In this document: positions 1 to 64,000 of the stretch, in pieces
How positions within the stretch are numbered: the first letter of the stretch is position 1
Layout of the letters: each line of letters opens with the position of its first letter
Assembly (NCBI GenBank): GCA_021792365.1
Contig: JAJYUT010000002.1
Span: 516,313 to 580,312 of the forward strand
Length of the DNA: 64,000 bases
Direction: 5' to 3'
Origin: Pseudomonadota bacterium
GTDB taxonomy: Bacteria > Pseudomonadota > Alphaproteobacteria > Dongiales > Dongiaceae
Notes under the pieces: generated by a model
The model's input: the letters and a program-made list of their open reading frames with translations, nothing else
The model's database searches: none
What the model was told of the DNA's origin: nothing
Program-made: the position numbers and the translations under genes

Positions 1-739
1 GCTGGTTCTCGCGATCGTCGGTGTCGAACGGATCGTTGCCGGCCGGGCCGCCCACGACCTTGAGCGCCACCGTCCGCTCGGAGAGGGCGGGCTGACCAGC
101 CTCGCCATTCAGGTCATCCTCGTTGACGATGCCGTTCAGCGGGTCGAACGAGAAACCGATGATCTCCGGCTGGGTATCGATCTCCTCCACGTCCTCGCGG
201 CGCTCGTCGTCAATCAGCTTGTACTGCAGGAAGGTGCCGGCCAGCGGGCCTTCGGCGGAGAACCCGCCGAGCGACGCGCCCGGGCCGAACGGCGTGTAGA
301 TGCCGTTGGTCGGCGCCGTGTCGCCCTGCGCACCCGCGGCGGGGCCGGCCGCGGTCTGGATGTCGAGCGAAGTATCGGTGGCGGCGATCACCTCGACCGG
401 GTCCACCACGTCGCCGTCGCTGGTGGTGATGACGATCGCGGCTTCCTCATGGGCTACCACGTAGCCCTGCAGGATGATCGTGCGCCCATCGATCACGAAG
501 GCGAGGTTGCCTTCCGGGCCGATCTTCGCCGCCAGGCCATTCACGCTCTCCACCGGCAGCACGATGGTCTGCCCCGGCTGGACCGGGATGCGCACCACCT
601 GCTCGCCCTGCGGCAGCTGGATCGGATCGCCCGCTGCGGTGAGCTGCACGGCGCTGACCTCGAGCTCGCTGGCAGCCATGTCGGCGCCGGCGTCAAGATG
701 CGCTTCGCCCGTCGGGAGAATCGTGGAGTCCGTAGCCAT
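1..739 (-). CDS. RTX/T1SS-type giant adhesin, N-terminal part (3' end outside window)
   Basis: Reading leftward from ATG at 739, an open frame runs off the window edge, so only about 246 N-terminal residues are visible. A GAGGG Shine-Dalgarno lies just before the ATG. Residues 1 to about 180 are almost identical to the head of the next adhesin (1108..7446), including the Ala-rich TAAGPAAG stretch; after that the two diverge, and this copy continues with a VNEDDL-type segment typical of the extracellular repeats of type I secreted adhesins. No signal peptide is present, as expected for type I secretion. Family placement rests on the paralogue, whose C-terminal RTX repeats are visible; the body and C terminus of this copy cannot be judged. 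Confidence 0.75.
   Translation of the reverse strand, partial: MATDSTILPTGEAHLDAGADMAASELEVSAVQLTAAGDPIQLPQGEQVVRIPVQPGQTIVLPVESVNGLAAKIGPEGNLAFVIDGRTIILQGYVVAHEEAAIVITTSDGDVVDPVEVIAATDTSLDIQTAAGPAAGAQGDTAPTNGIYTPFGPGASLGGFSAEGPLAGTFLQYKLIDDERREDVEEIDTQPEIIGFSFDPLNGIVNEDDLNGEAGQPALSERTVALKVVGGPAGNDPFDTDDRENQ
196..739. repeat. Direct repeat, copy 1 (adhesin head)
   Basis: This stretch matches 6903..7446 at a constant offset of 6,707 bp without visible indels and with only scattered substitutions. The match weakens just upstream of the start codon (some similarity to about 800) and ends where the two proteins diverge. It is an intragenic duplication of the adhesin head and a possible recombination site between the two tandem genes. 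Confidence 0.85.
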
Positions 740-1052
740 GTAATTGCCCTCTGTGTGGCGCCGGGTGCCGTTTACCCGACGTGGTTGCCGAGGCCGGTCC
801 CTGTCGTCCCCAAGACGACCCCCAAGTGATGGACTGCGGCCGGGCGGGAGTATCGGATGAGAAAAATGCCCGGCGCAATTCGCTCGAATGCGAATTAAAT
901 ATACTGGGATATGTAGGTAATAAGAATCGGGGCCGAATTCTTAAGAAATCGGCCAGTTAGGTTCATTTTCCATTAATTAAGGTTCACTCACCATTCATCT
1001 GGCTGAACGGATGTGACAGGGGAACAGGGCTGGCGCGGAGGCGCAAAAGCGC
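740..1052. other. Intergenic region between the two adhesin genes
   Basis: No gene is supported here. The stretch around 885..1000 is clearly more A/T-rich than its surroundings and contains the 10-bp palindrome TTCTTAAGAA at 938..947. It must contain the promoter of the leftward adhesin gene that starts at 739, but I cannot assign a convincing -35/-10 pair. Confidence 0.5.
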
Positions 1053-1077
1053 AAAAAAGAGGCGCCCGAAGGCGCCT
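1053..1077 (-). terminator. Rho-independent terminator of the large adhesin gene
   Basis: On the minus strand AGGCGCC, a TTCG tetraloop and GGCGCCT form a perfect 7-bp stem, followed by CTTTTTT. It begins about 30 bp after the adhesin stop codon. A UUCG-capped GC stem with a U run is the canonical intrinsic terminator design. Confidence 0.9.
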
Positions 1078-1107
1078 CCTTGGATCTGCGATGGGTCTTA
1101 GAGTGGG

Positions 1108-4100
1108 CTACAGCGTGCCAAGCTGGACGTCGTCCGTGGCCGCCGTGCCCTTGGTTATGCCGGAGGTCACGCCGATGATTGTGACCTGAATGTCGCCGGC
1201 GTCATCGAACGCCAGATTGCCGTCGACATCGACCTTGACCAGCGTATTGCCGCCCGAGGTCGAAATGTCGACCCGGGCCGCGCGGTCGACGCTATCAACC
1301 GAGAGGCTGTCGAACAGGCCATCCAGGTCGATGACGTCCTGCCCGTCGGTCGCGTCGTTGTCGAAGCCGTTGATCACATCCTTGCCGTCCAGCGCGCTGG
1401 TGATTCGCACGGTGTCGTTGCCCAGGTTGACGTCGACCGTGTCGTCGCCCTGCCCGCCGGTGATGGTGTCGTTGCCGCCACCGCCGGTCAGCGTGTCGTT
1501 GCCACCAAGGCCAGACAGCTTGTTCGCACTGGCATCCCCCGTGAGGGTATCAATGAAGTCTGAGCCAATGATGTTCTCGAGCCCGGAGATCACGTCGCCC
1601 GTCGCATAGCCGCCAGACGCTGTGTTCGTCGCCAGGTTCACGGTCACGCCGGCTTCGGAGTTGCTGTAGTCGATGGTGTCCCCGCCACCGGCCCCACCGC
1701 TGATGGTGTCCGCGCCCTCCCCGGAAGCCAGCACCTCGGGGGCGCCAGTTCCGGTCAGCGTGAACTTGTCAGATCCCTCGCCATCGGTTCCCACCAAATC
1801 GACCGTAAGCCCGTCGGCAACGGTCTTCGAGTCACCATCCCTGTCCACGACGGTTAGATCAAAGTTCAGCGAAAGGTCGCCGATGGTGGTCTCCGAGTTG
1901 AAAGTAAGATCCGTGAAGTTGACGGAGGCGCCGTCGTTTGCGTTCCCGGGATTATTGGTGTTCGCGATCGACAGTGACGTGAACGGAAAGTATCCATTGC
2001 TCCAGTTGAGGCTGCCGTTGATGACGAGCGGCACGCCGTTGTTTCCGCCGGGATCGTTCAGCACGACAGTCGCCGTCGAAGTGGTGTTCCCGTCGCTGAT
2101 CGTGATCACCAAGGTGACCTGCGACGCGCTTCCCGTGAACTTGGCCACCGTCAGTGAGACGGCCGGTTGCGACTGCGCGAAGTCGAAAAGCAGCGTTTCG
2201 CCTACGTCGGTGTTCTGGTTGTCAACCGCCAGACCATTGTTCGACGTGTTAACGTCATCGTCCACGCCAGCCTTAAGAGCATCGATGGTGACATCCGGGG
2301 TTTCGCCCGGTGGCAAAGTGGCGGGAGTGTAGAACGTGCCATCCAGGATGTACAGCTGATCGAAATTTCCGGAGGGCGCAGTCGCGAACTCAACGGTATC
2401 GATTTGCGCGAACCCATTGTTCAGCAGGTCGAACTGATACGTGCCATCGCAATTCGCCGTCAGGTCGAAGAACCCTTCCTTGCCTGCGAAGGAAAGATTG
2501 CCAGACGTTCCGCTGGGTGCCTCCACGAATGCATGGACTTCGCCTTCCTCGGTCACAGCATTGAACGTGGCGTAGTAATAGAAGGTGAAGTTCACATCAC
2601 CACCGGTCACGTCGACCTTGAACACCTGGTTGCCGTTCGCGTCTGTGCCGAGCGATGTGGTCGTGTAGCTTGTGCCGGCCGCGGCGCTGCCGAGATCGAC
2701 GAGCACCTGCTTGCACAGATCCGCGCCGAAACCGGCATCGAAGGTGCCGTTGACCGACAATCCCTCAACGTTCGGCATGATCGCATCTTGGATCGAGTTG
2801 ATGACGGGGCTGTCGTCCTCGACCTGGACATTGAAGCTGTCCGTGCTCGTCGAGGTGCCGTCGCTCGCCTGCACCGTGATGTCGAAGTTGAGCTCGTCCT
2901 CGACATTCACATTCGGGTGGTTCAGCGGCTGATGCAGCGTCACGGTGTAAGTGTAGGTGTTCAAACCGCTCGGGGCGATCTCCACCGTCAAAGCCACGCT
3001 GCCGTTGGCCATACCGGTCAGCGTCAGGCCATCACCCGAGATGCTCCAGTCCACGACGTCGTTCGTGCCGCCGAAGGTCCAGGCCGGGAAGGAACCGGTA
3101 TCGATGATCGATACCGTCACTGCATCACCATCCACATCTGAGACCGTCAGGTTGCCGACGAACGTCTTTGAATCGGTGTCATCGTTCGGCACACCTACAT
3201 TGTCCTTGAGGCCGCCCGTGAGGCCCTCGTCCGAAACGATCGCGATCGCGCTGACCTCGATTGTGGGCGCGTCGTTTGTGCTGGTTACCTCGGTATCGCT
3301 CTGGGTGGCCTTGTTGTTATCGAAATCGCACTCTTCGTCTGTAGGATCCTCCTCTGCCGTCACCGTGGCCGTGAAGTTGCCAGAGGTCCCGCCCGACACA
3401 CCGCCGGTATAGGTCACCGGGATGCTGAGGTTGAAACTGCCGACGCCACCCGGATTGCTGCTGTCGACATTGAACACCAGCTTACCAGGCGTCGACGACG
3501 CGTCGACCGTTACTCCTGCCGGCAACGGGCCAGGCACCAGCGGATCGAACACAAAGCCGTCAGGCGCCTCGACGGTCAGGGTGTGGGTCTCCGATCCGTC
3601 CTTATAGTCGTCGAACGTCGCACTGATGTTTACAGTGCCGGTTTCGTTGGTCTGGAACGTGGTACCGGCGTCGCCGCCATCTTCGATCGAGGTGATCGTA
3701 ACGCCCAGCGCCTCACCATCCCCATCATCGCCATCGGCGATCGCATCGACCCGCACGAAGGCATCGTCGGCGTCGGTGTCCTTGATCGTCGGGTCGGTGT
3801 TGTTTGCCGCCTCGACCGTGGCAGTCAGGGTGCCCAGATCCACGTCGCTATCCGCCGGCGGCTGCACAATGAAGCTGCCGGTGAAGTCCGTCGTCGTCGC
3901 ATTGTCGAAGGTGATGGTGATCTTGCCATCCACCGCGATCGTGTTGGTGATCGTCGTGTTCGCGAGGTTGAGCCCGGTGAGGGTGAATACCCAGCCGTCG
4001 GAGATCGCGTCCGTGGGGAACCCCGAGATCACGATCGTCGTCAAATGCGAGCCAGCCGTGGTCGAAGCCACCACCGGGATCTCCACGCCCGTGGAATCCT

Positions 4101-7100
4101 CCGGCACGCAGATCGGCGCGGTGTTGCCTTCCGCCCCGATCCGGATCTCCGTCGTCGGCGCGTCGGCGATCACCACATCATCGGTCGCCGAGGCCGAGTC
4201 GGTGTTGTTGTTCGGGTCACACTCCTCATCGGTCGGGGTCTCGGTCGTCGTCACCGTCGCGGTGAAGTCACCCGACTCACCATCGGCCTCGCTCCCGCCA
4301 TAGGTCACCGGGATGTTCAGCGTGAGGTCCGACACGCCGTCGACGCCTTCGCTGTCGACCTTGAACACCAGCTTCGTGTCGGTCGAGCTCCCGTCCAGCG
4401 CCACGCCCGGCGGCAGCAGGCCGACATTCCCCAGATCGAACGTGAAGCCGGCCGGCGCATCCACCGTCAGCGTGTGGGTCTCCGACCCATCCGTGAAGTC
4501 GTCGAACGAGGCCGTCACCGTCACCGTGCCGGCCTCGCCGCCCTGGAAGGTCGCATTCGCATCGCCGCCATCGGAAACCGAGATCGTCACGCCGAACACG
4601 TCGGCGTCGCCGTCATCGCCCTTGTCATCGCCATCGGCGATCGCATCGACCCGCACGAAGGCATCGTCGGCGTCGGTGTCCTTGATCGTCGGGTCGGTGT
4701 TGTTCGCCGCCTCCACCGTGGCAGTCAGGGTGCCCAGATCCACGTCGCTGTCCGCCGGCGGCTGCACAATGAAGCTGCCGGTGAAGTCCGTCGTCGTCGC
4801 ATTGTCGAAGGTGATGGTGATTTTGCCATCCACCGCGATCGTGTTGGTGATCGTCGTGTTCGCGAGGTCGAGCCCGGTGAGGGTGAATACCCAGCCGTCG
4901 GAGATCGCGTCCGTGGGGAAGCCCGAGATCACGATCGTCGTCAGGTGCGAGCCAGCCGTGGTCGAAGCCACCACCGGGATCTCCACGCCCGTGGAATCCT
5001 CCGGCACGCAGATCGGCGCGGTGTTGCCTTCCGCCCCGATCCGGATCTCCGTCGTCGGCGCGTCGGCGATCACGGCATCATCGGTCGCCGAGGCCGAGTC
5101 GGTGTTGTTGTTCGGGGCGCACTCTTCGTCCGTCGGGGTCTCGGTCGTCGTCACCGTCGCGGTGAAGTCACCCGACTCACCATCGGCCTCGCTCCCGCCA
5201 TAGGTCACCGGGATGTTCAAGGTGAGGTCCGATACGCCGTCGGCGCCTTCGCTGTCGACCTTGAACACCAGCTTCGTGTCGGTCGAGCTCGCGTCCAGCA
5301 CCACGCCAGGCGGCAGCAGCCCGACATCACCCAGGTCGAACGTGAAGCCGGCCGGCGCCTCGACGGTCAGGGTGTGGGTCTCCGACCCGTCCGTGAAGTC
5401 GTCGAACGAGGCCGTCACCGTCACCGTGCCGACCTCGCCGCCCTGGAAGGTCGCATTCGCATCGCCGCCATCGGAAACCGAGATCGTCACGCCGAACACG
5501 TCGGCATCGCCGTCATCGCCCTTGTCGTCGCCATCGGCGATCGCATCGACCCGCACGAAGGCGTCATCCGCATCGGTGTCCTTGACCGTCGGGTCGGTGT
5601 TGTTCGCCGCCTCGACCGTGGCAGTCAGGGTGCCCAGATCGACATCGCTGTCCGCCGGCGGCTGCACAATGAAGCTGCCGGTGAAGTCCGTCGTCGTCGC
5701 ATTGTCGAAGGTGATGGTGATCTTGCCATCCACCGCGATCGTGTTGGTGATTGTCGTGTTCGCGAGGTCGAGCCCGGTGAGGGTGAATACCCAGCCGTCG
5801 GAGATCGCGTCCGTGGGGAAGCCCGAGATCACGATCGTCGTCAGGTGCGAGCCAGCCGTGGTCGAAGCCACCACCGGGATCTCCACGCCCGTGGAATCCT
5901 CCGGCACGCAAATCGGCGCGGTGTTGCCTTCCGCCCCGATCCGGATCTCCGTGCTCGGGATTTCGGCGATCACGGCATCATCGGTCGCCGAGGCCGAGTC
6001 GGTGTTGTTGTTCGGGTCGCACTCTTCGTCCGTCGGGGTCTCGGTCGTCGTCACCGTCGCGGTGAAGTCACCCGACTCACCATCGGCCTCGCTCCCGCCA
6101 TAGGTCACCGGGATGTTCAAGGTGAGGTCCGACACCCCGTCGGCGCCTTCGCTGTCGACCTTGAACACCAGCTTCGTGTCGGTCGAGCTCGCGTCCAGCA
6201 CCACGCCAGGCGGCAGCAGCCCGACATCACCCAGGTCGAACGTGAAGCCGGCCGGCGCATCCACCGTCAGCGTGTGGGTCTCCGACCCGTCCGTGAAGTC
6301 GTCGAACGAGGCCGTCACCGTCACCGTGCCGACCTCGCCGCCCTGGAAGGTCGCATTCGCATCGCCGCCATCGGAAACCGAGATCGTCACGCCGAACACG
6401 TCGGCATCGCCGTCATCGCCCTTGTCATCGCCATCGGCGATCGCATCGACCCGCACGAAGGCATCGTCCACATTCGTGTTCTTGACTGTCGGGTCGATAT
6501 CGCTTGCTGCCTCGACGGTGGCCGTCAGCGTGCCCAGATCCACGTCACTGTCCGCCGGCGGCTTCACAATGAAGCTGCCGGTGAAGCTAACTGCCGATGC
6601 TCCGATGAAGGTAATCGTGATCGTGCCGTCAACGGCAATGTTGTTTGTTATTGTCGTATTGGCCAAATCCAGGCCGCTGAAATCGAACACAAAGCCCGCA
6701 CCACCCACCGGAAAACCGGAAATGACGATGGACGTAAGATGCGAGCCCGCGTTGGTCGACGCATTGACCAGGATCGCTTCGCCCTGTGAGTCCTCGGGCA
6801 CGCAGATCGGGTCAACACCGCCCTCTGCGGCGATCGAGATTTCCGGCGTCGGGACTGGAATTTCGGGCTGCTCCGGCTCCTCTTCGATATCCCGCACGAA
6901 CTCGCGACGCTCGTCGTCGATCAGCTTGTATTGCAGGAAGGTTGCGCCCAGCGGGCCTTCGGCGGAGAAGCCGCCGAGCGACGCGCCCGGACCGAACGGC
7001 GTGTAGATGCCGTTGGTCGGCGCCGTGTCGCCCTGCGCACCCGCGGCGGGGCCGGCCGCGGTCTGGATGTCGAGCGAGGAATCGGTGGCGGCGATCACGT

Positions 7101-7446
7101 CAACCGGGTCGACCAGGTCGCCGTCGCTGGTGGTGATGACGATCGCGGCTTCCTCATGGGCTACCACGTAGCCCTGCAGGATGATCGTGCGCCCATCGAT
7201 CACGAAGGCGAGGTTGCCTTCCGGGCCGATCTTCGCCGCCAGGCCATCCACGCTCTCCACCGGCAGCACGATGGTCTGCCCAGGCTGGACCGGGATGCGC
7301 ACCACCTGCTCGCCCTGCGGCAGCTGGATCGGATCGCCCGCTGCGGTGAGCTGCACGGCGCTGACCTCGAACTCGCTGGCAGCCATGTCGGCGCCGGCGT
7401 CAAGATGCGCTTCGCCCGTCGGGAGAATCGTGGAGTCCGTAGCCAT
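1108..7446 (-). CDS. Giant repeat-containing RTX adhesin, type I secreted
   Basis: The predicted protein has 2,112 residues. ATG 7446 is chosen over an upstream in-frame start at 7779 because the paralogue begins at the same MATDST residues and GAGAGGG precedes it. Domains in order: unique head (1 to about 200) with TAAGPAAG; four tandem repeats of about 300 residues (about 203-1400), each with a CVPEDS and a DEEC motif; a cadherin/VCBS-like Asp-rich domain (about 1393-1550); a further beta-rich region; then RTX Ca2+-binding nonapeptides (GGNDTLTGG, GGQGDDTV) near 1980-2005 and a C-terminal type I secretion region. This fits a secreted, calcium-dependent surface adhesin. No ABC exporter, membrane fusion protein or LapD/LapG gene lies in the window. 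Two Cys per repeat are unusual for an RTX protein. Confidence 0.85.
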   Translation of the reverse strand: MATDSTILPTGEAHLDAGADMAASEFEVSAVQLTAAGDPIQLPQGEQVVRIPVQPGQTIVLPVESVDGLAAKIGPEGNLAFVIDGRTIILQGYVVAHEEAAIVITTSDGDLVDPVDVIAATDSSLDIQTAAGPAAGAQGDTAPTNGIYTPFGPGASLGGFSAEGPLGATFLQYKLIDDERREFVRDIEEEPEQPEIPVPTPEISIAAEGGVDPICVPEDSQGEAILVNASTNAGSHLTSIVISGFPVGGAGFVFDFSGLDLANTTITNNIAVDGTITITFIGASAVSFTGSFIVKPPADSDVDLGTLTATVEAASDIDPTVKNTNVDDAFVRVDAIADGDDKGDDGDADVFGVTISVSDGGDANATFQGGEVGTVTVTASFDDFTDGSETHTLTVDAPAGFTFDLGDVGLLPPGVVLDASSTDTKLVFKVDSEGADGVSDLTLNIPVTYGGSEADGESGDFTATVTTTETPTDEECDPNNNTDSASATDDAVIAEIPSTEIRIGAEGNTAPICVPEDSTGVEIPVVASTTAGSHLTTIVISGFPTDAISDGWVFTLTGLDLANTTITNTIAVDGKITITFDNATTTDFTGSFIVQPPADSDVDLGTLTATVEAANNTDPTVKDTDADDAFVRVDAIADGDDKGDDGDADVFGVTISVSDGGDANATFQGGEVGTVTVTASFDDFTDGSETHTLTVEAPAGFTFDLGDVGLLPPGVVLDASSTDTKLVFKVDSEGADGVSDLTLNIPVTYGGSEADGESGDFTATVTTTETPTDEECAPNNNTDSASATDDAVIADAPTTEIRIGAEGNTAPICVPEDSTGVEIPVVASTTAGSHLTTIVISGFPTDAISDGWVFTLTGLDLANTTITNTIAVDGKITITFDNATTTDFTGSFIVQPPADSDVDLGTLTATVEAANNTDPTIKDTDADDAFVRVDAIADGDDKGDDGDADVFGVTISVSDGGDANATFQGGEAGTVTVTASFDDFTDGSETHTLTVDAPAGFTFDLGNVGLLPPGVALDGSSTDTKLVFKVDSEGVDGVSDLTLNIPVTYGGSEADGESGDFTATVTTTETPTDEECDPNNNTDSASATDDVVIADAPTTEIRIGAEGNTAPICVPEDSTGVEIPVVASTTAGSHLTTIVISGFPTDAISDGWVFTLTGLNLANTTITNTIAVDGKITITFDNATTTDFTGSFIVQPPADSDVDLGTLTATVEAANNTDPTIKDTDADDAFVRVDAIADGDDGDGEALGVTITSIEDGGDAGTTFQTNETGTVNISATFDDYKDGSETHTLTVEAPDGFVFDPLVPGPLPAGVTVDASSTPGKLVFNVDSSNPGGVGSFNLSIPVTYTGGVSGGTSGNFTATVTAEEDPTDEECDFDNNKATQSDTEVTSTNDAPTIEVSAIAIVSDEGLTGGLKDNVGVPNDDTDSKTFVGNLTVSDVDGDAVTVSIIDTGSFPAWTFGGTNDVVDWSISGDGLTLTGMANGSVALTVEIAPSGLNTYTYTVTLHQPLNHPNVNVEDELNFDITVQASDGTSTSTDSFNVQVEDDSPVINSIQDAIMPNVEGLSVNGTFDAGFGADLCKQVLVDLGSAAAGTSYTTTSLGTDANGNQVFKVDVTGGDVNFTFYYYATFNAVTEEGEVHAFVEAPSGTSGNLSFAGKEGFFDLTANCDGTYQFDLLNNGFAQIDTVEFATAPSGNFDQLYILDGTFYTPATLPPGETPDVTIDALKAGVDDDVNTSNNGLAVDNQNTDVGETLLFDFAQSQPAVSLTVAKFTGSASQVTLVITISDGNTTSTATVVLNDPGGNNGVPLVINGSLNWSNGYFPFTSLSIANTNNPGNANDGASVNFTDLTFNSETTIGDLSLNFDLTVVDRDGDSKTVADGLTVDLVGTDGEGSDKFTLTGTGAPEVLASGEGADTISGGAGGGDTIDYSNSEAGVTVNLATNTASGGYATGDVISGLENIIGSDFIDTLTGDASANKLSGLGGNDTLTGGGGNDTITGGQGDDTVDVNLGNDTVRITSALDGKDVINGFDNDATDGQDVIDLDGLFDSLSVDSVDRAARVDISTSGGNTLVKVDVDGNLAFDDAGDIQVTIIGVTSGITKGTAATDDVQLGTL
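3250..6840 (-). repeat. Four tandem intragenic repeats (about 900, 900, 900 and 891 bp)
   Basis: The blocks 5941..6840, 5041..5940, 4141..5040 and about 3250..4140 repeat with an exact 900-bp period (the last about 9 bp shorter). The two central blocks are nearly identical in DNA; the outer halves of the first and last blocks are diverged. Such homogeneity implies recent duplication or gene conversion, and the copy number could vary between strains or be misassembled from short reads. Confidence 0.92.
6903..7446. repeat. Direct repeat, copy 2 (adhesin head)
   Basis: This is the second copy of the adhesin-head duplication, matching 196..739. Substitutions are few and frame-preserving, so both copies appear to be under coding constraint. 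Confidence 0.85.
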
Positions 7447-7952
7447 GTAATTTGCCCTCTCGCGTTGCCCGCCGAGCGCCGTACCCGACGGTGTTGGCCG
7501 GTCGGGGAGACCGGGTCGAAATTCCCCAAGAACGAGGTGCGGTGGATGCGCGGACAGGGAGAATGCGGGTGATTTTTCGTTAAGCCACGGCGTTGCGGAC
7601 GCGTCGTCGCGCCGCCATGCCGCTCGATCACCGCATTTTCTCCTTGCCCTGCCCCAACGCCGAGATCGCGGCCAAGCAGGCCGAAACCTCCCCAAGTTTG
7701 TTCGGCATTTCCCGAAGCCCGGGGTCTGCAGCGCCTGCAGCCACGGAAAGGTTAAGGAATGCCGCGTATCGAGGTGCAATTATCGAAAATGCGGATGAAC
7801 CCCGGCTGAACGGACAGGCGCCTAGTCACACCGGGATATGCGGGAAAAGTCGATTTCCGCTCTTTCAGACGGTGAGTCAGTCGGGCGCGCGCCGCCGCAG
7901 GACGGACGACTTGTCACGGCGCTCGAATCAGGGAAGGCCCGCAGCGACGCGG
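7447..7952. other. Intergenic region upstream of the large adhesin
   Basis: This 506-bp stretch has no supported gene; open frames on the plus strand look like compositional artefacts. It should hold the adhesin promoter and leader. The first about 60 bp resemble the leader of the paralogue (GCCCTCT, then a TACCCGACG segment). No strong terminator for the regulator that ends at 7953 is visible. Confidence 0.5.
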
Positions 7953-8636
7953 TCAGGCCGAGGCGTCGATCATCAGGAAATACAGCAGGTCGCCTTCGGC
8001 ACGCACGACGGCGGGACAGATGCTGCCTTTCGCCATGATTAGCCGGCCGGGCCGCAGGCAGATGACGCGCGCGGGGAAGACGTTCGACCGGCCGTTGGCG
8101 TATTGCTCCAGGATCTGCGGCAGCGGGATCGGCACCTTGATCTGCATGTAGCGGTCGATCGGCTTGTCGCGCAGCGATGCCTCGTCGATCGAGAGCCATT
8201 TCTGCGCCGCCGCGTTGGTCTTCAGCACCAAACTCTGCGCGTTCAGCAGGAAGCACGGCGCGGGGCACGCATCGGCGACCGAGGCCGCGGAGATTCCCTG
8301 CGTGCTCATCGACATCTCGCGCAGCTTCTGCTCGAGGTCGTGGACCTGGAGCTTCAGTTCATCGACGCAATAGGAGCGCAGCGTGGCCGACAGGTTCGCG
8401 CCCGGCGGGCACGCCTCCGCAATCTCGCCGATCAAGCGATTCAGCCGCTTGCCGCGGCGCTGCGCGGAGCGCTCGAGGATCTCCCAGATGTCGGCGCCGA
8501 GCTTCAGCGAATAGCGCCGTCCCCGATGCTGGACGATGCGATGGATGATCTTGAGTTGCGGCGCCCGCGCGGGCCCGCCCTCGGCGGAGCCCCGGGTGCC
8601 GGATTGTGGAGAGATCGCGGTATCCGCAGCGCTCAT
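7953..8636 (-). CDS. Ribbon-helix-helix (RHH_4-like) plus PAS-like regulator
   Basis: The protein has 227 residues. Residues about 30-95 (KIIHRIVQHRGRRYSLKL followed by an amphipathic helical stretch) match the ribbon-helix-helix family common as short proteins in alphaproteobacteria. A helical linker (about 95-110) leads into a PAS-like sensor module (about 115-225; PCFLLNAQ, LVLKTNAAAQKWL, ending LLYFLMIDA). It is probably a cytoplasmic DNA-binding regulator with a small-molecule or redox input. It lies upstream of and co-directional with the adhesin gene, so regulation of the adhesin is an inference from position only. No clear Shine-Dalgarno precedes the ATG; the start could be slightly downstream. 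Confidence 0.7.
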   Translation of the reverse strand: MSAADTAISPQSGTRGSAEGGPARAPQLKIIHRIVQHRGRRYSLKLGADIWEILERSAQRRGKRLNRLIGEIAEACPPGANLSATLRSYCVDELKLQVHDLEQKLREMSMSTQGISAASVADACPAPCFLLNAQSLVLKTNAAAQKWLSIDEASLRDKPIDRYMQIKVPIPLPQILEQYANGRSNVFPARVICLRPGRLIMAKGSICPAVVRAEGDLLYFLMIDASA

Positions 8637-8763
8637 GCTTGATGCTAAGAACGTCTTCTAGTCGATGTTTTTCCTTGAGGAAGTGCCATTCTATGCTAAT
8701 CATGCGGTGTGAGCTATCCCCAATCGCAATCAGGGACCCCATCTTAAGCGGGGCAGGTGGGCC

Positions 8764-9117
8764 ATGCCATTCGTGAAGCGCGATGCGGTCGGGCGCATCG
8801 TTGCCCTGTACCGCGAGCGAACCGACGAGGCGGGGGAATACATCGCCGCCGGACATCCGGAAATCGCCGATTTCGCCGAGCCGGAGGGCGCGCGGAGCGA
8901 CCGGCCCAGTATGCTGCAATCCGACCTGGAGATGATCCGGGTTTACGAGGATTTGATCGACATTCTCATCAGCAAGCGCATCGTCGTCCTGACGGACTTC
9001 CCGACCGCCGCCCAGGAGAAGCTGGTGCGGCGCAAGCGCCTGCGCAGTTCTCTCAGTTCGCTGACCGATGTGCTGGCGCCGGAGGATGGCGGCGGCGATG
9101 AGGACGTCCTGCCCTGA
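8764..9117 (+). CDS. Conserved small protein of unknown function
   Basis: This 117-residue protein begins MPFVKRDAVGRIVALY and has a core EMIRVYEDLIDILI...LTDFPTAAQEKL. I recall short proteobacterial proteins with this architecture that are often labelled 'tryptophan synthase subunit beta-like', but the length and content do not support a TrpB function. It is predicted soluble and mainly helical with an acidic tail (GGGDEDVLP). It is divergent from the RHH-PAS gene, so the 127-bp gap probably carries both promoters. GGGGCAGGTGGGCC before the ATG can serve as ribosome-binding site. Confidence 0.7.
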   Translation: MPFVKRDAVGRIVALYRERTDEAGEYIAAGHPEIADFAEPEGARSDRPSMLQSDLEMIRVYEDLIDILISKRIVVLTDFPTAAQEKLVRRKRLRSSLSSLTDVLAPEDGGGDEDVLP

Positions 9118-9193
9118 TCGGCAAGATAGCGGCGGGCAACCGCATTCGCGCGCTGGCTGACGTAAAATCAGCGTCTACGGAAAACGAAAGGCT

Positions 9194-9577
9194 TCAGCCC
9201 AGGTGCTGATGCTGCAATTCGACGGACAACCCGGGCGCATAGAACAGCTTGGTGCCGTCCTCGAACACCCAGTAGTTGAAGCCCGCCACCTGCAGTCCGC
9301 CCTCGGTCAGGTGGTCGTTTGCAACCCCTGACTCGAGCAGCCTCAGCTCGGTCACGATCTGCAACTGCGGATCGTCGCCCCCGTTCACGATGACGATTTC
9401 GCCGTTCGAATCCGGGAGCAATTCGCCCAGCGTCAAAGTCACGGTCTGGTCGAGCGAGCCCATGAGCGCGCCGCCTTCGACCGCACCAAAGTCCAGGTCT
9501 GCCACAGCCTGCGTCCCGTCAGGCATCGGCAGTTCAGTCCCGTCGTCCACAATCATTTCCTTCGGATCGATGTTCAT
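9194..9577 (-). CDS. Small beta-rich protein resembling a type I secretion/RTX capping module
   Basis: The protein has about 127 residues. ATG 9577 is preferred to an in-frame GTG at 9604 because AGAAGGG precedes it. The N terminus is acidic (MNIDPKEMIVDDGTELPMPDG). The C-terminal part has TLGELLPDSNGEIVIVNGGDD and GFNYWVFEDGTKLFYAPGL, a pattern like the beta module found near the end of RTX proteins (leucine-rich strand, GD-rich turn, then a G-Y-x-V-[YF] strand with a terminal hydrophobic strand). It has no signal peptide. It may be a secreted companion of the nearby adhesins; this is inference from pattern only. Protein existence is likely, function unknown. Confidence 0.6.
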   Translation of the reverse strand: MNIDPKEMIVDDGTELPMPDGTQAVADLDFGAVEGGALMGSLDQTVTLTLGELLPDSNGEIVIVNGGDDPQLQIVTELRLLESGVANDHLTEGGLQVAGFNYWVFEDGTKLFYAPGLSVELQHQHLG

Positions 9578-9731
9578 CCGGTGATTGCCCTTCTTATTCC
9601 CCACCTACAATTTAGTTCAGATTTAAGCTAACCGCAATCGAATACCCCACACCGGGGTCTGCAGTACCGCTGCTTATCAGGAAATGCAGCGACGCCCTTG
9701 ATCTTGAAACAATACGACCGTCAATGAGTTC
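9578..9731. other. Gap with weak inverted repeat after the ribokinase gene
   Basis: An imperfectly placed hairpin (CGCTGC at 9668..9673 with GCAGCG at 9686..9691) follows the ribokinase stop codon on the minus strand but lacks a U run, so termination is uncertain. The A/T-rich part near 9605..9640 probably holds the promoter of the small gene that starts at 9577. Confidence 0.35.
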
Positions 9732-10658
9732 CTAGTAGTCGAGTTGCCGGGGCGGCGCAATCTCGGAAAGTCTAGCCTTGATCTCCGCCTGATGCGGCAG
9801 GCTGGTCTGCGCACCGCGGGTCAGGCAGGCCAGGCCGCCAGCGACCGCGGCCAGATGGATCGCCTCCGGCAACTCCGCTCCGCCAACCATGCCGGCGGCG
9901 AAGGCGCCTACGAAGGCATCACCTGCGGCGGTCGTGTCGATCGGGGAGATATCCATCGCGCCGATCTGCCAGGAGCGTTTCGGCTCGAAGGCGAGCGCGC
10001 CCTCCCCGCCCAAGGTCACGATGCAGGTGATGTCCGCTGCGCCCGCGATGGCGGCGGCGGCGGCGCGCGCCTCCAGCCGCCCGAGGCCGAGCCCCGCCGC
10101 CACGGCGACTGCCTCCGTCTCGTTCACGATCAGCCAATCGAGCGCGGCAAGCGCGATGCCGGGGATGGGCGCGGCCGGAGCCGCGTTGAGCAGCACCCGC
10201 GCACCGCGCGCCGAAGCGCGCGCCACCAGCGCCCAGTTCTGCGCCGGCCACACCTCCATCTGCATGACGACCAGCGTCCCCGGGGTCAGCCACTCATCAG
10301 GAACCTGGCGCTCCAGCGCCGTGGCATTGGCGCCGGTCGCGAGCACGATCTGGTTCTGGCCGCTGGAATCCACGCAGATGAAGGCGCAGCCGGTCGGATG
10401 TTCGTCGCGCTCCACGCGCGTGAGATCGACGCCGCCAGCCTGCATTTCGGAGAGGGCGACATCCGCGAAGCTGTCGCGCCCTACCCGGCCGACCATGGCC
10501 ACCTTCGCGCCGGCGCGCGAGGCGGCTAGCGCCTGGTTCGCGCCCTTGCCGCCCGGCACCATCTGATAGCCGGGGCCGAGCACCGTCTCCCCTGGTTTCG
10601 GCAGGGCAGTAACGGGCACGGTCAAATCGACATTGATCGAGCCGAAAACGACGATCAC
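9732..10658 (-). CDS. rbsK: Ribokinase (PfkB-family sugar kinase)
   Basis: The 308-residue protein phosphorylates ribose, or a related sugar/nucleoside, at O5 with ATP in the cytoplasm. It shows the N-terminal PfkB signature GGKGANQALAASRAGA (about residues 38-53) and the C-terminal motif DTTAAGDAFVGAF, with the catalytic Asp in AAGD. Length is typical. It starts with GTG 12 bp after the glycosidase stop, preceded by GAGGGGG. It is the last gene of the operon beginning with the ABC binding protein at 17392. PfkB kinases vary in substrate, so ribose specificity is an inference. Confidence 0.85.
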   Translation of the reverse strand: MIVVFGSINVDLTVPVTALPKPGETVLGPGYQMVPGGKGANQALAASRAGAKVAMVGRVGRDSFADVALSEMQAGGVDLTRVERDEHPTGCAFICVDSSGQNQIVLATGANATALERQVPDEWLTPGTLVVMQMEVWPAQNWALVARASARGARVLLNAAPAAPIPGIALAALDWLIVNETEAVAVAAGLGLGRLEARAAAAAIAGAADITCIVTLGGEGALAFEPKRSWQIGAMDISPIDTTAAGDAFVGAFAAGMVGGAELPEAIHLAAVAGGLACLTRGAQTSLPHQAEIKARLSEIAPPRQLDY

Positions 10659-10670
10659 GCGCCAGCCCCC

Positions 10671-12917
10671 TCAGTTCCAACGCAAGACGAGATCGCCGCC
10701 GCCCAATTTGACCGGGACCGCGCAGTCAATGCCGCGGCCACCCGGCGCCACCTCGCACTGCAAGACCTCGTTATCATAGCGGGCTTCGATTACCCGGTCG
10801 ATTGAGGCGGGGAACAAGCGCACCCGGCCGCCGCCCTCCGTGCGGCAGGACAGGGCCCGCTCCGCCATCACCAGGCGGGACCAGGTGCCTTGCATATCCG
10901 TCGCGGCGATCTCCATATCATCGCGGCGGATCGACACCCAGCCATCCGCGGCGCTGAGCGCAATTTGATGGCCGGCGATGCGCAGCGGCCCCAGGCTCCA
11001 GGTGCCCGGCTTCAGTGCGACCTCCCAGCCGGCCCAGGGCGTCAGGCGCGAGACCTCCAAGGTCGCGATCAGCGGCATCAAACCGCCCCAGCCGTAGAAC
11101 AGGTCGGTATCCGGCTGGTCATCGGCGAGGCCGCTTTCGGCGTTGAAATTCTCCGGGCACTGGCCCTTGCGCCAAGCCTGATCGAACAGCCGGTAGGAAT
11201 CCGCCGCCAGACGCTCAGCCGTCTCGTCCTGCCGGGCGCGCCGCAGGCCGAGATAGGTGAGCAGATTGAGCGGCGGCCAGACGCGCCCGCGCCAGTAGAC
11301 GTTGTCGCGATACGCCGGGTCGTCGCGCGTCACGGACGGCAAGCGCCAGAAACCGCCGAACTTGCGCGGGTCGTCGAGCCAGCCGAGGAGATGCCGCGTC
11401 TGGTCCGGCGTCGGGATCCCGGCCAGCAGCGGGTAGAAGCTGGTCGGCGCGATCGAGCGCACGAAGCGTCCATCCCACAGGCGATTGGCGAACACCTTGC
11501 GCTCGTCGTCCCACAGGCGCTCGCGGACGCGGACCCCCAGGGCCTCGCCGCGCTGCCGCAAACGTTGTGCCGTCGCTGCATCGCCGCGTTCCTCCGCCCA
11601 GCGGCTGAGGATCTCCGCGTCCAGCACGAGCAGCGCGTTCAATCCAACATCGGCGGCGGTCAGCGTGCCGGTCGCGCGATCCAGGTCCGTCTCGTCGTGG
11701 ATCGGCGAGTTGTCCATGCTGGATTCGTTGCGCGCGCCAAGCTTGGTGCCGCGATAGAGCCCATCGCCCACGCCCGGCGATGTGCCCCAGCCCATCAAGC
11801 CCTCGTGGTCCCGATGCCGGAACCACCAATCGTGGTTGGCGAGCAGCTTGTCATAGGCGAGATCGACGATCGATCCATCGCCGGCATGCGCCGCGATCAT
11901 CCAGGTCACCAGGCTGCCAATCGGCGGCTGCGAGCGATCGACCCAGGAATCGCGCCCCGTCATCAGGCACGGCAGATTGCCTGCCGGTTGCGCATTGCTG
12001 AGCAGGGCTTCCAGATTCTCGACCGCGATATCGCGGTCAAACAACGCCGCCATCCAGGCGTGATAGAAGATATCGTCCAGCCAGAGGCCGAAGCCGCCGA
12101 ACTTCTGCGCCACCCAGGCGCGCGACAGCGAGGTGTAGGGCCGCTTGTTGATCGCGTCCCACACCGAGTTCCAGCCGACGACATCACGAACCGCGTCGAG
12201 CGCATGGTCGCCGCGTCCGGTTTGCAGGTTCGGCAGCGCGGTGGTTTCAGCCGCAAGGGCCCGGCGCGCCTTGCTCGACGCCTCCTCCGGCGTCGCGCCG
12301 AACGCGATCGCGAGAGGCAGGGTCGGGGTCTCCTCGAAATTGTAGCGCAGGCAGGGAAAGCGACCGCGTGTGCCACGGGACGCCAGACAGAAATAACCCT
12401 GCTGTTCGAACTCCGCGCGCAATGCCGCCATGTCGGCGTGGAATGTCGCCATCAGCGCCGGCGCCCCGGCAGCAAGAACGACAGCACCATGTGACGGATC
12501 GGCGGCGATCAGATCGCCGGTGGTCTCGTCGTAAGCCCAGTCGATGGGCGGCTTGCTCGGATCGGGCTGCCACTGCACGCACCAGCAGAGCCAGAAGCGC
12601 AGGCCCCACTCGCCCAGGTTCATCGCCGACCAGGTGGCCCGCAGCGCATCCGGTTCAGGGCGGTCATAGCGCAGGTCAAATTCCGTACCGGCGTGGGAAA
12701 GGCGCAGCGCCATCCGCTCTCCGCGTACGGATCGCGCGCCATAGCGCACGCCGCCGCCCTGCGCCGGAAAGTCGGTGAAGGCGTTCTTGCTCGCAGCGTA
12801 GGCGCTAGGCGTGAGTGTCAGCCCGCGTGGCAGATGGCACATCTGCGCCGGCCACTCGCTGATCCAACTGTTCCAGCCGCGGCCGGACGTCTGCAATCTC
12901 TTTAGTGTATCTGTCAT
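10671..12917 (-). CDS. GH63/MGH1-like glycoside hydrolase
   Basis: The 748-residue protein has an N-terminal beta-rich part (about 1-250) and a C-terminal (alpha/alpha)6-barrel with motifs of the GH63/mannosylglycerate-hydrolase-like clan: WNSVWDAI, FGGFGLWLDD, NESSMDNSP, YPLLAGIP and GRVWPPLNLLTYLGL. It has no signal peptide, so it should act in the cytoplasm on an imported glycoside. Candidate acid/base residues are the Asp of MDNSP and acidic residues after ENFNAESG, but I cannot fix them. The ATG overlaps the upstream stop (ATGA), showing translational coupling to the cysteine hydrolase. Substrate unknown. Confidence 0.78.
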   Translation of the reverse strand: MTDTLKRLQTSGRGWNSWISEWPAQMCHLPRGLTLTPSAYAASKNAFTDFPAQGGGVRYGARSVRGERMALRLSHAGTEFDLRYDRPEPDALRATWSAMNLGEWGLRFWLCWCVQWQPDPSKPPIDWAYDETTGDLIAADPSHGAVVLAAGAPALMATFHADMAALRAEFEQQGYFCLASRGTRGRFPCLRYNFEETPTLPLAIAFGATPEEASSKARRALAAETTALPNLQTGRGDHALDAVRDVVGWNSVWDAINKRPYTSLSRAWVAQKFGGFGLWLDDIFYHAWMAALFDRDIAVENLEALLSNAQPAGNLPCLMTGRDSWVDRSQPPIGSLVTWMIAAHAGDGSIVDLAYDKLLANHDWWFRHRDHEGLMGWGTSPGVGDGLYRGTKLGARNESSMDNSPIHDETDLDRATGTLTAADVGLNALLVLDAEILSRWAEERGDAATAQRLRQRGEALGVRVRERLWDDERKVFANRLWDGRFVRSIAPTSFYPLLAGIPTPDQTRHLLGWLDDPRKFGGFWRLPSVTRDDPAYRDNVYWRGRVWPPLNLLTYLGLRRARQDETAERLAADSYRLFDQAWRKGQCPENFNAESGLADDQPDTDLFYGWGGLMPLIATLEVSRLTPWAGWEVALKPGTWSLGPLRIAGHQIALSAADGWVSIRRDDMEIAATDMQGTWSRLVMAERALSCRTEGGGRVRLFPASIDRVIEARYDNEVLQCEVAPGGRGIDCAVPVKLGGGDLVLRWN

Positions 12918-13501
12918 TTCCAGGTCGCGATGATCTGATCAACGGTTGCCACTTCGATCTGCTCGTCCAGGCGATCGTGCAGGATGTCGAGCGCCTTGAC
13001 GTGGCAGGCTTGCGAGGCGCTGGTCAGCGCATCGGTCGCAAGGATGACGCGCAGCCCCTCTTCCACTGCATCGATTGCGGTCGCCAGAATACACACGTCG
13101 GTTTCCGCACCGGTGAGGATCACGGTCTCCGCCGTCACAGCAGCATCTCTCAATTCGGTATTTGCCAGCGCCGAATAGACGGGCTTGTCTGCAACCCGCT
13201 TGGCCCAGGGCCGCAACTCGTGCACGATCTCGATTTGCATTGGATCGAGCCGGTCCAATGTGACGCTGGACCAACGCCGGTAGAAGCGGCGCCACGTGCC
13301 ATTGGCCTGATCTGCATGCTGCGGCGGAATGAAGCGGCTGAAGAAGGCGTTCTCCGGTCGCGCCGCGAGCAAGCGCTGGATCGGTGGAATGATGGTCGTC
13401 ACGGACTGGGTACCCCATTCCGGATGGGACCGGAACAGTTCCTGCATATCGACGACCAGATGCAAAGCGGAGGACGGGATTGGGCCGAAGAGACGATTCA
13501 C
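12914..13501 (-). CDS. Isochorismatase-family cysteine hydrolase
   Basis: The 195-residue protein has the family catalytic triad: Asp in LVVDMQ (N-terminal), Lys in DKPVYSAL and Cys in TDVCILATAIDA. These enzymes hydrolyse amide-type bonds in nicotinamide, N-carbamoyl compounds, ureas or related molecules. Start GTG 13501 is chosen because it overlaps the TGA of the upstream ATPase gene (GTGA); a longer open frame extends through that gene but has no family similarity. The stop overlaps the glycosidase start. Its operon suggests it processes the compound brought in by the transporter; substrate unknown. Confidence 0.82.
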   Translation of the reverse strand: MNRLFGPIPSSALHLVVDMQELFRSHPEWGTQSVTTIIPPIQRLLAARPENAFFSRFIPPQHADQANGTWRRFYRRWSSVTLDRLDPMQIEIVHELRPWAKRVADKPVYSALANTELRDAAVTAETVILTGAETDVCILATAIDAVEEGLRVILATDALTSASQACHVKALDILHDRLDEQIEVATVDQIIATWK

Positions 13502-14565
13502 GGGGTGACCTGCACGAGATGATCCGAGGACCAGGACAGCACGACGTCGGAGCCGGGCGCGACTGTCCCTTGGGACAGGTTCTGCCGGAACAGCGTCATG
13601 ACCTGCTCGCCAACGGCAACGCGATAGGTCGTGCTGTTCCCGGAAAAGACCACGTCCAGCACGTTCCCGCGCACCGCGTTCATGCCTGCCTCGCCCTCTG
13701 TGCTCAGCGTGATCTTCTCCGGGCGCAGCGCGAGTAGGACGCTCTGGCCCACCTGGCCACCTTTCAATCGGCACGACGCCGCGCCACCGATCTCCAGGGC
13801 TACGCGCGCGAGGCCGCCGGGCTCCAGCGACGTCACGCGGCCATGCAGGAAATTCGCCTCGCCCAGGAAGCCGGCGGCGAATTTCGTCACCGGGCGTTCA
13901 TAGACCTCCATCGGCGCGCCTTCCTGGATGACGCGGCCGAAATCGAAGATCGCGATGCGGTCGGAGAGCGTCAGCGCCTCCTCCTGGTCGTGAGTCACGA
14001 AAATGGTCGTGATGCCCACCTGGCGCTGGATGCGCCGCAGCTCCACCTGCATCTCCTGGCGCAGATGCCGGTCCAGCGCGCCCAGCGGCTCATCGAGCAG
14101 GAGCACCTTCGGGCGCGTCACCAGCGCGCGCGCCAGGGCCACGCGCTGCTGCTGCCCGCCGGAAAGCTGCTTTGGCTTGCGCTGCTCCAGCCCGCCGAGG
14201 CGCACCATGGCGAGCGCCTCCTGCACGCGCCGCGCCACCTCCTCGCGCGGGCGGCCACGCACCTCCAGCCCGAAGGCGACGTTCTCCGCCACCGACATGT
14301 GCGGGAACAGGGCATAGCTCTGGAACATCATGCCGATATTGCGCGCATGGACCGGCACGCCGCCGACGTTCTGCCCGTCGATCAGCACCTGGCCGCGATC
14401 CAGGGTGACGAAGCCGGCGATGGCGCGCAGCAGGGTGGTCTTGCCGCTGCCGCTTGGCCCCAGCAGGCCGAACAACTCGCCCTCGCGGAAGGTGATGGTG
14501 ACGCCGTCGAGCGCCGTGACCGCGTCGTAGCGCTTCACCGCATCTGTTACGACGACCGCGCTCAT
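13498..14565 (-). CDS. ABC transporter ATPase, spermidine/putrescine (PotA) type
   Basis: The 355-residue ATPase has Walker A GPSGSGKTT, signature LSGGQQQR, Walker B VLLLDEPLGALD and H-loop THDQEEAL, then a C-terminal TOBE-like domain (about 240-350) typical of the PotA/CysA/MalK group. It energises the permease pair encoded just upstream. Its ATG overlaps the permease stop (ATGA), and its own stop overlaps the cysteine hydrolase start, so the whole operon is translationally linked. PotA-type assignment is firm; the actual substrate is not. Confidence 0.9.
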   Translation of the reverse strand: MSAVVVTDAVKRYDAVTALDGVTITFREGELFGLLGPSGSGKTTLLRAIAGFVTLDRGQVLIDGQNVGGVPVHARNIGMMFQSYALFPHMSVAENVAFGLEVRGRPREEVARRVQEALAMVRLGGLEQRKPKQLSGGQQQRVALARALVTRPKVLLLDEPLGALDRHLRQEMQVELRRIQRQVGITTIFVTHDQEEALTLSDRIAIFDFGRVIQEGAPMEVYERPVTKFAAGFLGEANFLHGRVTSLEPGGLARVALEIGGAASCRLKGGQVGQSVLLALRPEKITLSTEGEAGMNAVRGNVLDVVFSGNSTTYRVAVGEQVMTLFRQNLSQGTVAPGSDVVLSWSSDHLVQVTP

Positions 14566-15341
14566 CGCTCGCCGCCGAAGCGATAGAAGCGCGCGGTCAA
14601 CAGCAGCACACCCATGGATACCACGATGATGATGGTGGAAATGGCATTGATCTCCGGCGTGAAGCCCTTGCGGATGGCGCCGTAGATCTCCACCGGCAGG
14701 GTCGTGACGCCGGGCGGCGCCAGGAAATAGGAGATCACGAACTGGTCAAAGGAGACAGCGAAGGCGAACAAGGCCCCGCCGATCACCCCAGGCGCCAGGA
14801 TTGGCGCGGTCACACGACGGAAGGTCTGCCAGGGCGTCGCGCCGAGCGTCGCCGCCGCCTCCTCCACGGCGCGGGGAAAGGTCGCGAGCCGCGCGCCGAC
14901 CACCACGATCACATAGGGCAAGGACAGCGCGACGTGGCCCAGCAGGATCGCGAAGAGCCCACGCCGGACGTCGATCCAGTAGAAGAACACCAGCATGGCC
15001 GTGCCGATCACCAGCCAGGGGATCGCGATTGGCGGGAACAGCAGGATCTGCATGACGGTGCGGCCGCGGAACGTGTAGCGCGCGAAGGCCAGCGCCGCCA
15101 TGGTGCCGAGCGCCGTCGCGATGATCGTGTTCACGAGCGCGATGCCGACGCTGTGGATTCCGGCATCGATCAGCTTGGCATTGCCCGCGAGCGCGCGATA
15201 CCAGACCAGGTCGAACTCGAACGGCAGCGCATAGAGCGGAGAGGCATTGAAGCCAAGCGCGGCCATGACGACAATCGGCACGTAAAGAAACCCCAGGACC
15301 AGCCACAGATGGACCTTCAGCAGAGCGGGGCCGAGCTTCAT
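14562..15341 (-). CDS. ABC transporter permease, PotC type
   Basis: This 259-residue inner-membrane permease has about six transmembrane helices and the binding-protein-dependent signature EEAAATLGATPWQTFRRV (EAA loop) that contacts the ATPase. Start ATG 15341 is supported by the ATGA overlap with the preceding permease stop; a longer frame extends into that gene. It forms the transport pore with the PotB-type partner. Confidence 0.88.
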   Translation of the reverse strand: MKLGPALLKVHLWLVLGFLYVPIVVMAALGFNASPLYALPFEFDLVWYRALAGNAKLIDAGIHSVGIALVNTIIATALGTMAALAFARYTFRGRTVMQILLFPPIAIPWLVIGTAMLVFFYWIDVRRGLFAILLGHVALSLPYVIVVVGARLATFPRAVEEAAATLGATPWQTFRRVTAPILAPGVIGGALFAFAVSFDQFVISYFLAPPGVTTLPVEIYGAIRKGFTPEINAISTIIIVVSMGVLLLTARFYRFGGER

Positions 15342-16204
15342 AGCCCCTCCATTCGCTTGCGTGCCGGCGGATAGAGCACAAGGCAGATCAGCAGAACCGC
15401 TCCCAGCATCAGGAACGACAACGCCGCGCCGAACGGCCAATTGGCGGTGACGGTGAACTGCTCCTCCACCGCCATGCCGAGCGTCGCACCCTTCGTGCCG
15501 CCCAGGATGCGCGGCTCCATGAACGAGCCGACCGCGGGCACGAAGATCAGTGCCGAGCCTGCCAGCACGCCGGGCAGGCTCATCGGGAAGACCACCCGGC
15601 GGAACAAGGCCCAGGAGCGCGCGCCGAGGCTGCGCGCCGCCTCGATCACGGAATCATCGATCGCCTGCAGCGAGATGTAGCAGGTGAGGATCATGTAAGG
15701 GAGATACGAGTGGACGAGGCCGATCACCACGGCCGGGTAGGAATAGAGCAGGTTCAGCGCCGGCGCGCCGGGTGCCACCACATGGATCGCCTGGTCCGCC
15801 AAGCCGCCGGGCCGCAGCACCATGGTCCAGGAGAAGGTGCGCACCAGCGCATTGCTCCAGAACGGCAGCACGACCATCAGGAACATTGCCTCGCGCCAGC
15901 GGCCCTTGATCACCTTCGCCAGCGCGAGCGCGGCCGGATAGCCGATGAGCAGGCAGCAAATCGTGACAATGGCGCCGAGTTCCAGCGACCACAGCATCAG
16001 CTGCTGATAAACCGGCTTCTCGATGAAAGCGGCGTAGTGCCTGAGCGTGAGGCTCGCCGGCTGCGGCACCAGCGGCGATTTGTCGAGGAAGCTGCAATAG
16101 AGCATCGCCGACAGCGGCAGGAAGATGGTTGCCGTCAGCCAAAGATAAGCCGGCCCGGTCAGGGCCAGGATCGTTCCCCTATTCCGTCGATCGGCGACGG
16201 TCAT
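15338..16204 (-). CDS. ABC transporter permease, PotB type
   Basis: This 288-residue permease has about six membrane segments beginning at LALTGPAYLWLTATIF and an EAA loop (EAARSLGARSWALFRRV). ATG 16204, preceded by GGGAGCGGGG, is preferred to a TTG five codons upstream. It lies 87 bp after the binding-protein gene, the only large gap in the operon, which contains a strong hairpin. Confidence 0.88.
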   Translation of the reverse strand: MTVADRRNRGTILALTGPAYLWLTATIFLPLSAMLYCSFLDKSPLVPQPASLTLRHYAAFIEKPVYQQLMLWSLELGAIVTICCLLIGYPAALALAKVIKGRWREAMFLMVVLPFWSNALVRTFSWTMVLRPGGLADQAIHVVAPGAPALNLLYSYPAVVIGLVHSYLPYMILTCYISLQAIDDSVIEAARSLGARSWALFRRVVFPMSLPGVLAGSALIFVPAVGSFMEPRILGGTKGATLGMAVEEQFTVTANWPFGAALSFLMLGAVLLICLVLYPPARKRMEGL

Positions 16205-16236
16205 CCCCGCTCCCACCAATACGCCTCACAAGGAAC

Positions 16237-16266
16237 GCGCCACCGGCGATGCATCGCCGGTGGCGC
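16237..16266 (-). other. Intercistronic GC-rich hairpin between binding protein and permease
   Basis: A perfect 14-bp inverted repeat (GCGCCACCGGCGAT, loop GC, ATCGCCGGTGGCGC) sits between the binding-protein stop and the permease start. No U tract follows, so it is unlikely to be a full terminator. In malE-malF-type operons such stems stabilise the upstream mRNA and lower permease output. Confidence 0.75.
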
Positions 16267-16291
16267 AAGACGAGAACCTGCGATGAGCAGA

Positions 16292-17392
16292 CTACTTCGC
16301 GAACTCCGCCTTCACCTCTGTCCACAGGTCGGAGAAGGCCTGGCGCTCCTCGTCGCTGAGCGGCGCCATGAACTGCAGCCGCTCAATCGCGGCCTGGTCG
16401 GCGTGGATCTGGCGTCCCACATCCTCCGCCGGCAACTGCTCGTTCGCCTTGGTGTTGGCGGAGGCCGGCGCGCCGACCTTGGTCGCCCATTCCACGTAGA
16501 AAGTCGGATCGACCATGTAGTCGATGAACCTGTGTGCGCCGTCGGAATTGGGCGCATTGGCTGCGACCGCGAGGCCGTCGAACCAGCCGATGCCGCCTTC
16601 GTTGGGCACGAAATAGCCGACCGGCAGCTTGAAATTGGTCTTAGAGCGCGCAGCCGATCCGCTCCAATAGACGGCGACGTCGAACGTGCCGGACTGGAAC
16701 AGCTTGTTCCACTCATCCTCGGACGACCACAAAGTCGCGATCTGCGGCTTCAGCGCCAGCAGCCTTTCCTTCACCTTGGCCAGATCGGCCGGATGGTTCA
16801 TGTCCTGGCCGGTCGCGATCGCGCCATAGGACACAGCCTCGATCGCATCGTCGCGCAGCGAGATGCGCTTGGCGAGTTTCGGATCCCACAGCACCTCGAC
16901 CGATACCGGCGCCGGGCTTACCTTCTCCGTGTTGTAGGCGATCGCGGTCATGCCCCAGACCCAGGACAGGCCATAGACCTTTCCGTCCTTGGCGAGCAGC
17001 GCGGAATCACGCAACGACGGATTGAGATCGTTGAAGTGCGAGATCTGCGCGGTGTCGACCGGCTGGATCAACCCTTCAGCCGAGGCGACGCCGTTCCACG
17101 CGGAATTGGTCAGCACGACATCATAAGCGCCGGGATTGGTGCGCAGCTTGGTGATCATCTCCGGCTCGGAATTGAAGTAGTCGTGCACGACTTCAATCCC
17201 CGTCGCCTTGTTGAACGCCTCGAGGGCCCAGGCCTCGTCCGTGCCGTAGCCCTGCCAGTTGAGCACGGTGATCTTCCCGCCCTGCGCGCGCAGGATGCGG
17301 GGCGCTCCCAGCGCCCCTGCCGCGCCAAGGCCGAGCGCGCCGGCCCCGGCGACGAAGCGCCGGCGGGTAATCCGCGAAATCGATTTCGACAT
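16292..17392 (-). CDS. ABC transporter substrate-binding protein, PotD/PotF type
   Basis: The 366-residue protein has a Tat-type signal (TRRRFVAG followed by a Gly/Ala-rich hydrophobic segment and a cleavage region near ILRAQG), then a periplasmic fold starting ITVLNWQGYGTDEA, characteristic of polyamine-type binding proteins. ATG 17392 is chosen for its GGAGGGAG ribosome site and placement of the signal. It is the first gene of a seven-gene operon. Polyamine specificity cannot be read from the sequence, and the accompanying hydrolase, glycosidase and ribokinase argue for a more complex ligand. Confidence 0.85.
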   Translation of the reverse strand: MSKSISRITRRRFVAGAGALGLGAAGALGAPRILRAQGGKITVLNWQGYGTDEAWALEAFNKATGIEVVHDYFNSEPEMITKLRTNPGAYDVVLTNSAWNGVASAEGLIQPVDTAQISHFNDLNPSLRDSALLAKDGKVYGLSWVWGMTAIAYNTEKVSPAPVSVEVLWDPKLAKRISLRDDAIEAVSYGAIATGQDMNHPADLAKVKERLLALKPQIATLWSSEDEWNKLFQSGTFDVAVYWSGSAARSKTNFKLPVGYFVPNEGGIGWFDGLAVAANAPNSDGAHRFIDYMVDPTFYVEWATKVGAPASANTKANEQLPAEDVGRQIHADQAAIERLQFMAPLSDEERQAFSDLWTEVKAEFAK

Positions 17393-17492
17393 CAGGCTCC
17401 CTCCATGTGACGGCCCTTTAGGCCGATTGAACGCTCCCAGACACTGCCCCAAGCGCCATCCCCAGCGCGATGCGAATGGCCTATCGGCCGGA

Positions 17493-17516
17493 GGATCGTT
17501 CGCATACGAACGATCC
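17493..17516. promoter_or_regulatory. 24-bp perfect palindrome, likely operator
   Basis: GGATCGTTCG, spacer CATA, CGAACGATCC: two perfect 10-bp arms, in the divergent region about 100 bp upstream of the transporter start and about 195 bp upstream of sufS. The dyad is typical of a dimeric repressor site (TetR, IclR or LacI class); the regulator is not identifiable here. Confidence 0.6.
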
Positions 17517-17615
17517 GTCATTCTGCACCAGCCGCGGGGAGAGTCAACGTTCCCCCGCGGCGTCCGTCAGGCGCTTTGCGTCGGCCATCAGGGAAATCCG
17601 CCGACGCGCCCAAAT

Positions 17616-17667
17616 CAAGTCAAGACTGCGTCAGGGCCGCATGACCACCGCCCCTTGACTTGGCGGT
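17616..17667 (+). promoter_or_regulatory. Overlapping inverted repeats upstream of sufS
   Basis: CAAGTCAAG (17616..17624) can pair with CTTGACTTG (17654..17662), while ACCGCC (17647..17652) can pair with GGCGGT (17662..17667). The two stems are mutually exclusive in part. This could be an attenuator-like leader or merely a protein site. Confidence 0.35.
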
Positions 17668-17709
17668 CAGGAACCTCCGCTATGCCCGGACCTTTGGATC
17701 AAGGACCGC

Positions 17710-18948
17710 ATGATTGAGCACCGCACATCGAGCGAGACCAGTATCGGGCCTTTGGTGCCGCGTGATGCCTTTCCGCTGCTGGCCGGCGGCGATCTCGCCT
17801 ATCTCGACAGCGCCGCCAGCGCGCAAAAGCCCAAGGTGGTGCTGGACGGGATGCGGCAGTTCTATGAGACCAGCTACGCCAACATCCACCGCGCGGTCTA
17901 TCCGCTGAGCGAGGCCGCGACCGAGGCCTATGAGAGCGCCCGGGCGCGCGTCGCCGGATTCCTCGGCGCGCCGTCTCCAGACAGCATCGTCTTCACCCGG
18001 AACGCCACCGAGGCAATCAATCTGGCCGCCAATTCGTTCGGCGGCGCGCGCCTGAAGCAGGGCGACAGGATTCTGGTCACGATGCTGGAGCACCATGCCA
18101 ACATCGTGCCGTGGCAATTGCTGCGCGACCGGCTCGGGCTGGAGTTGCTGGTGGCGCCGATCGACGGCGCCGGCGATCTCGATCTCGACGCGCTGGATCG
18201 CCTGCTGGCTCAGGGGCCGAAGCTGGCCGCCATTACCGCCGCCAGCAACGCGCTGGGCACGCGCACGCCGGTCAAGGAGATTGCGCGCCGCGCACATGAT
18301 GCCGGCGCCTTCGTGGTCATAGACGCCGCGCAGGCCGCGCCGCACATGGCGATCGACGTGGCGGATTGGGATTGCGATTTCCTGGCCTTTACCGGCCACA
18401 AGCTGTACGGGCCCGACGGCATCGGCGTACTCTATGGCAAGCCCGATCTGCTTGCCGCGATGCCGCCATGGCAAGGCGGCGGCGACATGATCCGCACCGT
18501 CAGCTTCGCGGCCACCGAATACGCCGATCCGCCGCATCGCTTCGAAGCGGGCACGCCGCCGATCGGCCCGGCCGTCGGACTGGCCGCCGCCATTGACTTC
18601 ATCGCGGCGATCGGCTGGAACCGCATCGAGGCGCATGACAAGTCCCTGACGCGCTATGCGCTGGACCGCCTGCGGGAAATTCCGGGCATCCGCCCCGTGG
18701 GCGCGGGCCGGGAGCGGATCGGCATCGTTTCCTTCACGCTGGACGGCGTGCATCCGCATGACGTGGGCTCGCTGCTCGGGACTCGGGGCGTGTGCGTGCG
18801 CACCGGCCACCATTGCGCGCAGCCCTTGATGGACCATCTGGGACTGCCCGGAACCGTCCGTGCCTCCTTCGGCATCCACAACGATGCCGCGGATATCGAC
18901 CGGCTGGCGGAGGCCCTGGTGGCAGCGCGGCAGATCCTCGCACGCTGA
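17710..18948 (+). CDS. sufS: Cysteine desulfurase, SufS type
   Basis: The 412-residue PLP enzyme converts cysteine to alanine and delivers persulfide sulfur for Fe-S cluster assembly. It shows YLDSAASAQKP at the N terminus, EHHANIVPW (PLP-stacking His), the Schiff-base Lys in FTGHKLYGPDG and the catalytic Cys in RTGHHCAQP with the short SufS-type (group II) loop. Length is standard. No other suf or isc genes are nearby, so it may be a dispersed or accessory copy. It is transcribed divergently from the polyamine-type operon. Confidence 0.92.
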   Translation: MIEHRTSSETSIGPLVPRDAFPLLAGGDLAYLDSAASAQKPKVVLDGMRQFYETSYANIHRAVYPLSEAATEAYESARARVAGFLGAPSPDSIVFTRNATEAINLAANSFGGARLKQGDRILVTMLEHHANIVPWQLLRDRLGLELLVAPIDGAGDLDLDALDRLLAQGPKLAAITAASNALGTRTPVKEIARRAHDAGAFVVIDAAQAAPHMAIDVADWDCDFLAFTGHKLYGPDGIGVLYGKPDLLAAMPPWQGGGDMIRTVSFAATEYADPPHRFEAGTPPIGPAVGLAAAIDFIAAIGWNRIEAHDKSLTRYALDRLREIPGIRPVGAGRERIGIVSFTLDGVHPHDVGSLLGTRGVCVRTGHHCAQPLMDHLGLPGTVRASFGIHNDAADIDRLAEALVAARQILAR

Positions 18949-18991
18949 GCGCCCCACCCCTCTTGAACCGGCGCGCGCAACGCGGCACAAA

Positions 18992-19041
18992 CATCGCGGC
19001 AAGGATGCCATCGCGGCAAGATGGCATCGCGGCAAGGATGG
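18992..19041 (+). repeat. Three short tandem repeats (16-17 bp)
   Basis: The unit CATCGCGGCAAGGATGC occurs at 18992..19008, 19009..19024 (one base shorter) and 19025..19041, filling the gap between sufS and the hydroxylase gene. The last copy ends just before the GAGGGT ribosome site, so copy-number change would alter leader spacing. Confidence 0.8.
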
Positions 19042-19054
19042 ATCGAGGGTCACC

Positions 19055-19729
19055 ATGATCGTTTGCATACCGGACGTGCTGACCGCGGAGGAGGTCAAGA
19101 AGCTTCGCGCCGAAGCGGCGCTTCTGCCCTTCGTGCCGGGAACCGAGACCGCCGGCGGCCGGGCGCGGCGCGTCAAGAACAACGAGCAGGTCTCCCAGAA
19201 AGCCGACGAGCGCAAGGCCCTGCACGAGATCGTCATGATGGGCTTGATGCGCAACAAGGAATTCAACCGCGTCGCCATGCCGAAGCGCATCCGCCCGCCG
19301 CTGATCAGCCGCTATCGCGAGGGCATGGCCTATGGCAAGCATGTGGACAATGCGCTCATGGGCCCCAAGATGGCACGCGAACGCTCCGACGTTTCCATCA
19401 CCGTGTTCATCAGCGATGTCGACGAGTATGACGGCGGCGAGCTTGTCATCCATGGCGCGTTCGGCATCCAGGAGGTGAAGCTGCCCAGCGGCTCGGTGGT
19501 GGCCTATCCCTCCTCCAGCCTGCACGAGGTGGTGGAGGTCACGCGCGGCGAGCGCCTGGTGGCGGTGACCTGGGCGCAATCCTACGTGCGCGACGAGCGC
19601 AAGCGCGAGATCCTGGCGCATCTGGCGCAGGTCAATGAGAAGCTGAACGAGGCCATGCCCGACGCGGTCGAGACGGACCTCGCCCACCACAGCTATACCA
19701 ACCTGCTGCGCATGTGGGCGGAGACCTGA
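19055..19729 (+). CDS. PKHD-type Fe(II)/2-oxoglutarate hydroxylase (PiuC/YbiX family)
   Basis: The 224-residue protein has the iron triad HxD in YGKHVDNA, the distal His in SSSLHEV and the 2-oxoglutarate-binding Arg in RGERLVAVTW. The family uses Fe(II), O2 and 2-oxoglutarate; PiuC-type members often sit beside TonB-dependent iron receptors, but none is visible here. ATG 19055 has GAGGGT upstream; longer frames reach into sufS without family similarity. It follows sufS in the same direction. Confidence 0.88.
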   Translation: MIVCIPDVLTAEEVKKLRAEAALLPFVPGTETAGGRARRVKNNEQVSQKADERKALHEIVMMGLMRNKEFNRVAMPKRIRPPLISRYREGMAYGKHVDNALMGPKMARERSDVSITVFISDVDEYDGGELVIHGAFGIQEVKLPSGSVVAYPSSSLHEVVEVTRGERLVAVTWAQSYVRDERKREILAHLAQVNEKLNEAMPDAVETDLAHHSYTNLLRMWAET

Positions 19730-19737
19730 AGCTTCGA

Positions 19738-21570
19738 TCACCGGCCGGCGAAGGCGTCCTCGAAGAACTCCGCGACGCGACTGAACAGGGCTTCCCTGTT
19801 GCCGGCGCGATAGATGCCGTGCCCCTCGTTGTCGAAGGTCAGCAGCGTGTACGGGATACCGACGCGGTCGAGATCGCGGATCGCGGCGTGGGTGTTCGCC
19901 GGCGAGACGTTGGAGTCCTTGAGCCCGTGCACGATCATCAGCCGGCCCTTGATCCGGTCGATGAAGTTCGCGGGCGAGGCGTTGAAGTAGCGCTCCGGCT
20001 GCTCAGCCGGCGTGCCGCCCATCATCTCCTCGCTGTAGGCGCGTCCGTGCGGCATGCCGGTCGCGTCATAGTCGATCGCGAGCTGGTACATGCCGCAGAT
20101 CGGCACGGCGGCGTTCACCAGGTCCGATGACCTAGTGATCTGGCACCAGGAGGAATAGCCGCCATAAGAGAGCCCGATGATGCCGATGCGGCCGTATTGC
20201 CCCTTTCCCGCCGCAACCAGGCTCTCGAGCCCTGCGCGGATGTCGTCCTGCTCGCGCCCGCCCCAGCCGTCCTGTTTGATCGCCTCGCGGAAGGCGCGGC
20301 CATAGCCGGTCGAGCCGCGATAGTTCGCATCGAGCACGGTGAATCCGGTCGCGACCAGGAACTGGATGGTGCCGTTGACCCCGTCCTCGCTGTGCCAGGT
20401 CGGCCCGCCATGGGCATGCGCGATGAGGCCGCGGCTCGGGCCGGCCGGTTCGTAAAGCCAGCCGGCGATCTCCGTTCCGTCGGTCGAGCGCCAGCGGTAG
20501 GGCTGTGCGGCCGTGAAGCGCAGATCGGCGCGCGCCAGATGCTCCGCCGTGCGCGAAATCTCGACGGTCGCACCATCGCGCGGATCGAACCGGACGAGTT
20601 CATGCGGCGCGCGCGACGAATAGCGCTCGCATAGCCAGTGACCGGAGGGCATCTGCGCGATCGGCAGCAGGCTATGGCCGGGCGTCGCGATCGGCCGCTC
20701 CTCGCCGCTGGCGATCTCCACTTCCATCGCCTGCAACGCGCCTTCGCGGAACTCGATCGTCGCAATGCTCCTTTCGTCCGCCCCGGCAATGGCGCCGTCG
20801 ACCGACCGCGTCGGATCGCCGATCAGCCAGCGAACCGCCAGCTCCGGCAGCGTGAGCACGCCGACCCGATCATGGCTGACCGTCTCGGCGGAGATGAGGA
20901 TGCGCCGATGGTCGATCCAGGAGCCGTAGGACTTCATCGCATCGCCGGCATTGAAGAGCTCGCGGTCCTCGCCGGTCTTGAGATCGAGCAGCCAGACCTG
21001 GCTTCCGGCCGGGTGGCGGTCGTGCCGATGGTAGAGCACCAGCCGGCCATCCTCCGACAATTCGAGCGGCCGGTCGCTCAGACTTTCTGCCGCGCTGACG
21101 ATCCGGCGCGCGCCGCCGGCGAGATCGTGGAGATAGATGCGCTGGCCCTCGATCGGAAATCGCGCTCCATCGTCCCAGCTTGCCGCGTAGAGGATGGATG
21201 TTCCATCCGGGGTGAACGCGCCGCCATAGACGTAGTGATCGTCCTGCCGCGGTGTGACCGATTGCTTCGCGCCGCTCTCCAGATCGAGCAGGAACAGGTG
21301 GTCATGCTCCGACGAGCCTTCGGATTGCACGAGCAGCAGGCGCTTGCCATCGGGCGAGAAGGCCCGGACATAGGTGTGATCCACCTCGTCCGTCACGCGC
21401 CGCGGCGGCGCCGAGCCATCGGTCGGCGCGAGCCAGACATTGCCGGCCTCGGTCCGTCCGGTCCAGGTCCAGGCCGCCCAGCGCCCGTCCTTGGACAGCT
21501 TGGGCTCCCAGAAAAGGGGATGCCGCGCCCAGTCCCGCGCCAAGCGGGCGATGTCAGGATTCGAAGGCAT
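19738..21570 (-). CDS. S9-family (prolyl oligopeptidase-like) serine peptidase, copy B
   Basis: The 610-residue protein has an N-terminal beta-propeller-type region (about 1-370) and a C-terminal alpha/beta hydrolase. It carries HGGPTWHS (oxyanion region), GLSYGGYSS with Ser near residue 468, Asp in HGLKDSN and His in NEGHG. No signal peptide is seen, so it probably cleaves imported peptides in the cytoplasm. Start ATG 21570 overlaps the upstream peptidase by 17 bp. It is the last gene of the oligopeptide-transport operon and a paralogue of its neighbour. Confidence 0.87.
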   Translation of the reverse strand: MPSNPDIARLARDWARHPLFWEPKLSKDGRWAAWTWTGRTEAGNVWLAPTDGSAPPRRVTDEVDHTYVRAFSPDGKRLLLVQSEGSSEHDHLFLLDLESGAKQSVTPRQDDHYVYGGAFTPDGTSILYAASWDDGARFPIEGQRIYLHDLAGGARRIVSAAESLSDRPLELSEDGRLVLYHRHDRHPAGSQVWLLDLKTGEDRELFNAGDAMKSYGSWIDHRRILISAETVSHDRVGVLTLPELAVRWLIGDPTRSVDGAIAGADERSIATIEFREGALQAMEVEIASGEERPIATPGHSLLPIAQMPSGHWLCERYSSRAPHELVRFDPRDGATVEISRTAEHLARADLRFTAAQPYRWRSTDGTEIAGWLYEPAGPSRGLIAHAHGGPTWHSEDGVNGTIQFLVATGFTVLDANYRGSTGYGRAFREAIKQDGWGGREQDDIRAGLESLVAAGKGQYGRIGIIGLSYGGYSSWCQITRSSDLVNAAVPICGMYQLAIDYDATGMPHGRAYSEEMMGGTPAEQPERYFNASPANFIDRIKGRLMIVHGLKDSNVSPANTHAAIRDLDRVGIPYTLLTFDNEGHGIYRAGNREALFSRVAEFFEDAFAGR

Positions 21571-23380
21571 GCGCGAAGAAGTGTGCCAGGCGCCTGCACA
21601 GATGCTTGCGGTTCTCCGGCTTGGCGACGCCGTGGCCCTCATCCTCGAACAGCAGCACCTCGTACGGGATGCCTGCAGCGTCGAGCCGCTGGCGCACATC
21701 GGTGACGTTCTGCGGCGTGACGTTGGGATCGTTCAAGCCCTGCACGATCATCAGGCGGCCGCGGATGCGATCGACAAAATGGATCGGCGAGCGCTCGCGA
21801 TAGCGTTCCGGCACCTGCGCGGGCGACCCACCCATCATCTCCTCCGAATAGGGCCTGAGATCGGGCCGCGTGGTCTCGTAATCCACCACCAAGTCCGTCA
21901 TGCCGCAGATCGGCGCGGCGGCCTTGATTACCTCCGGTGGCGTGCGCGTGATCTGGCACCAGGAGGAATAGCCGCCATAGGAGGTGCCGGTGATTCCGAC
22001 GCGGCCGGCCGCCGCGACGTCGCGCGCGATCAGCGCCGTGGCGCCGCAAGCAATGTCGTCCTGCTCCCGCCCGCCCCAGCCATCCTGCTTGATGGAATCC
22101 TGGAACGGCAGGCCGAAGCCGGTGGAGCCGCGGTAGTTCGGCTCCAGCACGGCGAAGCCCGCGGCGACCAGGTACTGGACCTCCGGATCGAAGGCGTCCT
22201 CGGAATGCGCCGTCGGACCGCCATGCACCAGGATGATCGCGCCGCGCGCCGCGCCCTTCGGCCGGTAGAGCCAGCCCTGGATCTCCAGACCGTCGCTGGC
22301 GCGCCAGCGAAAATCCTCCGCCGCCGCCAACTCCTCTGCGCCTATGCGGCGGTCCGGCAGTTCGGATAGCGGCAGCAATCCCCCCTCGCTCCGGCGCACC
22401 AAGCGCGTCGGGTGGCGCGCGTCATAGTGATAGCCGATCCAGGCGCCGTCCGCCGCGGGCCCGATGGGCAGGAAGGTTCCCTCCGCGCCAGCAAACGGCG
22501 CGCGAGTCCCGGTGACCGGATCGACGAGATACGCGATATCGCGCGCGCTCCTGGTCTCCGTCACGACGACCTGGTCGGAGCGCTTCGGCCAGTGGGCGCC
22601 GGAAATCATCAGGGCCGGGTCGTCGACCAGCCATCGCATCTTGCCGGTGGTGCTCTCGAGCAGGCCGACGCGCTGGTAGTCTTCCGCTTCCGCCGTGACC
22701 ACGATCTGCCGGCTGTCGGGGGCCCAAAGCCCTTCCGCTTTGCGCTTGTCACCGGCGTTGAGGATCTCACGGTCCCCCGCCCCGTCCATGCCGACCAGCC
22801 AGAGCTGCTCGCCGGCGGGGTCGCGGTCCTTGCGATGATAGAGGACTTGCCTTCCGTCCGGCGACAGGCGCGGCGTCACATAAGCGGCGCGCTGCAAGCG
22901 CGCCAGAGCGACGCGCTCGCCGGTTGCGATCTCATGGCGATAGATGACGTTCGCCTCAATCTCCTGCCCCGTGACCGGGTCGCGATTGGCGGCATAGACC
23001 AGGAACCGGCCCGATGGGTCGATCTGGCCGCCATGGACGTAGAAATCCGGCCGCGCCTCGGTCAGCGCGCGCGTGGTGCCGTCGAGCGAAACCTGACTCA
23101 GCCCCACACGTTCGTCACCGTCCAGCGATTGGCCGAGGATGACGGAAGCGGAATCCGGCGCCCAGAAGAACCAGTCGCAATCGCGATGGTTGGCGACCCA
23201 TCGCTGCGGCGGCGCGCTGCCGTCGGCCGGCGCGCGCCAAAGCTGCGCCGTCGGCCCAAGATTGCCGGCGATCCACGCCAGGCATCGCCCGTCCGGCGAC
23301 AGGCGCGCACCCCATGGCTCGCTGACTCGGAACAAGCGCTCCAGGAAGGGTTCGAGGGTATCCGGATCGAGCATCGGCAT
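21554..23380 (-). CDS. S9-family (prolyl oligopeptidase-like) serine peptidase, copy A
   Basis: The 608-residue protein has a propeller-type N-terminal part and a hydrolase C-terminal part: HGGPTAHS, GTSYGGYSS with Ser near 466, Asp in GLNDPN and His in DEGHG. It lies 9 bp after the OppF-type ATPase stop and overlaps copy B by 17 bp. The two copies align over their whole length, indicating an old tandem duplication (their DNA is no longer near-identical). Likely role: degradation of peptides imported by the upstream ABC system. Confidence 0.87.
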   Translation of the reverse strand: MPMLDPDTLEPFLERLFRVSEPWGARLSPDGRCLAWIAGNLGPTAQLWRAPADGSAPPQRWVANHRDCDWFFWAPDSASVILGQSLDGDERVGLSQVSLDGTTRALTEARPDFYVHGGQIDPSGRFLVYAANRDPVTGQEIEANVIYRHEIATGERVALARLQRAAYVTPRLSPDGRQVLYHRKDRDPAGEQLWLVGMDGAGDREILNAGDKRKAEGLWAPDSRQIVVTAEAEDYQRVGLLESTTGKMRWLVDDPALMISGAHWPKRSDQVVVTETRSARDIAYLVDPVTGTRAPFAGAEGTFLPIGPAADGAWIGYHYDARHPTRLVRRSEGGLLPLSELPDRRIGAEELAAAEDFRWRASDGLEIQGWLYRPKGAARGAIILVHGGPTAHSEDAFDPEVQYLVAAGFAVLEPNYRGSTGFGLPFQDSIKQDGWGGREQDDIACGATALIARDVAAAGRVGITGTSYGGYSSWCQITRTPPEVIKAAAPICGMTDLVVDYETTRPDLRPYSEEMMGGSPAQVPERYRERSPIHFVDRIRGRLMIVQGLNDPNVTPQNVTDVRQRLDAAGIPYEVLLFEDEGHGVAKPENRKHLCRRLAHFFAHAFES

Positions 23381-23389
23381 GCCGGGAGT

Positions 23390-24364
23390 TCAGACGAAAT
23401 GACAGGCGACGAGGCGGCCATCCGCGCGCGGCGCCAAAGGCGGCTCGCTACTATGGCACAGATCCGTCGCCATCGGGCAGCGCGTGCAGAACCGGCAGCC
23501 GGCCGGCGGGTTGAGCGGCGACGGCAAATCGCCTTGCAGCATCACGCGCTCCCGCGCGCGCTCGGCTTTCGGGTCCGGCAGCGGTATGGCAGAGAGCAGC
23601 GCCTTGGAATAGGGATGCATGGGATTGGCATAGAACGCGTCACGCTCCGCGATCTCCATGATCTTGCCGAGATACAGCACCATCACCCGGTGGCTGATAT
23701 GCCTCACCACCGACAGGTTGTGCGAGATGAACAGCAGCGACAGGCCAAGCTCCCGCTGCAGCTTGCGCAGCAGGTTTATGATCTGGGCCTGGATCGAGAC
23801 GTCGAGCGCCGAGACCGGCTCGTCGCACACGATCAGCTTCGGCTTCAGGATCATGGCGCGCGCGATGCCGATGCGCTGGCACTGGCCGCCGGAAAATTCG
23901 TGCGGATAGCGCCGCATCATCTCCGGCACCAGGCCGACCTGCGCCATCGCCTCCTTCACGCGCGTATCCATCTCGGCTTTCTTCAGCTCGGGATGAAAAG
24001 TCTTGAGCGGCCGCGCGATGATGGCGCCGACCGTCATGCGCGGATCGAGCGAGGCCAGGGGATCCTGGAAGATGATCTGCAACTCGCGCCGTGCCTGGCG
24101 CAGGCTGGCGTTGTCCAGACCGAAGAAATCCCGGCCCAGCCAGACCACATTTCCCGCCGTCGGCTTGGTGAGGCGCAGGATGGCGCGGCCGAGGGTCGAC
24201 TTGCCGCAGCCGGATTCGCCGACAATGCCGAGGGTCTCCCCCCGCTCCAGGTCGAAGGAGATGCCGTCCACCGCCTTCACCGCGCTCTTGGCGGCGGTCA
24301 GAAAGCCCCGCCCGATCGGGAAGTGGACCTTGAGGTCGCGGACGCTGAGCAGAGTTCCCGACAT
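23390..24364 (-). CDS. Oligopeptide/dipeptide ABC transporter ATPase, OppF/DppF type
   Basis: The 324-residue ATPase has Walker A GESGCGKST, signature FSGGQCQR, Walker B LIVCDEPVSALD and the C-terminal Opp/Dpp extension with Cys-rich CRFCTRCPMATDLC. ATG 24364 is used; a longer frame into the preceding gene is a compositional artefact. It pairs with the OppD-type ATPase 7 bp upstream. Confidence 0.92.
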   Translation of the reverse strand: MSGTLLSVRDLKVHFPIGRGFLTAAKSAVKAVDGISFDLERGETLGIVGESGCGKSTLGRAILRLTKPTAGNVVWLGRDFFGLDNASLRQARRELQIIFQDPLASLDPRMTVGAIIARPLKTFHPELKKAEMDTRVKEAMAQVGLVPEMMRRYPHEFSGGQCQRIGIARAMILKPKLIVCDEPVSALDVSIQAQIINLLRKLQRELGLSLLFISHNLSVVRHISHRVMVLYLGKIMEIAERDAFYANPMHPYSKALLSAIPLPDPKAERARERVMLQGDLPSPLNPPAGCRFCTRCPMATDLCHSSEPPLAPRADGRLVACHFV

Positions 24365-24371
24365 CTCGACC

Positions 24372-25353
<982 letters not shown>

Positions 25354-25379
<26 letters not shown>

Positions 25380-26253
25380 CGCGCAGCCCATCGGCTATGA
25401 AGTTGAGGCAGAACAAGGTGGTGGCGAGAAAGCCGCCCGGCAGGAGCAGCAGCCGGGGATCGGTCTCGATCGCCCGCGCGCCCGTATCGATCAGCGATCC
25501 CCAGGAACTGGCCGGCGGCTGGATGCCGAGTCCGAGGAAGCTCAGGAACGATTCCGTTATGATGACCTCCAACACGAGCAGGCTCGAATAGACGATCACG
25601 ACATTGAGCGAGTTCGGCACGATGTGCTGCCGGATGATCTGCCACTCAGTCATGCCGCCTGCCCGTGCGGCATCCACGAACTCGCGGTGACGGAGCGAGA
25701 CCGCCTGCCCGCGCGCGATCACCGCCGGCGTCAGCCACAGCACCACCACGATCGACACGAACAACCCCGTGACGGTCCGGCCGACCAGAAGATTGATCAG
25801 CACCACCAGGAAGAAATAGGGAATGCCGTAGAGCACATCGACGGTGCGCATCAGGAAATTGTCGAGCCGGCCGCCGACATAGCCTGCCGTCGCGCCATAG
25901 AGGACGCCGATGATCACGGCAGTCAGCGCGCCTACGAAGCCCACCGCCAGCGAGACCTGCCCACCAACCAGCACGCGCAGCAGCAGATCGCGCCCGAACT
26001 CGTCGGTGCCGAAGGGATGCGCCGAGAAGAGGTCGATAGGCGCGGCGATATTGTCGAAATCGGCATCCTCCGGCCCGAACGGAAACAACAGCGGACTGGC
26101 GAAGCAGGCCAGCACGATCAGCGCCAGTATGATCATGCTGCCGACCGCGAGCTTGTTGCGGCTGAAGCGGCGCCATGACGCCTTGAGCGGGCTTTGCCCG
26201 ACGCTCGTTGTAGTTTCCGGCGGCTGCGCAGTGCCTGCGACCAGGTCACTCAT
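25354..26253 (-). CDS. Oligopeptide ABC transporter permease, OppC/DppC type
   Basis: The 299-residue permease has an N-terminal cytoplasmic stretch (SWRRFSRNKLA, typical of OppC), six predicted membrane helices, the HPFGTDEFGRDL motif and an EAA-like loop DAARAGGMTEWQI. It overlaps the OppB-type gene by 8 bp, implying coupled translation. Confidence 0.92.
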
Positions 26254-27166
26254 AGCTCACCTTCGGGTCGATGATGCCCCGCGCCACATCGGTGACGATA
26301 TTGGCGAGGATCACGATGCCGCCATAGAGGATGGTGACGCCCATCACCAGCGGATAGTCCCGGTTGGCGGCGCCCTCCACGAAGTAACGGCCGATGCCGG
26401 GAATGCCGAAGATCTGCTCGACGATGACAGAGCCGGTCACCGTGATGGCGGTGGCGGGCCCGAGATAGGCGATGACAGGCAGCATCGCGCCGGTCAACGC
26501 ATGCTTCCAGACCACGCGGCGCGCGCCAATGCCCTTGGCCCGCGCGGTGCGCACGTAATTGGCGCGCAGCGTCTCGATCATGCTGCCGCGCATCAGGCGC
26601 GAGATGTAAGCGATATTGGGCAGCGCCAGCACGACGATCGGCAGGATCTTGGCATTGACTGAGCCGTCCCATCCCGCGATCGGCAGCCAGCCCAGCTTCA
26701 GCCCGAACAGGATCTGCAGCAGCGGCCCGATCACGAAGGTCGGGATGGCGACGCCCACCATGGCGATGATGCCGACCGAAAGATCGGTCACCCCGTTCCG
26801 GCGCAGCGCGCCGACGATGCCAAGCGCAATTCCCACCACGCCCGCCAGGAGCATGGCCCACACCCCGATCTCGAGCGAGACGGGAAAGCCATGCACGATA
26901 AGCTCCGTGACGGAGAAGTCGCGATACTTCATCGACGGGCCGAAATCGAAATGCAGCAGGCCCCACAGGTAGCGGCCGAACTGCATCCAGACCGGCTCGT
27001 CGAGATGATAGGCCTTGTTGAGATTAGCGATGATGGCTTCGGTCAGCTTGCGGTTGGCCGCGAACGGCCCGCCCGGCGCAAGCCGCATCACGAAGAACGA
27101 GATCGCGATGAGCGCGAGCAGGGTCGGGACTGCCCCGATGATCCGCCTGATGGAAAAAGCGAGCAT
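26246..27166 (-). CDS. Oligopeptide ABC transporter permease, OppB/DppB type
   Basis: The 306-residue permease starts MLAFSIRRIIGAVPTLLALIAISF, the usual OppB/DppB first helix, contains FVMRLAPGGPF and an EAA-like segment RTARAKGIGARRVVWKHAL, and has six predicted helices. It follows the binding-protein gene after a 50-bp gap holding a hairpin. Confidence 0.92.
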   Translation of the reverse strand: MLAFSIRRIIGAVPTLLALIAISFFVMRLAPGGPFAANRKLTEAIIANLNKAYHLDEPVWMQFGRYLWGLLHFDFGPSMKYRDFSVTELIVHGFPVSLEIGVWAMLLAGVVGIALGIVGALRRNGVTDLSVGIIAMVGVAIPTFVIGPLLQILFGLKLGWLPIAGWDGSVNAKILPIVVLALPNIAYISRLMRGSMIETLRANYVRTARAKGIGARRVVWKHALTGAMLPVIAYLGPATAITVTGSVIVEQIFGIPGIGRYFVEGAANRDYPLVMGVTILYGGIVILANIVTDVARGIIDPKVSYE

Positions 27167-27178
27167 CTGAACGAAAAT

Positions 27179-27205
27179 GCGGCCCGGCGCGTGGCACCGG
27201 GCCGC
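27179..27205 (-). other. Intercistronic hairpin between oligopeptide-binding protein and permease
   Basis: GCGGCCCGG (27179..27187) pairs with CCGGGCCGC (27197..27205), a perfect 9-bp GC stem. No U run follows. It occupies the same position as hairpins in two other ABC operons of this window. Confidence 0.65.
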
Positions 27206-27216
27206 TTATGACCGCG

Positions 27217-28821
27217 TTATCCTTCGACCGACATGTATTTCGACGGGTGGACGTCGAGCATGTTGTCTTCCCACCCCTTGAGCTTCGGGCTGACCAGGTG
27301 CCGCGAGGTCGTCACGTTCAGCGGCACTGTCAGGTAATAGTCGAGCAGAATGCGCTCGGCTTCCGCCAGATGCTTGTAACGCTGTGCGATATCCGACTGT
27401 TGCGAGGCTTTCTCCATCGCCGCCTCGTATTCGTCGCTCTTCCAGTTGTAGCCGGACTCGGCACTCGGCTGCATGTAGACCACGTGCGATTCCGGTCCAG
27501 GCATGTCGGCGACCAGGTTGTCGTTCAAAACCTCCCAACTGCCGGCATAGAAGGTGTCCATCCAGGCCTGGAACTCCTGGGCATTCACCTTCGCCTCGAC
27601 GCCGATCTGCTTCCACATCAGCGCAATGCCCTCGGCCTGGCGCTTACTGGTGTTGTCCGTGGTGCTGTCGATCGTCACCTTCAGTGGATTGTCGGGGCCG
27701 AAGCCGGCTTCCTGCAGCAGCGCCTTGGCCTTGGCGACTCGCTCCTCCTTCGGCATGTCGCATTCTTCGACATGCGGCTGCTGGTAGCGCGGATCGTTCG
27801 GCGGGGAATAGCCGCAATTGATCTGGTAGCCGGCCTTCAGGATCTTGTTCTGCAGCACGTCCCGGTCGATGGCATAGGCCAGCGCCTTGCGCACGCGGAT
27901 GTCGTCGAACGGCTGCTTGGTGATGTTGAAGCTGAGATACTGCGCCTCGACATAGGTGGTGATGCGGAGCTGATCGCCGTATTCCGACTTCAACTGCTCG
28001 AGCTGATCGCTCGGCACCTCGTTGGTGACGTGCAGCTCGCCGGCCCTGAAGCGCTTCAGCTCCGTCTGGTCGTCTTCCGTGACGTGATAGACGACCTTAT
28101 CGGCCTTGACGTTGGCGGCATCCCAGTAGTTCGGGTTCTTGACCAGCGTCACATGCGATTGCGGCACGTTCTCTTTCATCACGTAGGGGCCGTTATTGAC
28201 GATGTTCTCCGGCTTGATGAAGTCGCCGCCGAACTTCTCGAAACTCGGCGTGTGGAGCGGCGGGACGTGATAGGAGCCCATGAGGTAGAGCATGTTGGGC
28301 TGCGGGGCGAGCAGCTTGATCACCACCGTCTTGTCGTCCGGCGCGCTGATGCCGACGGTCTTCGGATCGCCGCCCTCCTTCTCGTTGAACTCCGCAGCGC
28401 CGACCACCTTCACGGTCGAATAGTAGTAATAGGCGCGCGGCGAGGCGGTCTTGGGGTCAAGCTGCCGAATCACGCCGTTGACGAAGTCCTGCGCGACCAA
28501 AGGGTCGCCGTTCGACCATTTCAACCCGTCGCGCAGATGGAATGTCCAGGTCAGGCCGTCGTCGCTGACCTCCCACTTCTCCGCCGCGCCGGGACCCATC
28601 TCGGCCTTATCGTTGGATGCGACCAGCCCCTCATATATGTCGTCCTGGATCCACCCCTCGCGCGCCCCGAAATTCATGTGCGGGTCGAGCGTGTCCGGCG
28701 AGGCGCCGAAGCCGCGGTTGATGACCATCTCGGCCGAAGCCGGCGTGGCCGCGAGTGCCGTCGCACAGATCGCCGCGCTCAGCAAAGCCTTGCCGAGCCC
28801 GCGCGCAAACAGATTTCCCAT
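27217..28821 (-). CDS. Oligopeptide/dipeptide ABC transporter substrate-binding protein
   Basis: The 534-residue protein has a Sec signal peptide (MGNLFARGLGKALLSAA... ending ATPASA) and the SBP family 5 opening MVINRGFGASPDTLDPH. ATG 28821 is preferred because GGGAGAG precedes it and the signal peptide then sits at the N terminus. It captures peptides in the periplasm for the permease and ATPases downstream. It is the first gene of a seven-gene operon with two peptidases. Confidence 0.9.
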   Translation of the reverse strand: MGNLFARGLGKALLSAAICATALAATPASAEMVINRGFGASPDTLDPHMNFGAREGWIQDDIYEGLVASNDKAEMGPGAAEKWEVSDDGLTWTFHLRDGLKWSNGDPLVAQDFVNGVIRQLDPKTASPRAYYYYSTVKVVGAAEFNEKEGGDPKTVGISAPDDKTVVIKLLAPQPNMLYLMGSYHVPPLHTPSFEKFGGDFIKPENIVNNGPYVMKENVPQSHVTLVKNPNYWDAANVKADKVVYHVTEDDQTELKRFRAGELHVTNEVPSDQLEQLKSEYGDQLRITTYVEAQYLSFNITKQPFDDIRVRKALAYAIDRDVLQNKILKAGYQINCGYSPPNDPRYQQPHVEECDMPKEERVAKAKALLQEAGFGPDNPLKVTIDSTTDNTSKRQAEGIALMWKQIGVEAKVNAQEFQAWMDTFYAGSWEVLNDNLVADMPGPESHVVYMQPSAESGYNWKSDEYEAAMEKASQQSDIAQRYKHLAEAERILLDYYLTVPLNVTTSRHLVSPKLKGWEDNMLDVHPSKYMSVEG

Positions 28822-28915
28822 GATTGTCTCTCCCTCTAGGTCCAGCCTCCCGCCGGTCGGGCTTATGTTGCCCTTGTTCCGTTTTCCGGCCAAGCTCCGC
28901 CCGAATTTGGGCAAG

Positions 28916-28931
28916 AAGCTGTATACAGCTT
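28916..28931. promoter_or_regulatory. 16-bp perfect palindrome in divergent promoter region
   Basis: AAGCTGTATACAGCTT is fully self-complementary and lies 95 bp from the binding-protein start and 59 bp from the aminotransferase start. The TGTATACA core resembles GntR-family operators. It could control both divergent units; no regulator gene is adjacent. Confidence 0.6.
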
Positions 28932-28989
28932 TACATTATCTCACGGACCGCGCCGGCGGCAAGACCATTCCCAGACAGGAACGACCTCC

Positions 28990-30294
28990 ATGAACATCAG
29001 CCTGGAAAGCGCTCTCGAGGAAGCGGAGACCCGCTACACCGCCGCCAACCCCGCGAGCGCGGCGCGCCATTCCTCCGCTCGCACCGCCATGCCCGGCGGC
29101 AACACCCGGACGGTGCTGCATTACGCGCCCTTCCCTCTTGCCTGGGCGAAGGGTAAAGGCGCCCATCTGACCGACCTGGACGGCCACACCTATGCCGATT
29201 TCCTTGGCGAGTATTCGGCCGGGCTCTACGGCCATTCCAACCCGGTGATCCTGGACGCGGTCCGCAGCGCGCTGGACGGCGGCATCGTGCTGGGTGGGCC
29301 GAATCGCTACGAGGCGGAGCTCGCCGCCATGATCTGCGACCGCTTCCCTTCGATCCAACTCCTGCGCTTCTGCAATTCCGGAACCGAGGCGAACGTGTTC
29401 GCGATCCAGACGGCGCGCGCGGCGACCGGCAAGCCCGCGATCCTCGCCTTCGACGGCAGTTATCACGGCGGCGTGCTTTATTTCCGCCAGGGCGGCGCGC
29501 CGCTCAACCTGCCGGTCAAGACGCTGACCGCCACCTACAACGATCCGGACGGCGCCGAAGCGATGATCCGGGCCCACGCGCACGAGCTTGCCGCTGTCAT
29601 CGTCGAGCCGATGCTGGGCGGCGGGGGCTGCATTCCGGCCGAGCGCGCGTTCCTGATCGCGCTGCGCCGCGCCTGCACCGAGCATAACGTCATCCTGATC
29701 TTCGACGAGGTGATGACCTCGCGCCTGTCGACCGGCGGCTGCCAGGCCCTGGTCGGGGTCACGCCGGACATGACGACGCTCGGCAAGTATCTCGGTGGCG
29801 GCATGAGCTTCGGTGCCTTCGGCGGACGCACGGACCTGATGGCGCGCTTCGACCCTGAGCGGGCCGATGCGTGGCCCCATGCTGGCACCTTCAACAACAA
29901 CGTGCTGTCGATGGCCGCCGGCCTCGCGGGCATGAAGACGCTGCTTAACGCGGCGGCGCTCAGCGCCCTGAACCGCAAGGGCGACCGGCTGCGCCAGGCG
30001 ATCAACGAGGTGGCGCAGCGCCATGACGTCGCGCTGAAGGCGACCGGCACCGGCTCCTTCGTCGGGATGCACTTCACGCGCACCGACATCACGCGGCCCG
30101 GCGACCTCGATCCCGCCGGCGCGGACCGGCGCAGCAAGCTGCAGAACCTGATGCACCTGGACCTGATCGCCGCCGGGCAGTTCTATGCGCGGCGCGGATT
30201 CATTGCGCTGATGCTGCCGATCACGGATGCCGAGATCGAAACCTTCGCCGGCGCGGTGGAGGAGTTCGTGACGTCGCGCAAGTCGCTGCTGTAA
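28990..30294 (+). CDS. Class III aminotransferase, glutamate-1-semialdehyde aminomutase-like
   Basis: The 434-residue PLP enzyme has PGGNTRT, GHSNP, the CNSGTEAN phosphate-binding motif, FDEVMTSR with the PLP-contacting Asp, and the Schiff-base Lys in TLGKYLGGG. It resembles HemL-like enzymes but lacks a hem context; many such proteins are omega- or beta-amino-acid transaminases. It is divergent from the peptide-transport operon across a palindrome, so it may act on products of peptide breakdown. Substrate unknown. Confidence 0.82.
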   Translation: MNISLESALEEAETRYTAANPASAARHSSARTAMPGGNTRTVLHYAPFPLAWAKGKGAHLTDLDGHTYADFLGEYSAGLYGHSNPVILDAVRSALDGGIVLGGPNRYEAELAAMICDRFPSIQLLRFCNSGTEANVFAIQTARAATGKPAILAFDGSYHGGVLYFRQGGAPLNLPVKTLTATYNDPDGAEAMIRAHAHELAAVIVEPMLGGGGCIPAERAFLIALRRACTEHNVILIFDEVMTSRLSTGGCQALVGVTPDMTTLGKYLGGGMSFGAFGGRTDLMARFDPERADAWPHAGTFNNNVLSMAAGLAGMKTLLNAAALSALNRKGDRLRQAINEVAQRHDVALKATGTGSFVGMHFTRTDITRPGDLDPAGADRRSKLQNLMHLDLIAAGQFYARRGFIALMLPITDAEIETFAGAVEEFVTSRKSLL

Positions 30295-30307
30295 TAGGAG
30301 AAGCGCG

Positions 30308-31015
30308 TCAGCTTCCCAGATACGCCCGCACCTCCGGCATGGCCGAGGTGAGCACGCGCTCGGTCTCGTCCACCAGCACCACGCGGCCGGCGTGGACAAA
30401 CGCGGTGCGGCCGCCGGCGTGGCGCGCATCGCCGGGATCATGCGTCACCATGATGACCGTGAGACCGAGGCGCGCCTGCAGCGCGCGCACCAGGTCGAGC
30501 ATTTCGCGCCGCAATCCTGGCCCGACCGCGGCGAACGGCTCGTCGAGCAGCAGGATGGGCCGACGCCGCACCAGACATCGCGCGATGGCGACGCGCTGGC
30601 GCTCGCCGCCGGAAAGCTGCCCCGGCAGGCGACGCTCCATCCCGGCGAGCCCCACATCGGCAAGCGATTGCCGGACCTCATCCTTCTGCGCGGAGTCGAG
30701 GCGGAGGGTGGGATCCATGCCGAGCCCGACGTTCTGCTCGACATCGAGATGCGCGAACAGATTGTGGTCCTGGAACAGTGTCGTGCAGGGCCGCTTGGCC
30801 GGCGGCAGCATCGTGATGTCGTGCCCGTCCACCAGCACCTGCCCGCTCGATGGCCGCTCGAAGCCGCCGATCAGGGACAACAGCGTGCTCTTGCCCGCGC
30901 CGGACGGACCGATGACCGACAGGAAAGCGCCGCGCTCGACCGCAAGATCGAACTGCATCTCCATGTCTTCGTAGCGGAAGGCGAGGTTCCTGGCTTCAAG
31001 GTGCGACACGGCCAC
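30308..31015 (-). CDS. thiQ: Thiamine ABC transporter ATPase
   Basis: The 235-residue ATPase has Walker A GPSGAGKST, signature LSGGERQR, Walker B ILLLDEPFAAV and H-loop THDPGDA. Length fits the short ThiQ type without a TOBE domain. The GTG start lies inside the end of thiP (20-bp overlap); a second in-frame GTG two codons on is an alternative. The identification is made secure by the TPP riboswitch and ThiB/ThiP upstream. It ends 13 bp from the convergent aminotransferase. Confidence 0.9.
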   Translation of the reverse strand: MAVSHLEARNLAFRYEDMEMQFDLAVERGAFLSVIGPSGAGKSTLLSLIGGFERPSSGQVLVDGHDITMLPPAKRPCTTLFQDHNLFAHLDVEQNVGLGMDPTLRLDSAQKDEVRQSLADVGLAGMERRLPGQLSGGERQRVAIARCLVRRRPILLLDEPFAAVGPGLRREMLDLVRALQARLGLTVIMVTHDPGDARHAGGRTAFVHAGRVVLVDETERVLTSAMPEVRAYLGS

Positions 31016-32609
31016 TCACCAGACGTTCAATGGCTTGATAGAGCGCGAAGATCAGCAGCATCAGCAGCGCGGCAATGACCGCCGCGCCGCCCATCCGATA
31101 GGCGCCGAGCTGGTCATAGAGCAGCAAGGTCAGATTGCGCAGATTGGCATCGCCAAACAGGCCGATGCCAATCAGATCGCCGAGGGCCATTGCCGCCGCC
31201 ATCGCCAGGGCGGTCCCGATGCTCGGCCGCAGGACCGGCCACTCGATGAGCCGCCAGCGCGCCCATCCCGTGATGCCGAGGGCGCGGCACAGGTGATCGT
31301 GCCGTGCCCGCGCGCGCTCGACGGCGGGACGCAGGATCGCGGCGGCGAACGGCACGATCATGACAGCATTGAGCAGAACGATGCCGGTGACGGCCCGCGG
31401 CAGACCTTCCAGCGTCAGCCGCAGGATCAGGAAGCAGCCGAGGCCCAGCGCCATGGGCGAGACCGCGATCGGCAAGACCAGCGCGCCTCGCAACAACGCC
31501 GCCCGCATTGGCCGCGCCGACCGCGCACCGGCCTCGGCCAGCACCATGGGCAAGGCGAGCAGCAGGGTCAGCAATGCAGCCGGCAGCGCCAAGCCGATGC
31601 TGATCAGCGTCGCGCGCGCAACCAGCGTCCAGTTCAGCGCCGCACTCGCCAGCCCGGTCACGCCATCGACCAGCGTCGCCGCCACCGGCGCGATCAGCAG
31701 GAGCGCGGCGGCGCCGATCAGGAGCCCGTCGGACAGGCGCGCTGCCGGTGCGCGCCGCGCCCAATCCTGGCCCCGCATGCGCCAGCCGGTTCCGATCACC
31801 GCATCGCCGACGGCGCCTTGCGCCAAGGCCAGGCAGACCAGATTCAGCGCCAGCCCACCCAGCGCCAGGATCGCCGCCTTGGGCGGGTCAAACTCGAAAC
31901 GGATGGCCTCGAATACCGCCACCTCGAAAGTGGCCGCGCCGGGCCCGCCGCCGAGCGCCAGCACGATCGCGAAGCTGCCGACGCAGAGCATGAAGATGGT
32001 CGCCGCGGCATGCGGCAGATAGCGCCGCAGCATCGGCCATTCGATCAGGCGGAAGACCGCCCAGCCCGACATGCCGAGCTGTGCCGAAAGCCGCCAGGTC
32101 TCGACCGGAATGGAATGCCAGCCAGGCAGCAGCAGGCGCACGGCGAGCGGCAGGTTGAAGAACACATGGGCCAGCACGACGCCGCCAAGGCCGTAGATGT
32201 CGGGCCTCGCCTCCACGCCAGCGGCGCCGAGCGCCCGCGCCAGCCAGCCGTTCTGGCCGTAGATCGCTATGATGCCGAAGACCGCCACCAGCGAGGGCAG
32301 CACGATCGGCAGCGACATCAGGCCGAGCAGGGCCCGCCGCCCGGGAAAGTCCCTCTCGCGGGCGAAGGCGCGCGCCACCAACACGCCGAAGGCGACCGAC
32401 AACAGCGTCGAGAGCACCGCCTGGATCAGCGTGAAGCGCAGGATGCTGCGCAGATAGGCGCCGCCGAGCAGCGCGGCGATTTGCGCCTCGCCCGCCTGGG
32501 CGAACAACATGAGCAGCGCCGCGCCGACCAGCGCGGCCAGCAGCAGCGCGACGCCCCCACCCAGCGCATCCGCGCCGAGCGCATCGGCGCGAGGTGCCGC
32601 GCCGATCAT
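30996..32609 (-). CDS. thiP: Thiamine ABC transporter permease (fused two-half permease)
   Basis: The 537-residue membrane protein has about 12 helices in two homologous permease halves, each with an EAA-type loop (RLSAQLGMSGWAVFRLIEWP and CRALGITGWARWRLIEWP), as in the iron/thiamine fused permeases. ATG 32609 overlaps the thiB stop (ATGA). It forms the thiamine/TPP channel. Confidence 0.92.
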   Translation of the reverse strand: MIGAAPRADALGADALGGGVALLLAALVGAALLMLFAQAGEAQIAALLGGAYLRSILRFTLIQAVLSTLLSVAFGVLVARAFARERDFPGRRALLGLMSLPIVLPSLVAVFGIIAIYGQNGWLARALGAAGVEARPDIYGLGGVVLAHVFFNLPLAVRLLLPGWHSIPVETWRLSAQLGMSGWAVFRLIEWPMLRRYLPHAAATIFMLCVGSFAIVLALGGGPGAATFEVAVFEAIRFEFDPPKAAILALGGLALNLVCLALAQGAVGDAVIGTGWRMRGQDWARRAPAARLSDGLLIGAAALLLIAPVAATLVDGVTGLASAALNWTLVARATLISIGLALPAALLTLLLALPMVLAEAGARSARPMRAALLRGALVLPIAVSPMALGLGCFLILRLTLEGLPRAVTGIVLLNAVMIVPFAAAILRPAVERARARHDHLCRALGITGWARWRLIEWPVLRPSIGTALAMAAAMALGDLIGIGLFGDANLRNLTLLLYDQLGAYRMGGAAVIAALLMLLIFALYQAIERLVSGRVAP

Positions 32610-33619
32610 TGGCCGGCGCTGTTCAGCCACTCGTCGATCCATGCGCCGCGATTTGCCGCCACCTTGTCCTGCGGCATCAGCAGGGTCTTCGCCGGCACGG
32701 GCAGCTTGCGGAATGCCTCGGGCAGAGCATCGCCCAGATCGATCACCGGATACATCCAGTTGGTGGTCGGGATCTTCTCCTGCGCCGGGCGCGAGACCAG
32801 GAAAGCGAGGAACTTCTGCGCCAGGTCCGGCTGATCGGAGGTCTTCAGCCGTGCGGCAACCTCGACCTGCAGGTAATTGCCCTCGGCGAAGTTCAGCGCC
32901 TTGTACCGGTCGGTGTCCTCCATCATCTGGTGATAGGCGGGAGAGGTCGTGTAGCTCAGCACCAGCGGCGCCTCGCCCTTCAGGAACAGCCCGTATCCTT
33001 CGCTCCAGCCCTTGGTGACGGTCAGCGTCTTCTGCGCGATGTTCTTCCAGGCGCCGGCGGCCTCGTCGCCCAAGGCCTGCTTGACCCAGAGCAGCAAGCC
33101 GAGACCCGGTGTCGAGGTGCGCGGGTCCATGTAGATCAGCTTCGGCGCGTCGCCCGCGCCGGCAAGCTCCGCGAGGCTCTGCGGCGGTTTCGGCAAAGCC
33201 TGGCTGTCATAGACGAAGGCGAAATAGCCGTAGTCGTAGGGCACGAAATCGGCGTCGTCCCAGGCGATCGGCAGCTTCACCGCCGAGAGGTCGACCGCGT
33301 GCGGCAGGACAAGGCCGGTCGCCTTGGTCTCGGCCGTCAGGTTGGTGTCGATGCCGAGCACGACGTCCGCATCGGTCTGCTCGCCCTCGAGTTTCAGGCG
33401 CGAGAGCAGCGCCGCGCCATCCTCCAGCCCGACCCATTCGATCTTGCAGCCGCAGGTCTGTTCGAACTCCTTCTGCAAAGCAGGACCGGGGCCCCATTCA
33501 GACACGAAGGAATTATAGGTATAGACGGTCAAAGCGGGCGTGTCGGCCCACAGGGGCGCTGGTGCGGCTGCACTGGTTGCAATCACCGCCGCCAGCAGAG
33601 CGCCATGACGCAGAGTCAT
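32606..33619 (-). CDS. thiB: Thiamine-binding periplasmic protein
   Basis: The 337-residue protein has a signal peptide (MTLRHGALLAAVIATSAAAPAPLWA) and the ThiB hallmarks LTVYTYNSF at the mature N terminus, a Cys pair in FEQTCGCKIEW and IDTNL. ATG 33619 has GGAGGACGAG upstream. It delivers thiamine or its phosphates to ThiPQ. A TPP riboswitch lies in the leader. Confidence 0.93.
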   Translation of the reverse strand: MTLRHGALLAAVIATSAAAPAPLWADTPALTVYTYNSFVSEWGPGPALQKEFEQTCGCKIEWVGLEDGAALLSRLKLEGEQTDADVVLGIDTNLTAETKATGLVLPHAVDLSAVKLPIAWDDADFVPYDYGYFAFVYDSQALPKPPQSLAELAGAGDAPKLIYMDPRTSTPGLGLLLWVKQALGDEAAGAWKNIAQKTLTVTKGWSEGYGLFLKGEAPLVLSYTTSPAYHQMMEDTDRYKALNFAEGNYLQVEVAARLKTSDQPDLAQKFLAFLVSRPAQEKIPTTNWMYPVIDLGDALPEAFRKLPVPAKTLLMPQDKVAANRGAWIDEWLNSAGQ

Positions 33620-33623
33620 CTCG

Positions 33624-33644
33624 TCCTCCACAAGCGGCGGAGGA
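33624..33644 (-). promoter_or_regulatory. Shine-Dalgarno-masking hairpin of thiB (riboswitch expression platform)
   Basis: On the minus strand TCCTCC (33644..33639) is complementary to GGAGGA (33629..33624), which is the thiB ribosome site five bases from the ATG. The 6-bp stem with a nine-base loop would block initiation, suggesting translational control by the riboswitch just upstream. Confidence 0.65.
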
Positions 33645-33680
33645 AATCGAGAGCGATGCTCAAATCTCGCTTAACTCAGA

Positions 33681-33760
33681 TCCCTCCGCCGGCATTATCC
33701 GGATCAGGTTCCTCGGGTTGATGCGGCATCGCATCTCTCAGCCCGGCATGGGCACCCCGT
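33681..33760 (-). promoter_or_regulatory. TPP riboswitch (THI element)
   Basis: The minus strand reads GGGGTGCCC, then GGGCTGAGA, then ACCTGATCCGGATAATGCC and GGCGGAGGGA, in the order and spacing of the thi-box aptamer; CUGAGA and the CUGAUC/GGAUAAUGCC pyrophosphate-sensing and pyrimidine-sensing elements are intact. It precedes thiBPQ by about 60 bp. Thiamine pyrophosphate should repress the transporter. Confidence 0.96.
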
Positions 33761-33807
33761 TGAGCGCGCCCACCATGAGAAGCGTGGCGGGCCTTGTCAA
33801 GCGTTCG

Positions 33808-34701
33808 TCACACAACCTGCAGCCAATGGGGCATGCGGGGATCGGCCAGGAAGGCCGCGCAGCGATCAAGGTATTTGTTCGCCGCCCACATGAGTCTCGC
33901 GTCGCCGCGCGCCGACGCTTCCATTGCGCACCAACTGCCCGCGACCAGGCAAAGCGTGGTCTCGAACAGGCCGATGCGCGCCAGCGTGCCATCGTTCGGC
34001 GCGCCGAAGATCGCCGCAACGAAGCGCCGTGCCGGTTCGTCATCATCCGCCATGCGCTGCATCAGGACCGAAGCCGGGTCCCAGGCCGGATCCGCCATAG
34101 ATGAGAATTCCCAATCGACCAGCCACAGCCTGCCATCCTCGCCGCGCAGGAAATTGGCCGCGGCGGCATCGACATGAGCCGGCACCAGCGGCCGTGGCGA
34201 GCGCGCCAACGCCGCCTCGATCGGCGCCGCGGCCTGCCGCAGCGTCACGGCGCGTGCATGCGCGTGCTGCCCGATATAGCGATCGATCTCCTCGAAGGGA
34301 TGGCGCTCGCCCCGGAACGGCCGCTCGCTCCGCTGCAGCCGCGCCAGCAGGCCCGCCATCTCCACCAAGGTCGCCGGATCGTTCAGGTCGGCGGCGCTCA
34401 AAGCGCGCGCTCCCGCGACGAACCGCGTCACCAGCAACGTCTCGTCCAAGAACAGGAGTGGCGGGGCCAGCCCGAGATCGGCGGCAATCGCCGCATTGTG
34501 GGTTTCGACGCCGCGATCGAGATAGCCGGTGGTCGGCCCGGCGATGCGCATGACGTACGATTCTGCCTCCTCGCCGGTTGTGACGCGGTAGGTCTCGTTG
34601 GTCACGCTGCCGATTGGCTGGATGCGCCAGCCAGCGCGGTCGCGGCCGGCCAGGAATGGCACGCGTTCAAAGAGCTCGGGGTCGAAGGGCAATCGAGTCA
34701 A
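33808..34701 (-). CDS. APH/choline-kinase-like small-molecule phosphotransferase
   Basis: The protein has about 297 residues with kinase-like fold motifs: N-terminal GSVTNETYRV loop, catalytic HVDAAAANF (HxDxxxxN) and the metal-binding Asp in LVDWEFSSMADPAWD. Such enzymes phosphorylate choline, ethanolamine, aminoglycosides, homoserine or thiamine. It lies directly upstream of the thiamine riboswitch in the same orientation, so a thiamine-kinase role is possible but unproven. No ATG or GTG start is available near the N terminus; TTG 34701 is my best guess (another TTG lies four codons later), and no Shine-Dalgarno is visible. Confidence 0.75.
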   Translation of the reverse strand: MTRLPFDPELFERVPFLAGRDRAGWRIQPIGSVTNETYRVTTGEEAESYVMRIAGPTTGYLDRGVETHNAAIAADLGLAPPLLFLDETLLVTRFVAGARALSAADLNDPATLVEMAGLLARLQRSERPFRGERHPFEEIDRYIGQHAHARAVTLRQAAAPIEAALARSPRPLVPAHVDAAAANFLRGEDGRLWLVDWEFSSMADPAWDPASVLMQRMADDDEPARRFVAAIFGAPNDGTLARIGLFETTLCLVAGSWCAMEASARGDARLMWAANKYLDRCAAFLADPRMPHWLQVV

Positions 34702-34752
34702 TTTGGTTAAACTGTTCTTAACCGGGCCGTGACACCCTTCCCCATCCAGCCA

Positions 34753-35667
34753 ATGAAAGCAACGTCGATATCCATGCACGCTGAAGCGCCTTCGGTCGTC
34801 CTGGTCTCCACCTCGCCCGAGACTGTCAGCCTTGTCCGCGCCGCCTGCACCAATGGCGGCAGCGGCGCCATCCAGTTCGCGGCCGCGCCCGACGCAGCCG
34901 CCGCGCGCCAGTTCCTGTCGACTCTGGACGGGGCCGTGGTCATGCTGGATTGCGAAGGCGCCACGCCCAATGCCGCCAACCTGCATCCCTTCGTAGGCCA
35001 GGACGAAACGGCGCCGGTGATCGTTCTGGCGCGCGACGTCGCCGCGGACGTCGAGCGCGCGATGATGGAGGCCGGGGCCTCCGAGGTGCTGCCCCTGGCG
35101 GAGCTCAATCACGGCACGCTGCGGCGCGCGTTGCGCTACGCGCTGAACCGTCACGCGATGCAGCGCAAGCTGGCACGCCTGACGCCGTTCGATCCGGTTT
35201 CGGGCTTGATGACCCAGGCGACGTTCTGGGAGATTCTCGGCCTCGCCGTCCGGCGCGGGCAACGCAACCGCGATTTCTTCTCCGTCCTGCTGATCGATTT
35301 CGACTGGAGCAGCCTGTCCGCAGATATCGCGGACGAGGCCATCCCCGTCCTCTTCAAGCGCTTCGGTGAGCGCATCAAAGCCGTGATGCGGGCCAGCGAC
35401 ACCGTCGCGAAATTCGAGAAGGCCCAGATCGTGGTGCTCGCGGAATCCATGCCCCGCGTCGAAGACGTGCAGATCGTCGCCGCCAAGATCCTCAGCGACA
35501 TCACCGCGCCCACGGCGCATGGCAACCGCTACCTGACCATCGATGCGGCCATCGGAATCGCCGTCTACCCGACCAGCGGCGGCACGCCGGAGGAGCTGAT
35601 CGTGCGCGCCAGCGAAGCGCTGGGGCATTCCAAGGAGCGCCGCACCAACCGTTTCGCCTTCGGCTGA
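34753..35667 (+). CDS. Receiver-like plus degenerate GGDEF protein
   Basis: The protein has about 304 residues. The N-terminal part (about 10-125) resembles a response-regulator receiver (VVLVSTSP, VVMLDCEG with a possible phospho-Asp, APVIVLA). The C-terminal part (about 135-300) has the GGDEF fold opening TPFDPVSGLMTQATF and the closing TIDAAIGIAVYP. At the signature position RASDTVAKFEKAQIVVLAE replaces R-[YF]-GGDEF, so it cannot be a standard diguanylate cyclase. It is probably a signalling or structural GGDEF relative. The start is uncertain (GTG 34729, ATG 34753 or ATG 34774). Confidence 0.75.
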   Translation: MKATSISMHAEAPSVVLVSTSPETVSLVRAACTNGGSGAIQFAAAPDAAAARQFLSTLDGAVVMLDCEGATPNAANLHPFVGQDETAPVIVLARDVAADVERAMMEAGASEVLPLAELNHGTLRRALRYALNRHAMQRKLARLTPFDPVSGLMTQATFWEILGLAVRRGQRNRDFFSVLLIDFDWSSLSADIADEAIPVLFKRFGERIKAVMRASDTVAKFEKAQIVVLAESMPRVEDVQIVAAKILSDITAPTAHGNRYLTIDAAIGIAVYPTSGGTPEELIVRASEALGHSKERRTNRFAFG

Positions 35668-35811
35668 CCCGGCAGAATTTGCCGCCAAGGTCGTTGCGGG
35701 CCGGTTCAATCCACCAAAGATCCTGTAAATTCAACCTGTTCATTGGCGTTTCGCCCGGCACGGCACTTGCTTTGCCCTGGACGTCCGAACCATCAGTTCG
35801 AGAGGTCCACC

Positions 35812-36285
35812 ATGCTGAACATGTTCTCCCGTCCGGAAGCCCCCGCCCCGCAGAAGCCGGCCAGCGCCCCGGCTTCGCCTGAGCCCTTGCGCCTGCTGCG
35901 CGCGCAGCCGACCGCTTCCGTCAATGCGGGCGCCAAGCCGGCCAATGCGCGCGGCGCCACCCGCACGCCGACCGTCGGCCAATACCTCCATCACCTGCAG
36001 CATGACCTCAAGGGCTATGTGCGCGCCGAGACGGTGAACGCTGTGATCGGGGCGACGCCGGGCGAGATCCAGCGCGTCGCGCGCATCGTGGCCAAGCTGA
36101 AGGGCCGCTATCTTGCCACCCTCATGGATCTCGGCAACGCCACCAAGGGCCCGATCGGCGAGCCCGAGGTGCGTGAGCTGCGCCGCATCCGCGAGATGTA
36201 CGAGGAGGTGGAGCTTGGCCTCACCCGCCTGCGCGAGGCGGTCGAAGCGGGCGATCTGGAGCTCGACGGCGTGCGCGGGGAGTGA
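35812..36285 (+). CDS. Conserved hypothetical protein
   Basis: The 157-residue protein has a Pro/Ala-rich disordered N terminus (about 1-55), then a charged helical domain (VGQYLHHLQHDLKGYVRAETVNAVIG, later LATLMDLGN and VRELRRIREMYEEVELGLTRL). It has no signal peptide or membrane segment. ATG 35812 has AGAGGT upstream. I do not recognise the family. It ends 3 bp from the convergent SDR gene. Confidence 0.7.
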   Translation: MLNMFSRPEAPAPQKPASAPASPEPLRLLRAQPTASVNAGAKPANARGATRTPTVGQYLHHLQHDLKGYVRAETVNAVIGATPGEIQRVARIVAKLKGRYLATLMDLGNATKGPIGEPEVRELRRIREMYEEVELGLTRLREAVEAGDLELDGVRGE

Positions 36286-36288
36286 GCC

Positions 36289-37131
36289 CTACTTCCCTTT
36301 CTCCTTTCGCACCTCATCCCAGTCGGCCTCGGTCAGTTCGCGCAGGAAGTTGAACTGGCCGGCGCCCTGGAGCCATTCGCCGCCATCGATGGTGACGACC
36401 TCGCCGTTGATGTAGCCGGCGCCATCCGACAGCAGGAACGCCGCCAGGTTCGCCAGCTCCTCGTGCCGGCCGGGACGGCCGAGGGGATTGTTGGTCTCGA
36501 ACCTCTGCGCCATGTCGGGGCGCGGCACCAGACGCTCCCATGCGCCCTGGGTCGGGAACGGGCCCGGCGCGATGGCGTTGAGGCGCACGCCCTGCCCGCC
36601 CCATTCCACCGCCAGGCTGCGGGTCATGGCGAGCACGCCGGCCTTCGCCATGGCCGAGGGCACCACATAGGCCGAGCCGGTCCAGGCGTAGGACGTGACG
36701 ATGGACAGCACGCTCGCCGGCCGCTTGTCCCCGAGCCAGCGGCGGCCGCAGGCCACGGTCACATAGGCCGAGCCGTGCAGCACGATGCCGAGCACGGCGT
36801 CGATCGCGCGGGGCGATAGCTCTTCCGTCTTGGCGATGAAGTTGCCGGCGGCATTGTTGACCAGCGCGTCCAGCGGCCCGTCGGACCACAGCGCATCCAG
36901 CATCGCCTCCACCGCCGCCGCATCGCGGATGTCGCAGCGATGCCAGGCCACGCGGCCCGGCGCGATCCGCGCCAGTTCCGTGGCGGCCTCTTTCAGCACC
37001 TCTTCGCGCCGGCCGCAGATCGCGAGGCTCGCCCCCAGCTCCAGGAAGCGCCTTCCCATGGACAGGCCGAGGCCGGTTCCCCCGCCGGTGACGAGGATTC
37101 GCTTGCCCTGCAACAGACCTGATTCGAACAT
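36289..37131 (-). CDS. SDR oxidoreductase, 2,4-dienoyl-CoA reductase-like
   Basis: The 280-residue protein has the NADP-binding TGGGTGLG (about 15-22), NNAAGNF and the segment SIVTSYAWTGSAYVVPSAMAKAGV, closely resembling mammalian/peroxisomal-type 2,4-dienoyl-CoA reductase, where a Tyr-Lys pair acts on unsaturated acyl-CoA. C-terminal NGEVVTIDGGEW matches the family. It would reduce dienoyl-CoA during degradation of unsaturated fatty acids. It is divergent from a TetR-type regulator and near an acyl-CoA dehydrogenase, fitting a lipid role. Confidence 0.82.
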   Translation of the reverse strand: MFESGLLQGKRILVTGGGTGLGLSMGRRFLELGASLAICGRREEVLKEAATELARIAPGRVAWHRCDIRDAAAVEAMLDALWSDGPLDALVNNAAGNFIAKTEELSPRAIDAVLGIVLHGSAYVTVACGRRWLGDKRPASVLSIVTSYAWTGSAYVVPSAMAKAGVLAMTRSLAVEWGGQGVRLNAIAPGPFPTQGAWERLVPRPDMAQRFETNNPLGRPGRHEELANLAAFLLSDGAGYINGEVVTIDGGEWLQGAGQFNFLRELTEADWDEVRKEKGK

Positions 37132-37219
37132 CCTTGACGCCCCGTTTGGCCTTGGCTGCCGGGCATTATCGCCGGCCCTTGATTGCGTTGCCAGCCTTGA
37201 ACGTGTAAGACATCCGCCC

Positions 37220-37867
37220 ATGGCGCGCGATGCACTCAAGGAAGCCCGCAGGACCCAGTTGATGGAAGCCACCATCGACTGCATCGCGGCGCGCGGCTTC
37301 GCCGATCTGACCCTGGCGGACGTCGCGCGGGGCGCCGGCCTCAGCGTCGGCATCGTGAACTTCTATTTCCGCAGCAAGGATGCGCTGCTGATCGAGACGT
37401 TGCGGCATCTGGTCGCCGAATACATCGAGCAGACCAACGAGAACATCCGCACCGCCGGCACCACCGCCGTCGCCCAGGTAGAGGCGATGATCGAGTCCGA
37501 TTTCCACCGCACCATCGCCAATCGCAAAAAGGTGACGGTCTGGTACGCGTTCTGGGGTGAGACCCGCTGGCGCCCTGAGTTCCTCAAGATCTGCCAGGAA
37601 CTCTCGGATTCGTTTCACAAGGAAACGCGGGAGATCTTCGGTCGCCTGATCGCCGAGGGCGGGTACGAGAACATCGATGCGGACATGGTGGCGCGCGGTT
37701 TCGATGCCATGATCGACGGCCTCTGGCTCGACATGCTGATCAACCCGAAAGCGGTCGACCGCGAAGGCGCCAAGCTGGTCGTGCGCACTTATCTCGCCGG
37801 CATCTTCCCCAACGAGTTCGGCCGACAACGCACCGGTGGCGTTGCCCCCAAGGCCGCCACCGCCTGA
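37220..37867 (+). CDS. TetR-family regulator, BetI-like
   Basis: The 215-residue protein has an N-terminal helix-turn-helix (MEATIDCIAARGF, LTLADVARGAGLSVGIVNFYF) followed by a ligand domain with TVWYAFWGETRW and DGLWLDML, as in BetI-type repressors. It is divergent from the dienoyl-CoA-reductase-like gene and 59 bp upstream of an acyl-CoA dehydrogenase, so it probably controls one or both. Betaine genes are not present, so a BetI function is not implied. Confidence 0.85.
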   Translation: MARDALKEARRTQLMEATIDCIAARGFADLTLADVARGAGLSVGIVNFYFRSKDALLIETLRHLVAEYIEQTNENIRTAGTTAVAQVEAMIESDFHRTIANRKKVTVWYAFWGETRWRPEFLKICQELSDSFHKETREIFGRLIAEGGYENIDADMVARGFDAMIDGLWLDMLINPKAVDREGAKLVVRTYLAGIFPNEFGRQRTGGVAPKAATA

Positions 37868-37926
37868 CTTGCGCGGCCCGTTCCGGCCGCATCCCGCGTA
37901 GCTTGCGTTCAAACAGGTTGGTCGTC

Positions 37927-39102
37927 ATGCCCTATCCCTTGCCCGCGGAGGCGCGCGCCCTCCAAGCCGCACTCCGCCGCTATGTCGACGAGGAGCTGAT
38001 TCCCTGGGAAGTGCACGCCGAGATGAATCACGGCGAGGTGCCGCCGGAGATCCTGGCGTGGCAGAAGACGATCGCGCGCGACCTCGGCCTCAATTCGATG
38101 GACGCACCCAAGGAGTTGGGGGGCGGGAGCGCCACCATGCTGCTGCAGGCCATCGTGCAGGAGCAGATCGGCCGCGTCACCAACGCGCTCGGCTGGCGCT
38201 TCTCTAACGTGCAGCGCTGGATGGTGGAGGCCTGCTCGCCCTACCAGATCGAGACCTGGGTCAAGCCGCTGATCGCCGACCGGCGCCATGAATGCTACGC
38301 CATCACAGAGGCTGAAGCCGGCTCCGATGTCGACGCAATCCAGGCGACCGCGCGGCGCGATGGCGATCACTACGTGCTGAACGGGGAGAAATGGCACGTC
38401 ACCTCCGGCAATCTTGCCGACGTCATCATCTTCCAGGCCAAGCTGGCAGACGGCCCCAATGCCAGCACCCATTGCCTGTTCTTCGTCGACAGCGGCACGC
38501 CGGGGATCGAGATGGTGCGCTCGCCCGCCTATTCGCACACCTTCGCGGCGCATCACCCGATCTATCGCTTCGCGGATGTGCGCGTGCCGGCGGCCAATCG
38601 CATCGGCGAGGAAGGCGACGGCATGGGGTTCACCCGCGACTGGTTCCGCTACGAGCGGCTGATGATCGGCGCGCGCTGCTGCGGCGCGGCCGCGCGGCTG
38701 ATCGATGAGGCGACGGCCTTCGCCCGGTCACGCACGGTGTTCGGCGAGACGCTGGCGGACAAGCAGGCGATCCAGTTCATGCTGGCGGACAGCCTCACCG
38801 AATTGTGGGCCGCGCGCCTCATGGTCTATCGCACCGCGGATGCGATCGATGCCGGCGAGGACGTGAAGGTGAGCCACGCGCAGAGCTCCATGGTGAAACT
38901 CTATGCCTCCGAGATGGCCAACCGCGTGGCGGACCGCGCGGTGCAGATCTTCGGCGGCCGCGGCTACATGCGCGAGAACGTGGCAGAACGCTTTTTTCGC
39001 GAGCTGCGCGTAGAGCGCATCTGGGAGGGTGCCAGCGAGATCCAGCGACTGATCATCGCCAACGGATTGCTGAAGCGCGGCCAGGCGCCGCTGATCGAAT
39101 AA
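37927..39102 (+). CDS. Acyl-CoA dehydrogenase
   Basis: The 391-residue flavoenzyme has the FAD-binding CYAITEAEAGSDVDAI segment, WHVTSGNLADV, and the C-terminal family signature QIFGGRGYMRENVAERFFRELRVERIWEGASEIQRLIIA. The usual catalytic Glu position corresponds to the WEGASEI region or an upstream helix and is not resolved by eye. It oxidises an acyl-CoA to the enoyl-CoA and passes electrons to ETF. It follows the TetR gene in the same direction. Confidence 0.9.
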   Translation: MPYPLPAEARALQAALRRYVDEELIPWEVHAEMNHGEVPPEILAWQKTIARDLGLNSMDAPKELGGGSATMLLQAIVQEQIGRVTNALGWRFSNVQRWMVEACSPYQIETWVKPLIADRRHECYAITEAEAGSDVDAIQATARRDGDHYVLNGEKWHVTSGNLADVIIFQAKLADGPNASTHCLFFVDSGTPGIEMVRSPAYSHTFAAHHPIYRFADVRVPAANRIGEEGDGMGFTRDWFRYERLMIGARCCGAAARLIDEATAFARSRTVFGETLADKQAIQFMLADSLTELWAARLMVYRTADAIDAGEDVKVSHAQSSMVKLYASEMANRVADRAVQIFGGRGYMRENVAERFFRELRVERIWEGASEIQRLIIANGLLKRGQAPLIE

Positions 39103-39127
39103 GCAACGGCCATCGGCGGGGGCAATC

Positions 39128-40405
39128 ATGTGGCAAGCGGTCCAGCCGGTAGTTCCGGTCCTGCTCGGGATCATCCTGATCGAGGCGGCGCTCGGCATCA
39201 CCGGCGCGCTGATCGGCATCCAACTGGCGGATCGCGGCGTGTCGGCGTCGCTGATCGGATTCGTCTTCTCCGCCTACAATGTCGGATTCCTGCTCGGCAC
39301 CTTGACGTGCGAGCGGATCATCAACAGCGTGGGTCATATCCGCGCCTTCGGCGTGTTCGCCGTGAGCGCCTCTATCGCCACGCTGCTGTTCGCGCTCACC
39401 ACCGACGTCTATGCCTGGACCTTGTTCAAAGGGCTGTCCGGCTATGCGCTGGCCGGCGGATTCATCGTCATCGAATCCTGGCTCAACGACAAGGCGAGTG
39501 AGCTCAACCGCGGCCGCCTCTTCGCGGTCTACATGGTGGTGACCTGGGGCGCCGGCGGCCTCTCGCCGCTGACCCTGAACATCGCGCCCGTGGAAGGCGA
39601 CTTCCTGTTCAAGATCTGCACCATCCTGATGGCCGCCGCGATGATTCCCCTGGCGCTGACCAAGATCGGCAACCCCGAAATCGGCCACAAGCAGAGCTTC
39701 GGCATCCGGCAACTGATCCAGGCCTCGCCCACCGGCGTCGCCTGCTGCTTCGCGTCCGGATTGTTCACCGGCTCGCTCTATTCGCTGTTGCCAGCCTATA
39801 CGGAGGCGCTCGGGTTCGGGGCGCGCGAGCTGTCGATCCTGATCGCCGTCGGCACGGTGGCGGCGCTCATCATCCAGTTCCCGGTCGGCTATGTCGCCGA
39901 CCACTACGGCCGGCGGCCGGTGATCATCGGGGCCAATGCCCTGGCTGGCGCGCTGGCGCTGGCGATCGCGATGGCGCCGTCCCTCAGCTTCAGCGGATTG
40001 CTGGCGCTGTTCTTCGCGATGACGATGTTCCAGTCGCCGCTCTATGCGCTGGGCGTGGGCCAGACCAACGACTATGTGGACCGCAAGGACTTCGTGCGCG
40101 CCGCCGCCGGGCTGCTGTTCGTCTGGGGTGTCGGCGCCAGTGTCGGGCCGACGCTGGTCGGCCTGGTCATGGATGCGATCGGCGAGGCCGGCCTGTTCTA
40201 CTATATCGGCGTGGGCTACGGGCTGGTCGCGCTGTTCGCGCTCTACCGCGTGTTCCGCCGCCGCGCCAAGACGCCGAAGGAGCAGAGCGACTACGTCGCC
40301 GTGCCCAACATCCAGGCGGTCTACGGCGCACCCGAGCTCGACCCGCGCGGCGAGTTCCAGCATCCGGGCCCCTCACCGGCCAGCAAGGACGGCCTCGTGG
40401 AGTAG
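39128..40405 (+). CDS. MFS transporter (YcaD-like)
   Basis: The 425-residue membrane protein has about 12 helices, starting QPVVPVLLGIILIEAALGITGALIG, with the MFS loop motif DHYGRRPVIIGAN between helices 8 and 9 and GFVFSAYNVGFLLGTL in the N-terminal half. YcaD-type members are uncharacterised exporters or importers. It lies 25 bp after the acyl-CoA dehydrogenase, probably co-transcribed, and abuts the convergent GNAT gene with no gap. Confidence 0.88.
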   Translation: MWQAVQPVVPVLLGIILIEAALGITGALIGIQLADRGVSASLIGFVFSAYNVGFLLGTLTCERIINSVGHIRAFGVFAVSASIATLLFALTTDVYAWTLFKGLSGYALAGGFIVIESWLNDKASELNRGRLFAVYMVVTWGAGGLSPLTLNIAPVEGDFLFKICTILMAAAMIPLALTKIGNPEIGHKQSFGIRQLIQASPTGVACCFASGLFTGSLYSLLPAYTEALGFGARELSILIAVGTVAALIIQFPVGYVADHYGRRPVIIGANALAGALALAIAMAPSLSFSGLLALFFAMTMFQSPLYALGVGQTNDYVDRKDFVRAAAGLLFVWGVGASVGPTLVGLVMDAIGEAGLFYYIGVGYGLVALFALYRVFRRRAKTPKEQSDYVAVPNIQAVYGAPELDPRGEFQHPGPSPASKDGLVE

Positions 40406-40849
40406 TTAGCAACGCTCCCAGCGATAGAGCACGTCTGGCTCCCGCTCCTCGTTGCCGGAGCCGTCGGTCTCCCGCACGACGTGGAAGCCGTGTAATTCGT
40501 AGAAGCGCCGAGCCGGCTGGTTGCGCTGAAAGCACCAGAGATGAAGCACCGGATGCGCAGCCTGAACCACCTTCAGCAGCGCGCTGCCGACACCTTGCCC
40601 TTGCGCATCGGGCAGGACGTAGAGCTGGTCGATCCAGTCCTCACGAAAGGCGACGATGCCGATCAGCATGCCCTCCCGCTCCGCACCCCACACTTCGCAG
40701 CTCTCAAACACGTGGCTGCGGTAGAATGCGCGATCCTCCGCCGGCGTGTGCAATCCGGTCAGCCGCGGCAAGGCGCTGTCGAACGATGCGCGATGCACCA
40801 GCGCGGCCGCATCCATGTCCTCTAGCGTCAGCCTGTGCAGCGACGGCAT
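40406..40849 (-). CDS. GNAT-family N-acetyltransferase
   Basis: The 147-residue protein has the acetyl-CoA-binding motif A: IDQLYVLPDAQGQGVGSALL (Q/RxxGxG/A) and the C-terminal strand-helix FYELHGFHVVRETDG. Single GNAT domain; acceptor unknown. It lies 6 bp after the flavoprotein gene and is probably co-transcribed with it. Confidence 0.87.
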   Translation of the reverse strand: MPSLHRLTLEDMDAAALVHRASFDSALPRLTGLHTPAEDRAFYRSHVFESCEVWGAEREGMLIGIVAFREDWIDQLYVLPDAQGQGVGSALLKVVQAAHPVLHLWCFQRNQPARRFYELHGFHVVRETDGSGNEEREPDVLYRWERC

Positions 40850-40855
40850 CGGCGC

Positions 40856-42922
40856 TTACGGCACCGTCACCATCGGCAAATGCCGCTTGAACGGCACCTC
40901 GCCGGCAGGGGTAGCGTCGAGCTCGCGCGCATAGCGGTGGCCGTGATAGACGGCATGGGCGATGAAGCCCGGCGCCAGGCAATCGCCGATGCGCGTGACC
41001 GATTTTATGCCGGCCGCCTTCACACCCTCCGGATCGGCCGCCAGCGCAAGATACAGCTCTTCGTTCGGCAAGCGCGAGGTCACCAGCACCACGGCGGCCG
41101 CTTCGATCCGCTCGCTGCTGGCGGCATAGGCGCAGGTGATCTCGACATGCTCGGGCGCCAGTCGCGTCACGTCGTGATGCGTGATGACCTTGACGCCCAG
41201 TTGACGCAGCCGCCTGTTGATATGCACGGATTCCAGCGTGTTGCCGGCCCAGCCAGACACGATGTCATTCGTGGTGACGAAGGTAACCTCGAGGCCGGCC
41301 TTGCGCAGCTTCTCCGCGAGCACGCCGGCCATGTAGAAGTCCTCGGTGTCGTACACCACGACCGGCCCTGCCGCCGGCATGCGGTCCGCCATCAAGTCGT
41401 CCGGCGTGAAGACCTTGGCGTGCTCCAGGCCGGGAAGCGGCAGCCAGTGGCTGCGGCCATAGCCGTCGCGCCGCCAGGTCGCACCGGTCGCGAGCACAAC
41501 GCGCTCGAAGCCGAACTCCAGCACGTTCTCCGCCGTCAGCCTGCTGTCCCGGTAGATCGTGACCTGCGGCATCTTCTCGATCTGCTGCATGCGGTAGTCG
41601 CGCACCCGCGCCCAGGCGGAGAGGCCCGGCAGCCGGGATTCCCTCGTGACGCGCCCGCCAAGCTCGGTCGTCGCCTCGGCCAGGTGCACCTCATAGCCGC
41701 GCTGCCCCAGCGCACGCGCGGCCTCGAGCCCGGCCGGACCCGCACCGACGATCAGCACGCGGTCCTCCGACGCGCGCGGCGCGATCACCTCCGGGTGCCA
41801 GCCCTTGCGCCATTCCTCGCCCATGGTCGGGTTCTGGGTGCAGCGCATCGGCGTGATGGTGTTGTCGCCGGTGACGCAGATGTTGCAGCCGATGCATTCG
41901 CGGATGTCCTCGAGCCGCCCCTCCTCGATCTTCCTGGGCAGGAAGGGATCGGCGATCGAGGGCCGCGCCGCCCCGATCATGTCCAGCACGCCGCGCCTGA
42001 TCTGCGAGACCATGGTGTCGGGCGAGGTGAAGCGGCCGACGCCGACCACCGGCTTGGTCGTGAGTTTCCTCACGAAGGCGGTGAAGGGCTCCTGGTATCC
42101 CTCCTCCGCGAAGCGCGAGGTGTAGGAATCGAACTTCCAGTCGCTGATGTTGACGTCCCACAGGTCCGGCAGTTCCGCCAACATGGCGACCACGTCGCGC
42201 GCCTCGCCCTCGGCGGTAATGCCGTCCGGCCCCATCATCTCGTCGACCGCAAAGCGCACAGCGATGCCGCAGGTGTCTCCGACCGCGTCCTTGGTGTCCT
42301 CGATGATCTCGCGGAACAGGCGCACGCGGTTCTCCAGGCTGCCGCCATATTCATCGGTACGGGTGTTGCGCCGCCGCTGCAGGAAATGCATGGGCAGCGA
42401 CAGGTCGTGGCCGGCATAGACATAGACAATGTCAAACCCCGCCTTCCTGGCGCGGATCGCCGCCTCGCGGTGCCAGCGGCGGACGTTACGGATGTCCTCG
42501 CGGTCCATCGCGCGCGCCTGGAACGGGTAGTAGCGCGTCATCTGGTGCACCGGCCCGATCGGCACCTCGCGGCTGTAGAAGTTGGAGGCCGATGGGCCGT
42601 TGTGATTGAGCTCGACAGCGGCCAGCGCGCCGTGGCGATGCACCGCCTCCACCATCAGCGCGTTGTGCGGGATGTCGTGATCGTCCCACAGCCGCGCCTC
42701 GACATAGGGCGTCACGTCGCTGGTGGGGTGGATCTCGCATTCCTCGGTCGAAACGACAGCCCAGCCGCCTTCCGCCTTCATCCCGCGCATCGCGGCGTGG
42801 GCATGCGGGTGGGCATGTCCCATGCCGTTGCAATGCGGCACCTGGAAAAACCTGTTCTTCGCGGTGACCGGCCCGATATGCACGGGCTCGAACAGGATGT
42901 CGTAACGCGGATCGCGCGCCAT
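40856..42922 (-). CDS. Trimethylamine/dimethylamine-dehydrogenase-like flavo-Fe-S oxidoreductase
   Basis: The 688-residue protein has an N-terminal OYE-type FMN barrel (about 1-370), a 4Fe-4S site (CIGCNICV, with a fourth Cys in MRCTQN) and a C-terminal Rossmann part (VLIVGAGPAGLEAARAL). Similarity to trimethylamine dehydrogenase is clear along the chain (DILFEPVHIGPVTAKNRF, EGGWAVVSTEECEI, GCARPSIADPFLP-like AARPSIADPFLPRKIEEGR). The YVYAGH segment keeps Tyr and His equivalents of the TMADH active site. Relatives demethylate dimethylglycine, histamine or other amines; the substrate is unknown. ATG 42922 has GGGGGA upstream. Confidence 0.85.
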   Translation of the reverse strand: MARDPRYDILFEPVHIGPVTAKNRFFQVPHCNGMGHAHPHAHAAMRGMKAEGGWAVVSTEECEIHPTSDVTPYVEARLWDDHDIPHNALMVEAVHRHGALAAVELNHNGPSASNFYSREVPIGPVHQMTRYYPFQARAMDREDIRNVRRWHREAAIRARKAGFDIVYVYAGHDLSLPMHFLQRRRNTRTDEYGGSLENRVRLFREIIEDTKDAVGDTCGIAVRFAVDEMMGPDGITAEGEARDVVAMLAELPDLWDVNISDWKFDSYTSRFAEEGYQEPFTAFVRKLTTKPVVGVGRFTSPDTMVSQIRRGVLDMIGAARPSIADPFLPRKIEEGRLEDIRECIGCNICVTGDNTITPMRCTQNPTMGEEWRKGWHPEVIAPRASEDRVLIVGAGPAGLEAARALGQRGYEVHLAEATTELGGRVTRESRLPGLSAWARVRDYRMQQIEKMPQVTIYRDSRLTAENVLEFGFERVVLATGATWRRDGYGRSHWLPLPGLEHAKVFTPDDLMADRMPAAGPVVVYDTEDFYMAGVLAEKLRKAGLEVTFVTTNDIVSGWAGNTLESVHINRRLRQLGVKVITHHDVTRLAPEHVEITCAYAASSERIEAAAVVLVTSRLPNEELYLALAADPEGVKAAGIKSVTRIGDCLAPGFIAHAVYHGHRYARELDATPAGEVPFKRHLPMVTVP

Positions 42923-43007
42923 GGTGTCCCCCAGAAACGCTTTGCAAAGCAAATCGGCCGGCACTCTAGCGATTTTGCCCCGCGCGGCAACCCGCTAGGC
43001 ATCGGGT

Positions 43008-43040
43008 CCCTTCATTGCTAACTTCGCCGGCAATGAAGGG
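43008..43040 (+). promoter_or_regulatory. Inverted repeat overlapping the ribosome site of the M81 peptidase gene
   Basis: CCCTTCATTGC (43008..43018) is a perfect complement of GCAATGAAGGG (43030..43040), with an 11-base loop. The right arm contains the AAGGG of the Shine-Dalgarno used by GTG 43049. A formed stem would hide that site. Confidence 0.55.
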
Positions 43041-43048
43041 GGACAGGC

Positions 43049-44512
43049 GTGGCAAGACGCAGACTGGCCGTCGCGCGGCTCTGGTATGAGGCGAACAGCT
43101 TTTCGCCGTTGCGCACGAAACTCGCGGCCTTCGAGGCCCGCGAGTGGGTGAGCGGCGAGGCGGCGCGGGCCTTCTATGCCGGGACCGCGACGGAGATCGG
43201 CGGCGTCCTGGCGATGGAGCCGGAGCATCCGGACTGGGAGTTCCGCTTTCTCCATTGCACGGCCGCCCCGCCCGGCGGCCTGGTCGAGCCCGCCGCCTTC
43301 GCGGCGATCAGCGAGCGCATTCTAGGCGGCCTTGCCGAGCAGCGCTGGGACGCGGTGTACCTCTCGCTTCACGGTGCGACCGCGACGGTCAACGACCCCA
43401 CCCCGGAGTTCCACCTTTTGCAGGCGATCCGCGAGATCGTTGGCGCGACGCCAATTGCGGCGAGCTTCGACCTGCATGGGCATCTGAGCGCGGAGATGGC
43501 GGCGCTGCTCGATGCGACCTCGGGCTATCACACCTATCCGCATATCGACATGGATGCCGCGGCGAAGCGCGCGCTCGCGTTGCTGATCGCCAAGGTGGAG
43601 GGCCGCGCCGACCCGAGGATCGCGGTCGCCAAGGTGCCGTCCATCATGCCCAGCTTCAACATGCGCACCGCGGACGGGCCGATGGCGGAGCTGCAGGAAC
43701 TGGCCGGCATGTGGCGGCGTCAGCGCGGCATGCTGGACGTGACCATCTATGGCGGCTTCGCCTATGGCGATTCGCCCTTCGCGGGGCCGAGCGTGGTGGC
43801 GGTCGCGGAAAAGGACCAGAAGCTGGCCCAGCGCTGCGCCAATCAGCTTGCCGCCGCGTTCCTGAAGCGCAAGCAGCAATTCTTCGTGCGCCTGCCACGC
43901 CCCGCTGATGGCCTGAAGCAGGCAATGAGGGCAGAGGGTAGCGGCCCTGCCATCGTGCTCGATCCAGCCGATAATCCGCTGTCCGGCGGCATCGGCGACA
44001 CACCAGCCTTGTTCCAGGCGTTGCTCGAGGCCGATCCGCCGGCGGGCACCGTCTTCGCCTTCTTCTGGGACCCGCCGCTGGTCGAGGCGTGCCACCAGGC
44101 GGGCGCCGGCGCCACGATCGACGCCAGGCTGGGCGGGCGCATCACGCTGGATTTTGGCCTGCCCGTCCCGGCCCAGGCCCTGATCCTGAAGCTGACCGAC
44201 GGCAAGTTCCGCAACGAGGGGCCGTACGAGCACAACCTGCCGGTCGATGTAGGCCGGACCGTCCTGCTCGAGGTCGGCGCCGTCCGGGTGGTCGTGACCG
44301 AAAGCTGCCAGACGCCGAACGACCCGGCCTATTTCCGGCTGCATGGCATCGATCCGGAATCGGTGCCGCTGCTCTGCGTGAAGGCCAAGAACCATTTCCG
44401 CGCGGGCTTTACGGGCATGGCGCGCTGCATCATCGACGTGGATTGCCCCGGCCCCGCGGCCGCCGGATTGTTCCACTACAAATTCCGCCACGCGCCCCAA
44501 CATATCTGGTAG
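43049..44512 (+). CDS. M81-family metallopeptidase (MlrC-like)
   Basis: The 487-residue protein begins MARRRLAVARLWYEANSFSP, the usual family start, and contains SLHGATAT, DLHGHLS, YHTYPHID (metal-binding His/Asp candidates) and a C-terminal domain with DPPDNPLSGGIGDT-like residues (DPADNPLSGG). The family contains microcystinase C (MlrC) and many uncharacterised hydrolases. The start is GTG with AAGGGGGA upstream, partly masked by an inverted repeat. It is divergent from the TMADH-like gene. Confidence 0.85.
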   Translation: MARRRLAVARLWYEANSFSPLRTKLAAFEAREWVSGEAARAFYAGTATEIGGVLAMEPEHPDWEFRFLHCTAAPPGGLVEPAAFAAISERILGGLAEQRWDAVYLSLHGATATVNDPTPEFHLLQAIREIVGATPIAASFDLHGHLSAEMAALLDATSGYHTYPHIDMDAAAKRALALLIAKVEGRADPRIAVAKVPSIMPSFNMRTADGPMAELQELAGMWRRQRGMLDVTIYGGFAYGDSPFAGPSVVAVAEKDQKLAQRCANQLAAAFLKRKQQFFVRLPRPADGLKQAMRAEGSGPAIVLDPADNPLSGGIGDTPALFQALLEADPPAGTVFAFFWDPPLVEACHQAGAGATIDARLGGRITLDFGLPVPAQALILKLTDGKFRNEGPYEHNLPVDVGRTVLLEVGAVRVVVTESCQTPNDPAYFRLHGIDPESVPLLCVKAKNHFRAGFTGMARCIIDVDCPGPAAAGLFHYKFRHAPQHIW

Positions 44513-44613
44513 GCATATCTGGCTGGATATTTTGCGTCGGCTGGCGGCTTGATCCCGGCGGTGGCGGGTCGTTAACTTGCCGCTTTGGCCCCTCTTTCAT
44601 CCACGGAGCTGGC

Positions 44614-45612
44614 ATGGATATCCGCGACGGGTTCATCGGCGCGATCGGCAACACCCCGCTCATCAAGCTCAAGAAGGCGTCGGAGCTGACCGGCTGCACG
44701 ATCCTGGGCAAGGCGGAGTTCCTCAACCCCGGCGGCTCGGTCAAGGACCGCGCCGCCCTCGCCATCATCGAGGATGCCGAGCAGAGAGGCGAGATCCGCA
44801 AGGGCGGCCTGATCGTCGAGGGCACCGCGGGCAATACCGGCATCGGCCTGGCGCTGGTCGGCAACGCGCGCGGCTACAAGACCCTGATCGTGATCCCGGA
44901 CACCCAGTCCCAGGAGAAGAAGGACATGCTGCGCCTCGCCGGCGCTGAGCTCAAGGAAGTGCCGGCCGTGCCATACAAGGATCCCAACAACTACGTGAAG
45001 CTGTCCGGCCGCCTGGCCGAGGAGCTGAAGCCGAGCAACCCGAACGGCGTCATCTGGGCCAACCAGTTCGACAATGTCGCCAACCGCATGGGTCACTATC
45101 GCACCACAGGCCCGGAGATCTGGCAGCAGACCGACGGCAAGGTGGACGGCTTCGTGAGCGCGATCGGCACCGGCGGCACGCTCTGCGGCGTCGCGATGGC
45201 GCTCAAGGAGCGCAACAAGAACGTCAAGATCGCCTGTGCCGACCCCGAGGGCGCCGCGATGTACTCCTACTTCACCACCGGCGAGTTGAAATCGGAAGGC
45301 ACCTCGATCACCGAAGGCATTGGCCAGGGCCGCGTCACCAAAAATGTCGACGGCACGCCGGTCGATTTCGCCTATCGCATCCCCGACAGCGAGGCCCTGC
45401 CCGTCGTGTTCGACCTGCTGAAGGAAGAAGGCCTGTGCCTGGGCGGCTCCACCGGCATCAATGTCGCCGGCGCCATCCGCCTCGCGAAGGACCTGGGCCC
45501 CGGCCACACCATCGTGACCATCCTCGCCGATTTCGGCACCCGCTATCAAAGCAAGATGTTCAATCCGGAGTTCCTGCGCTCCAAGGGCTTGCCGACGCCG
45601 GAGTGGCTGTAG
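44614..45612 (+). CDS. cysK: Cysteine synthase A (O-acetylserine sulfhydrylase)
   Basis: The 332-residue PLP enzyme has the Schiff-base Lys in NPGGSVKDRAAL, the substrate loop EGTAGNTGIGLA and the glycine loop SAIGTGGT. It makes cysteine from O-acetylserine and sulfide. ATG 44614 has GGAG upstream. The protein has a C-terminal FGTRYQSKMFNPEFLRSKG. CysM or cystathionine beta-synthase-like function cannot be excluded. It is 101 bp after the M81 peptidase and convergent with the GST gene. Confidence 0.88.
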   Translation: MDIRDGFIGAIGNTPLIKLKKASELTGCTILGKAEFLNPGGSVKDRAALAIIEDAEQRGEIRKGGLIVEGTAGNTGIGLALVGNARGYKTLIVIPDTQSQEKKDMLRLAGAELKEVPAVPYKDPNNYVKLSGRLAEELKPSNPNGVIWANQFDNVANRMGHYRTTGPEIWQQTDGKVDGFVSAIGTGGTLCGVAMALKERNKNVKIACADPEGAAMYSYFTTGELKSEGTSITEGIGQGRVTKNVDGTPVDFAYRIPDSEALPVVFDLLKEEGLCLGGSTGINVAGAIRLAKDLGPGHTIVTILADFGTRYQSKMFNPEFLRSKGLPTPEWL

Positions 45613-45633
45613 CTTCTTTCGTCATAGTCGTGC

Positions 45634-46272
45634 CTACATCTGCGGCGCGGTCGCGGCGAGGCTCGGGCGTTGTTGCATGGCGAGCCACCAGTGCGAGAGC
45701 TTCGGCAACTTGGCCATCGCGCGGGTGCCTTCGGGGAATTGCACGAAATAGCCTATAATCGGCGCTAGGAAGAGGTCCGAGAAGCTGACATCGCGTCCAA
45801 CCAGATAAGGATCGGAGCCGAGCATCAGGTCCTGGATCGCGGCGAGCGCGTGCTCCGCCGCCGGGGTCGCTTCGGCGATCGCCGCCATGTCCGGCCCCTT
45901 CTCCTTGTCGGCGAAGTAGTAGCGCAGCACGATGTCCACAATGATGCGCTTGTAGGCGTAGCCGTTGATGACGTCGACGATCTGCTGGTCGCGGGTGCGG
46001 CGGTGGACATTCGGATGGGCGAGGCGGCGCCCGGGGAATGCATCGTCGATGTAATGCGCGATGGCGTTGCTCTCATAGATTGCGAAGCCGTTATGCTCTA
46101 AGGCGGGCACCTTTCCGAAGGGATGGCGCTCCAGCCAATCACGCTGGAGGTGCACGCCGGCCATCATGTCCACGTGCACCAGGTCATAATCGACGCCCTT
46201 CTCCAGCAGCGCCATCCGGATGGTCCGCGCGAAGGTGCTGTAGGTCGGGCCGTGCAGGGTCGGCTTGCTCAT
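45634..46272 (-). CDS. Glutathione S-transferase family protein
   Basis: The 212-residue protein has an N-terminal thioredoxin-like domain (about 1-80, with Ser/Thr near YSTFARTIR, FGKVPALEHNG and the gamma-glutamyl-binding ESNAI) and a helical C-terminal domain (about 90-205). Length is standard. The gene stands alone between convergent cysK and the divergent AlaX operon. Confidence 0.88.
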   Translation of the reverse strand: MSKPTLHGPTYSTFARTIRMALLEKGVDYDLVHVDMMAGVHLQRDWLERHPFGKVPALEHNGFAIYESNAIAHYIDDAFPGRRLAHPNVHRRTRDQQIVDVINGYAYKRIIVDIVLRYYFADKEKGPDMAAIAEATPAAEHALAAIQDLMLGSDPYLVGRDVSFSDLFLAPIIGYFVQFPEGTRAMAKLPKLSHWWLAMQQRPSLAATAPQM

Positions 46273-46376
46273 GCTTCACTCCTTATTCAGCGCGGGAGAG
46301 CTAAGCGCCGCGGTCCTTGACCGTCAAGGGTGGCCCTCTCATGATGCCCGGCAAGAAAATGGGAGGATTCGCCGCG

Positions 46377-47093
46377 ATGGAATTGCTGTTCCGCCAGGAC
46401 GCCTATCTGAAATCGTGCGACGCGACGGTGGTCGCGGTCGACGAGACGGGTATCCGGCTGGACCGCACCGTCTTCTATCCCATGGGCGGCGGGCAGCCCG
46501 GCGATTTCGGGCGCCTCACCCTGTCCGATGGCGGCGTGATCGGGATCGTCGATACCGTGAAGGGCGCTCATCACGAGGACGTGGTGCACGTGCCCCAGCC
46601 CGGCTCGCCGGCGCTCGCGCCCGGCATGAAACTCCGCGCCGAGATCGATTGGGAACGCCGCCACCGTTTGATGCGCATGCATACCTGCCTGCACCTGCTC
46701 TCCGCCGTCATCAAGGGCGATGTGACCGGCGGCCAGGTAAGCGACGGCAAGGGCCGGCTCGATTTCAACCTGCCCGACCAGGGCCTGGACAAGGACCTGA
46801 TCACGCGGGAGATCAACCGCCTGATCCAGGAGGACCACGCCGTCCGCCAGCGCTGGATCACGGATGAGGAACTGGCGGCCCAGCCGGAGCTGGTGCGCAC
46901 CATGTCGGTGAAGCCGCCGATGGGCAGCGGCAAGGTCCGCCTGCTGGAGATCGACGGGGTAGACCTGCAGCCTTGCGGCGGCACGCATGTCATGCGCACC
47001 GGGGAGATCGGCCCGATCGAGGTCACCAAGATCGAGAACAAGGGCAAGATGAACCGCCGCGTCAACCTGGCCTTAGTCGGTGCCGCGCAATGA
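46377..47093 (+). CDS. Alanyl-tRNA editing protein, AlaX type
   Basis: The 238-residue protein matches the editing domain of alanyl-tRNA synthetase: PMGGGQPGD (about 35), the zinc motif HTCLH (about 102-106) and CGGTHV (about 200). It deacylates Ser/Gly-tRNA(Ala) made in error. ATG 46377 is chosen because GGGAGGA precedes it and the family begins there; two earlier ATGs at 46341 and 46344 are possible. It is first of six overlapping genes. Confidence 0.87.
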   Translation: MELLFRQDAYLKSCDATVVAVDETGIRLDRTVFYPMGGGQPGDFGRLTLSDGGVIGIVDTVKGAHHEDVVHVPQPGSPALAPGMKLRAEIDWERRHRLMRMHTCLHLLSAVIKGDVTGGQVSDGKGRLDFNLPDQGLDKDLITREINRLIQEDHAVRQRWITDEELAAQPELVRTMSVKPPMGSGKVRLLEIDGVDLQPCGGTHVMRTGEIGPIEVTKIENKGKMNRRVNLALVGAAQ

Positions 47094-47950
47094 CCTACGT
47101 CAATCCGCAAAGCCTGGTCTCGACCGAGTGGTTGGCCGCCCATCTGCAGCAGCCTGACCTGCGCATCGTCGACGGCACCTGGTACCTGCCGGCACAGGGG
47201 AAGGATGCAAAGGCGGAATACCTGCAGCGCCATATTCCCGGCGCGGTGTTCTTCGATATCGACGACATCTCTGATACCACCTCCTCGCTGCCGCATATGT
47301 TGCCGCCGCCCGAGAAGTTCGCCTCGCGCGTCCGCAAGCTCGGCATCGGCGACGGCAACCGCATCGTGGTCTACGACGCCAACAACATGAGCGCGGCGCG
47401 GGTCTGGTGGATGTTCCGCATCTTCGGTGCGCGCGAGGTCGCGATCCTCGATGGCGGGCTCGGCAAGTGGCTGGCGGAGGACCGCCCGGTCGAGGATGGC
47501 GAGGTGACGCTGCAGGAACGCCACTTCACCGCGCGGCTCGACAACACGCAGGTCCGCGGGAAGGGCCAGATGCTGCGCAATCTCGAGACCAGGCGCGAGC
47601 AGGCGCTGGACGCGCGCGCCGCCGGACGCTTCAATGCCACCGAGCCGGAGTTGTGGCCCGGCCGCCGCGCTGGGCATATCCCGGGCGCGCGCAACCTGCC
47701 CTACAACCAGATCTTCAATGCCGACGGCACGCTCAAGGATGCCGACGCGTTGCGCCGCCTCTATGAAGGCGCGGGCATCGATCTCAGGAAGCCGGTCGTG
47801 ACCTCCTGCGGGTCGGGCATCACCGCCTGCGCGCTGGCGTTCGGGCTGCACCTCATCGGCCATCGCGATGTTGCGGTCTATGACGGATCCTGGGCCGAAT
47901 GGGGCCTGCCCGGCGACACGCCCGTCGAACCCTCGGGCGCCGGGACCTGA
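47090..47950 (+). CDS. sseA: 3-mercaptopyruvate/thiosulfate sulfurtransferase
   Basis: The 286-residue protein has two rhodanese domains: an inactive N-terminal one (about 5-130) and a catalytic C-terminal one with Cys in SCGSGITACA. CGSG(V/I)TA is typical of SseA-type 3-mercaptopyruvate sulfurtransferase. Its ATG overlaps the AlaX stop (ATGA) and its stop overlaps the GNAT start (TGATG). It probably handles sulfur from a sulfur-containing amino acid. Confidence 0.9.
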   Translation: MTYVNPQSLVSTEWLAAHLQQPDLRIVDGTWYLPAQGKDAKAEYLQRHIPGAVFFDIDDISDTTSSLPHMLPPPEKFASRVRKLGIGDGNRIVVYDANNMSAARVWWMFRIFGAREVAILDGGLGKWLAEDRPVEDGEVTLQERHFTARLDNTQVRGKGQMLRNLETRREQALDARAAGRFNATEPELWPGRRAGHIPGARNLPYNQIFNADGTLKDADALRRLYEGAGIDLRKPVVTSCGSGITACALAFGLHLIGHRDVAVYDGSWAEWGLPGDTPVEPSGAGT

Positions 47951-48954
47951 TGCTCATCCGCGCCTACGTCCCGAGCGATTTCGCGGCTGTCACGGCGCTG
48001 TGGGATGCGACCGGCATCTCCATCCACTACAACGATCCCGCCAAGGACATCCGGCGCATGCTGGCGACCCATGATTGCCAGCTCTATGTCGGGGTGGAGG
48101 ACGATCGCGTGATAGCCTCCATCATGGTCGGGCACGAGGGCCATCGTGGCTGGCTTTACAAGCTCGCCGTGCTGCCTGAGTTCCAAGGCAAGGGATACGG
48201 CCGCGACCTAGTGCAACAGGCGGAGCGCTGGCTGGTGGCGCGCGGGATGCCGAAGGTCAACCTGATGATCCGCGACACCAACATCAAGGTGCGCCAGTTC
48301 TACGAGCGCCTCGGATACACGGTCGCCGCGCGCACGGTGATGGAGCGCTGGCTCAAGCCCGACGCAATAGACATGGAGCCAGGCGAGCTCGACGTCATCA
48401 CCACCTCGTTGGAAATGACGGAGCGGCCGACGCGGCCGACAATCCCCTGCCCGCCCAGCCACCACGCCGTGCTGCGCCTGGAGCGGCCCTCGATCCAGTT
48501 CTACCGCTATATCTACAAGCTGGTCGGCGAGCGCTGGATGTGGGCCGACCGGCGCACGATGAGTGACGAGGCGTTGAGCGCCGAGATCACCGCCGCGGGT
48601 GTCGAAATCTACGTGCTCTACGCCGGCGGCGAGCCAGCCGGCTATGTCGAGCTCGACCGCCGGCCGAAGCCGGACATCCTCATCGCCTATTTCGGCTTGG
48701 CGCCGCATTTCATCGGACGCGGGATCGGCCGCTATCTGCTCAATTGGGCGATCGACCAGGCCTGGACCTACGGGCCGCAGCGGCTGCTGGTCAACACCTG
48801 GTCGTTCGATCACCCGCGCGCCTTCACCAATTACCAGAAGGCCGGCTTCCGGCCTTATCGGCAGACGCGCGGCAAGATCCTCGACCCGCGTCTCGAGGGA
48901 CTGATCCCGGCGGACGTGCAGCCGCGCGTCGCGCCGGCGGCAGGCGAGCCGTGA
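47950..48954 (+). CDS. Tandem double-GNAT acetyltransferase
   Basis: The 334-residue protein contains two GNAT domains: about 1-140 with LAVLPEFQGKGYGRDL and RQFYERLGYTV, and about 160-320 with FGLAPHFIGRGIGRYLL and FTNYQKAGFRPY. Each has its own acetyl-CoA motif (QGKGYG; IGRGIG). The linker (about 140-160) is Pro/Thr-rich. It is overlapped on both sides by neighbours (TGATG and GTGA), so it is part of the same coupled operon. Substrates unknown. Confidence 0.85.
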   Translation: MLIRAYVPSDFAAVTALWDATGISIHYNDPAKDIRRMLATHDCQLYVGVEDDRVIASIMVGHEGHRGWLYKLAVLPEFQGKGYGRDLVQQAERWLVARGMPKVNLMIRDTNIKVRQFYERLGYTVAARTVMERWLKPDAIDMEPGELDVITTSLEMTERPTRPTIPCPPSHHAVLRLERPSIQFYRYIYKLVGERWMWADRRTMSDEALSAEITAAGVEIYVLYAGGEPAGYVELDRRPKPDILIAYFGLAPHFIGRGIGRYLLNWAIDQAWTYGPQRLLVNTWSFDHPRAFTNYQKAGFRPYRQTRGKILDPRLEGLIPADVQPRVAPAAGEP

Positions 48955-49265
48955 GCGGGCCGCGCCTGCAGCGCGTTGCCGATCAGGATCGACGCCTGAT
49001 CGAGATCACTGTCGACGGCTGGGCAATGAGCGCGATGGAAGGCGACACGCTGCTGGTCGCCATCCTGGCCCAGCGGTCATATCTGCGCGAAGCATCGGGG
49101 GAGCCGCAGGGCGAAATGCCTGCGGCCGGGTTCTGTCTCATGGGGGCATGCCAGGATTGTTGGGTGTGGCACGAGGATGGGCGGCGCGTCCGCGCCTGCA
49201 CCACCTATGCCGAGCCGGGCATGCGTATTCGGACCACATGGCCGGATCACCTGCTCGCATCCTGA
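48951..49265 (+). CDS. 2Fe-2S subunit of a three-component amino-acid/opine-type dehydrogenase
   Basis: The 104-residue ferredoxin-like protein has C-x4-C-x2-C in FCLMGACQDCW plus a fourth Cys in RACTTY, matching the small Fe-S subunit of HcnA/LhpE-type oxidoreductases. It would carry electrons between flavins. The GTG start overlaps the GNAT stop (GTGA), and its 3' end overlaps the next gene by 28 bp. Confidence 0.87.
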   Translation: MSGPRLQRVADQDRRLIEITVDGWAMSAMEGDTLLVAILAQRSYLREASGEPQGEMPAAGFCLMGACQDCWVWHEDGRRVRACTTYAEPGMRIRTTWPDHLLAS

Positions 49266-50623
49266 TCATCGGCGCCGGCCCCGCCGGGCTGCGTGCCGCC
49301 GAGATGCTGGCGGAGGCCGGCTGCTCGCCCATCCTGATCGACGAGGCGCCGCGGGTCGGCGGACAGATCTACCGCCAGCCGCCGCGCGTACCTGGCTTCA
49401 CGCGCACGGCCTCTGAGCTTTATGGCGCCGCCGCCGACCGGGCGCGCGATCTCTTCGTCACCTTTGACCGCATTCGGCAGCGCATCGACTACCGGCCGAG
49501 CAGCCTGGTCTACGACCTGATCGACAACCGCGCCATCGTCGCCAGCGAGGGGAAGAGCGAGGAGATCGCCTTCGATGCGATGATCCTGGCGACCGGCGCG
49601 ATGGATCGCATCATCCCTGCGCCGGGCTGGACCCTGCCCGGAGTCTACACCCTGGGGGCCGCACAGATCGCGCTCAAGCACCAGGGCTGCGCCATCGGCA
49701 AGCGGATCGCCTTCGTCGGCGGCGGGCCGCTGCTGCTCCTGGCCGCCCATCAATATGCGAAAGCGGGCGCGGTGCCGGCGGCGATCGTCCTGCCGTCGCG
49801 CTTCGAATCGTTGGCGGCCGCCGGCCTGCGCCTGCTCCCCATGCCGCGGGAGCTGTCGTCGGGGCTGCTCTGGCTGCTCGACCTGAAGCGGCGCGGGGTC
49901 CCCGTCCTGTTCGGCCATCGGCTGGTGAAGGTGAAGGGCGCGGAGAGCGTCACCGGCATTATCGCGGAACGCGCGGGCCGACAGCGCGTGATCGCCTGCG
50001 ACGCAGTGGCGCTGGGCTATGGATTGCGGTCGGAGACGCAACTGGCCGACCTTGCCGGCATCCGGTTCGTGTTCGATGCCGAGCGGCGGCAATGGCTGCC
50101 GGAAACCGATCCCCTGGGCCGCGCGGCGGGGCGCAAGGACATCTATCTGGCCGGTGACGGCGCCGGCATCCTCGGCGCGGATGCGGCGGAGGCGCGTGGA
50201 CGGCTCGCCGCCCATGCGCTGATGACGGATCTCGGCATCGCGCATGAGCGCTATCGGCCGAAGCCGGACAAAACCGCCGTTGCATGCGCGGAGCGCTTGC
50301 AGGCGGCGATGCGCGCGGCCTTCGATCCGCCCGCCGATCTTGTCACCGCCATTCCCGATGAGACCATCCTCTGCCGCTGCGAGCGGATACTGGCTGGGGA
50401 GTTGCGCGCCCTTGCGGGATTGCTGGGCGCGCGCGAGGTGAACCGCGCGAAGTCCTTTTCGCGCATCGGCATGGGACGCTGCCAGGGCCGGCTCTGCGGT
50501 CATGCAGCGGCGGAGATCCTCGCCGGCAAGCTCGGCATCAGCCTGGACAGCGTCGGCCGTTTGCGCGGCCAGCCGCCGATCAAGCCGGTCATCGTCTCGA
50601 CCGTGGCGGAGCGCAAGGCATGA
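49238..50623 (+). CDS. FAD/NAD(P)-binding subunit with BFD-like Fe-S domain (HcnB/opine oxidase A-like)
   Basis: The 461-residue protein begins with a Rossmann motif ILIIGAGPAGLRAAEML, has the central GKRIAFVGGGPLLL and the FAD-closing YLAGDGAGILGADAAEARGR, and ends with a BFD-like [2Fe-2S] domain (ILCRCERI, GMGRCQGRLC). This matches the alpha subunit of hydrogen-cyanide synthase, octopine/nopaline oxidase or D-hydroxyproline dehydrogenase complexes. ATG 49238 overlaps the small subunit. It partners with the next gene. Confidence 0.88.
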   Translation: MAGSPARILIIGAGPAGLRAAEMLAEAGCSPILIDEAPRVGGQIYRQPPRVPGFTRTASELYGAAADRARDLFVTFDRIRQRIDYRPSSLVYDLIDNRAIVASEGKSEEIAFDAMILATGAMDRIIPAPGWTLPGVYTLGAAQIALKHQGCAIGKRIAFVGGGPLLLLAAHQYAKAGAVPAAIVLPSRFESLAAAGLRLLPMPRELSSGLLWLLDLKRRGVPVLFGHRLVKVKGAESVTGIIAERAGRQRVIACDAVALGYGLRSETQLADLAGIRFVFDAERRQWLPETDPLGRAAGRKDIYLAGDGAGILGADAAEARGRLAAHALMTDLGIAHERYRPKPDKTAVACAERLQAAMRAAFDPPADLVTAIPDETILCRCERILAGELRALAGLLGAREVNRAKSFSRIGMGRCQGRLCGHAAAEILAGKLGISLDSVGRLRGQPPIKPVIVSTVAERKA

Positions 50624-51909
50624 CCGCGCGCATCGCCCTGAAGAGCGACGTCCTGATCGTCGGCGCGGGCATCGCCGGCTGCGCCACCGCCCTGCAGCTT
50701 GCGCGCCGCGGCAAGCTGGTTACGCTGATCGAGCGCGACCAGGCCGGCATCCGGGCCAGCGGCGTCAATTTCGGCGGCGTGCGCCAGAACGGGCGCGACC
50801 TGCGCGAGCTTCCCATCGCCATGCGCGCCCGCGCGATGTGGGACGAACTGCCGGGCCTCATCGGCTTCGACGGGGAGTTCCGCGCGACCGGCAATCTGCG
50901 CCTCGCCTCCGACGAGGAGCGCGTCGCCCAGCTCGACCGGTTCTTCACGGCGGCGACCGAGCAAGGGCTGGGCCTGGTGCGGCTGGACCGCGCCGAGCTG
51001 AAAGCGCGCTATCCCTGGCTGTCGGACAGGCCGATCCGCGGCGTGCTCTGCCCCAGCGACGGCCACGCCAATCCGCGCCTGGTGGGGCCGGCCTTCGCCT
51101 TCGCCGCGCAAGAGGCCGGCGCAACGCTGATCGAGCACACGGAGATTCTGGAGGGCTGGTATGCCAATGGCGCGTTCCATCTGCGCGCCGCCGACAACCG
51201 CACTTTCGCCGCGCCGATGCTGGTGAACTGCGCCGGCGCCTGGGCGGGCAAGATCGCCGGCTGGTTCGACGAGCCGGTCACGCTGGCGCCGGAGATCCCG
51301 CAGGTGCAGGTGACGGAGCCGCTGCCCTATCGCATCGAGCCGGTGCTCGGTGTCATGGGCGGCGATTTCTACCTGCGCCAGACCTTCCGCGGCAACATCC
51401 TGTTCGGCTCCGGCCAGGGCCGCGCGACGCCGGATGCGCTGCGCAGCCGGCCCTTGCCGGAGACCATGCGCCGCGGCGCCGAGATCGCGATCGCCTTCAT
51501 CCCGCACCTCGCGCATGTGCCGATCATCCGCGCTTGGACCGGCGTCGACGGCGACACGTCGGACGGCGTCTGCGTCCTCGGGCCGAGCGAGACGCATCCC
51601 GGCCTGTTCCACGCCTTCGGATTCAACGGACACGGTTTCCTGCTCGGCCCGGCTGTGGGGGCGGTGATTGCGGAACTGATCCTCGGCGGCAAGACGTCGA
51701 CGGACATCGCCGGCTTGGGCATCGGCCGTTTCCGGCCGGCCCGGAAGGCGTCAGCCGCGCCGGCGCGCGGCCAGCATCCAGATGAAGAGCGCGACGCAAG
51801 CCCCGAACAGAACGGCGCCCAGAATGCCGACCGTGGTTCCATCGGTATGGAGCGCAACGAGCAGGCTGCCGGCGCACATCAACGCGCTGAGCACGGCCAG
51901 GACCGCTAG
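50620..51909 (+). CDS. DAO-family FAD oxidoreductase subunit (HcnC/opine oxidase B-like)
   Basis: The 429-residue protein has FAD motif VLIVGAGIAGCATALQLARRG and the DAO C-terminal GVDGDTSDGVCVLGP and GFNGHGFLLGPAVG. It is the substrate-oxidising subunit of the complex and dehydrogenates a secondary amine, probably an N-substituted amino acid, imino acid or opine. It overlaps the preceding stop (ATGA). The conserved domain ends near 51750; the last about 50 residues are low-complexity and lie antisense to the next gene, so this C-terminal extension may not be conserved. Confidence 0.85.
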   Translation: MTARIALKSDVLIVGAGIAGCATALQLARRGKLVTLIERDQAGIRASGVNFGGVRQNGRDLRELPIAMRARAMWDELPGLIGFDGEFRATGNLRLASDEERVAQLDRFFTAATEQGLGLVRLDRAELKARYPWLSDRPIRGVLCPSDGHANPRLVGPAFAFAAQEAGATLIEHTEILEGWYANGAFHLRAADNRTFAAPMLVNCAGAWAGKIAGWFDEPVTLAPEIPQVQVTEPLPYRIEPVLGVMGGDFYLRQTFRGNILFGSGQGRATPDALRSRPLPETMRRGAEIAIAFIPHLAHVPIIRAWTGVDGDTSDGVCVLGPSETHPGLFHAFGFNGHGFLLGPAVGAVIAELILGGKTSTDIAGLGIGRFRPARKASAAPARGQHPDEERDASPEQNGAQNADRGSIGMERNEQAAGAHQRAEHGQDR

Positions 51910-52275
51910 GCTGACCGCGCCATGCGCCTTGGCGGAAGCGGAGATCGCTTCGCCGTAGGTCAGCCGCTCGCCGGCGAGCGGCCATGCACGGACCCGCTGC
52001 CACAACGGCATCAGCACGGCGAGCGCCAGCAGCAAGAAGATCGCGACCGTCGCCATCCAGCGCGGCTGGAAAGGGTCGCCGCTGATCATCAGCGTCGGCA
52101 CGATGGCCACCAGCACGCCGACATAGTAGATCTTGAGATAGCGGCGGACCCACGTGGCGTCCGCCTCGCTCGGAATGATGCGGCCCTTGCCGAGCCGGCC
52201 CCAGATGAAGAAGAGCTCACGCCCCTCCGCGTCCCGCTTGAAGGAGGCTGCGGTCAGCCCATCGAAATAGCCCAT
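51751..52275 (-). CDS. Conserved hypothetical membrane protein
   Basis: The 174-residue protein begins MGYFDGLTAASFKRD, with RGELFF-like residues ELFFIWGRLGKGRII and then four predicted membrane helices (about 55-75, 82-100, 125-145, 150-168) and a basic AARRRG end. ATG 52275 has a GGGGG-rich ribosome site. I recall similar short membrane proteins in other bacteria but no function. Its 3' end overlaps the convergent dehydrogenase gene by 159 bp. Confidence 0.75.
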   Translation of the reverse strand: MGYFDGLTAASFKRDAEGRELFFIWGRLGKGRIIPSEADATWVRRYLKIYYVGVLVAIVPTLMISGDPFQPRWMATVAIFLLLALAVLMPLWQRVRAWPLAGERLTYGEAISASAKAHGAVSLAVLAVLSALMCAGSLLVALHTDGTTVGILGAVLFGACVALFIWMLAARRRG

Positions 52276-52297
52276 CCCCCGCCCCCGCCAGCCGATA

Positions 52298-53083
<786 letters not shown>

Positions 53084-53102
53084 GGGGCTGCCCTCCTGTT
53101 CA

Positions 53103-54248
53103 TCATCGCTTGTGCCCGGTGTGCAGCTTGCGCTCCAGGTGCATGCTGTAGCGCGACATCGAGAAGCAGCAGACCCAGTAGACCGCCGCACAGAACGCGA
53201 ATCCGGTGATCTCCACGCCGACCCAGTTGGCGTCCTTGAAGCCGGTCTTGACCATGTTCAGGAAGTCGTAGAGGCCGACCATCGACACCAGCGTGGTGTC
53301 CTTGAAGAACCCGATGAAGGTGTTGACGATGCTGGGGATCGAGATGCGCAGCGCCTGCGGCAGGATGACGAGGCGCATCACGCCCCAATAGCCGAGGCCG
53401 AGCGCCATCGCGCCCTCGAACTGCCCCTTGGGGATCGCCTGCAGGCCGCCGCGTATCACCTCCGCCATGTAGGCGGATACGAAGGCCGTGGTCCCGACCA
53501 GCACGCGCAGCAGCACGTTCACCTGCATGTCCGGCGGCAGGAACAGCGGCAGCATGATGTTCGCCATGAAGATGACGGTGATCAGCGGGACCCCGCGCAC
53601 GAACTCGATGAAGATCACGCAGAGCAAGTGCACGACCGGCAGGTTCGACCGGCGCCCGAGCGCGAGCAGAATGCCGAAAGGCAGCGACAGGACGATGCCG
53701 ACCAGCGCGATGACCAGCGTCAGCATGAAACCGCCCCACTGCTCGGTCGGGACCGACATCAGACCGAGGCCGCCGCGCAGCAGCCAGAACGACACGATCG
53801 GGAACACGACGAAAAAGAAGATCGCGGCATACTTCCTGAACCGCGCGGGGCCGCCCAGCAGGCCGTAGATGCCGATCGCGCCCAGTACGAAGGAGAGGAT
53901 GACCCGCCAGCGTTCCGGCTCCGGATAGAAGCCGAATAGGAACTGCCCGATGCGCGCCCGCACGAAGAGCCAGCACGCGCCGTCCGGGCAATCGCTGGAT
54001 CGCGGCGACCGGTCGCCGACGATCACTTCGGTCGGGAAAACCCAGGTGGCGAGCGTCGTGGCCCAGGCTACCAGCGGCGGGATGATGAGATAGAGCAGCA
54101 GGAGCGACAGGATCGTGAGCGCGATGTTCAGCGGCGAGGAGAACAGGTTCTCCCGCATCCAGGCCCACGGGCCGGAGACGCTCATCGGCGGCGGCAGATC
54201 CGGCTTGCGGCCTTCGCTCGGCGGGACGCTGACAGTCTCATCCGTCAT
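53103..54248 (-). CDS. aapM: General L-amino-acid ABC transporter permease AapM
   Basis: The 381-residue permease has an N-terminal extension and membrane segments, then a C-terminal HisM-type permease domain with [13 protein letters not shown], and an EAA-like loop [24 protein letters not shown]. AapM proteins are longer than ordinary permeases, as here. It lies 19 bp before aapP. Confidence 0.93.
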
Positions 54249-54257
54249 CGCCGCCTC

Positions 54258-55451
54258 CTACCGTTCCACCAGCGCGATGCGCCGGTTGTACCAGTTCATG
54301 AAAAGTGAGATCAAAATGCTGATCACCAGGAAGAACACCATCATGATGGCGATGTTTTCCACGGGGCGACCGGTCTGGTTCAGCGAGGTGCCAACGATCG
54401 AGAAGAGATCGGGATAGGCAATCGCGCCGGCCAAGGTCGTGTTCTTCACTATGTTGAGGTACTGGCTTGTCATCGGCGGAACGATGATGCGCAACGACTG
54501 GGGAATGATGACAAGGCGCAGCGTCGTTCCAGGTTTGAGCCCGAGGGCATAGGCGGCCTCCGTCTGGCCATGGCTGACCGCGAGGATGCCTCCGCGCACG
54601 ATCTCCGCGATAAAGGAGGCCGTGTAGGCGGTCATGCCGAGCACCAGGGCCGTCAGCTCCGGCTGCAGCACCAGTCCGCCCTGGAAGTTGAAGCCCGTGA
54701 GCTCGGGCACTTGCCAACTCACCGGATTGCCGAGCGCGAGGCTGGCGATCAGCGGCAACCCGACGATGAGGCCAAGGCCGACCCGGCCCTTCGGGAATTG
54801 CTGTCCGGTCGCCATCTGCCGCCGGTGCGCCCAGCTTGCGATACCGATCGCGAGGGCGATCCCGACCGCGAGCGCGACGAGCACGATGCCAAAATCCTCC
54901 TCCGGAATCGGGCGCGGGATGTTGACGCCGCGGTTGCTCATGAACATCAGGTCGAACACGTTGATCGCCTGCCGCACATTGGGGAAGAGCTGCAGGATCG
55001 CCACGTACCAGAACAGCAATTGGACCAGCAGCGGGATGTTGCGCAGGGTCTCGACATAGGCGGTCGCGAGACGGGAGATGAGATAGTTCTTCGAGAGCCG
55101 GCAGATGCCGACGATGACCCCCAGAATTGTGGCGAGCGCAATGCAAATCGCCGAAGCCAGCAGGGTGTTGATCATGCCGGCGAGGATCACGCGGCCGATG
55201 CTGGAATTGAGGTCGGTCGGGATGATGGAGAAGCTGATCGCGAAGCCCGCCGGCGCATTCAGGAAATCGAAGCCGAGCGGAATACCCAGCCGGCGCAGGT
55301 TGTCGACCATGTTCGCGATGATGAACCACACGCCAAGGCAGAGCACCGCGACGACGACGATCTGCCAGATGATCCCGCGCGTCCGCTCGTCACGCCACCA
55401 CGCGATTGATGTCCTGCGGCCCCTGGATCTGCCTGCGCTGATCTCTGCCAC
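54258..55451 (-). CDS. aapQ: General L-amino-acid ABC transporter permease AapQ
   Basis: The 397-residue permease has the long-form Aap architecture, with N-terminal helices, ETLRNIPLLVQLLFWY and the EAA-like loop EAAYALGLKPGTTLRLVIIPQSLR. It is 9 bp upstream of aapM. A strong hairpin separates it from aapJ. Confidence 0.93.
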   Translation of the reverse strand: MAEISAGRSRGRRTSIAWWRDERTRGIIWQIVVVAVLCLGVWFIIANMVDNLRRLGIPLGFDFLNAPAGFAISFSIIPTDLNSSIGRVILAGMINTLLASAICIALATILGVIVGICRLSKNYLISRLATAYVETLRNIPLLVQLLFWYVAILQLFPNVRQAINVFDLMFMSNRGVNIPRPIPEEDFGIVLVALAVGIALAIGIASWAHRRQMATGQQFPKGRVGLGLIVGLPLIASLALGNPVSWQVPELTGFNFQGGLVLQPELTALVLGMTAYTASFIAEIVRGGILAVSHGQTEAAYALGLKPGTTLRLVIIPQSLRIIVPPMTSQYLNIVKNTTLAGAIAYPDLFSIVGTSLNQTGRPVENIAIMMVFFLVISILISLFMNWYNRRIALVER

Positions 55452-55491
55452 GCCTCACCTCCCCATGGGCTGAGGTGGAATCCAAAGCGGA

Positions 55492-55518
55492 AACGCCCGG
55501 CGTATTTCGCCGGGCGTT
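55492..55518 (-). other. Intercistronic hairpin between aapJ and aapQ
   Basis: AACGCCCGGCG (55492..55502) pairs perfectly with CGCCGGGCGTT (55508..55518) over a 5-base loop: 11 bp, very GC-rich, without a following U run on the minus strand. It is probably an mRNA-stability or attenuation stem that favours binding-protein output. Confidence 0.75.
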
Positions 55519-55536
55519 CGCCGTCTCAGTTCGTCT

Positions 55537-56577
55537 TCAGCGCACCGGGGGTGCGTATTGCAGCCCGCCCTGCGTCCAGAGGGCGTTCAGGCCACGCTCG
55601 AGAGCCAGCGGCGTGTCCTTGCCGATGTTGCGCTCGAACGACTCGCCATAGTTGCCGACCTGCTTGACAACATTGTAAGCCCAGTCGCGGCTCAGGCCCA
55701 GGCTTTCGCCCATCTTGTCAGTGATGCCGAGGAGACGCTGAACCTCCGCGTCCGCGCCCTCCGCGCCTTCCGCGTTTTTGGCCTTCACCTCATCCACGTT
55801 CGCGGAGGTGATGCCCTTCTCCTCGGCGACCAGCATCGCGTAGTGCACCCAGGTGATGATGTCCAGCCATTGGCTGTCGCCGGCCCGCACCGCCGGTCCC
55901 AGCGGCTCCTTGGAGATGATCTCCGGCAGGATGACATGCTCGCCCGGCGCCTTCAGGCCCGTGCGCTCGGCCGCAAGACCGGACGCGTCGGTCGTGTAGG
56001 AATCGCAGCGACCCTCGTCATAAGCGGCGCGGGCCTGCTCGCTCTCCTTGAACTTCACCGGCTGGGTGCCGAGATTGTTCGCCTTGTCGAAGTCGCCAAG
56101 GTTCTTCTCGGTCGTGGTGCCTTCCTGCACGCACACCGTGGCGCCTTTCAGCTCCTTGGCGCTGGTGATGCCGAGATCCTTGCGCACCATGAAGCCTTGG
56201 CCATCGTAGTAGTTTACCGCCCGGAAATCGAAGCCAAGCTGAGTATCGCGGCTCAAGGACCAAGTCGTGTTGCGGGCCAGGACATCCACCTCGCCGGATT
56301 GCAGGAGTGGGAAACGCTGCTCCGCATTGCTCGGCTTGTACTCGACCTTGTTGGCGTCACCCAGCACAGCCGCGGCAATCGCCTTGCAGAGGTCCACGTC
56401 AAGGCCTGCCCACACGCCCTGATCATTCGGCGCCGCGAAACCCGCCAGGCCGCTGTTCACGCCGCATTTCAGTTTTCCCGCCGCCTTCACGCTCTCTAGC
56501 GTCGAAGCCGCCTGGGCCGCCGTCGACATCCCCGCGAGGAGGGCAACGCCCGCGACCAAAGTTTTTACATGCTTCAT
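55537..56577 (-). CDS. aapJ: General L-amino-acid ABC transporter substrate-binding protein
   Basis: The 346-residue protein has a Sec signal (MKHVKTLVAGVALLAGMSTAAQAA) and the family opening STLESVKAAGKLKCGVNSGLAGF, then FDVLARNTTWSLSRD-type residues and GKDTPLALERGLNALW. This is the AapJ subfamily, which binds polar, acidic and branched L-amino acids. It is the first gene of the operon, divergent from metC. Confidence 0.93.
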   Translation of the reverse strand: MKHVKTLVAGVALLAGMSTAAQAASTLESVKAAGKLKCGVNSGLAGFAAPNDQGVWAGLDVDLCKAIAAAVLGDANKVEYKPSNAEQRFPLLQSGEVDVLARNTTWSLSRDTQLGFDFRAVNYYDGQGFMVRKDLGITSAKELKGATVCVQEGTTTEKNLGDFDKANNLGTQPVKFKESEQARAAYDEGRCDSYTTDASGLAAERTGLKAPGEHVILPEIISKEPLGPAVRAGDSQWLDIITWVHYAMLVAEEKGITSANVDEVKAKNAEGAEGADAEVQRLLGITDKMGESLGLSRDWAYNVVKQVGNYGESFERNIGKDTPLALERGLNALWTQGGLQYAPPVR

Positions 56578-56726
56578 TTCGTAGCGTCCTTCCCTGATTT
56601 CTGCGCAGTCTTCTTTGTTCTGTCCCGCGCTTGGTTAGCCACCAATGCGGGCGTAACCTTCCGGACTTTTACACATTCCAGCCGGGTGCTACAAGCATCT
56701 ACTCATAGCCGCCCGGACGTAAGAGC
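56578..56726. other. Divergent aapJ/metC intergenic region
   Basis: This 149-bp gap has a short stem with arms CCGGG (56682..56686) and CCCGG (56712..56716) close to the metC start. I looked for SAM-II-type features upstream of metC and did not find the consensus. Both promoters must be here; no motif is convincing. Confidence 0.35.
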
Positions 56727-57908
56727 ATGGCCGAACAGGGTAAAAAAGACCGCACGATCGCCACACACGCCGGTAACCATCCACACGAGAACCAGGGAGT
56801 GGTTAACCCGCCGGTCTATCGTGCGTCGACCGTCCTGTTCCGGTCGGTCCAGGACCTCCGGGAGCGCTACAGGCACAAGTATGAAACCGTCACGTATGGC
56901 CGCGACGGCACGCAGACGCACCGGGCGCTGGCGGAAGCCTTCACGGCCCTGGAGGGATCGGAGCGCGCCATCATCCTGCCGTCGGGCCTGGCGGCGGTCT
57001 CGACCGCGCTGCTCACCTGCCTCAGCCCGGGCGACAACCTGCTGATGGTCGACAGCGCTTACGAGCCGACGCGGGAGATCTGCGCCGGCCTGCTTGCCCG
57101 GATCGGCATCGAGACGACCTACTACGACCCGATGATCGGCCGCGAGATCGCCGGCCTCATCAAGCCGAACACGAAGGTCATCTACATGGAGAGTCCCGGC
57201 TCCCTGACCTTCGAAACGCAGGACATCCCGGCGATTGTCGCGGCGGCCAGGCAGGCGGGCTGCCGCACCATCCTCGACAATACCTGGGCGACGCCCCTGT
57301 TCTTCAAGCCGCCGCAGCACGGCATCGACATCGGCGTCTATTCCGCCTCCAAGTATATCGGCGGTCATTCCGACATGATGATGGGGATCCTCACCTGCCC
57401 CGCCGCGCTCCACAAGACAGCCGCCAAGATGGCGCACGGCTATCTCGGCCATGCCGTTTCTGCCGATGATGCCTATGGCGCGCTGCGCGGCCTGAGGACC
57501 ATGCATGCGCGCCTGGCGCAGCATCAGGAGACAGCGCTGATCCTCGCGCGCTGGCTGGCCGACCGGCCGGAGGTGGAGCAGGTGCTGCATCCCGCCTGGC
57601 CCGGGACGCCGGGCCATGAGTTCTGGAAGCGCGACTATGCCGGCGCATCGGGCCTGTTCGGCGTGGTGCTGAGGCCCTGCACGATGGAGCAGGTGGACCG
57701 CATGCTGGATGGCATGCGCCTGTTCGGCATGGGCTATAGCTGGGGCGGCTATGAGAGCCTGATGATCCGGGCCGACCTTAAGAACTGCCGCACGGCGAAG
57801 CCCTGGCATGCGGCGGGGCGCACGCTGCGCATCCATGCCGGCCTTGAGGATCCGGACGACTTGATCGCCGATCTCGAGGACGGGCTGGCCCGCTACAGGG
57901 GGGCGTGA
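56727..57908 (+). CDS. metC: Cystathionine beta-lyase
   Basis: The 393-residue PLP enzyme of the Cys/Met metabolism class has THAGNHPHENQGVVNPPVYRASTV, YGRDGTQTH, the PLP-Lys in SASKYIGGHSD and ESPGSLTFE. The motif set fits MetC of alphaproteobacteria: it cleaves cystathionine to homocysteine, pyruvate and ammonia. It precedes hisI with a TGATG overlap. Other gamma- or beta-lyases of the family are possible. Confidence 0.9.
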   Translation: MAEQGKKDRTIATHAGNHPHENQGVVNPPVYRASTVLFRSVQDLRERYRHKYETVTYGRDGTQTHRALAEAFTALEGSERAIILPSGLAAVSTALLTCLSPGDNLLMVDSAYEPTREICAGLLARIGIETTYYDPMIGREIAGLIKPNTKVIYMESPGSLTFETQDIPAIVAAARQAGCRTILDNTWATPLFFKPPQHGIDIGVYSASKYIGGHSDMMMGILTCPAALHKTAAKMAHGYLGHAVSADDAYGALRGLRTMHARLAQHQETALILARWLADRPEVEQVLHPAWPGTPGHEFWKRDYAGASGLFGVVLRPCTMEQVDRMLDGMRLFGMGYSWGGYESLMIRADLKNCRTAKPWHAAGRTLRIHAGLEDPDDLIADLEDGLARYRGA

Positions 57909-58303
57909 TGGCAGTGCCGCAGGGCTTCCTCGACAGCGTGGCGTTCGATGCCAATGGCCTGGTGCCGGCCATCGCGCAGCAGCACGATACCGGCGAAGTT
58001 CTCATGATGGCCTGGATGAACCGTGCCGCCATCGAGGAGACGCTGGAGACGGGGCGCGTCTGCTACTGGTCGCGCTCGCGCGCTAAGCTGTGGCGCAAGG
58101 GCGAGACCTCGGGCCAGGTGCAGCGCCTCGTCGAGCTTCGCGTCGATTGCGACAACGATTGCCTGCTGCTGCTGGTCGATCAGACCGGCGTGGCGTGCCA
58201 CACCGGCCGGCGCTCCTGCTTCTTCACCGCGATCCGCGGCGGCGAACGCACCATCATCGCCGACGTCCAGGTCGCGCCGGAAGACCTTTACGAAAAGCCA
58301 TGA
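57908..58303 (+). CDS. hisI: Phosphoribosyl-AMP cyclohydrolase
   Basis: The 131-residue enzyme has WSRSRAKLWRKGETSG, the metal motif DCDNDC and CHTGRRSCF, the standard HisI signature. It opens the adenine ring of PR-AMP in histidine synthesis. ATG 57908 overlaps the metC stop by one base, and its stop overlaps the kynU start (ATGA). No other his genes are in the window, so its position between metC and kynU is unusual. Confidence 0.92.
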   Translation: MAVPQGFLDSVAFDANGLVPAIAQQHDTGEVLMMAWMNRAAIEETLETGRVCYWSRSRAKLWRKGETSGQVQRLVELRVDCDNDCLLLLVDQTGVACHTGRRSCFFTAIRGGERTIIADVQVAPEDLYEKP

Positions 58304-59538
58304 GCCTGTCGCTGCCGGATTGCCGAGAGATGGATTCTGCCGATCCCTTGGCACGCCACCGCGATGCCTTCGCGCTGCCGGAGCGGATCATCTATCTCGA
58401 CGGCAACTCCCTGGGCGCCCTTCCCAAGCTGGCGGCGCAGCGCGTGCACGACGTCATCAGCCGGCAATGGGGTCAGGACCTGATCAAGAGCTGGAACCTG
58501 CATGACTGGATCGGCGCGCCGGCACGCGTCGGTGGCAAGATCGCGCGCCTGATCGGTGCCAAGCCGAACGAGGTGATGGCCGCGGATTCAACCTCGCTCA
58601 ACGTGTTCAAGACGCTGCATGCGGCGTTGCGCTTGCGCCCGGATCGGCGGATCATCCTGTCGGATGAGGCCAATTTCCCGACCGATCTTTACATGGCGCA
58701 GGGGCTGGCGGAACTGCTCGGCTCCAGCCACGAGATCAGGATCGTCCCGTTGGACCGGATCGCGACCGCTCTGACCGAAGAGATCGCCGTGCTGATGCTG
58801 ACGGAAGTCGACTATCGCACCGGCCGGCTGCACGACATGGCGGCGCTGACCAAAGCGGCGCATGACAAACGCGCCATCGCCTTGTGGGATTTGGCGCATT
58901 CCGCCGGCGCTTTCCCGGTCGACCTCAATGGCTGCGGCGCGGATTTTGCCGTCGGCTGCGGCTACAAATATCTCAATGGCGGGCCCGGCGCTCCGGCCTT
59001 CATTTTCGTTGCGGAGCGTTGGCACGACACTGCCGAACAGCCCTTGTTCGGATGGATGGGCCACGAGGCTCCCTTCGCTTTCGATCTCGACTATCGGCCG
59101 CGGCCGGGCATTCACCGCTTCCTGGTCGGCACACCGCCAATCCTCAGCCTGACCGCGCTCGAGGCCGGGCTCGACCTGTTCGCCGATGTCGATCTTGCGG
59201 ACTTGCGGCGCAAATCCGGCGCGCTGGGGGACCTGTTCATCGCGCTGGTGGAGCAGGAATTGCCCGGCAGCGGGCTGGTCCTTGCCTCGCCGCGCAAGGC
59301 TGCGGAACGCGGCAGCCAGGTGTCCTTCCGCCATCCGGAAGGCTATCCCATCATGCAGGCGCTGATCGCGCGCGGCGTGATCGGCGACTTCCGCGCGCCC
59401 GATATCCTGCGCTTCGGCCTCGCGCCGCTCTACGTGTCGTTCGCCGACATCTGGAATGCCGTGGCGCATTTGAAGGCCGTGATGGCCGGCATGGAGTGGC
59501 AAAGGCCGGAATTCCGCCGCCGGGCGGCCGTCACCTGA
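58300..59538 (+). CDS. kynU: Kynureninase
   Basis: The 412-residue PLP enzyme has IYLDGNSLG, SWNLHDWIG, the Asp-x-x-His of LWDLAHSAGA and the Schiff-base Lys in GCGYKYLNGG, all typical of kynureninase, which splits kynurenine to anthranilate and alanine. No kynA or kynB is close. Its ATG overlaps hisI. A small inverted repeat (AGCCCC 59538.. with GGGGCT) follows at the stop and could be a weak terminator. Confidence 0.92.
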   Translation: MSLSLPDCREMDSADPLARHRDAFALPERIIYLDGNSLGALPKLAAQRVHDVISRQWGQDLIKSWNLHDWIGAPARVGGKIARLIGAKPNEVMAADSTSLNVFKTLHAALRLRPDRRIILSDEANFPTDLYMAQGLAELLGSSHEIRIVPLDRIATALTEEIAVLMLTEVDYRTGRLHDMAALTKAAHDKRAIALWDLAHSAGAFPVDLNGCGADFAVGCGYKYLNGGPGAPAFIFVAERWHDTAEQPLFGWMGHEAPFAFDLDYRPRPGIHRFLVGTPPILSLTALEAGLDLFADVDLADLRRKSGALGDLFIALVEQELPGSGLVLASPRKAAERGSQVSFRHPEGYPIMQALIARGVIGDFRAPDILRFGLAPLYVSFADIWNAVAHLKAVMAGMEWQRPEFRRRAAVT

Positions 59539-59625
59539 GCCCCCGGACGCCCCGGGGCTGGATTTTCCGCGCCAAGCGGGGCAACATGCCGCTGGTTCAA
59601 CGGTCTGGATTCAAGCGAGCCCGCA

Positions 59626-59868
59626 ATGCGGCCGATTTTCGTGATGGTCAAATGCGATCCCGGCACGGCCTATGACGTCGCCGCACGAGCGCTCGACACG
59701 ATCGAGGAAGTGAGCGAGCTTTATTCGATCTCCGGCACCTACGACTTGCTGGTCAAGTGCAACCTGCAGAGCGATGCCGATGTCGGCCGCTTCGTCACGG
59801 GACGGCTGCAGACGCTGCCGAACGTCAAGGACACCTTGACCATCATCACCTTCAACGCATTCACCTAA
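59626..59868 (+). CDS. Stand-alone Lrp/AsnC ligand-binding (RAM) domain protein
   Basis: The 80-residue protein consists only of the beta-alpha-beta ligand domain of Lrp/AsnC regulators (PIFVMVKCDPGTAYDV, SISGTYDLLVKC, VKDTLTIITFN); there is no helix-turn-helix. Such proteins form oligomers that sense amino acids and are usually non-DNA-binding. It lies 27 bp before the branched-chain binding protein gene, suggesting a sensing or accessory role. Confidence 0.85.
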   Translation: MRPIFVMVKCDPGTAYDVAARALDTIEEVSELYSISGTYDLLVKCNLQSDADVGRFVTGRLQTLPNVKDTLTIITFNAFT

Positions 59869-59894
59869 ACATCCCGATTGGACAGGGGGAACAG

Positions 59895-61238
59895 ATGAGA
59901 TTTCGCAGACAAGCGCTCTTGAGCGCGACCGCTTTGCTGGCCGTCAGCCTGGCGCTGGCCGGCTGCGGCGAGGAGAAGAAGGAAGAGCAGGCGGCCGCGC
60001 CTGCCGCCGAACCGGCACAGCCGGCAGCGGAGCCGGTGCAGCCGGAGCCGGCGGCGGCCGAGACGCAGACCGCCGCCGCGACCCCTGCAGCGCCGAGCGG
60101 CCAGGACGTGAAGGTCGGCATCCTGTTCGACGTGACCGGCCCGATCGCCAACTTCATCCCGCCGATGCTGGATTCCGTGACCCTGGTGACCGATGAGGTC
60201 AATGCCGGCGGCGGCCTGCTCGGCGGCAAGATGGTCAGCGTGATCGGCGACACCACCGGCGCCTCGCAGGGCGCGGTCGACGCCGCGACCAAGCTGGTGA
60301 ATGTCGAGAATGTCGCGGCCATCGTCGGTGCGCTGATGTCCGGCACCACCATCGCCGCCGCCAACAGCGTGGTCGTGCCGACCGGCATCATGCAGATCTC
60401 GCCGACGGCGACCTCGCCCGAGATGACCGGCTTCGCGGACAACGACTGGGTGTTCCGCGTGGTCCCCTCGGACGCCTATCAGGGCCAGGTGCTGGCGAAG
60501 CTGACCATGGACCAGGGCGTCAAGACGGTCGCCCTGACCTACGCCAACAACGACTACGCGGCGCCGCTCGCCAAGGCCTTCGCCGACCACTACAAGTCGC
60601 TTGGCGGCACCATCGCCGCCGAGGTGAAGCACGAGGAGAAGCAGCCCTCCTACACCACGGAGCTGGCGACCCTTGCGAAGGACAAGCCCGAGGCGCTGGT
60701 CATCATCGCCTATGCCGGCGATTCTGGCCTGAGCCTCGTGAAGGAAGCGCTGGAGAACGGCCTCTTCAAGCGCTTCATCGGCACCGATGGGCTGCGCGAT
60801 AACCTGCTGATCGAGAAGATCGGGGCGGACAACCTGACGGACTCGTTCTTTACCTCGCCCTCCTCGCCGAAGAGCGAGGCGGCGGCCAGGTTCGAGCAGA
60901 TCTACGCCGCGAAGTTCCAGAGCACCAAGGACAAGATCTTCATCGGCCAGGTCTATGACTCGGTGATCCTGGCGGCGCTCGCCATCCAGCAGGCCGGCGG
61001 CACCGATCGCGCGAAGGTGCGCGACGCGCTGAGGCAGATCGCGAATCCTCCGGGCGATCCGGTCGGCCCCGGCGACTGGGCCAAGGCGGTGGAACTGATC
61101 AAGGCCGGCAAGGATATCGACTATACCGGCGCCACCGGCTCGATGGATTTCGACGACAAGGGCGACGTCGCCGGCGTCATCGGTCATTTCGTGGTCGACG
61201 GCACGGGCTACAAGGAAGTCGGGCTGGTCACGCCCTGA
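59895..61238 (+). CDS. Branched-chain amino-acid-type binding lipoprotein
   Basis: The 447-residue protein has a lipobox (LALAGC, Cys 23 or so) and a Glu/Pro/Ala-rich linker (about 25-75; AEPAQPAAEP) tethering a Peripla_BP_6 domain (VKVGILFDVTGPIANF onward). It would bind amino acids or related ligands at the membrane. No cognate permease or ATPase genes lie in the window. ATG 59895 has GGGGGA upstream. The lipid anchor with a long linker is unusual for the Gram-negative family. Confidence 0.85.
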   Translation: MRFRRQALLSATALLAVSLALAGCGEEKKEEQAAAPAAEPAQPAAEPVQPEPAAAETQTAAATPAAPSGQDVKVGILFDVTGPIANFIPPMLDSVTLVTDEVNAGGGLLGGKMVSVIGDTTGASQGAVDAATKLVNVENVAAIVGALMSGTTIAAANSVVVPTGIMQISPTATSPEMTGFADNDWVFRVVPSDAYQGQVLAKLTMDQGVKTVALTYANNDYAAPLAKAFADHYKSLGGTIAAEVKHEEKQPSYTTELATLAKDKPEALVIIAYAGDSGLSLVKEALENGLFKRFIGTDGLRDNLLIEKIGADNLTDSFFTSPSSPKSEAAARFEQIYAAKFQSTKDKIFIGQVYDSVILAALAIQQAGGTDRAKVRDALRQIANPPGDPVGPGDWAKAVELIKAGKDIDYTGATGSMDFDDKGDVAGVIGHFVVDGTGYKEVGLVTP

Positions 61239-61265
61239 TCTCAGCTGGAGCGGATGGCGAAAGGG

Positions 61266-61322
61266 CCCGGGAGCTATCCCGGGTCACTCACCCGGAGTGT
61301 TGAAACACACATCTCCGGGTGA
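61266..61322 (+). terminator. Two hairpins after the binding lipoprotein gene (probable terminator)
   Basis: CCCGGGA (61266..61272) pairs with TCCCGGG (61277..61283), and TCACCCGGAG (61288..61297) pairs with CTCCGGGTGA (61313..61322). The second has a 10-bp stem. T residues follow (CTCTTTG) but are few, so efficiency is uncertain. Confidence 0.5.
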
Positions 61323-61606
61323 ACCTCTTTGTTGCTAAGTTGTCGTCATTAGTTCTTTTAGCGATGACGAACTAAAAATCGGTTTATGACGAAACCGTCA
61401 AAAGACCGATTGGGTGAAATCGTGCCGCTAGAAGGAGGCGGTGTGCAGGCCAATTTCTGCCGAACGCCCGGCTGCAAGAACTTCGGCGTTTCGCCTTTAG
61501 ATTGCCTCCGGTGAAGCAGAGGTGGGGCCAGCACGCGCCATACACACCCGAGAGCTCAAGGTAGTCTGCAAGGCGAGCCAGAAGCCAAACTGGCTGGTCA
61601 ACGCCG
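61323..61606. other. Intergenic region with overlapping inverted repeats
   Basis: No gene is supported. TCGTCAT and ATGACGA, TTAGTTC and GAACTAA (61349..61375), and CGGTTT and AAACCG (61380..61397) form interlocking inverted repeats in an A/T-richer stretch (61330..61400). These could be terminator or regulatory elements; their role is unknown. Confidence 0.45.
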
Positions 61607-63151
61607 CTACTCAACGGCCGCGCGTTCCGGCAGACCGGCCCTCCTCAGCGCGGCTGCCAGCCCCTCCATCAAAGGGGGGCGGAATTGGCGCATTCGCACG
61701 AAAGCGTCCACGGAAAACGTTGGAGCTACCTCCAGCAGGCGGTCCGCGGCCGCGCGCACGGCTTCGGCGTCGCCAAGGCCGAACTGGCTGGCAACAAGAT
61801 ACACGTGCGCGACACTGAAGCTCGGATTCGCCTGAACCGCCAATGTCGAGTATTTCACCGCCTCCGGGTATTGACCTGTGAATAGGTAGGTGACCGTGAG
61901 CGCGCAGTAAGGATGATAGTTCAGGGGATCGTCGAGGGGGCTTAGCCGTAGCGCCTTTTGGGCGTGATCGACTGCTCTGGCGTAGCGCTCGCTATGCGAG
62001 CTCACCAGCGCGCTGAAGCCTAACGCCAACGCTGAGTTCTCGTTCATCGCCAGCGCGCGATCCAGCGCGCCGATTGCGCCATCATAGTCGCGTGTCAGAA
62101 TGCCACGGACAAACGCCCCCATACTGATCGCGTTTGGATCGTCGCAATTGATCCCGAGCACGGTATCGGCGTGTTCGAGGGCGGCAATGCGATCTTCCGG
62201 ACGAAAGCCGTTTCGAAAGTATCGCTGCTCGTGACACCACGCGGCGTACCCGTGCGCGGCGAGATAGCCCTGATCGCGCTTCAGGGACAGATGAAGCAGC
62301 CGCAACGCCTCGTCCGTCTCGACCGGAGAATTCGCATGTGCGTGAGGCAGGGCACGCAGGTAAAGGTCGTACGCATCGAGGCTGTCTGGCCGCTTGCGCC
62401 GCGCACGATCGATCTCGGCACGGCGGATGGAAGGCTCGATTGCTCCGACGATCTGCGTCGTCAGCTGGTCCTGCAGATCGAAGATGTCCGCGACCGCACC
62501 ACCAAATTTGCCCGCCCAGACATGGCTTGCCGATTGACCGTCAATGAGTTGTCCGTTGATGCGAATTTGATCGGCGGATCGCCTGACACTGCCTTCCAGA
62601 AGGTAGCGAACACCCAATTCCTGCGCCACACTGCGGACATCTCTCGGCTCGCTCCGGTACGCGAATGACGAGTTGCGGGCGATGACGAATAGCCCCGGAA
62701 TCCTCGCGAGAACGGTTATGAGATCCTCTGCGAGCCCGTCGACGAAATAGTCCTGTTGCGGATCGCGGTTGAGATTCGCGAATGGCAAGACGGCGAGCGA
62801 AGCCCTGTTCGCCGGCGTCGCCAAGTTCATCTTTTCAGGCAGAACGATCCGATAGCCTCGCTTGGGTACTGTTTGAAGGACATCATGACGCTCGTCATTC
62901 AGGGCGCGGCGGATTTCGTGAATGCATTGCACAAGGCTGTCGTCTGTGACCGACGTTCCGTGCCACACCACGCGCATCAGTTCGCTCTTGGTGACCAGTC
63001 TATCGGGATTTTGCAGCAGGTAGCGAAGCGTCGCGAAGGCTTGCGGCCGCACCGGCACGATCCCGCCATCGGGGCCGCGCAGGAACTCGCTGCTCAAATC
63101 GACCCGCACCCCATTGATCGAAAATGCGGTGGGCGGCCAATGAGGCTCCAT
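61607..63151 (-). CDS. wHTH (OmpR/CadC-type) - TolB-like - TPR regulator
   Basis: The 514-residue protein has an N-terminal winged-helix DNA-binding domain (about 1-105: RPQAFATLRYLLQNPDRLVTKSELM and VQTVPKRGYR-like residues), a TolB/FlgO-type domain (about 115-240: SLAVLPFANLNRDPQQDYFVDGL, LEGSVRR, WAGKF) and TPR-like repeats (about 260-510). There is no transmembrane helix between the domains. This combination is common in Rhizobiales regulators of unknown signal. ATG 63151 fits family length; it is divergent from a small exported protein. Confidence 0.85.
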   Translation of the reverse strand: MEPHWPPTAFSINGVRVDLSSEFLRGPDGGIVPVRPQAFATLRYLLQNPDRLVTKSELMRVVWHGTSVTDDSLVQCIHEIRRALNDERHDVLQTVPKRGYRIVLPEKMNLATPANRASLAVLPFANLNRDPQQDYFVDGLAEDLITVLARIPGLFVIARNSSFAYRSEPRDVRSVAQELGVRYLLEGSVRRSADQIRINGQLIDGQSASHVWAGKFGGAVADIFDLQDQLTTQIVGAIEPSIRRAEIDRARRKRPDSLDAYDLYLRALPHAHANSPVETDEALRLLHLSLKRDQGYLAAHGYAAWCHEQRYFRNGFRPEDRIAALEHADTVLGINCDDPNAISMGAFVRGILTRDYDGAIGALDRALAMNENSALALGFSALVSSHSERYARAVDHAQKALRLSPLDDPLNYHPYCALTVTYLFTGQYPEAVKYSTLAVQANPSFSVAHVYLVASQFGLGDAEAVRAAADRLLEVAPTFSVDAFVRMRQFRPPLMEGLAAALRRAGLPERAAVE

Positions 63152-63331
63152 CTCGTGATCCCCAGCAACGGTAGCCAACTTCCTTATTACAGCACGGCTC
63201 ACAAAACCGCCCGGCCGGCCGATCCGCTGCCGGGATTTCGGCGAAATATCGGAAGGCCTTCGGAACACGCTCGTTACTAAGGACCGGGGCAGTGCCAGAA
63301 TCAGTAACACCTTTTGGGAAGGCTGCCAACA
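63152..63331. promoter_or_regulatory. Divergent region of the regulator and exported-protein genes
   Basis: The region contains the palindrome GAAGGCCTTC (63252..63261) and inverted repeat GTTACT (63273..63278) with AGTAAC (63303..63308). These are candidate binding sites for the adjacent wHTH regulator; there is no supporting experiment or second example in the window. Confidence 0.35.
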
Positions 63332-63781
63332 ATGCGGGATGATCGGATTTCACTGCCGGCGGCTCGCCGCTGGCTTTTATCTTGCCTCGCCGTGGCATCG
63401 ATTGCCGCTCTTACTTTCGCCCACGGGGGCAAAGTCCTGGCGAAAGCCCCCGCACGAGCGCTGCAGGGGTTGTTCTGCAACGCAGCCGAGCAAATCGACG
63501 ACGCTTTGTCTCACATGCGCGGGGGCCTGTCCCCGCAAGCAGCCGTCCGACTCATCAATGGTGACGAGGTCGTCTGCACCCTCGTGGACTCGCTGCGCTA
63601 CGTCATCGATCGCCCGGTCATCATCCAGGAAATTCGAGGCACTCTCTCGTTGTTCAAGTACGAGGGAACACTCGTCGCCGTGATCGTGGGCGGCGTGGTT
63701 CGCCCGGTGACACCGCCGGTCCATATCTTCTTTGCGGTACCGGAGAGGCTGGATGACGCTCCCCTGGAGGAGCGTGCGTAG
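63332..63781 (+). CDS. Small exported protein of unknown function
   Basis: The 149-residue protein has a signal peptide (basic RRW followed by LLSCLAVASIAALTFA), then a mature part with two Cys (LFCNAAEQ, EVVCTLVD), DSLRYVIDRPV and GTLVAVIVGG. ATG 63332 has GGAAGG upstream; a TTG six codons earlier is an alternative. It is divergent from the TPR regulator, so it may be its target. I do not recognise the family; 'exported' is inferred from the signal peptide. Confidence 0.65.
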   Translation: MRDDRISLPAARRWLLSCLAVASIAALTFAHGGKVLAKAPARALQGLFCNAAEQIDDALSHMRGGLSPQAAVRLINGDEVVCTLVDSLRYVIDRPVIIQEIRGTLSLFKYEGTLVAVIVGGVVRPVTPPVHIFFAVPERLDDAPLEERA

Positions 63782-63842
63782 ACCGCATTTCTGCACTCAA
63801 CACCTCAGGTGACTTGCCCGATATGACCCAGGCAGCGAGAAG

Positions 63843-64000
63843 ATGGACATGCAGTGCCTCGGCAGTAGTCTGCTGACGCCCAGGGATACTGTCGTCAAGG
63901 TGGGGCGGCCAGCGCCGTCTGACCAGCAGCTCATGGCGATGCAAGCGGCTCTCATGCGCTTGCTGGCAAGGGTGCGGCATGAATCCAGCCTCGAACGGCA
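63843..64000 (+). CDS. Possible partial gene at window end
   Basis: An open frame starts with ATG 63843 after GAGAAG and runs to the window edge: MDMQCLGSSLLTPRDTVVKVG then a helical segment MAMQAALMRLLARVRHE. It may be a real gene continuing outside the window, but there is too little to test. No family is recognised. Confidence 0.35.
   Translation, partial: MDMQCLGSSLLTPRDTVVKVGRPAPSDQQLMAMQAALMRLLARVRHESSLER

What the first reader, a model, noticed from the sequence alone, without database searches (positions are those of the whole stretch)
46377..51909. Six-gene overlapping operon linking tRNA editing, sulfur transfer, double acetylation and an amine dehydrogenase
AlaX, SseA, a double-GNAT protein and the three subunits of an HcnABC/opine-oxidase-like enzyme overlap in series. 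Such strict coupling suggests one function, e.g. degradation or detoxification of an unusual amino acid that also causes tRNA(Ala) mischarging, with editing and acetylation as protection.
Basis: inference. Interest (0 to 1): 0.6.

Follow-up and report, generated by a model that had tools for sequence, protein, structure and literature searches.

The report
Cysteine operon with added amine dehydrogenase
Six overlapping genes in a Dongia-type soil bacterium are really two units: an old, widespread cysteine-metabolism gene set (cysK-alaX-sseA plus an acetyltransferase), and a three-subunit flavin amine dehydrogenase that was added behind it once, in one bacterial family, and has since been lost in several relatives.

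Summary
The six genes exist as described (46377-51909) and overlap. The gene order is conserved in eight Dongiaceae genomes, so it is not an oddity of this genome. It is not one indivisible unit, however. cysK-alaX-sseA is present in 17/17 family genomes and in many other Alphaproteobacteria, usually followed by the GNAT gene and flanked by aapJQMP, metC and hisI. The dehydrogenase triad (gamma-alpha-beta) sits behind the GNAT in only 8/17 family genomes. It is in none of the 20 class-wide GNAT loci read outside the family, and in only 2 of 80 named-organism loci, both Dongia-type. Elsewhere the triad stands alone, often beside ABC importers. Trees place the linked triads in one clade that follows the core genes, so it was probably gained once in the family ancestor and later lost. 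All flavin and [2Fe-2S] motifs of the heteromeric opine/D-hydroxyproline/proline dehydrogenase superfamily are kept, but the triad falls outside the nopaline/octopine-oxidase and D-HypDH-like clades. Most likely it is a co-transcribed accessory amino-acid or opine-like dehydrogenase. A shared detoxification pathway with AlaX is possible but not supported.

The parts
44614..45612 (+). cysK, cysteine synthase A; constant upstream partner of alaX-sseA
   Evidence: NF007989 PRK10717 563.7 bits, cut-off 387; upstream of alaX in 17/17 family genomes
45634..46272 (-). GST-family gene inserted divergently between cysK and alaX in Dongia and in G005
   Evidence: Pfam GST_N/GST_C; absent at this place in L013-L018
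46377..47093 (+). AlaX-M-type free-standing alanyl-tRNA editing protein, 238 aa; zinc ligands H102, H106, C200, H204 kept
   Evidence: tRNA_SAD, NF040865 AlaXM 222.9 bits below its cut-off of 300; alignment A2 and PDB match 2e1b/9iuw
47090..47950 (+). SseA, 3-mercaptopyruvate sulfurtransferase with CGSGIT loop
   Evidence: NF008557 285.8 bits, cut-off 250; best PDB match 3-mercaptopyruvate sulfurtransferase 3olh
47950..48954 (+). double GNAT protein: N half YpeA family, C half a separate conserved GNAT
   Evidence: NF002959 153 bits, cut-off 124; Acetyltransf_1 x2; PDB 2pdo YpeA; alignment A1
48951..49265 (+). gamma subunit, Fer2_4 [2Fe-2S] protein, C-X4-C-X2-C-X12-C; GTG start
   Evidence: Pfam PF13510 5.6e-20; motif
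49238..50623 (+). alpha subunit, FAD (GxGxxG) plus BFD-like [2Fe-2S], CxC-X33-C-X4-C
   Evidence: Pyr_redox_2, SO_alpha_A3; motif; profile match to 1y56_A
50620..51909 (+). beta subunit, DAO-type FAD catalytic subunit with R-x-W FMN motif; last ~50 aa overlap the convergent gene
   Evidence: PF01266 4.9e-66; motif; profile match to 1y56_B 6.7e-65
51751..52287 (-). convergent small membrane-protein ORF, no family
   Evidence: no Pfam/NCBIfam hit; 73% identical relative in Dongia deserti
52298..56577 (-). aapP, aapM, aapQ, aapJ general amino-acid ABC transporter, conserved neighbour
   Evidence: conserved beside the GNAT gene across named loci; the four names are assigned from sequence and gene order, not from an HMM hit
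56727..57908 (+). metC-like Cys/Met PLP enzyme, followed by hisI-like PRA-CH
   Evidence: PF01053 1e-99, PF01502; conserved

Best explanation
The locus is two modules that now share one transcription unit. Module 1, (cysK)-alaX-sseA-GNAT, is an old alphaproteobacterial cysteine/sulfur-amino-acid gene set next to aapJQMP and metC. CysK makes cysteine, SseA handles 3-mercaptopyruvate sulfur, and AlaX clears mischarged tRNA(Ala), probably seryl- or glycyl-tRNA(Ala), as known AlaX proteins do. The GNAT acetylates an unknown target. Module 2 (gamma-alpha-beta) is a heteromeric FAD/FMN/2x[2Fe-2S] dehydrogenase that was added behind the GNAT once, in the ancestor of the family. It oxidises the C-N bond of an amino acid or an N-substituted, opine-like amino acid and passes the electrons through its iron-sulfur clusters towards the respiratory chain. 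Shown: gene content, order, motifs, single clade, gain and loss pattern. Inferred: co-transcription, activity, substrate class, electron acceptor.
For: cysK-alaX-sseA lies together in 17/17 family genomes, and sseA or cysK is beside alaX in about 21 of the 30 best AlaX loci of the class. In 80 named GNAT loci SseA is present in 69, CysK 55, AlaX 52, MetC 46, AapP 44, and the triad in 2. The triad lies behind the GNAT in 8/17 family genomes, and is absent and not relocated in the other nine. Linked triads form one clade (beta 99/96, alpha 83/82) whose branching fits the core-gene tree, with members in both deep clades. Class-wide homologs (~50% identity) are unlinked to GNAT; in the four genomes outside the family that pass the cut-offs for both, the two are on different contigs. 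All cofactor motifs are kept. The beta subunit is closest in the PDB to 1y56_B, the L-proline dehydrogenase beta subunit. The SG(V/T)N-(F/Y)-G-(G/N)-x-R-x-x-G-R motif is largely shared with type-2-like beta subunits and absent from NoxB, OoxB and the D-HypDH-like beta.
Against: The GNAT-triad linkage, mostly with a 4-bp overlap, survived about 50% protein divergence and is present wherever the family has the triad (8/8). That may mean a real functional tie rather than a chance neighbour. No characterised enzyme lies inside the triad's own clade, so the substrate class is a guess. Transcription was not tested.
Confidence: 0.7

Rival explanations
1. One reading: all six genes serve one pathway that breaks down or detoxifies an unusual amino acid which also mischarges tRNA(Ala); AlaX and the GNAT protect the cell.
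For: Overlapping genes; GNAT-triad linkage kept in 8/8 family genomes that have the triad.
Against: alaX-sseA-GNAT exist without the triad in most genomes, with cysK, aap and metC as constant partners; the triad works elsewhere without alaX, sseA or GNAT.
Confidence: 0.12
2. The triad acts on a cysteine-derived compound, for example thiazolidine-4-carboxylate (cysteine plus formaldehyde), returning cysteine to the pool, which would explain its place in a cysteine operon.
For: Cysteine context; beta is nearest the archaeal L-proline dehydrogenase in the PDB, and thioproline is a proline analogue; a ChaC gene lies between GNAT and gamma in G005.
Against: No direct evidence on substrate; homologs elsewhere are next to peptide, polyamine-type or amino-acid importers with no sulfur genes seen; BjOpnDH2, a type-2 relative, did not use L-proline (PMC4575208).
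Confidence: 0.08
3. The triad is an HCN synthase (HcnABC), and the nearby MST and cysteine synthase handle the cyanide.
For: Same subunit set and the same gene order gamma-alpha-beta as hcnABC (HcnABC order from general knowledge); SseA-type enzymes can turn cyanide into thiocyanate (general knowledge).
Against: SseA and CysK are there without the triad in most genomes; close triad relatives sit beside importers, which a glycine-using HCN synthase does not need. No HcnABC reference sequence was in hand, so clade membership was not tested.
Confidence: 0.05
4. Pure hitchhiking: the triad is only physically attached, with no functional or regulatory meaning.
For: Absent in 9/17 family genomes and outside the family at this site.
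Against: Translational coupling and position kept over deep divergence in five genera.
Confidence: 0.25

Closest known systems
Flavin-containing opine dehydrogenase, type 2 (BjOdhB2 / BtOdhC-A-B; Watanabe 2015, PMC4575208)
   Same: Three subunits; order gamma-alpha-beta as in B. thailandensis; FAD, FMN and two [2Fe-2S] motifs; beta subunit shares the SG(V/T)N..G..R..GR motif with type-2-like beta subunits of Azospirillum
   Different: Beta only 34-37% identical to the type-2-like Azospirillum beta subunits and outside their clade; alpha falls in a different clade from opine dehydrogenase alphas; no opine genes nearby
Nopaline and octopine oxidase NoxAB/OoxAB of Ti plasmids
   Same: Same subunit architecture and cofactor motifs
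   Different: Separate clade, order beta-gamma-alpha, lacks the second arginine motif
D-hydroxyproline dehydrogenase (heterododecameric, PMC4575208)
   Same: Same three-subunit build
   Different: D-HypDH-like A. oleiclasticum enzyme (DapA-like neighbour) is far from the window clade; no hydroxyproline genes seen here
Archaeal dye-linked L-proline dehydrogenase PDH (1y56)
   Same: Best PDB match for both beta and alpha profiles
   Different: Archaeal, different subunit arrangement; beta lacks the GR motif
HCN synthase HcnABC
   Same: Subunit set and gene order (general knowledge)
   Different: Not compared by sequence here; importer-rich contexts of relatives argue against it
AlaX-M alanyl-tRNA editing proteins (2e1b)
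   Same: Full-length match with zinc ligands kept
   Different: Bacterial operon context with cysK and sseA

Membership tests
Heteromeric flavin amine dehydrogenase superfamily (OpnDH/D-HypDH/HCN synthase/L-ProDH) | beta subunit of DAO fold with N-terminal GxGxxG | tested here: met
   PF01266 4.9e-66; motif present
Heteromeric flavin amine dehydrogenase superfamily (OpnDH/D-HypDH/HCN synthase/L-ProDH) | gamma [2Fe-2S] motif C-X4-C-X2-C-X11-12-C | tested here: met
   CLMGACQDCWVWHEDGRRVRAC
Heteromeric flavin amine dehydrogenase superfamily (OpnDH/D-HypDH/HCN synthase/L-ProDH) | alpha FAD motif and C-X-C-Xn-C-X4-C cluster | tested here: met
   X33 spacing, as in NoxA (X33) and OoxA (X32); PMC4575208 prints X15-20
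Heteromeric flavin amine dehydrogenase superfamily (OpnDH/D-HypDH/HCN synthase/L-ProDH) | Arg-X-Trp FMN motif in beta | tested here: met
   RAW at residues 304-306
Opine dehydrogenase type 1 (Nox/Oox) | groups with NoxB/OoxB and NoxA/OoxA | tested here: not met
   separate, well-supported clades in alpha and beta trees
Opine dehydrogenase type 2 | beta groups with type-2-like B2 of B1-C-A-B2 clusters | tested here: inconclusive
   next clade out (94/88), motif shared, but not inside; BjOdhB2 itself was not available
Opine dehydrogenase type 2 | oxidises octopine | not testable with these tools
   needs assay
D-hydroxyproline dehydrogenase | clade with D-HypDH and hydroxyproline pathway neighbours | tested here: not met
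   with a D-HypDH-like reference identified by its DapA-like neighbour only; neighbours in the window are different
HCN synthase HcnABC | clade with HcnB/HcnC | not tested
AlaX-M editing protein | tRNA_SAD domain, HxxxH and CxxxH zinc ligands | tested here: met
AlaX-M editing protein | NCBIfam NF040865 cut-off 300 bits | tested here: not met
   222.9 bits over the full model
3-mercaptopyruvate sulfurtransferase SseA | NF008557 above cut-off; CG(S/T)G(V/I)T active loop | tested here: met

The most novel reading that the evidence does not exclude
The triad is a dehydrogenase for a cysteine-derived cyclic or N-substituted amino acid, retained by selection inside the cysteine operon of Dongiaceae, with ChaC in one relative feeding the same salvage route. 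It would be the first heteromeric flavin amine dehydrogenase in sulfur-amino-acid salvage that I know of.
Probability: 0.12. Interest if true: 0.55.

Novelty: new variant of a known kind. Interest (0 to 1): 0.3.

Why it matters
The conserved cysK-alaX-sseA-GNAT/aap/metC neighbourhood suggests that free-standing alanyl-tRNA editing in Alphaproteobacteria is tied to cysteine/serine metabolism, a link I did not find described in the literature searched. The triad belongs to a broad clade of multi-subunit amine dehydrogenases in which I found no characterised member; the Dongia locus gives a tractable three-gene unit for finding its substrate. The case also shows that overlap in one genome is weak evidence for one pathway.

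Tried and rejected
Membership in the nopaline/octopine oxidase clade and the D-HypDH-like clade was rejected by trees of both subunits. Recent insertion limited to this genome was rejected because the linkage spans five genera. Relocation of the triad elsewhere in genomes that lack it was rejected: no match at E<=1e-40 apart from a 33% identical distant paralog in G016. An internal promoter was looked for and none found. The literature searches for an alaX-cysteine link, for alaX in Dongia and for HcnABC with mercaptopyruvate gave nothing useful. A comparison with HcnABC could not be made because no HcnABC sequence was in reach. Structure prediction was not used: sequence profiles already reach 1y56 over the full length of beta.

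Full report
Observation. The six genes are real, at the stated coordinates, on one strand, with overlaps of 4, 1, 4, 28 and 4 bp. They are AlaX (46377-47093), SseA (47090-47950), a double GNAT (47950-48954), and the gamma (48951-49265), alpha (49238-50623) and beta (50620-51909) subunits of a flavin/iron-sulfur dehydrogenase. Domain searches agree. Only one sigma-70-like match lies in the region, upstream of alaX, and that number is expected by chance.

The organism. The closest named relative is Dongia deserti (L071; 86% in the GNAT protein). The window lies in a 5.43-Mb assembly. Its family has 17 genomes here and is alone in its order.

Conservation inside the family. cysK-alaX-sseA stands together in all 17 genomes. 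The double GNAT follows in 11. The dehydrogenase triad follows the GNAT in 8: G000, G009, G010, G011, G005, G012 (contig ends inside alpha), G014 and G001. Three genomes have the GNAT without the triad (G013, G015, G016), and in two of these the GNAT faces aapP directly. Six genomes of one genus have neither GNAT nor triad at this place. The triad is not found elsewhere in the genomes that lack it, apart from a 33% identical distant paralog in G016. In G005 a ChaC gene lies between GNAT and gamma. In six of the eight linked loci the GNAT stop and gamma start overlap by 4 bp, read from the gene calls; G012 has a short gap and G005 has ChaC.

Conservation outside the family. In a class-wide sample of 385 genomes, full or partial GNAT relatives occur in 46 and alpha relatives in 25. 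Apart from the window's own genome, four have both, always on different contigs. Twenty GNAT loci read in full have cysK, sseA, often alaX, and usually aapJQMP/metC, and no triad (two of them are poorly called). In 80 loci from named genomes (Azospirillum, Thalassospira, Skermanella, Oceanibaculum and others) SseA is present in 69, CysK in 55, AlaX in 52, MetC in 46, AapP in 44, and the triad in 2, both Dongia-type. Among the 30 best AlaX loci of the class, CysK is beside AlaX in 21 or 22 (one hit is only 25% identical) and SseA in 21. AlaX can be missing while cysK-sseA-GNAT stays.

The triad elsewhere. Twenty class-wide triad loci at about 50% identity have other neighbours: dipeptide-type ABC importers with an SDR, polyamine-type importers with IclR regulators, a class III aminotransferase with an Lrp regulator, or D-amino-acid dehydrogenase. 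Plasmid-borne relatives in Burkholderia, Paraburkholderia and Acidovorax lie beside importers, aldehyde dehydrogenase and aminotransferase genes. This is the company of a catabolic enzyme for an imported amine or amino acid.

History. In maximum-likelihood trees the linked triads are one clade (beta 99/96, alpha 83/82). A tree of CysK+AlaX+SseA puts triad carriers in both deep clades of the family, and the triad trees branch in the same way. The simplest reading is one gain behind the GNAT in the family ancestor and several losses.

What the triad is. Gamma keeps C-X4-C-X2-C-X12-C, alpha keeps GxGxxG and CxC-X33-C-X4-C, and beta keeps GxGxxG and the Arg-X-Trp FMN motif. These are the motifs named for opine dehydrogenase, D-hydroxyproline dehydrogenase and L-proline dehydrogenase (PMC4575208). 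Profiles of beta and alpha match the L-proline dehydrogenase complex 1y56 best. The clade is separate from Nox/Oox and from a D-HypDH-like enzyme. Its beta shares SG(V/T)N-(F/Y)-G-(G/N)-x-R-x-x-G-R, with A in place of F/Y, with the B2 subunits of Azospirillum B1-C-A-B2 clusters, which by gene order correspond to the octopine-active BjOdhB2. NoxB, OoxB, the D-HypDH-like beta and 1y56 beta lack the second arginine. A second arginine could bind a second carboxylate, as in opines; this is inference only. HCN synthase could not be tested because no reference sequence was available.

What module 1 is. AlaX keeps its zinc ligands H102, H106, C200 and H204 and matches the archaeal AlaX-M structure over its length. 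SseA is of MST type with CGSGIT. The GNAT is a fusion of a YpeA-family domain and a second GNAT that stands alone in other lineages. The constant partners are cysK, metC and the amino-acid importer aap, so a role around cysteine and serine supply is the most economical reading. That AlaX is there because serine, the precursor of the CysK substrate, mischarges tRNA(Ala) is plausible but not shown; the Ser/Gly specificity of AlaX is general knowledge, not tested here.

Verdict. The single-pathway interpretation is weakened because the proposed protecting genes are a widespread cysteine gene set that lives without the dehydrogenase. The remaining question is why one family has kept the two together, and what the enzyme oxidises.

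Noticed in passing
window 1108-7446 (-): A giant ORF of about 2100 aa with an RTX calcium-binding repeat near its C terminus and four 900-bp-spaced direct repeats, three of them 96-100% identical over a 300-nt core.
   Followed up: partly
window 51751-51909: The beta-subunit gene runs about 159 bp into the convergent membrane-protein ORF; beta in other genera ends earlier (about 369-377 aa), so the last ~50 aa look like a Dongia-specific read-through tail.
   Followed up: partly
window 45634-46272 (-): A GST-family gene has been inserted divergently between cysK and alaX in Dongia and in G005, splitting the cysK-alaX pair; other family members keep cysK and alaX adjacent.
   Followed up: partly
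L012:8189-8875 (-): A ChaC-like gamma-glutamylcyclotransferase gene lies between the GNAT and gamma genes in G005.
   Followed up: no
window 43049-44512 (+): An M81/MlrC-type metallopeptidase precedes cysK in most Dongiaceae loci that carry the GNAT; role unknown.
   Followed up: partly
L158, L160: Azospirillum genomes carry a B1-C-A-B2 dehydrogenase cluster (with a RidA-like gene) that matches the Bradyrhizobium octopine dehydrogenase order.
   Followed up: partly
L018:3340-4338 (-); L068:6106-7089 (-): The N-terminal GNAT half of the double-GNAT protein looks degenerate while the C-terminal half stays conserved; in many lineages only the C half exists.
   Followed up: partly
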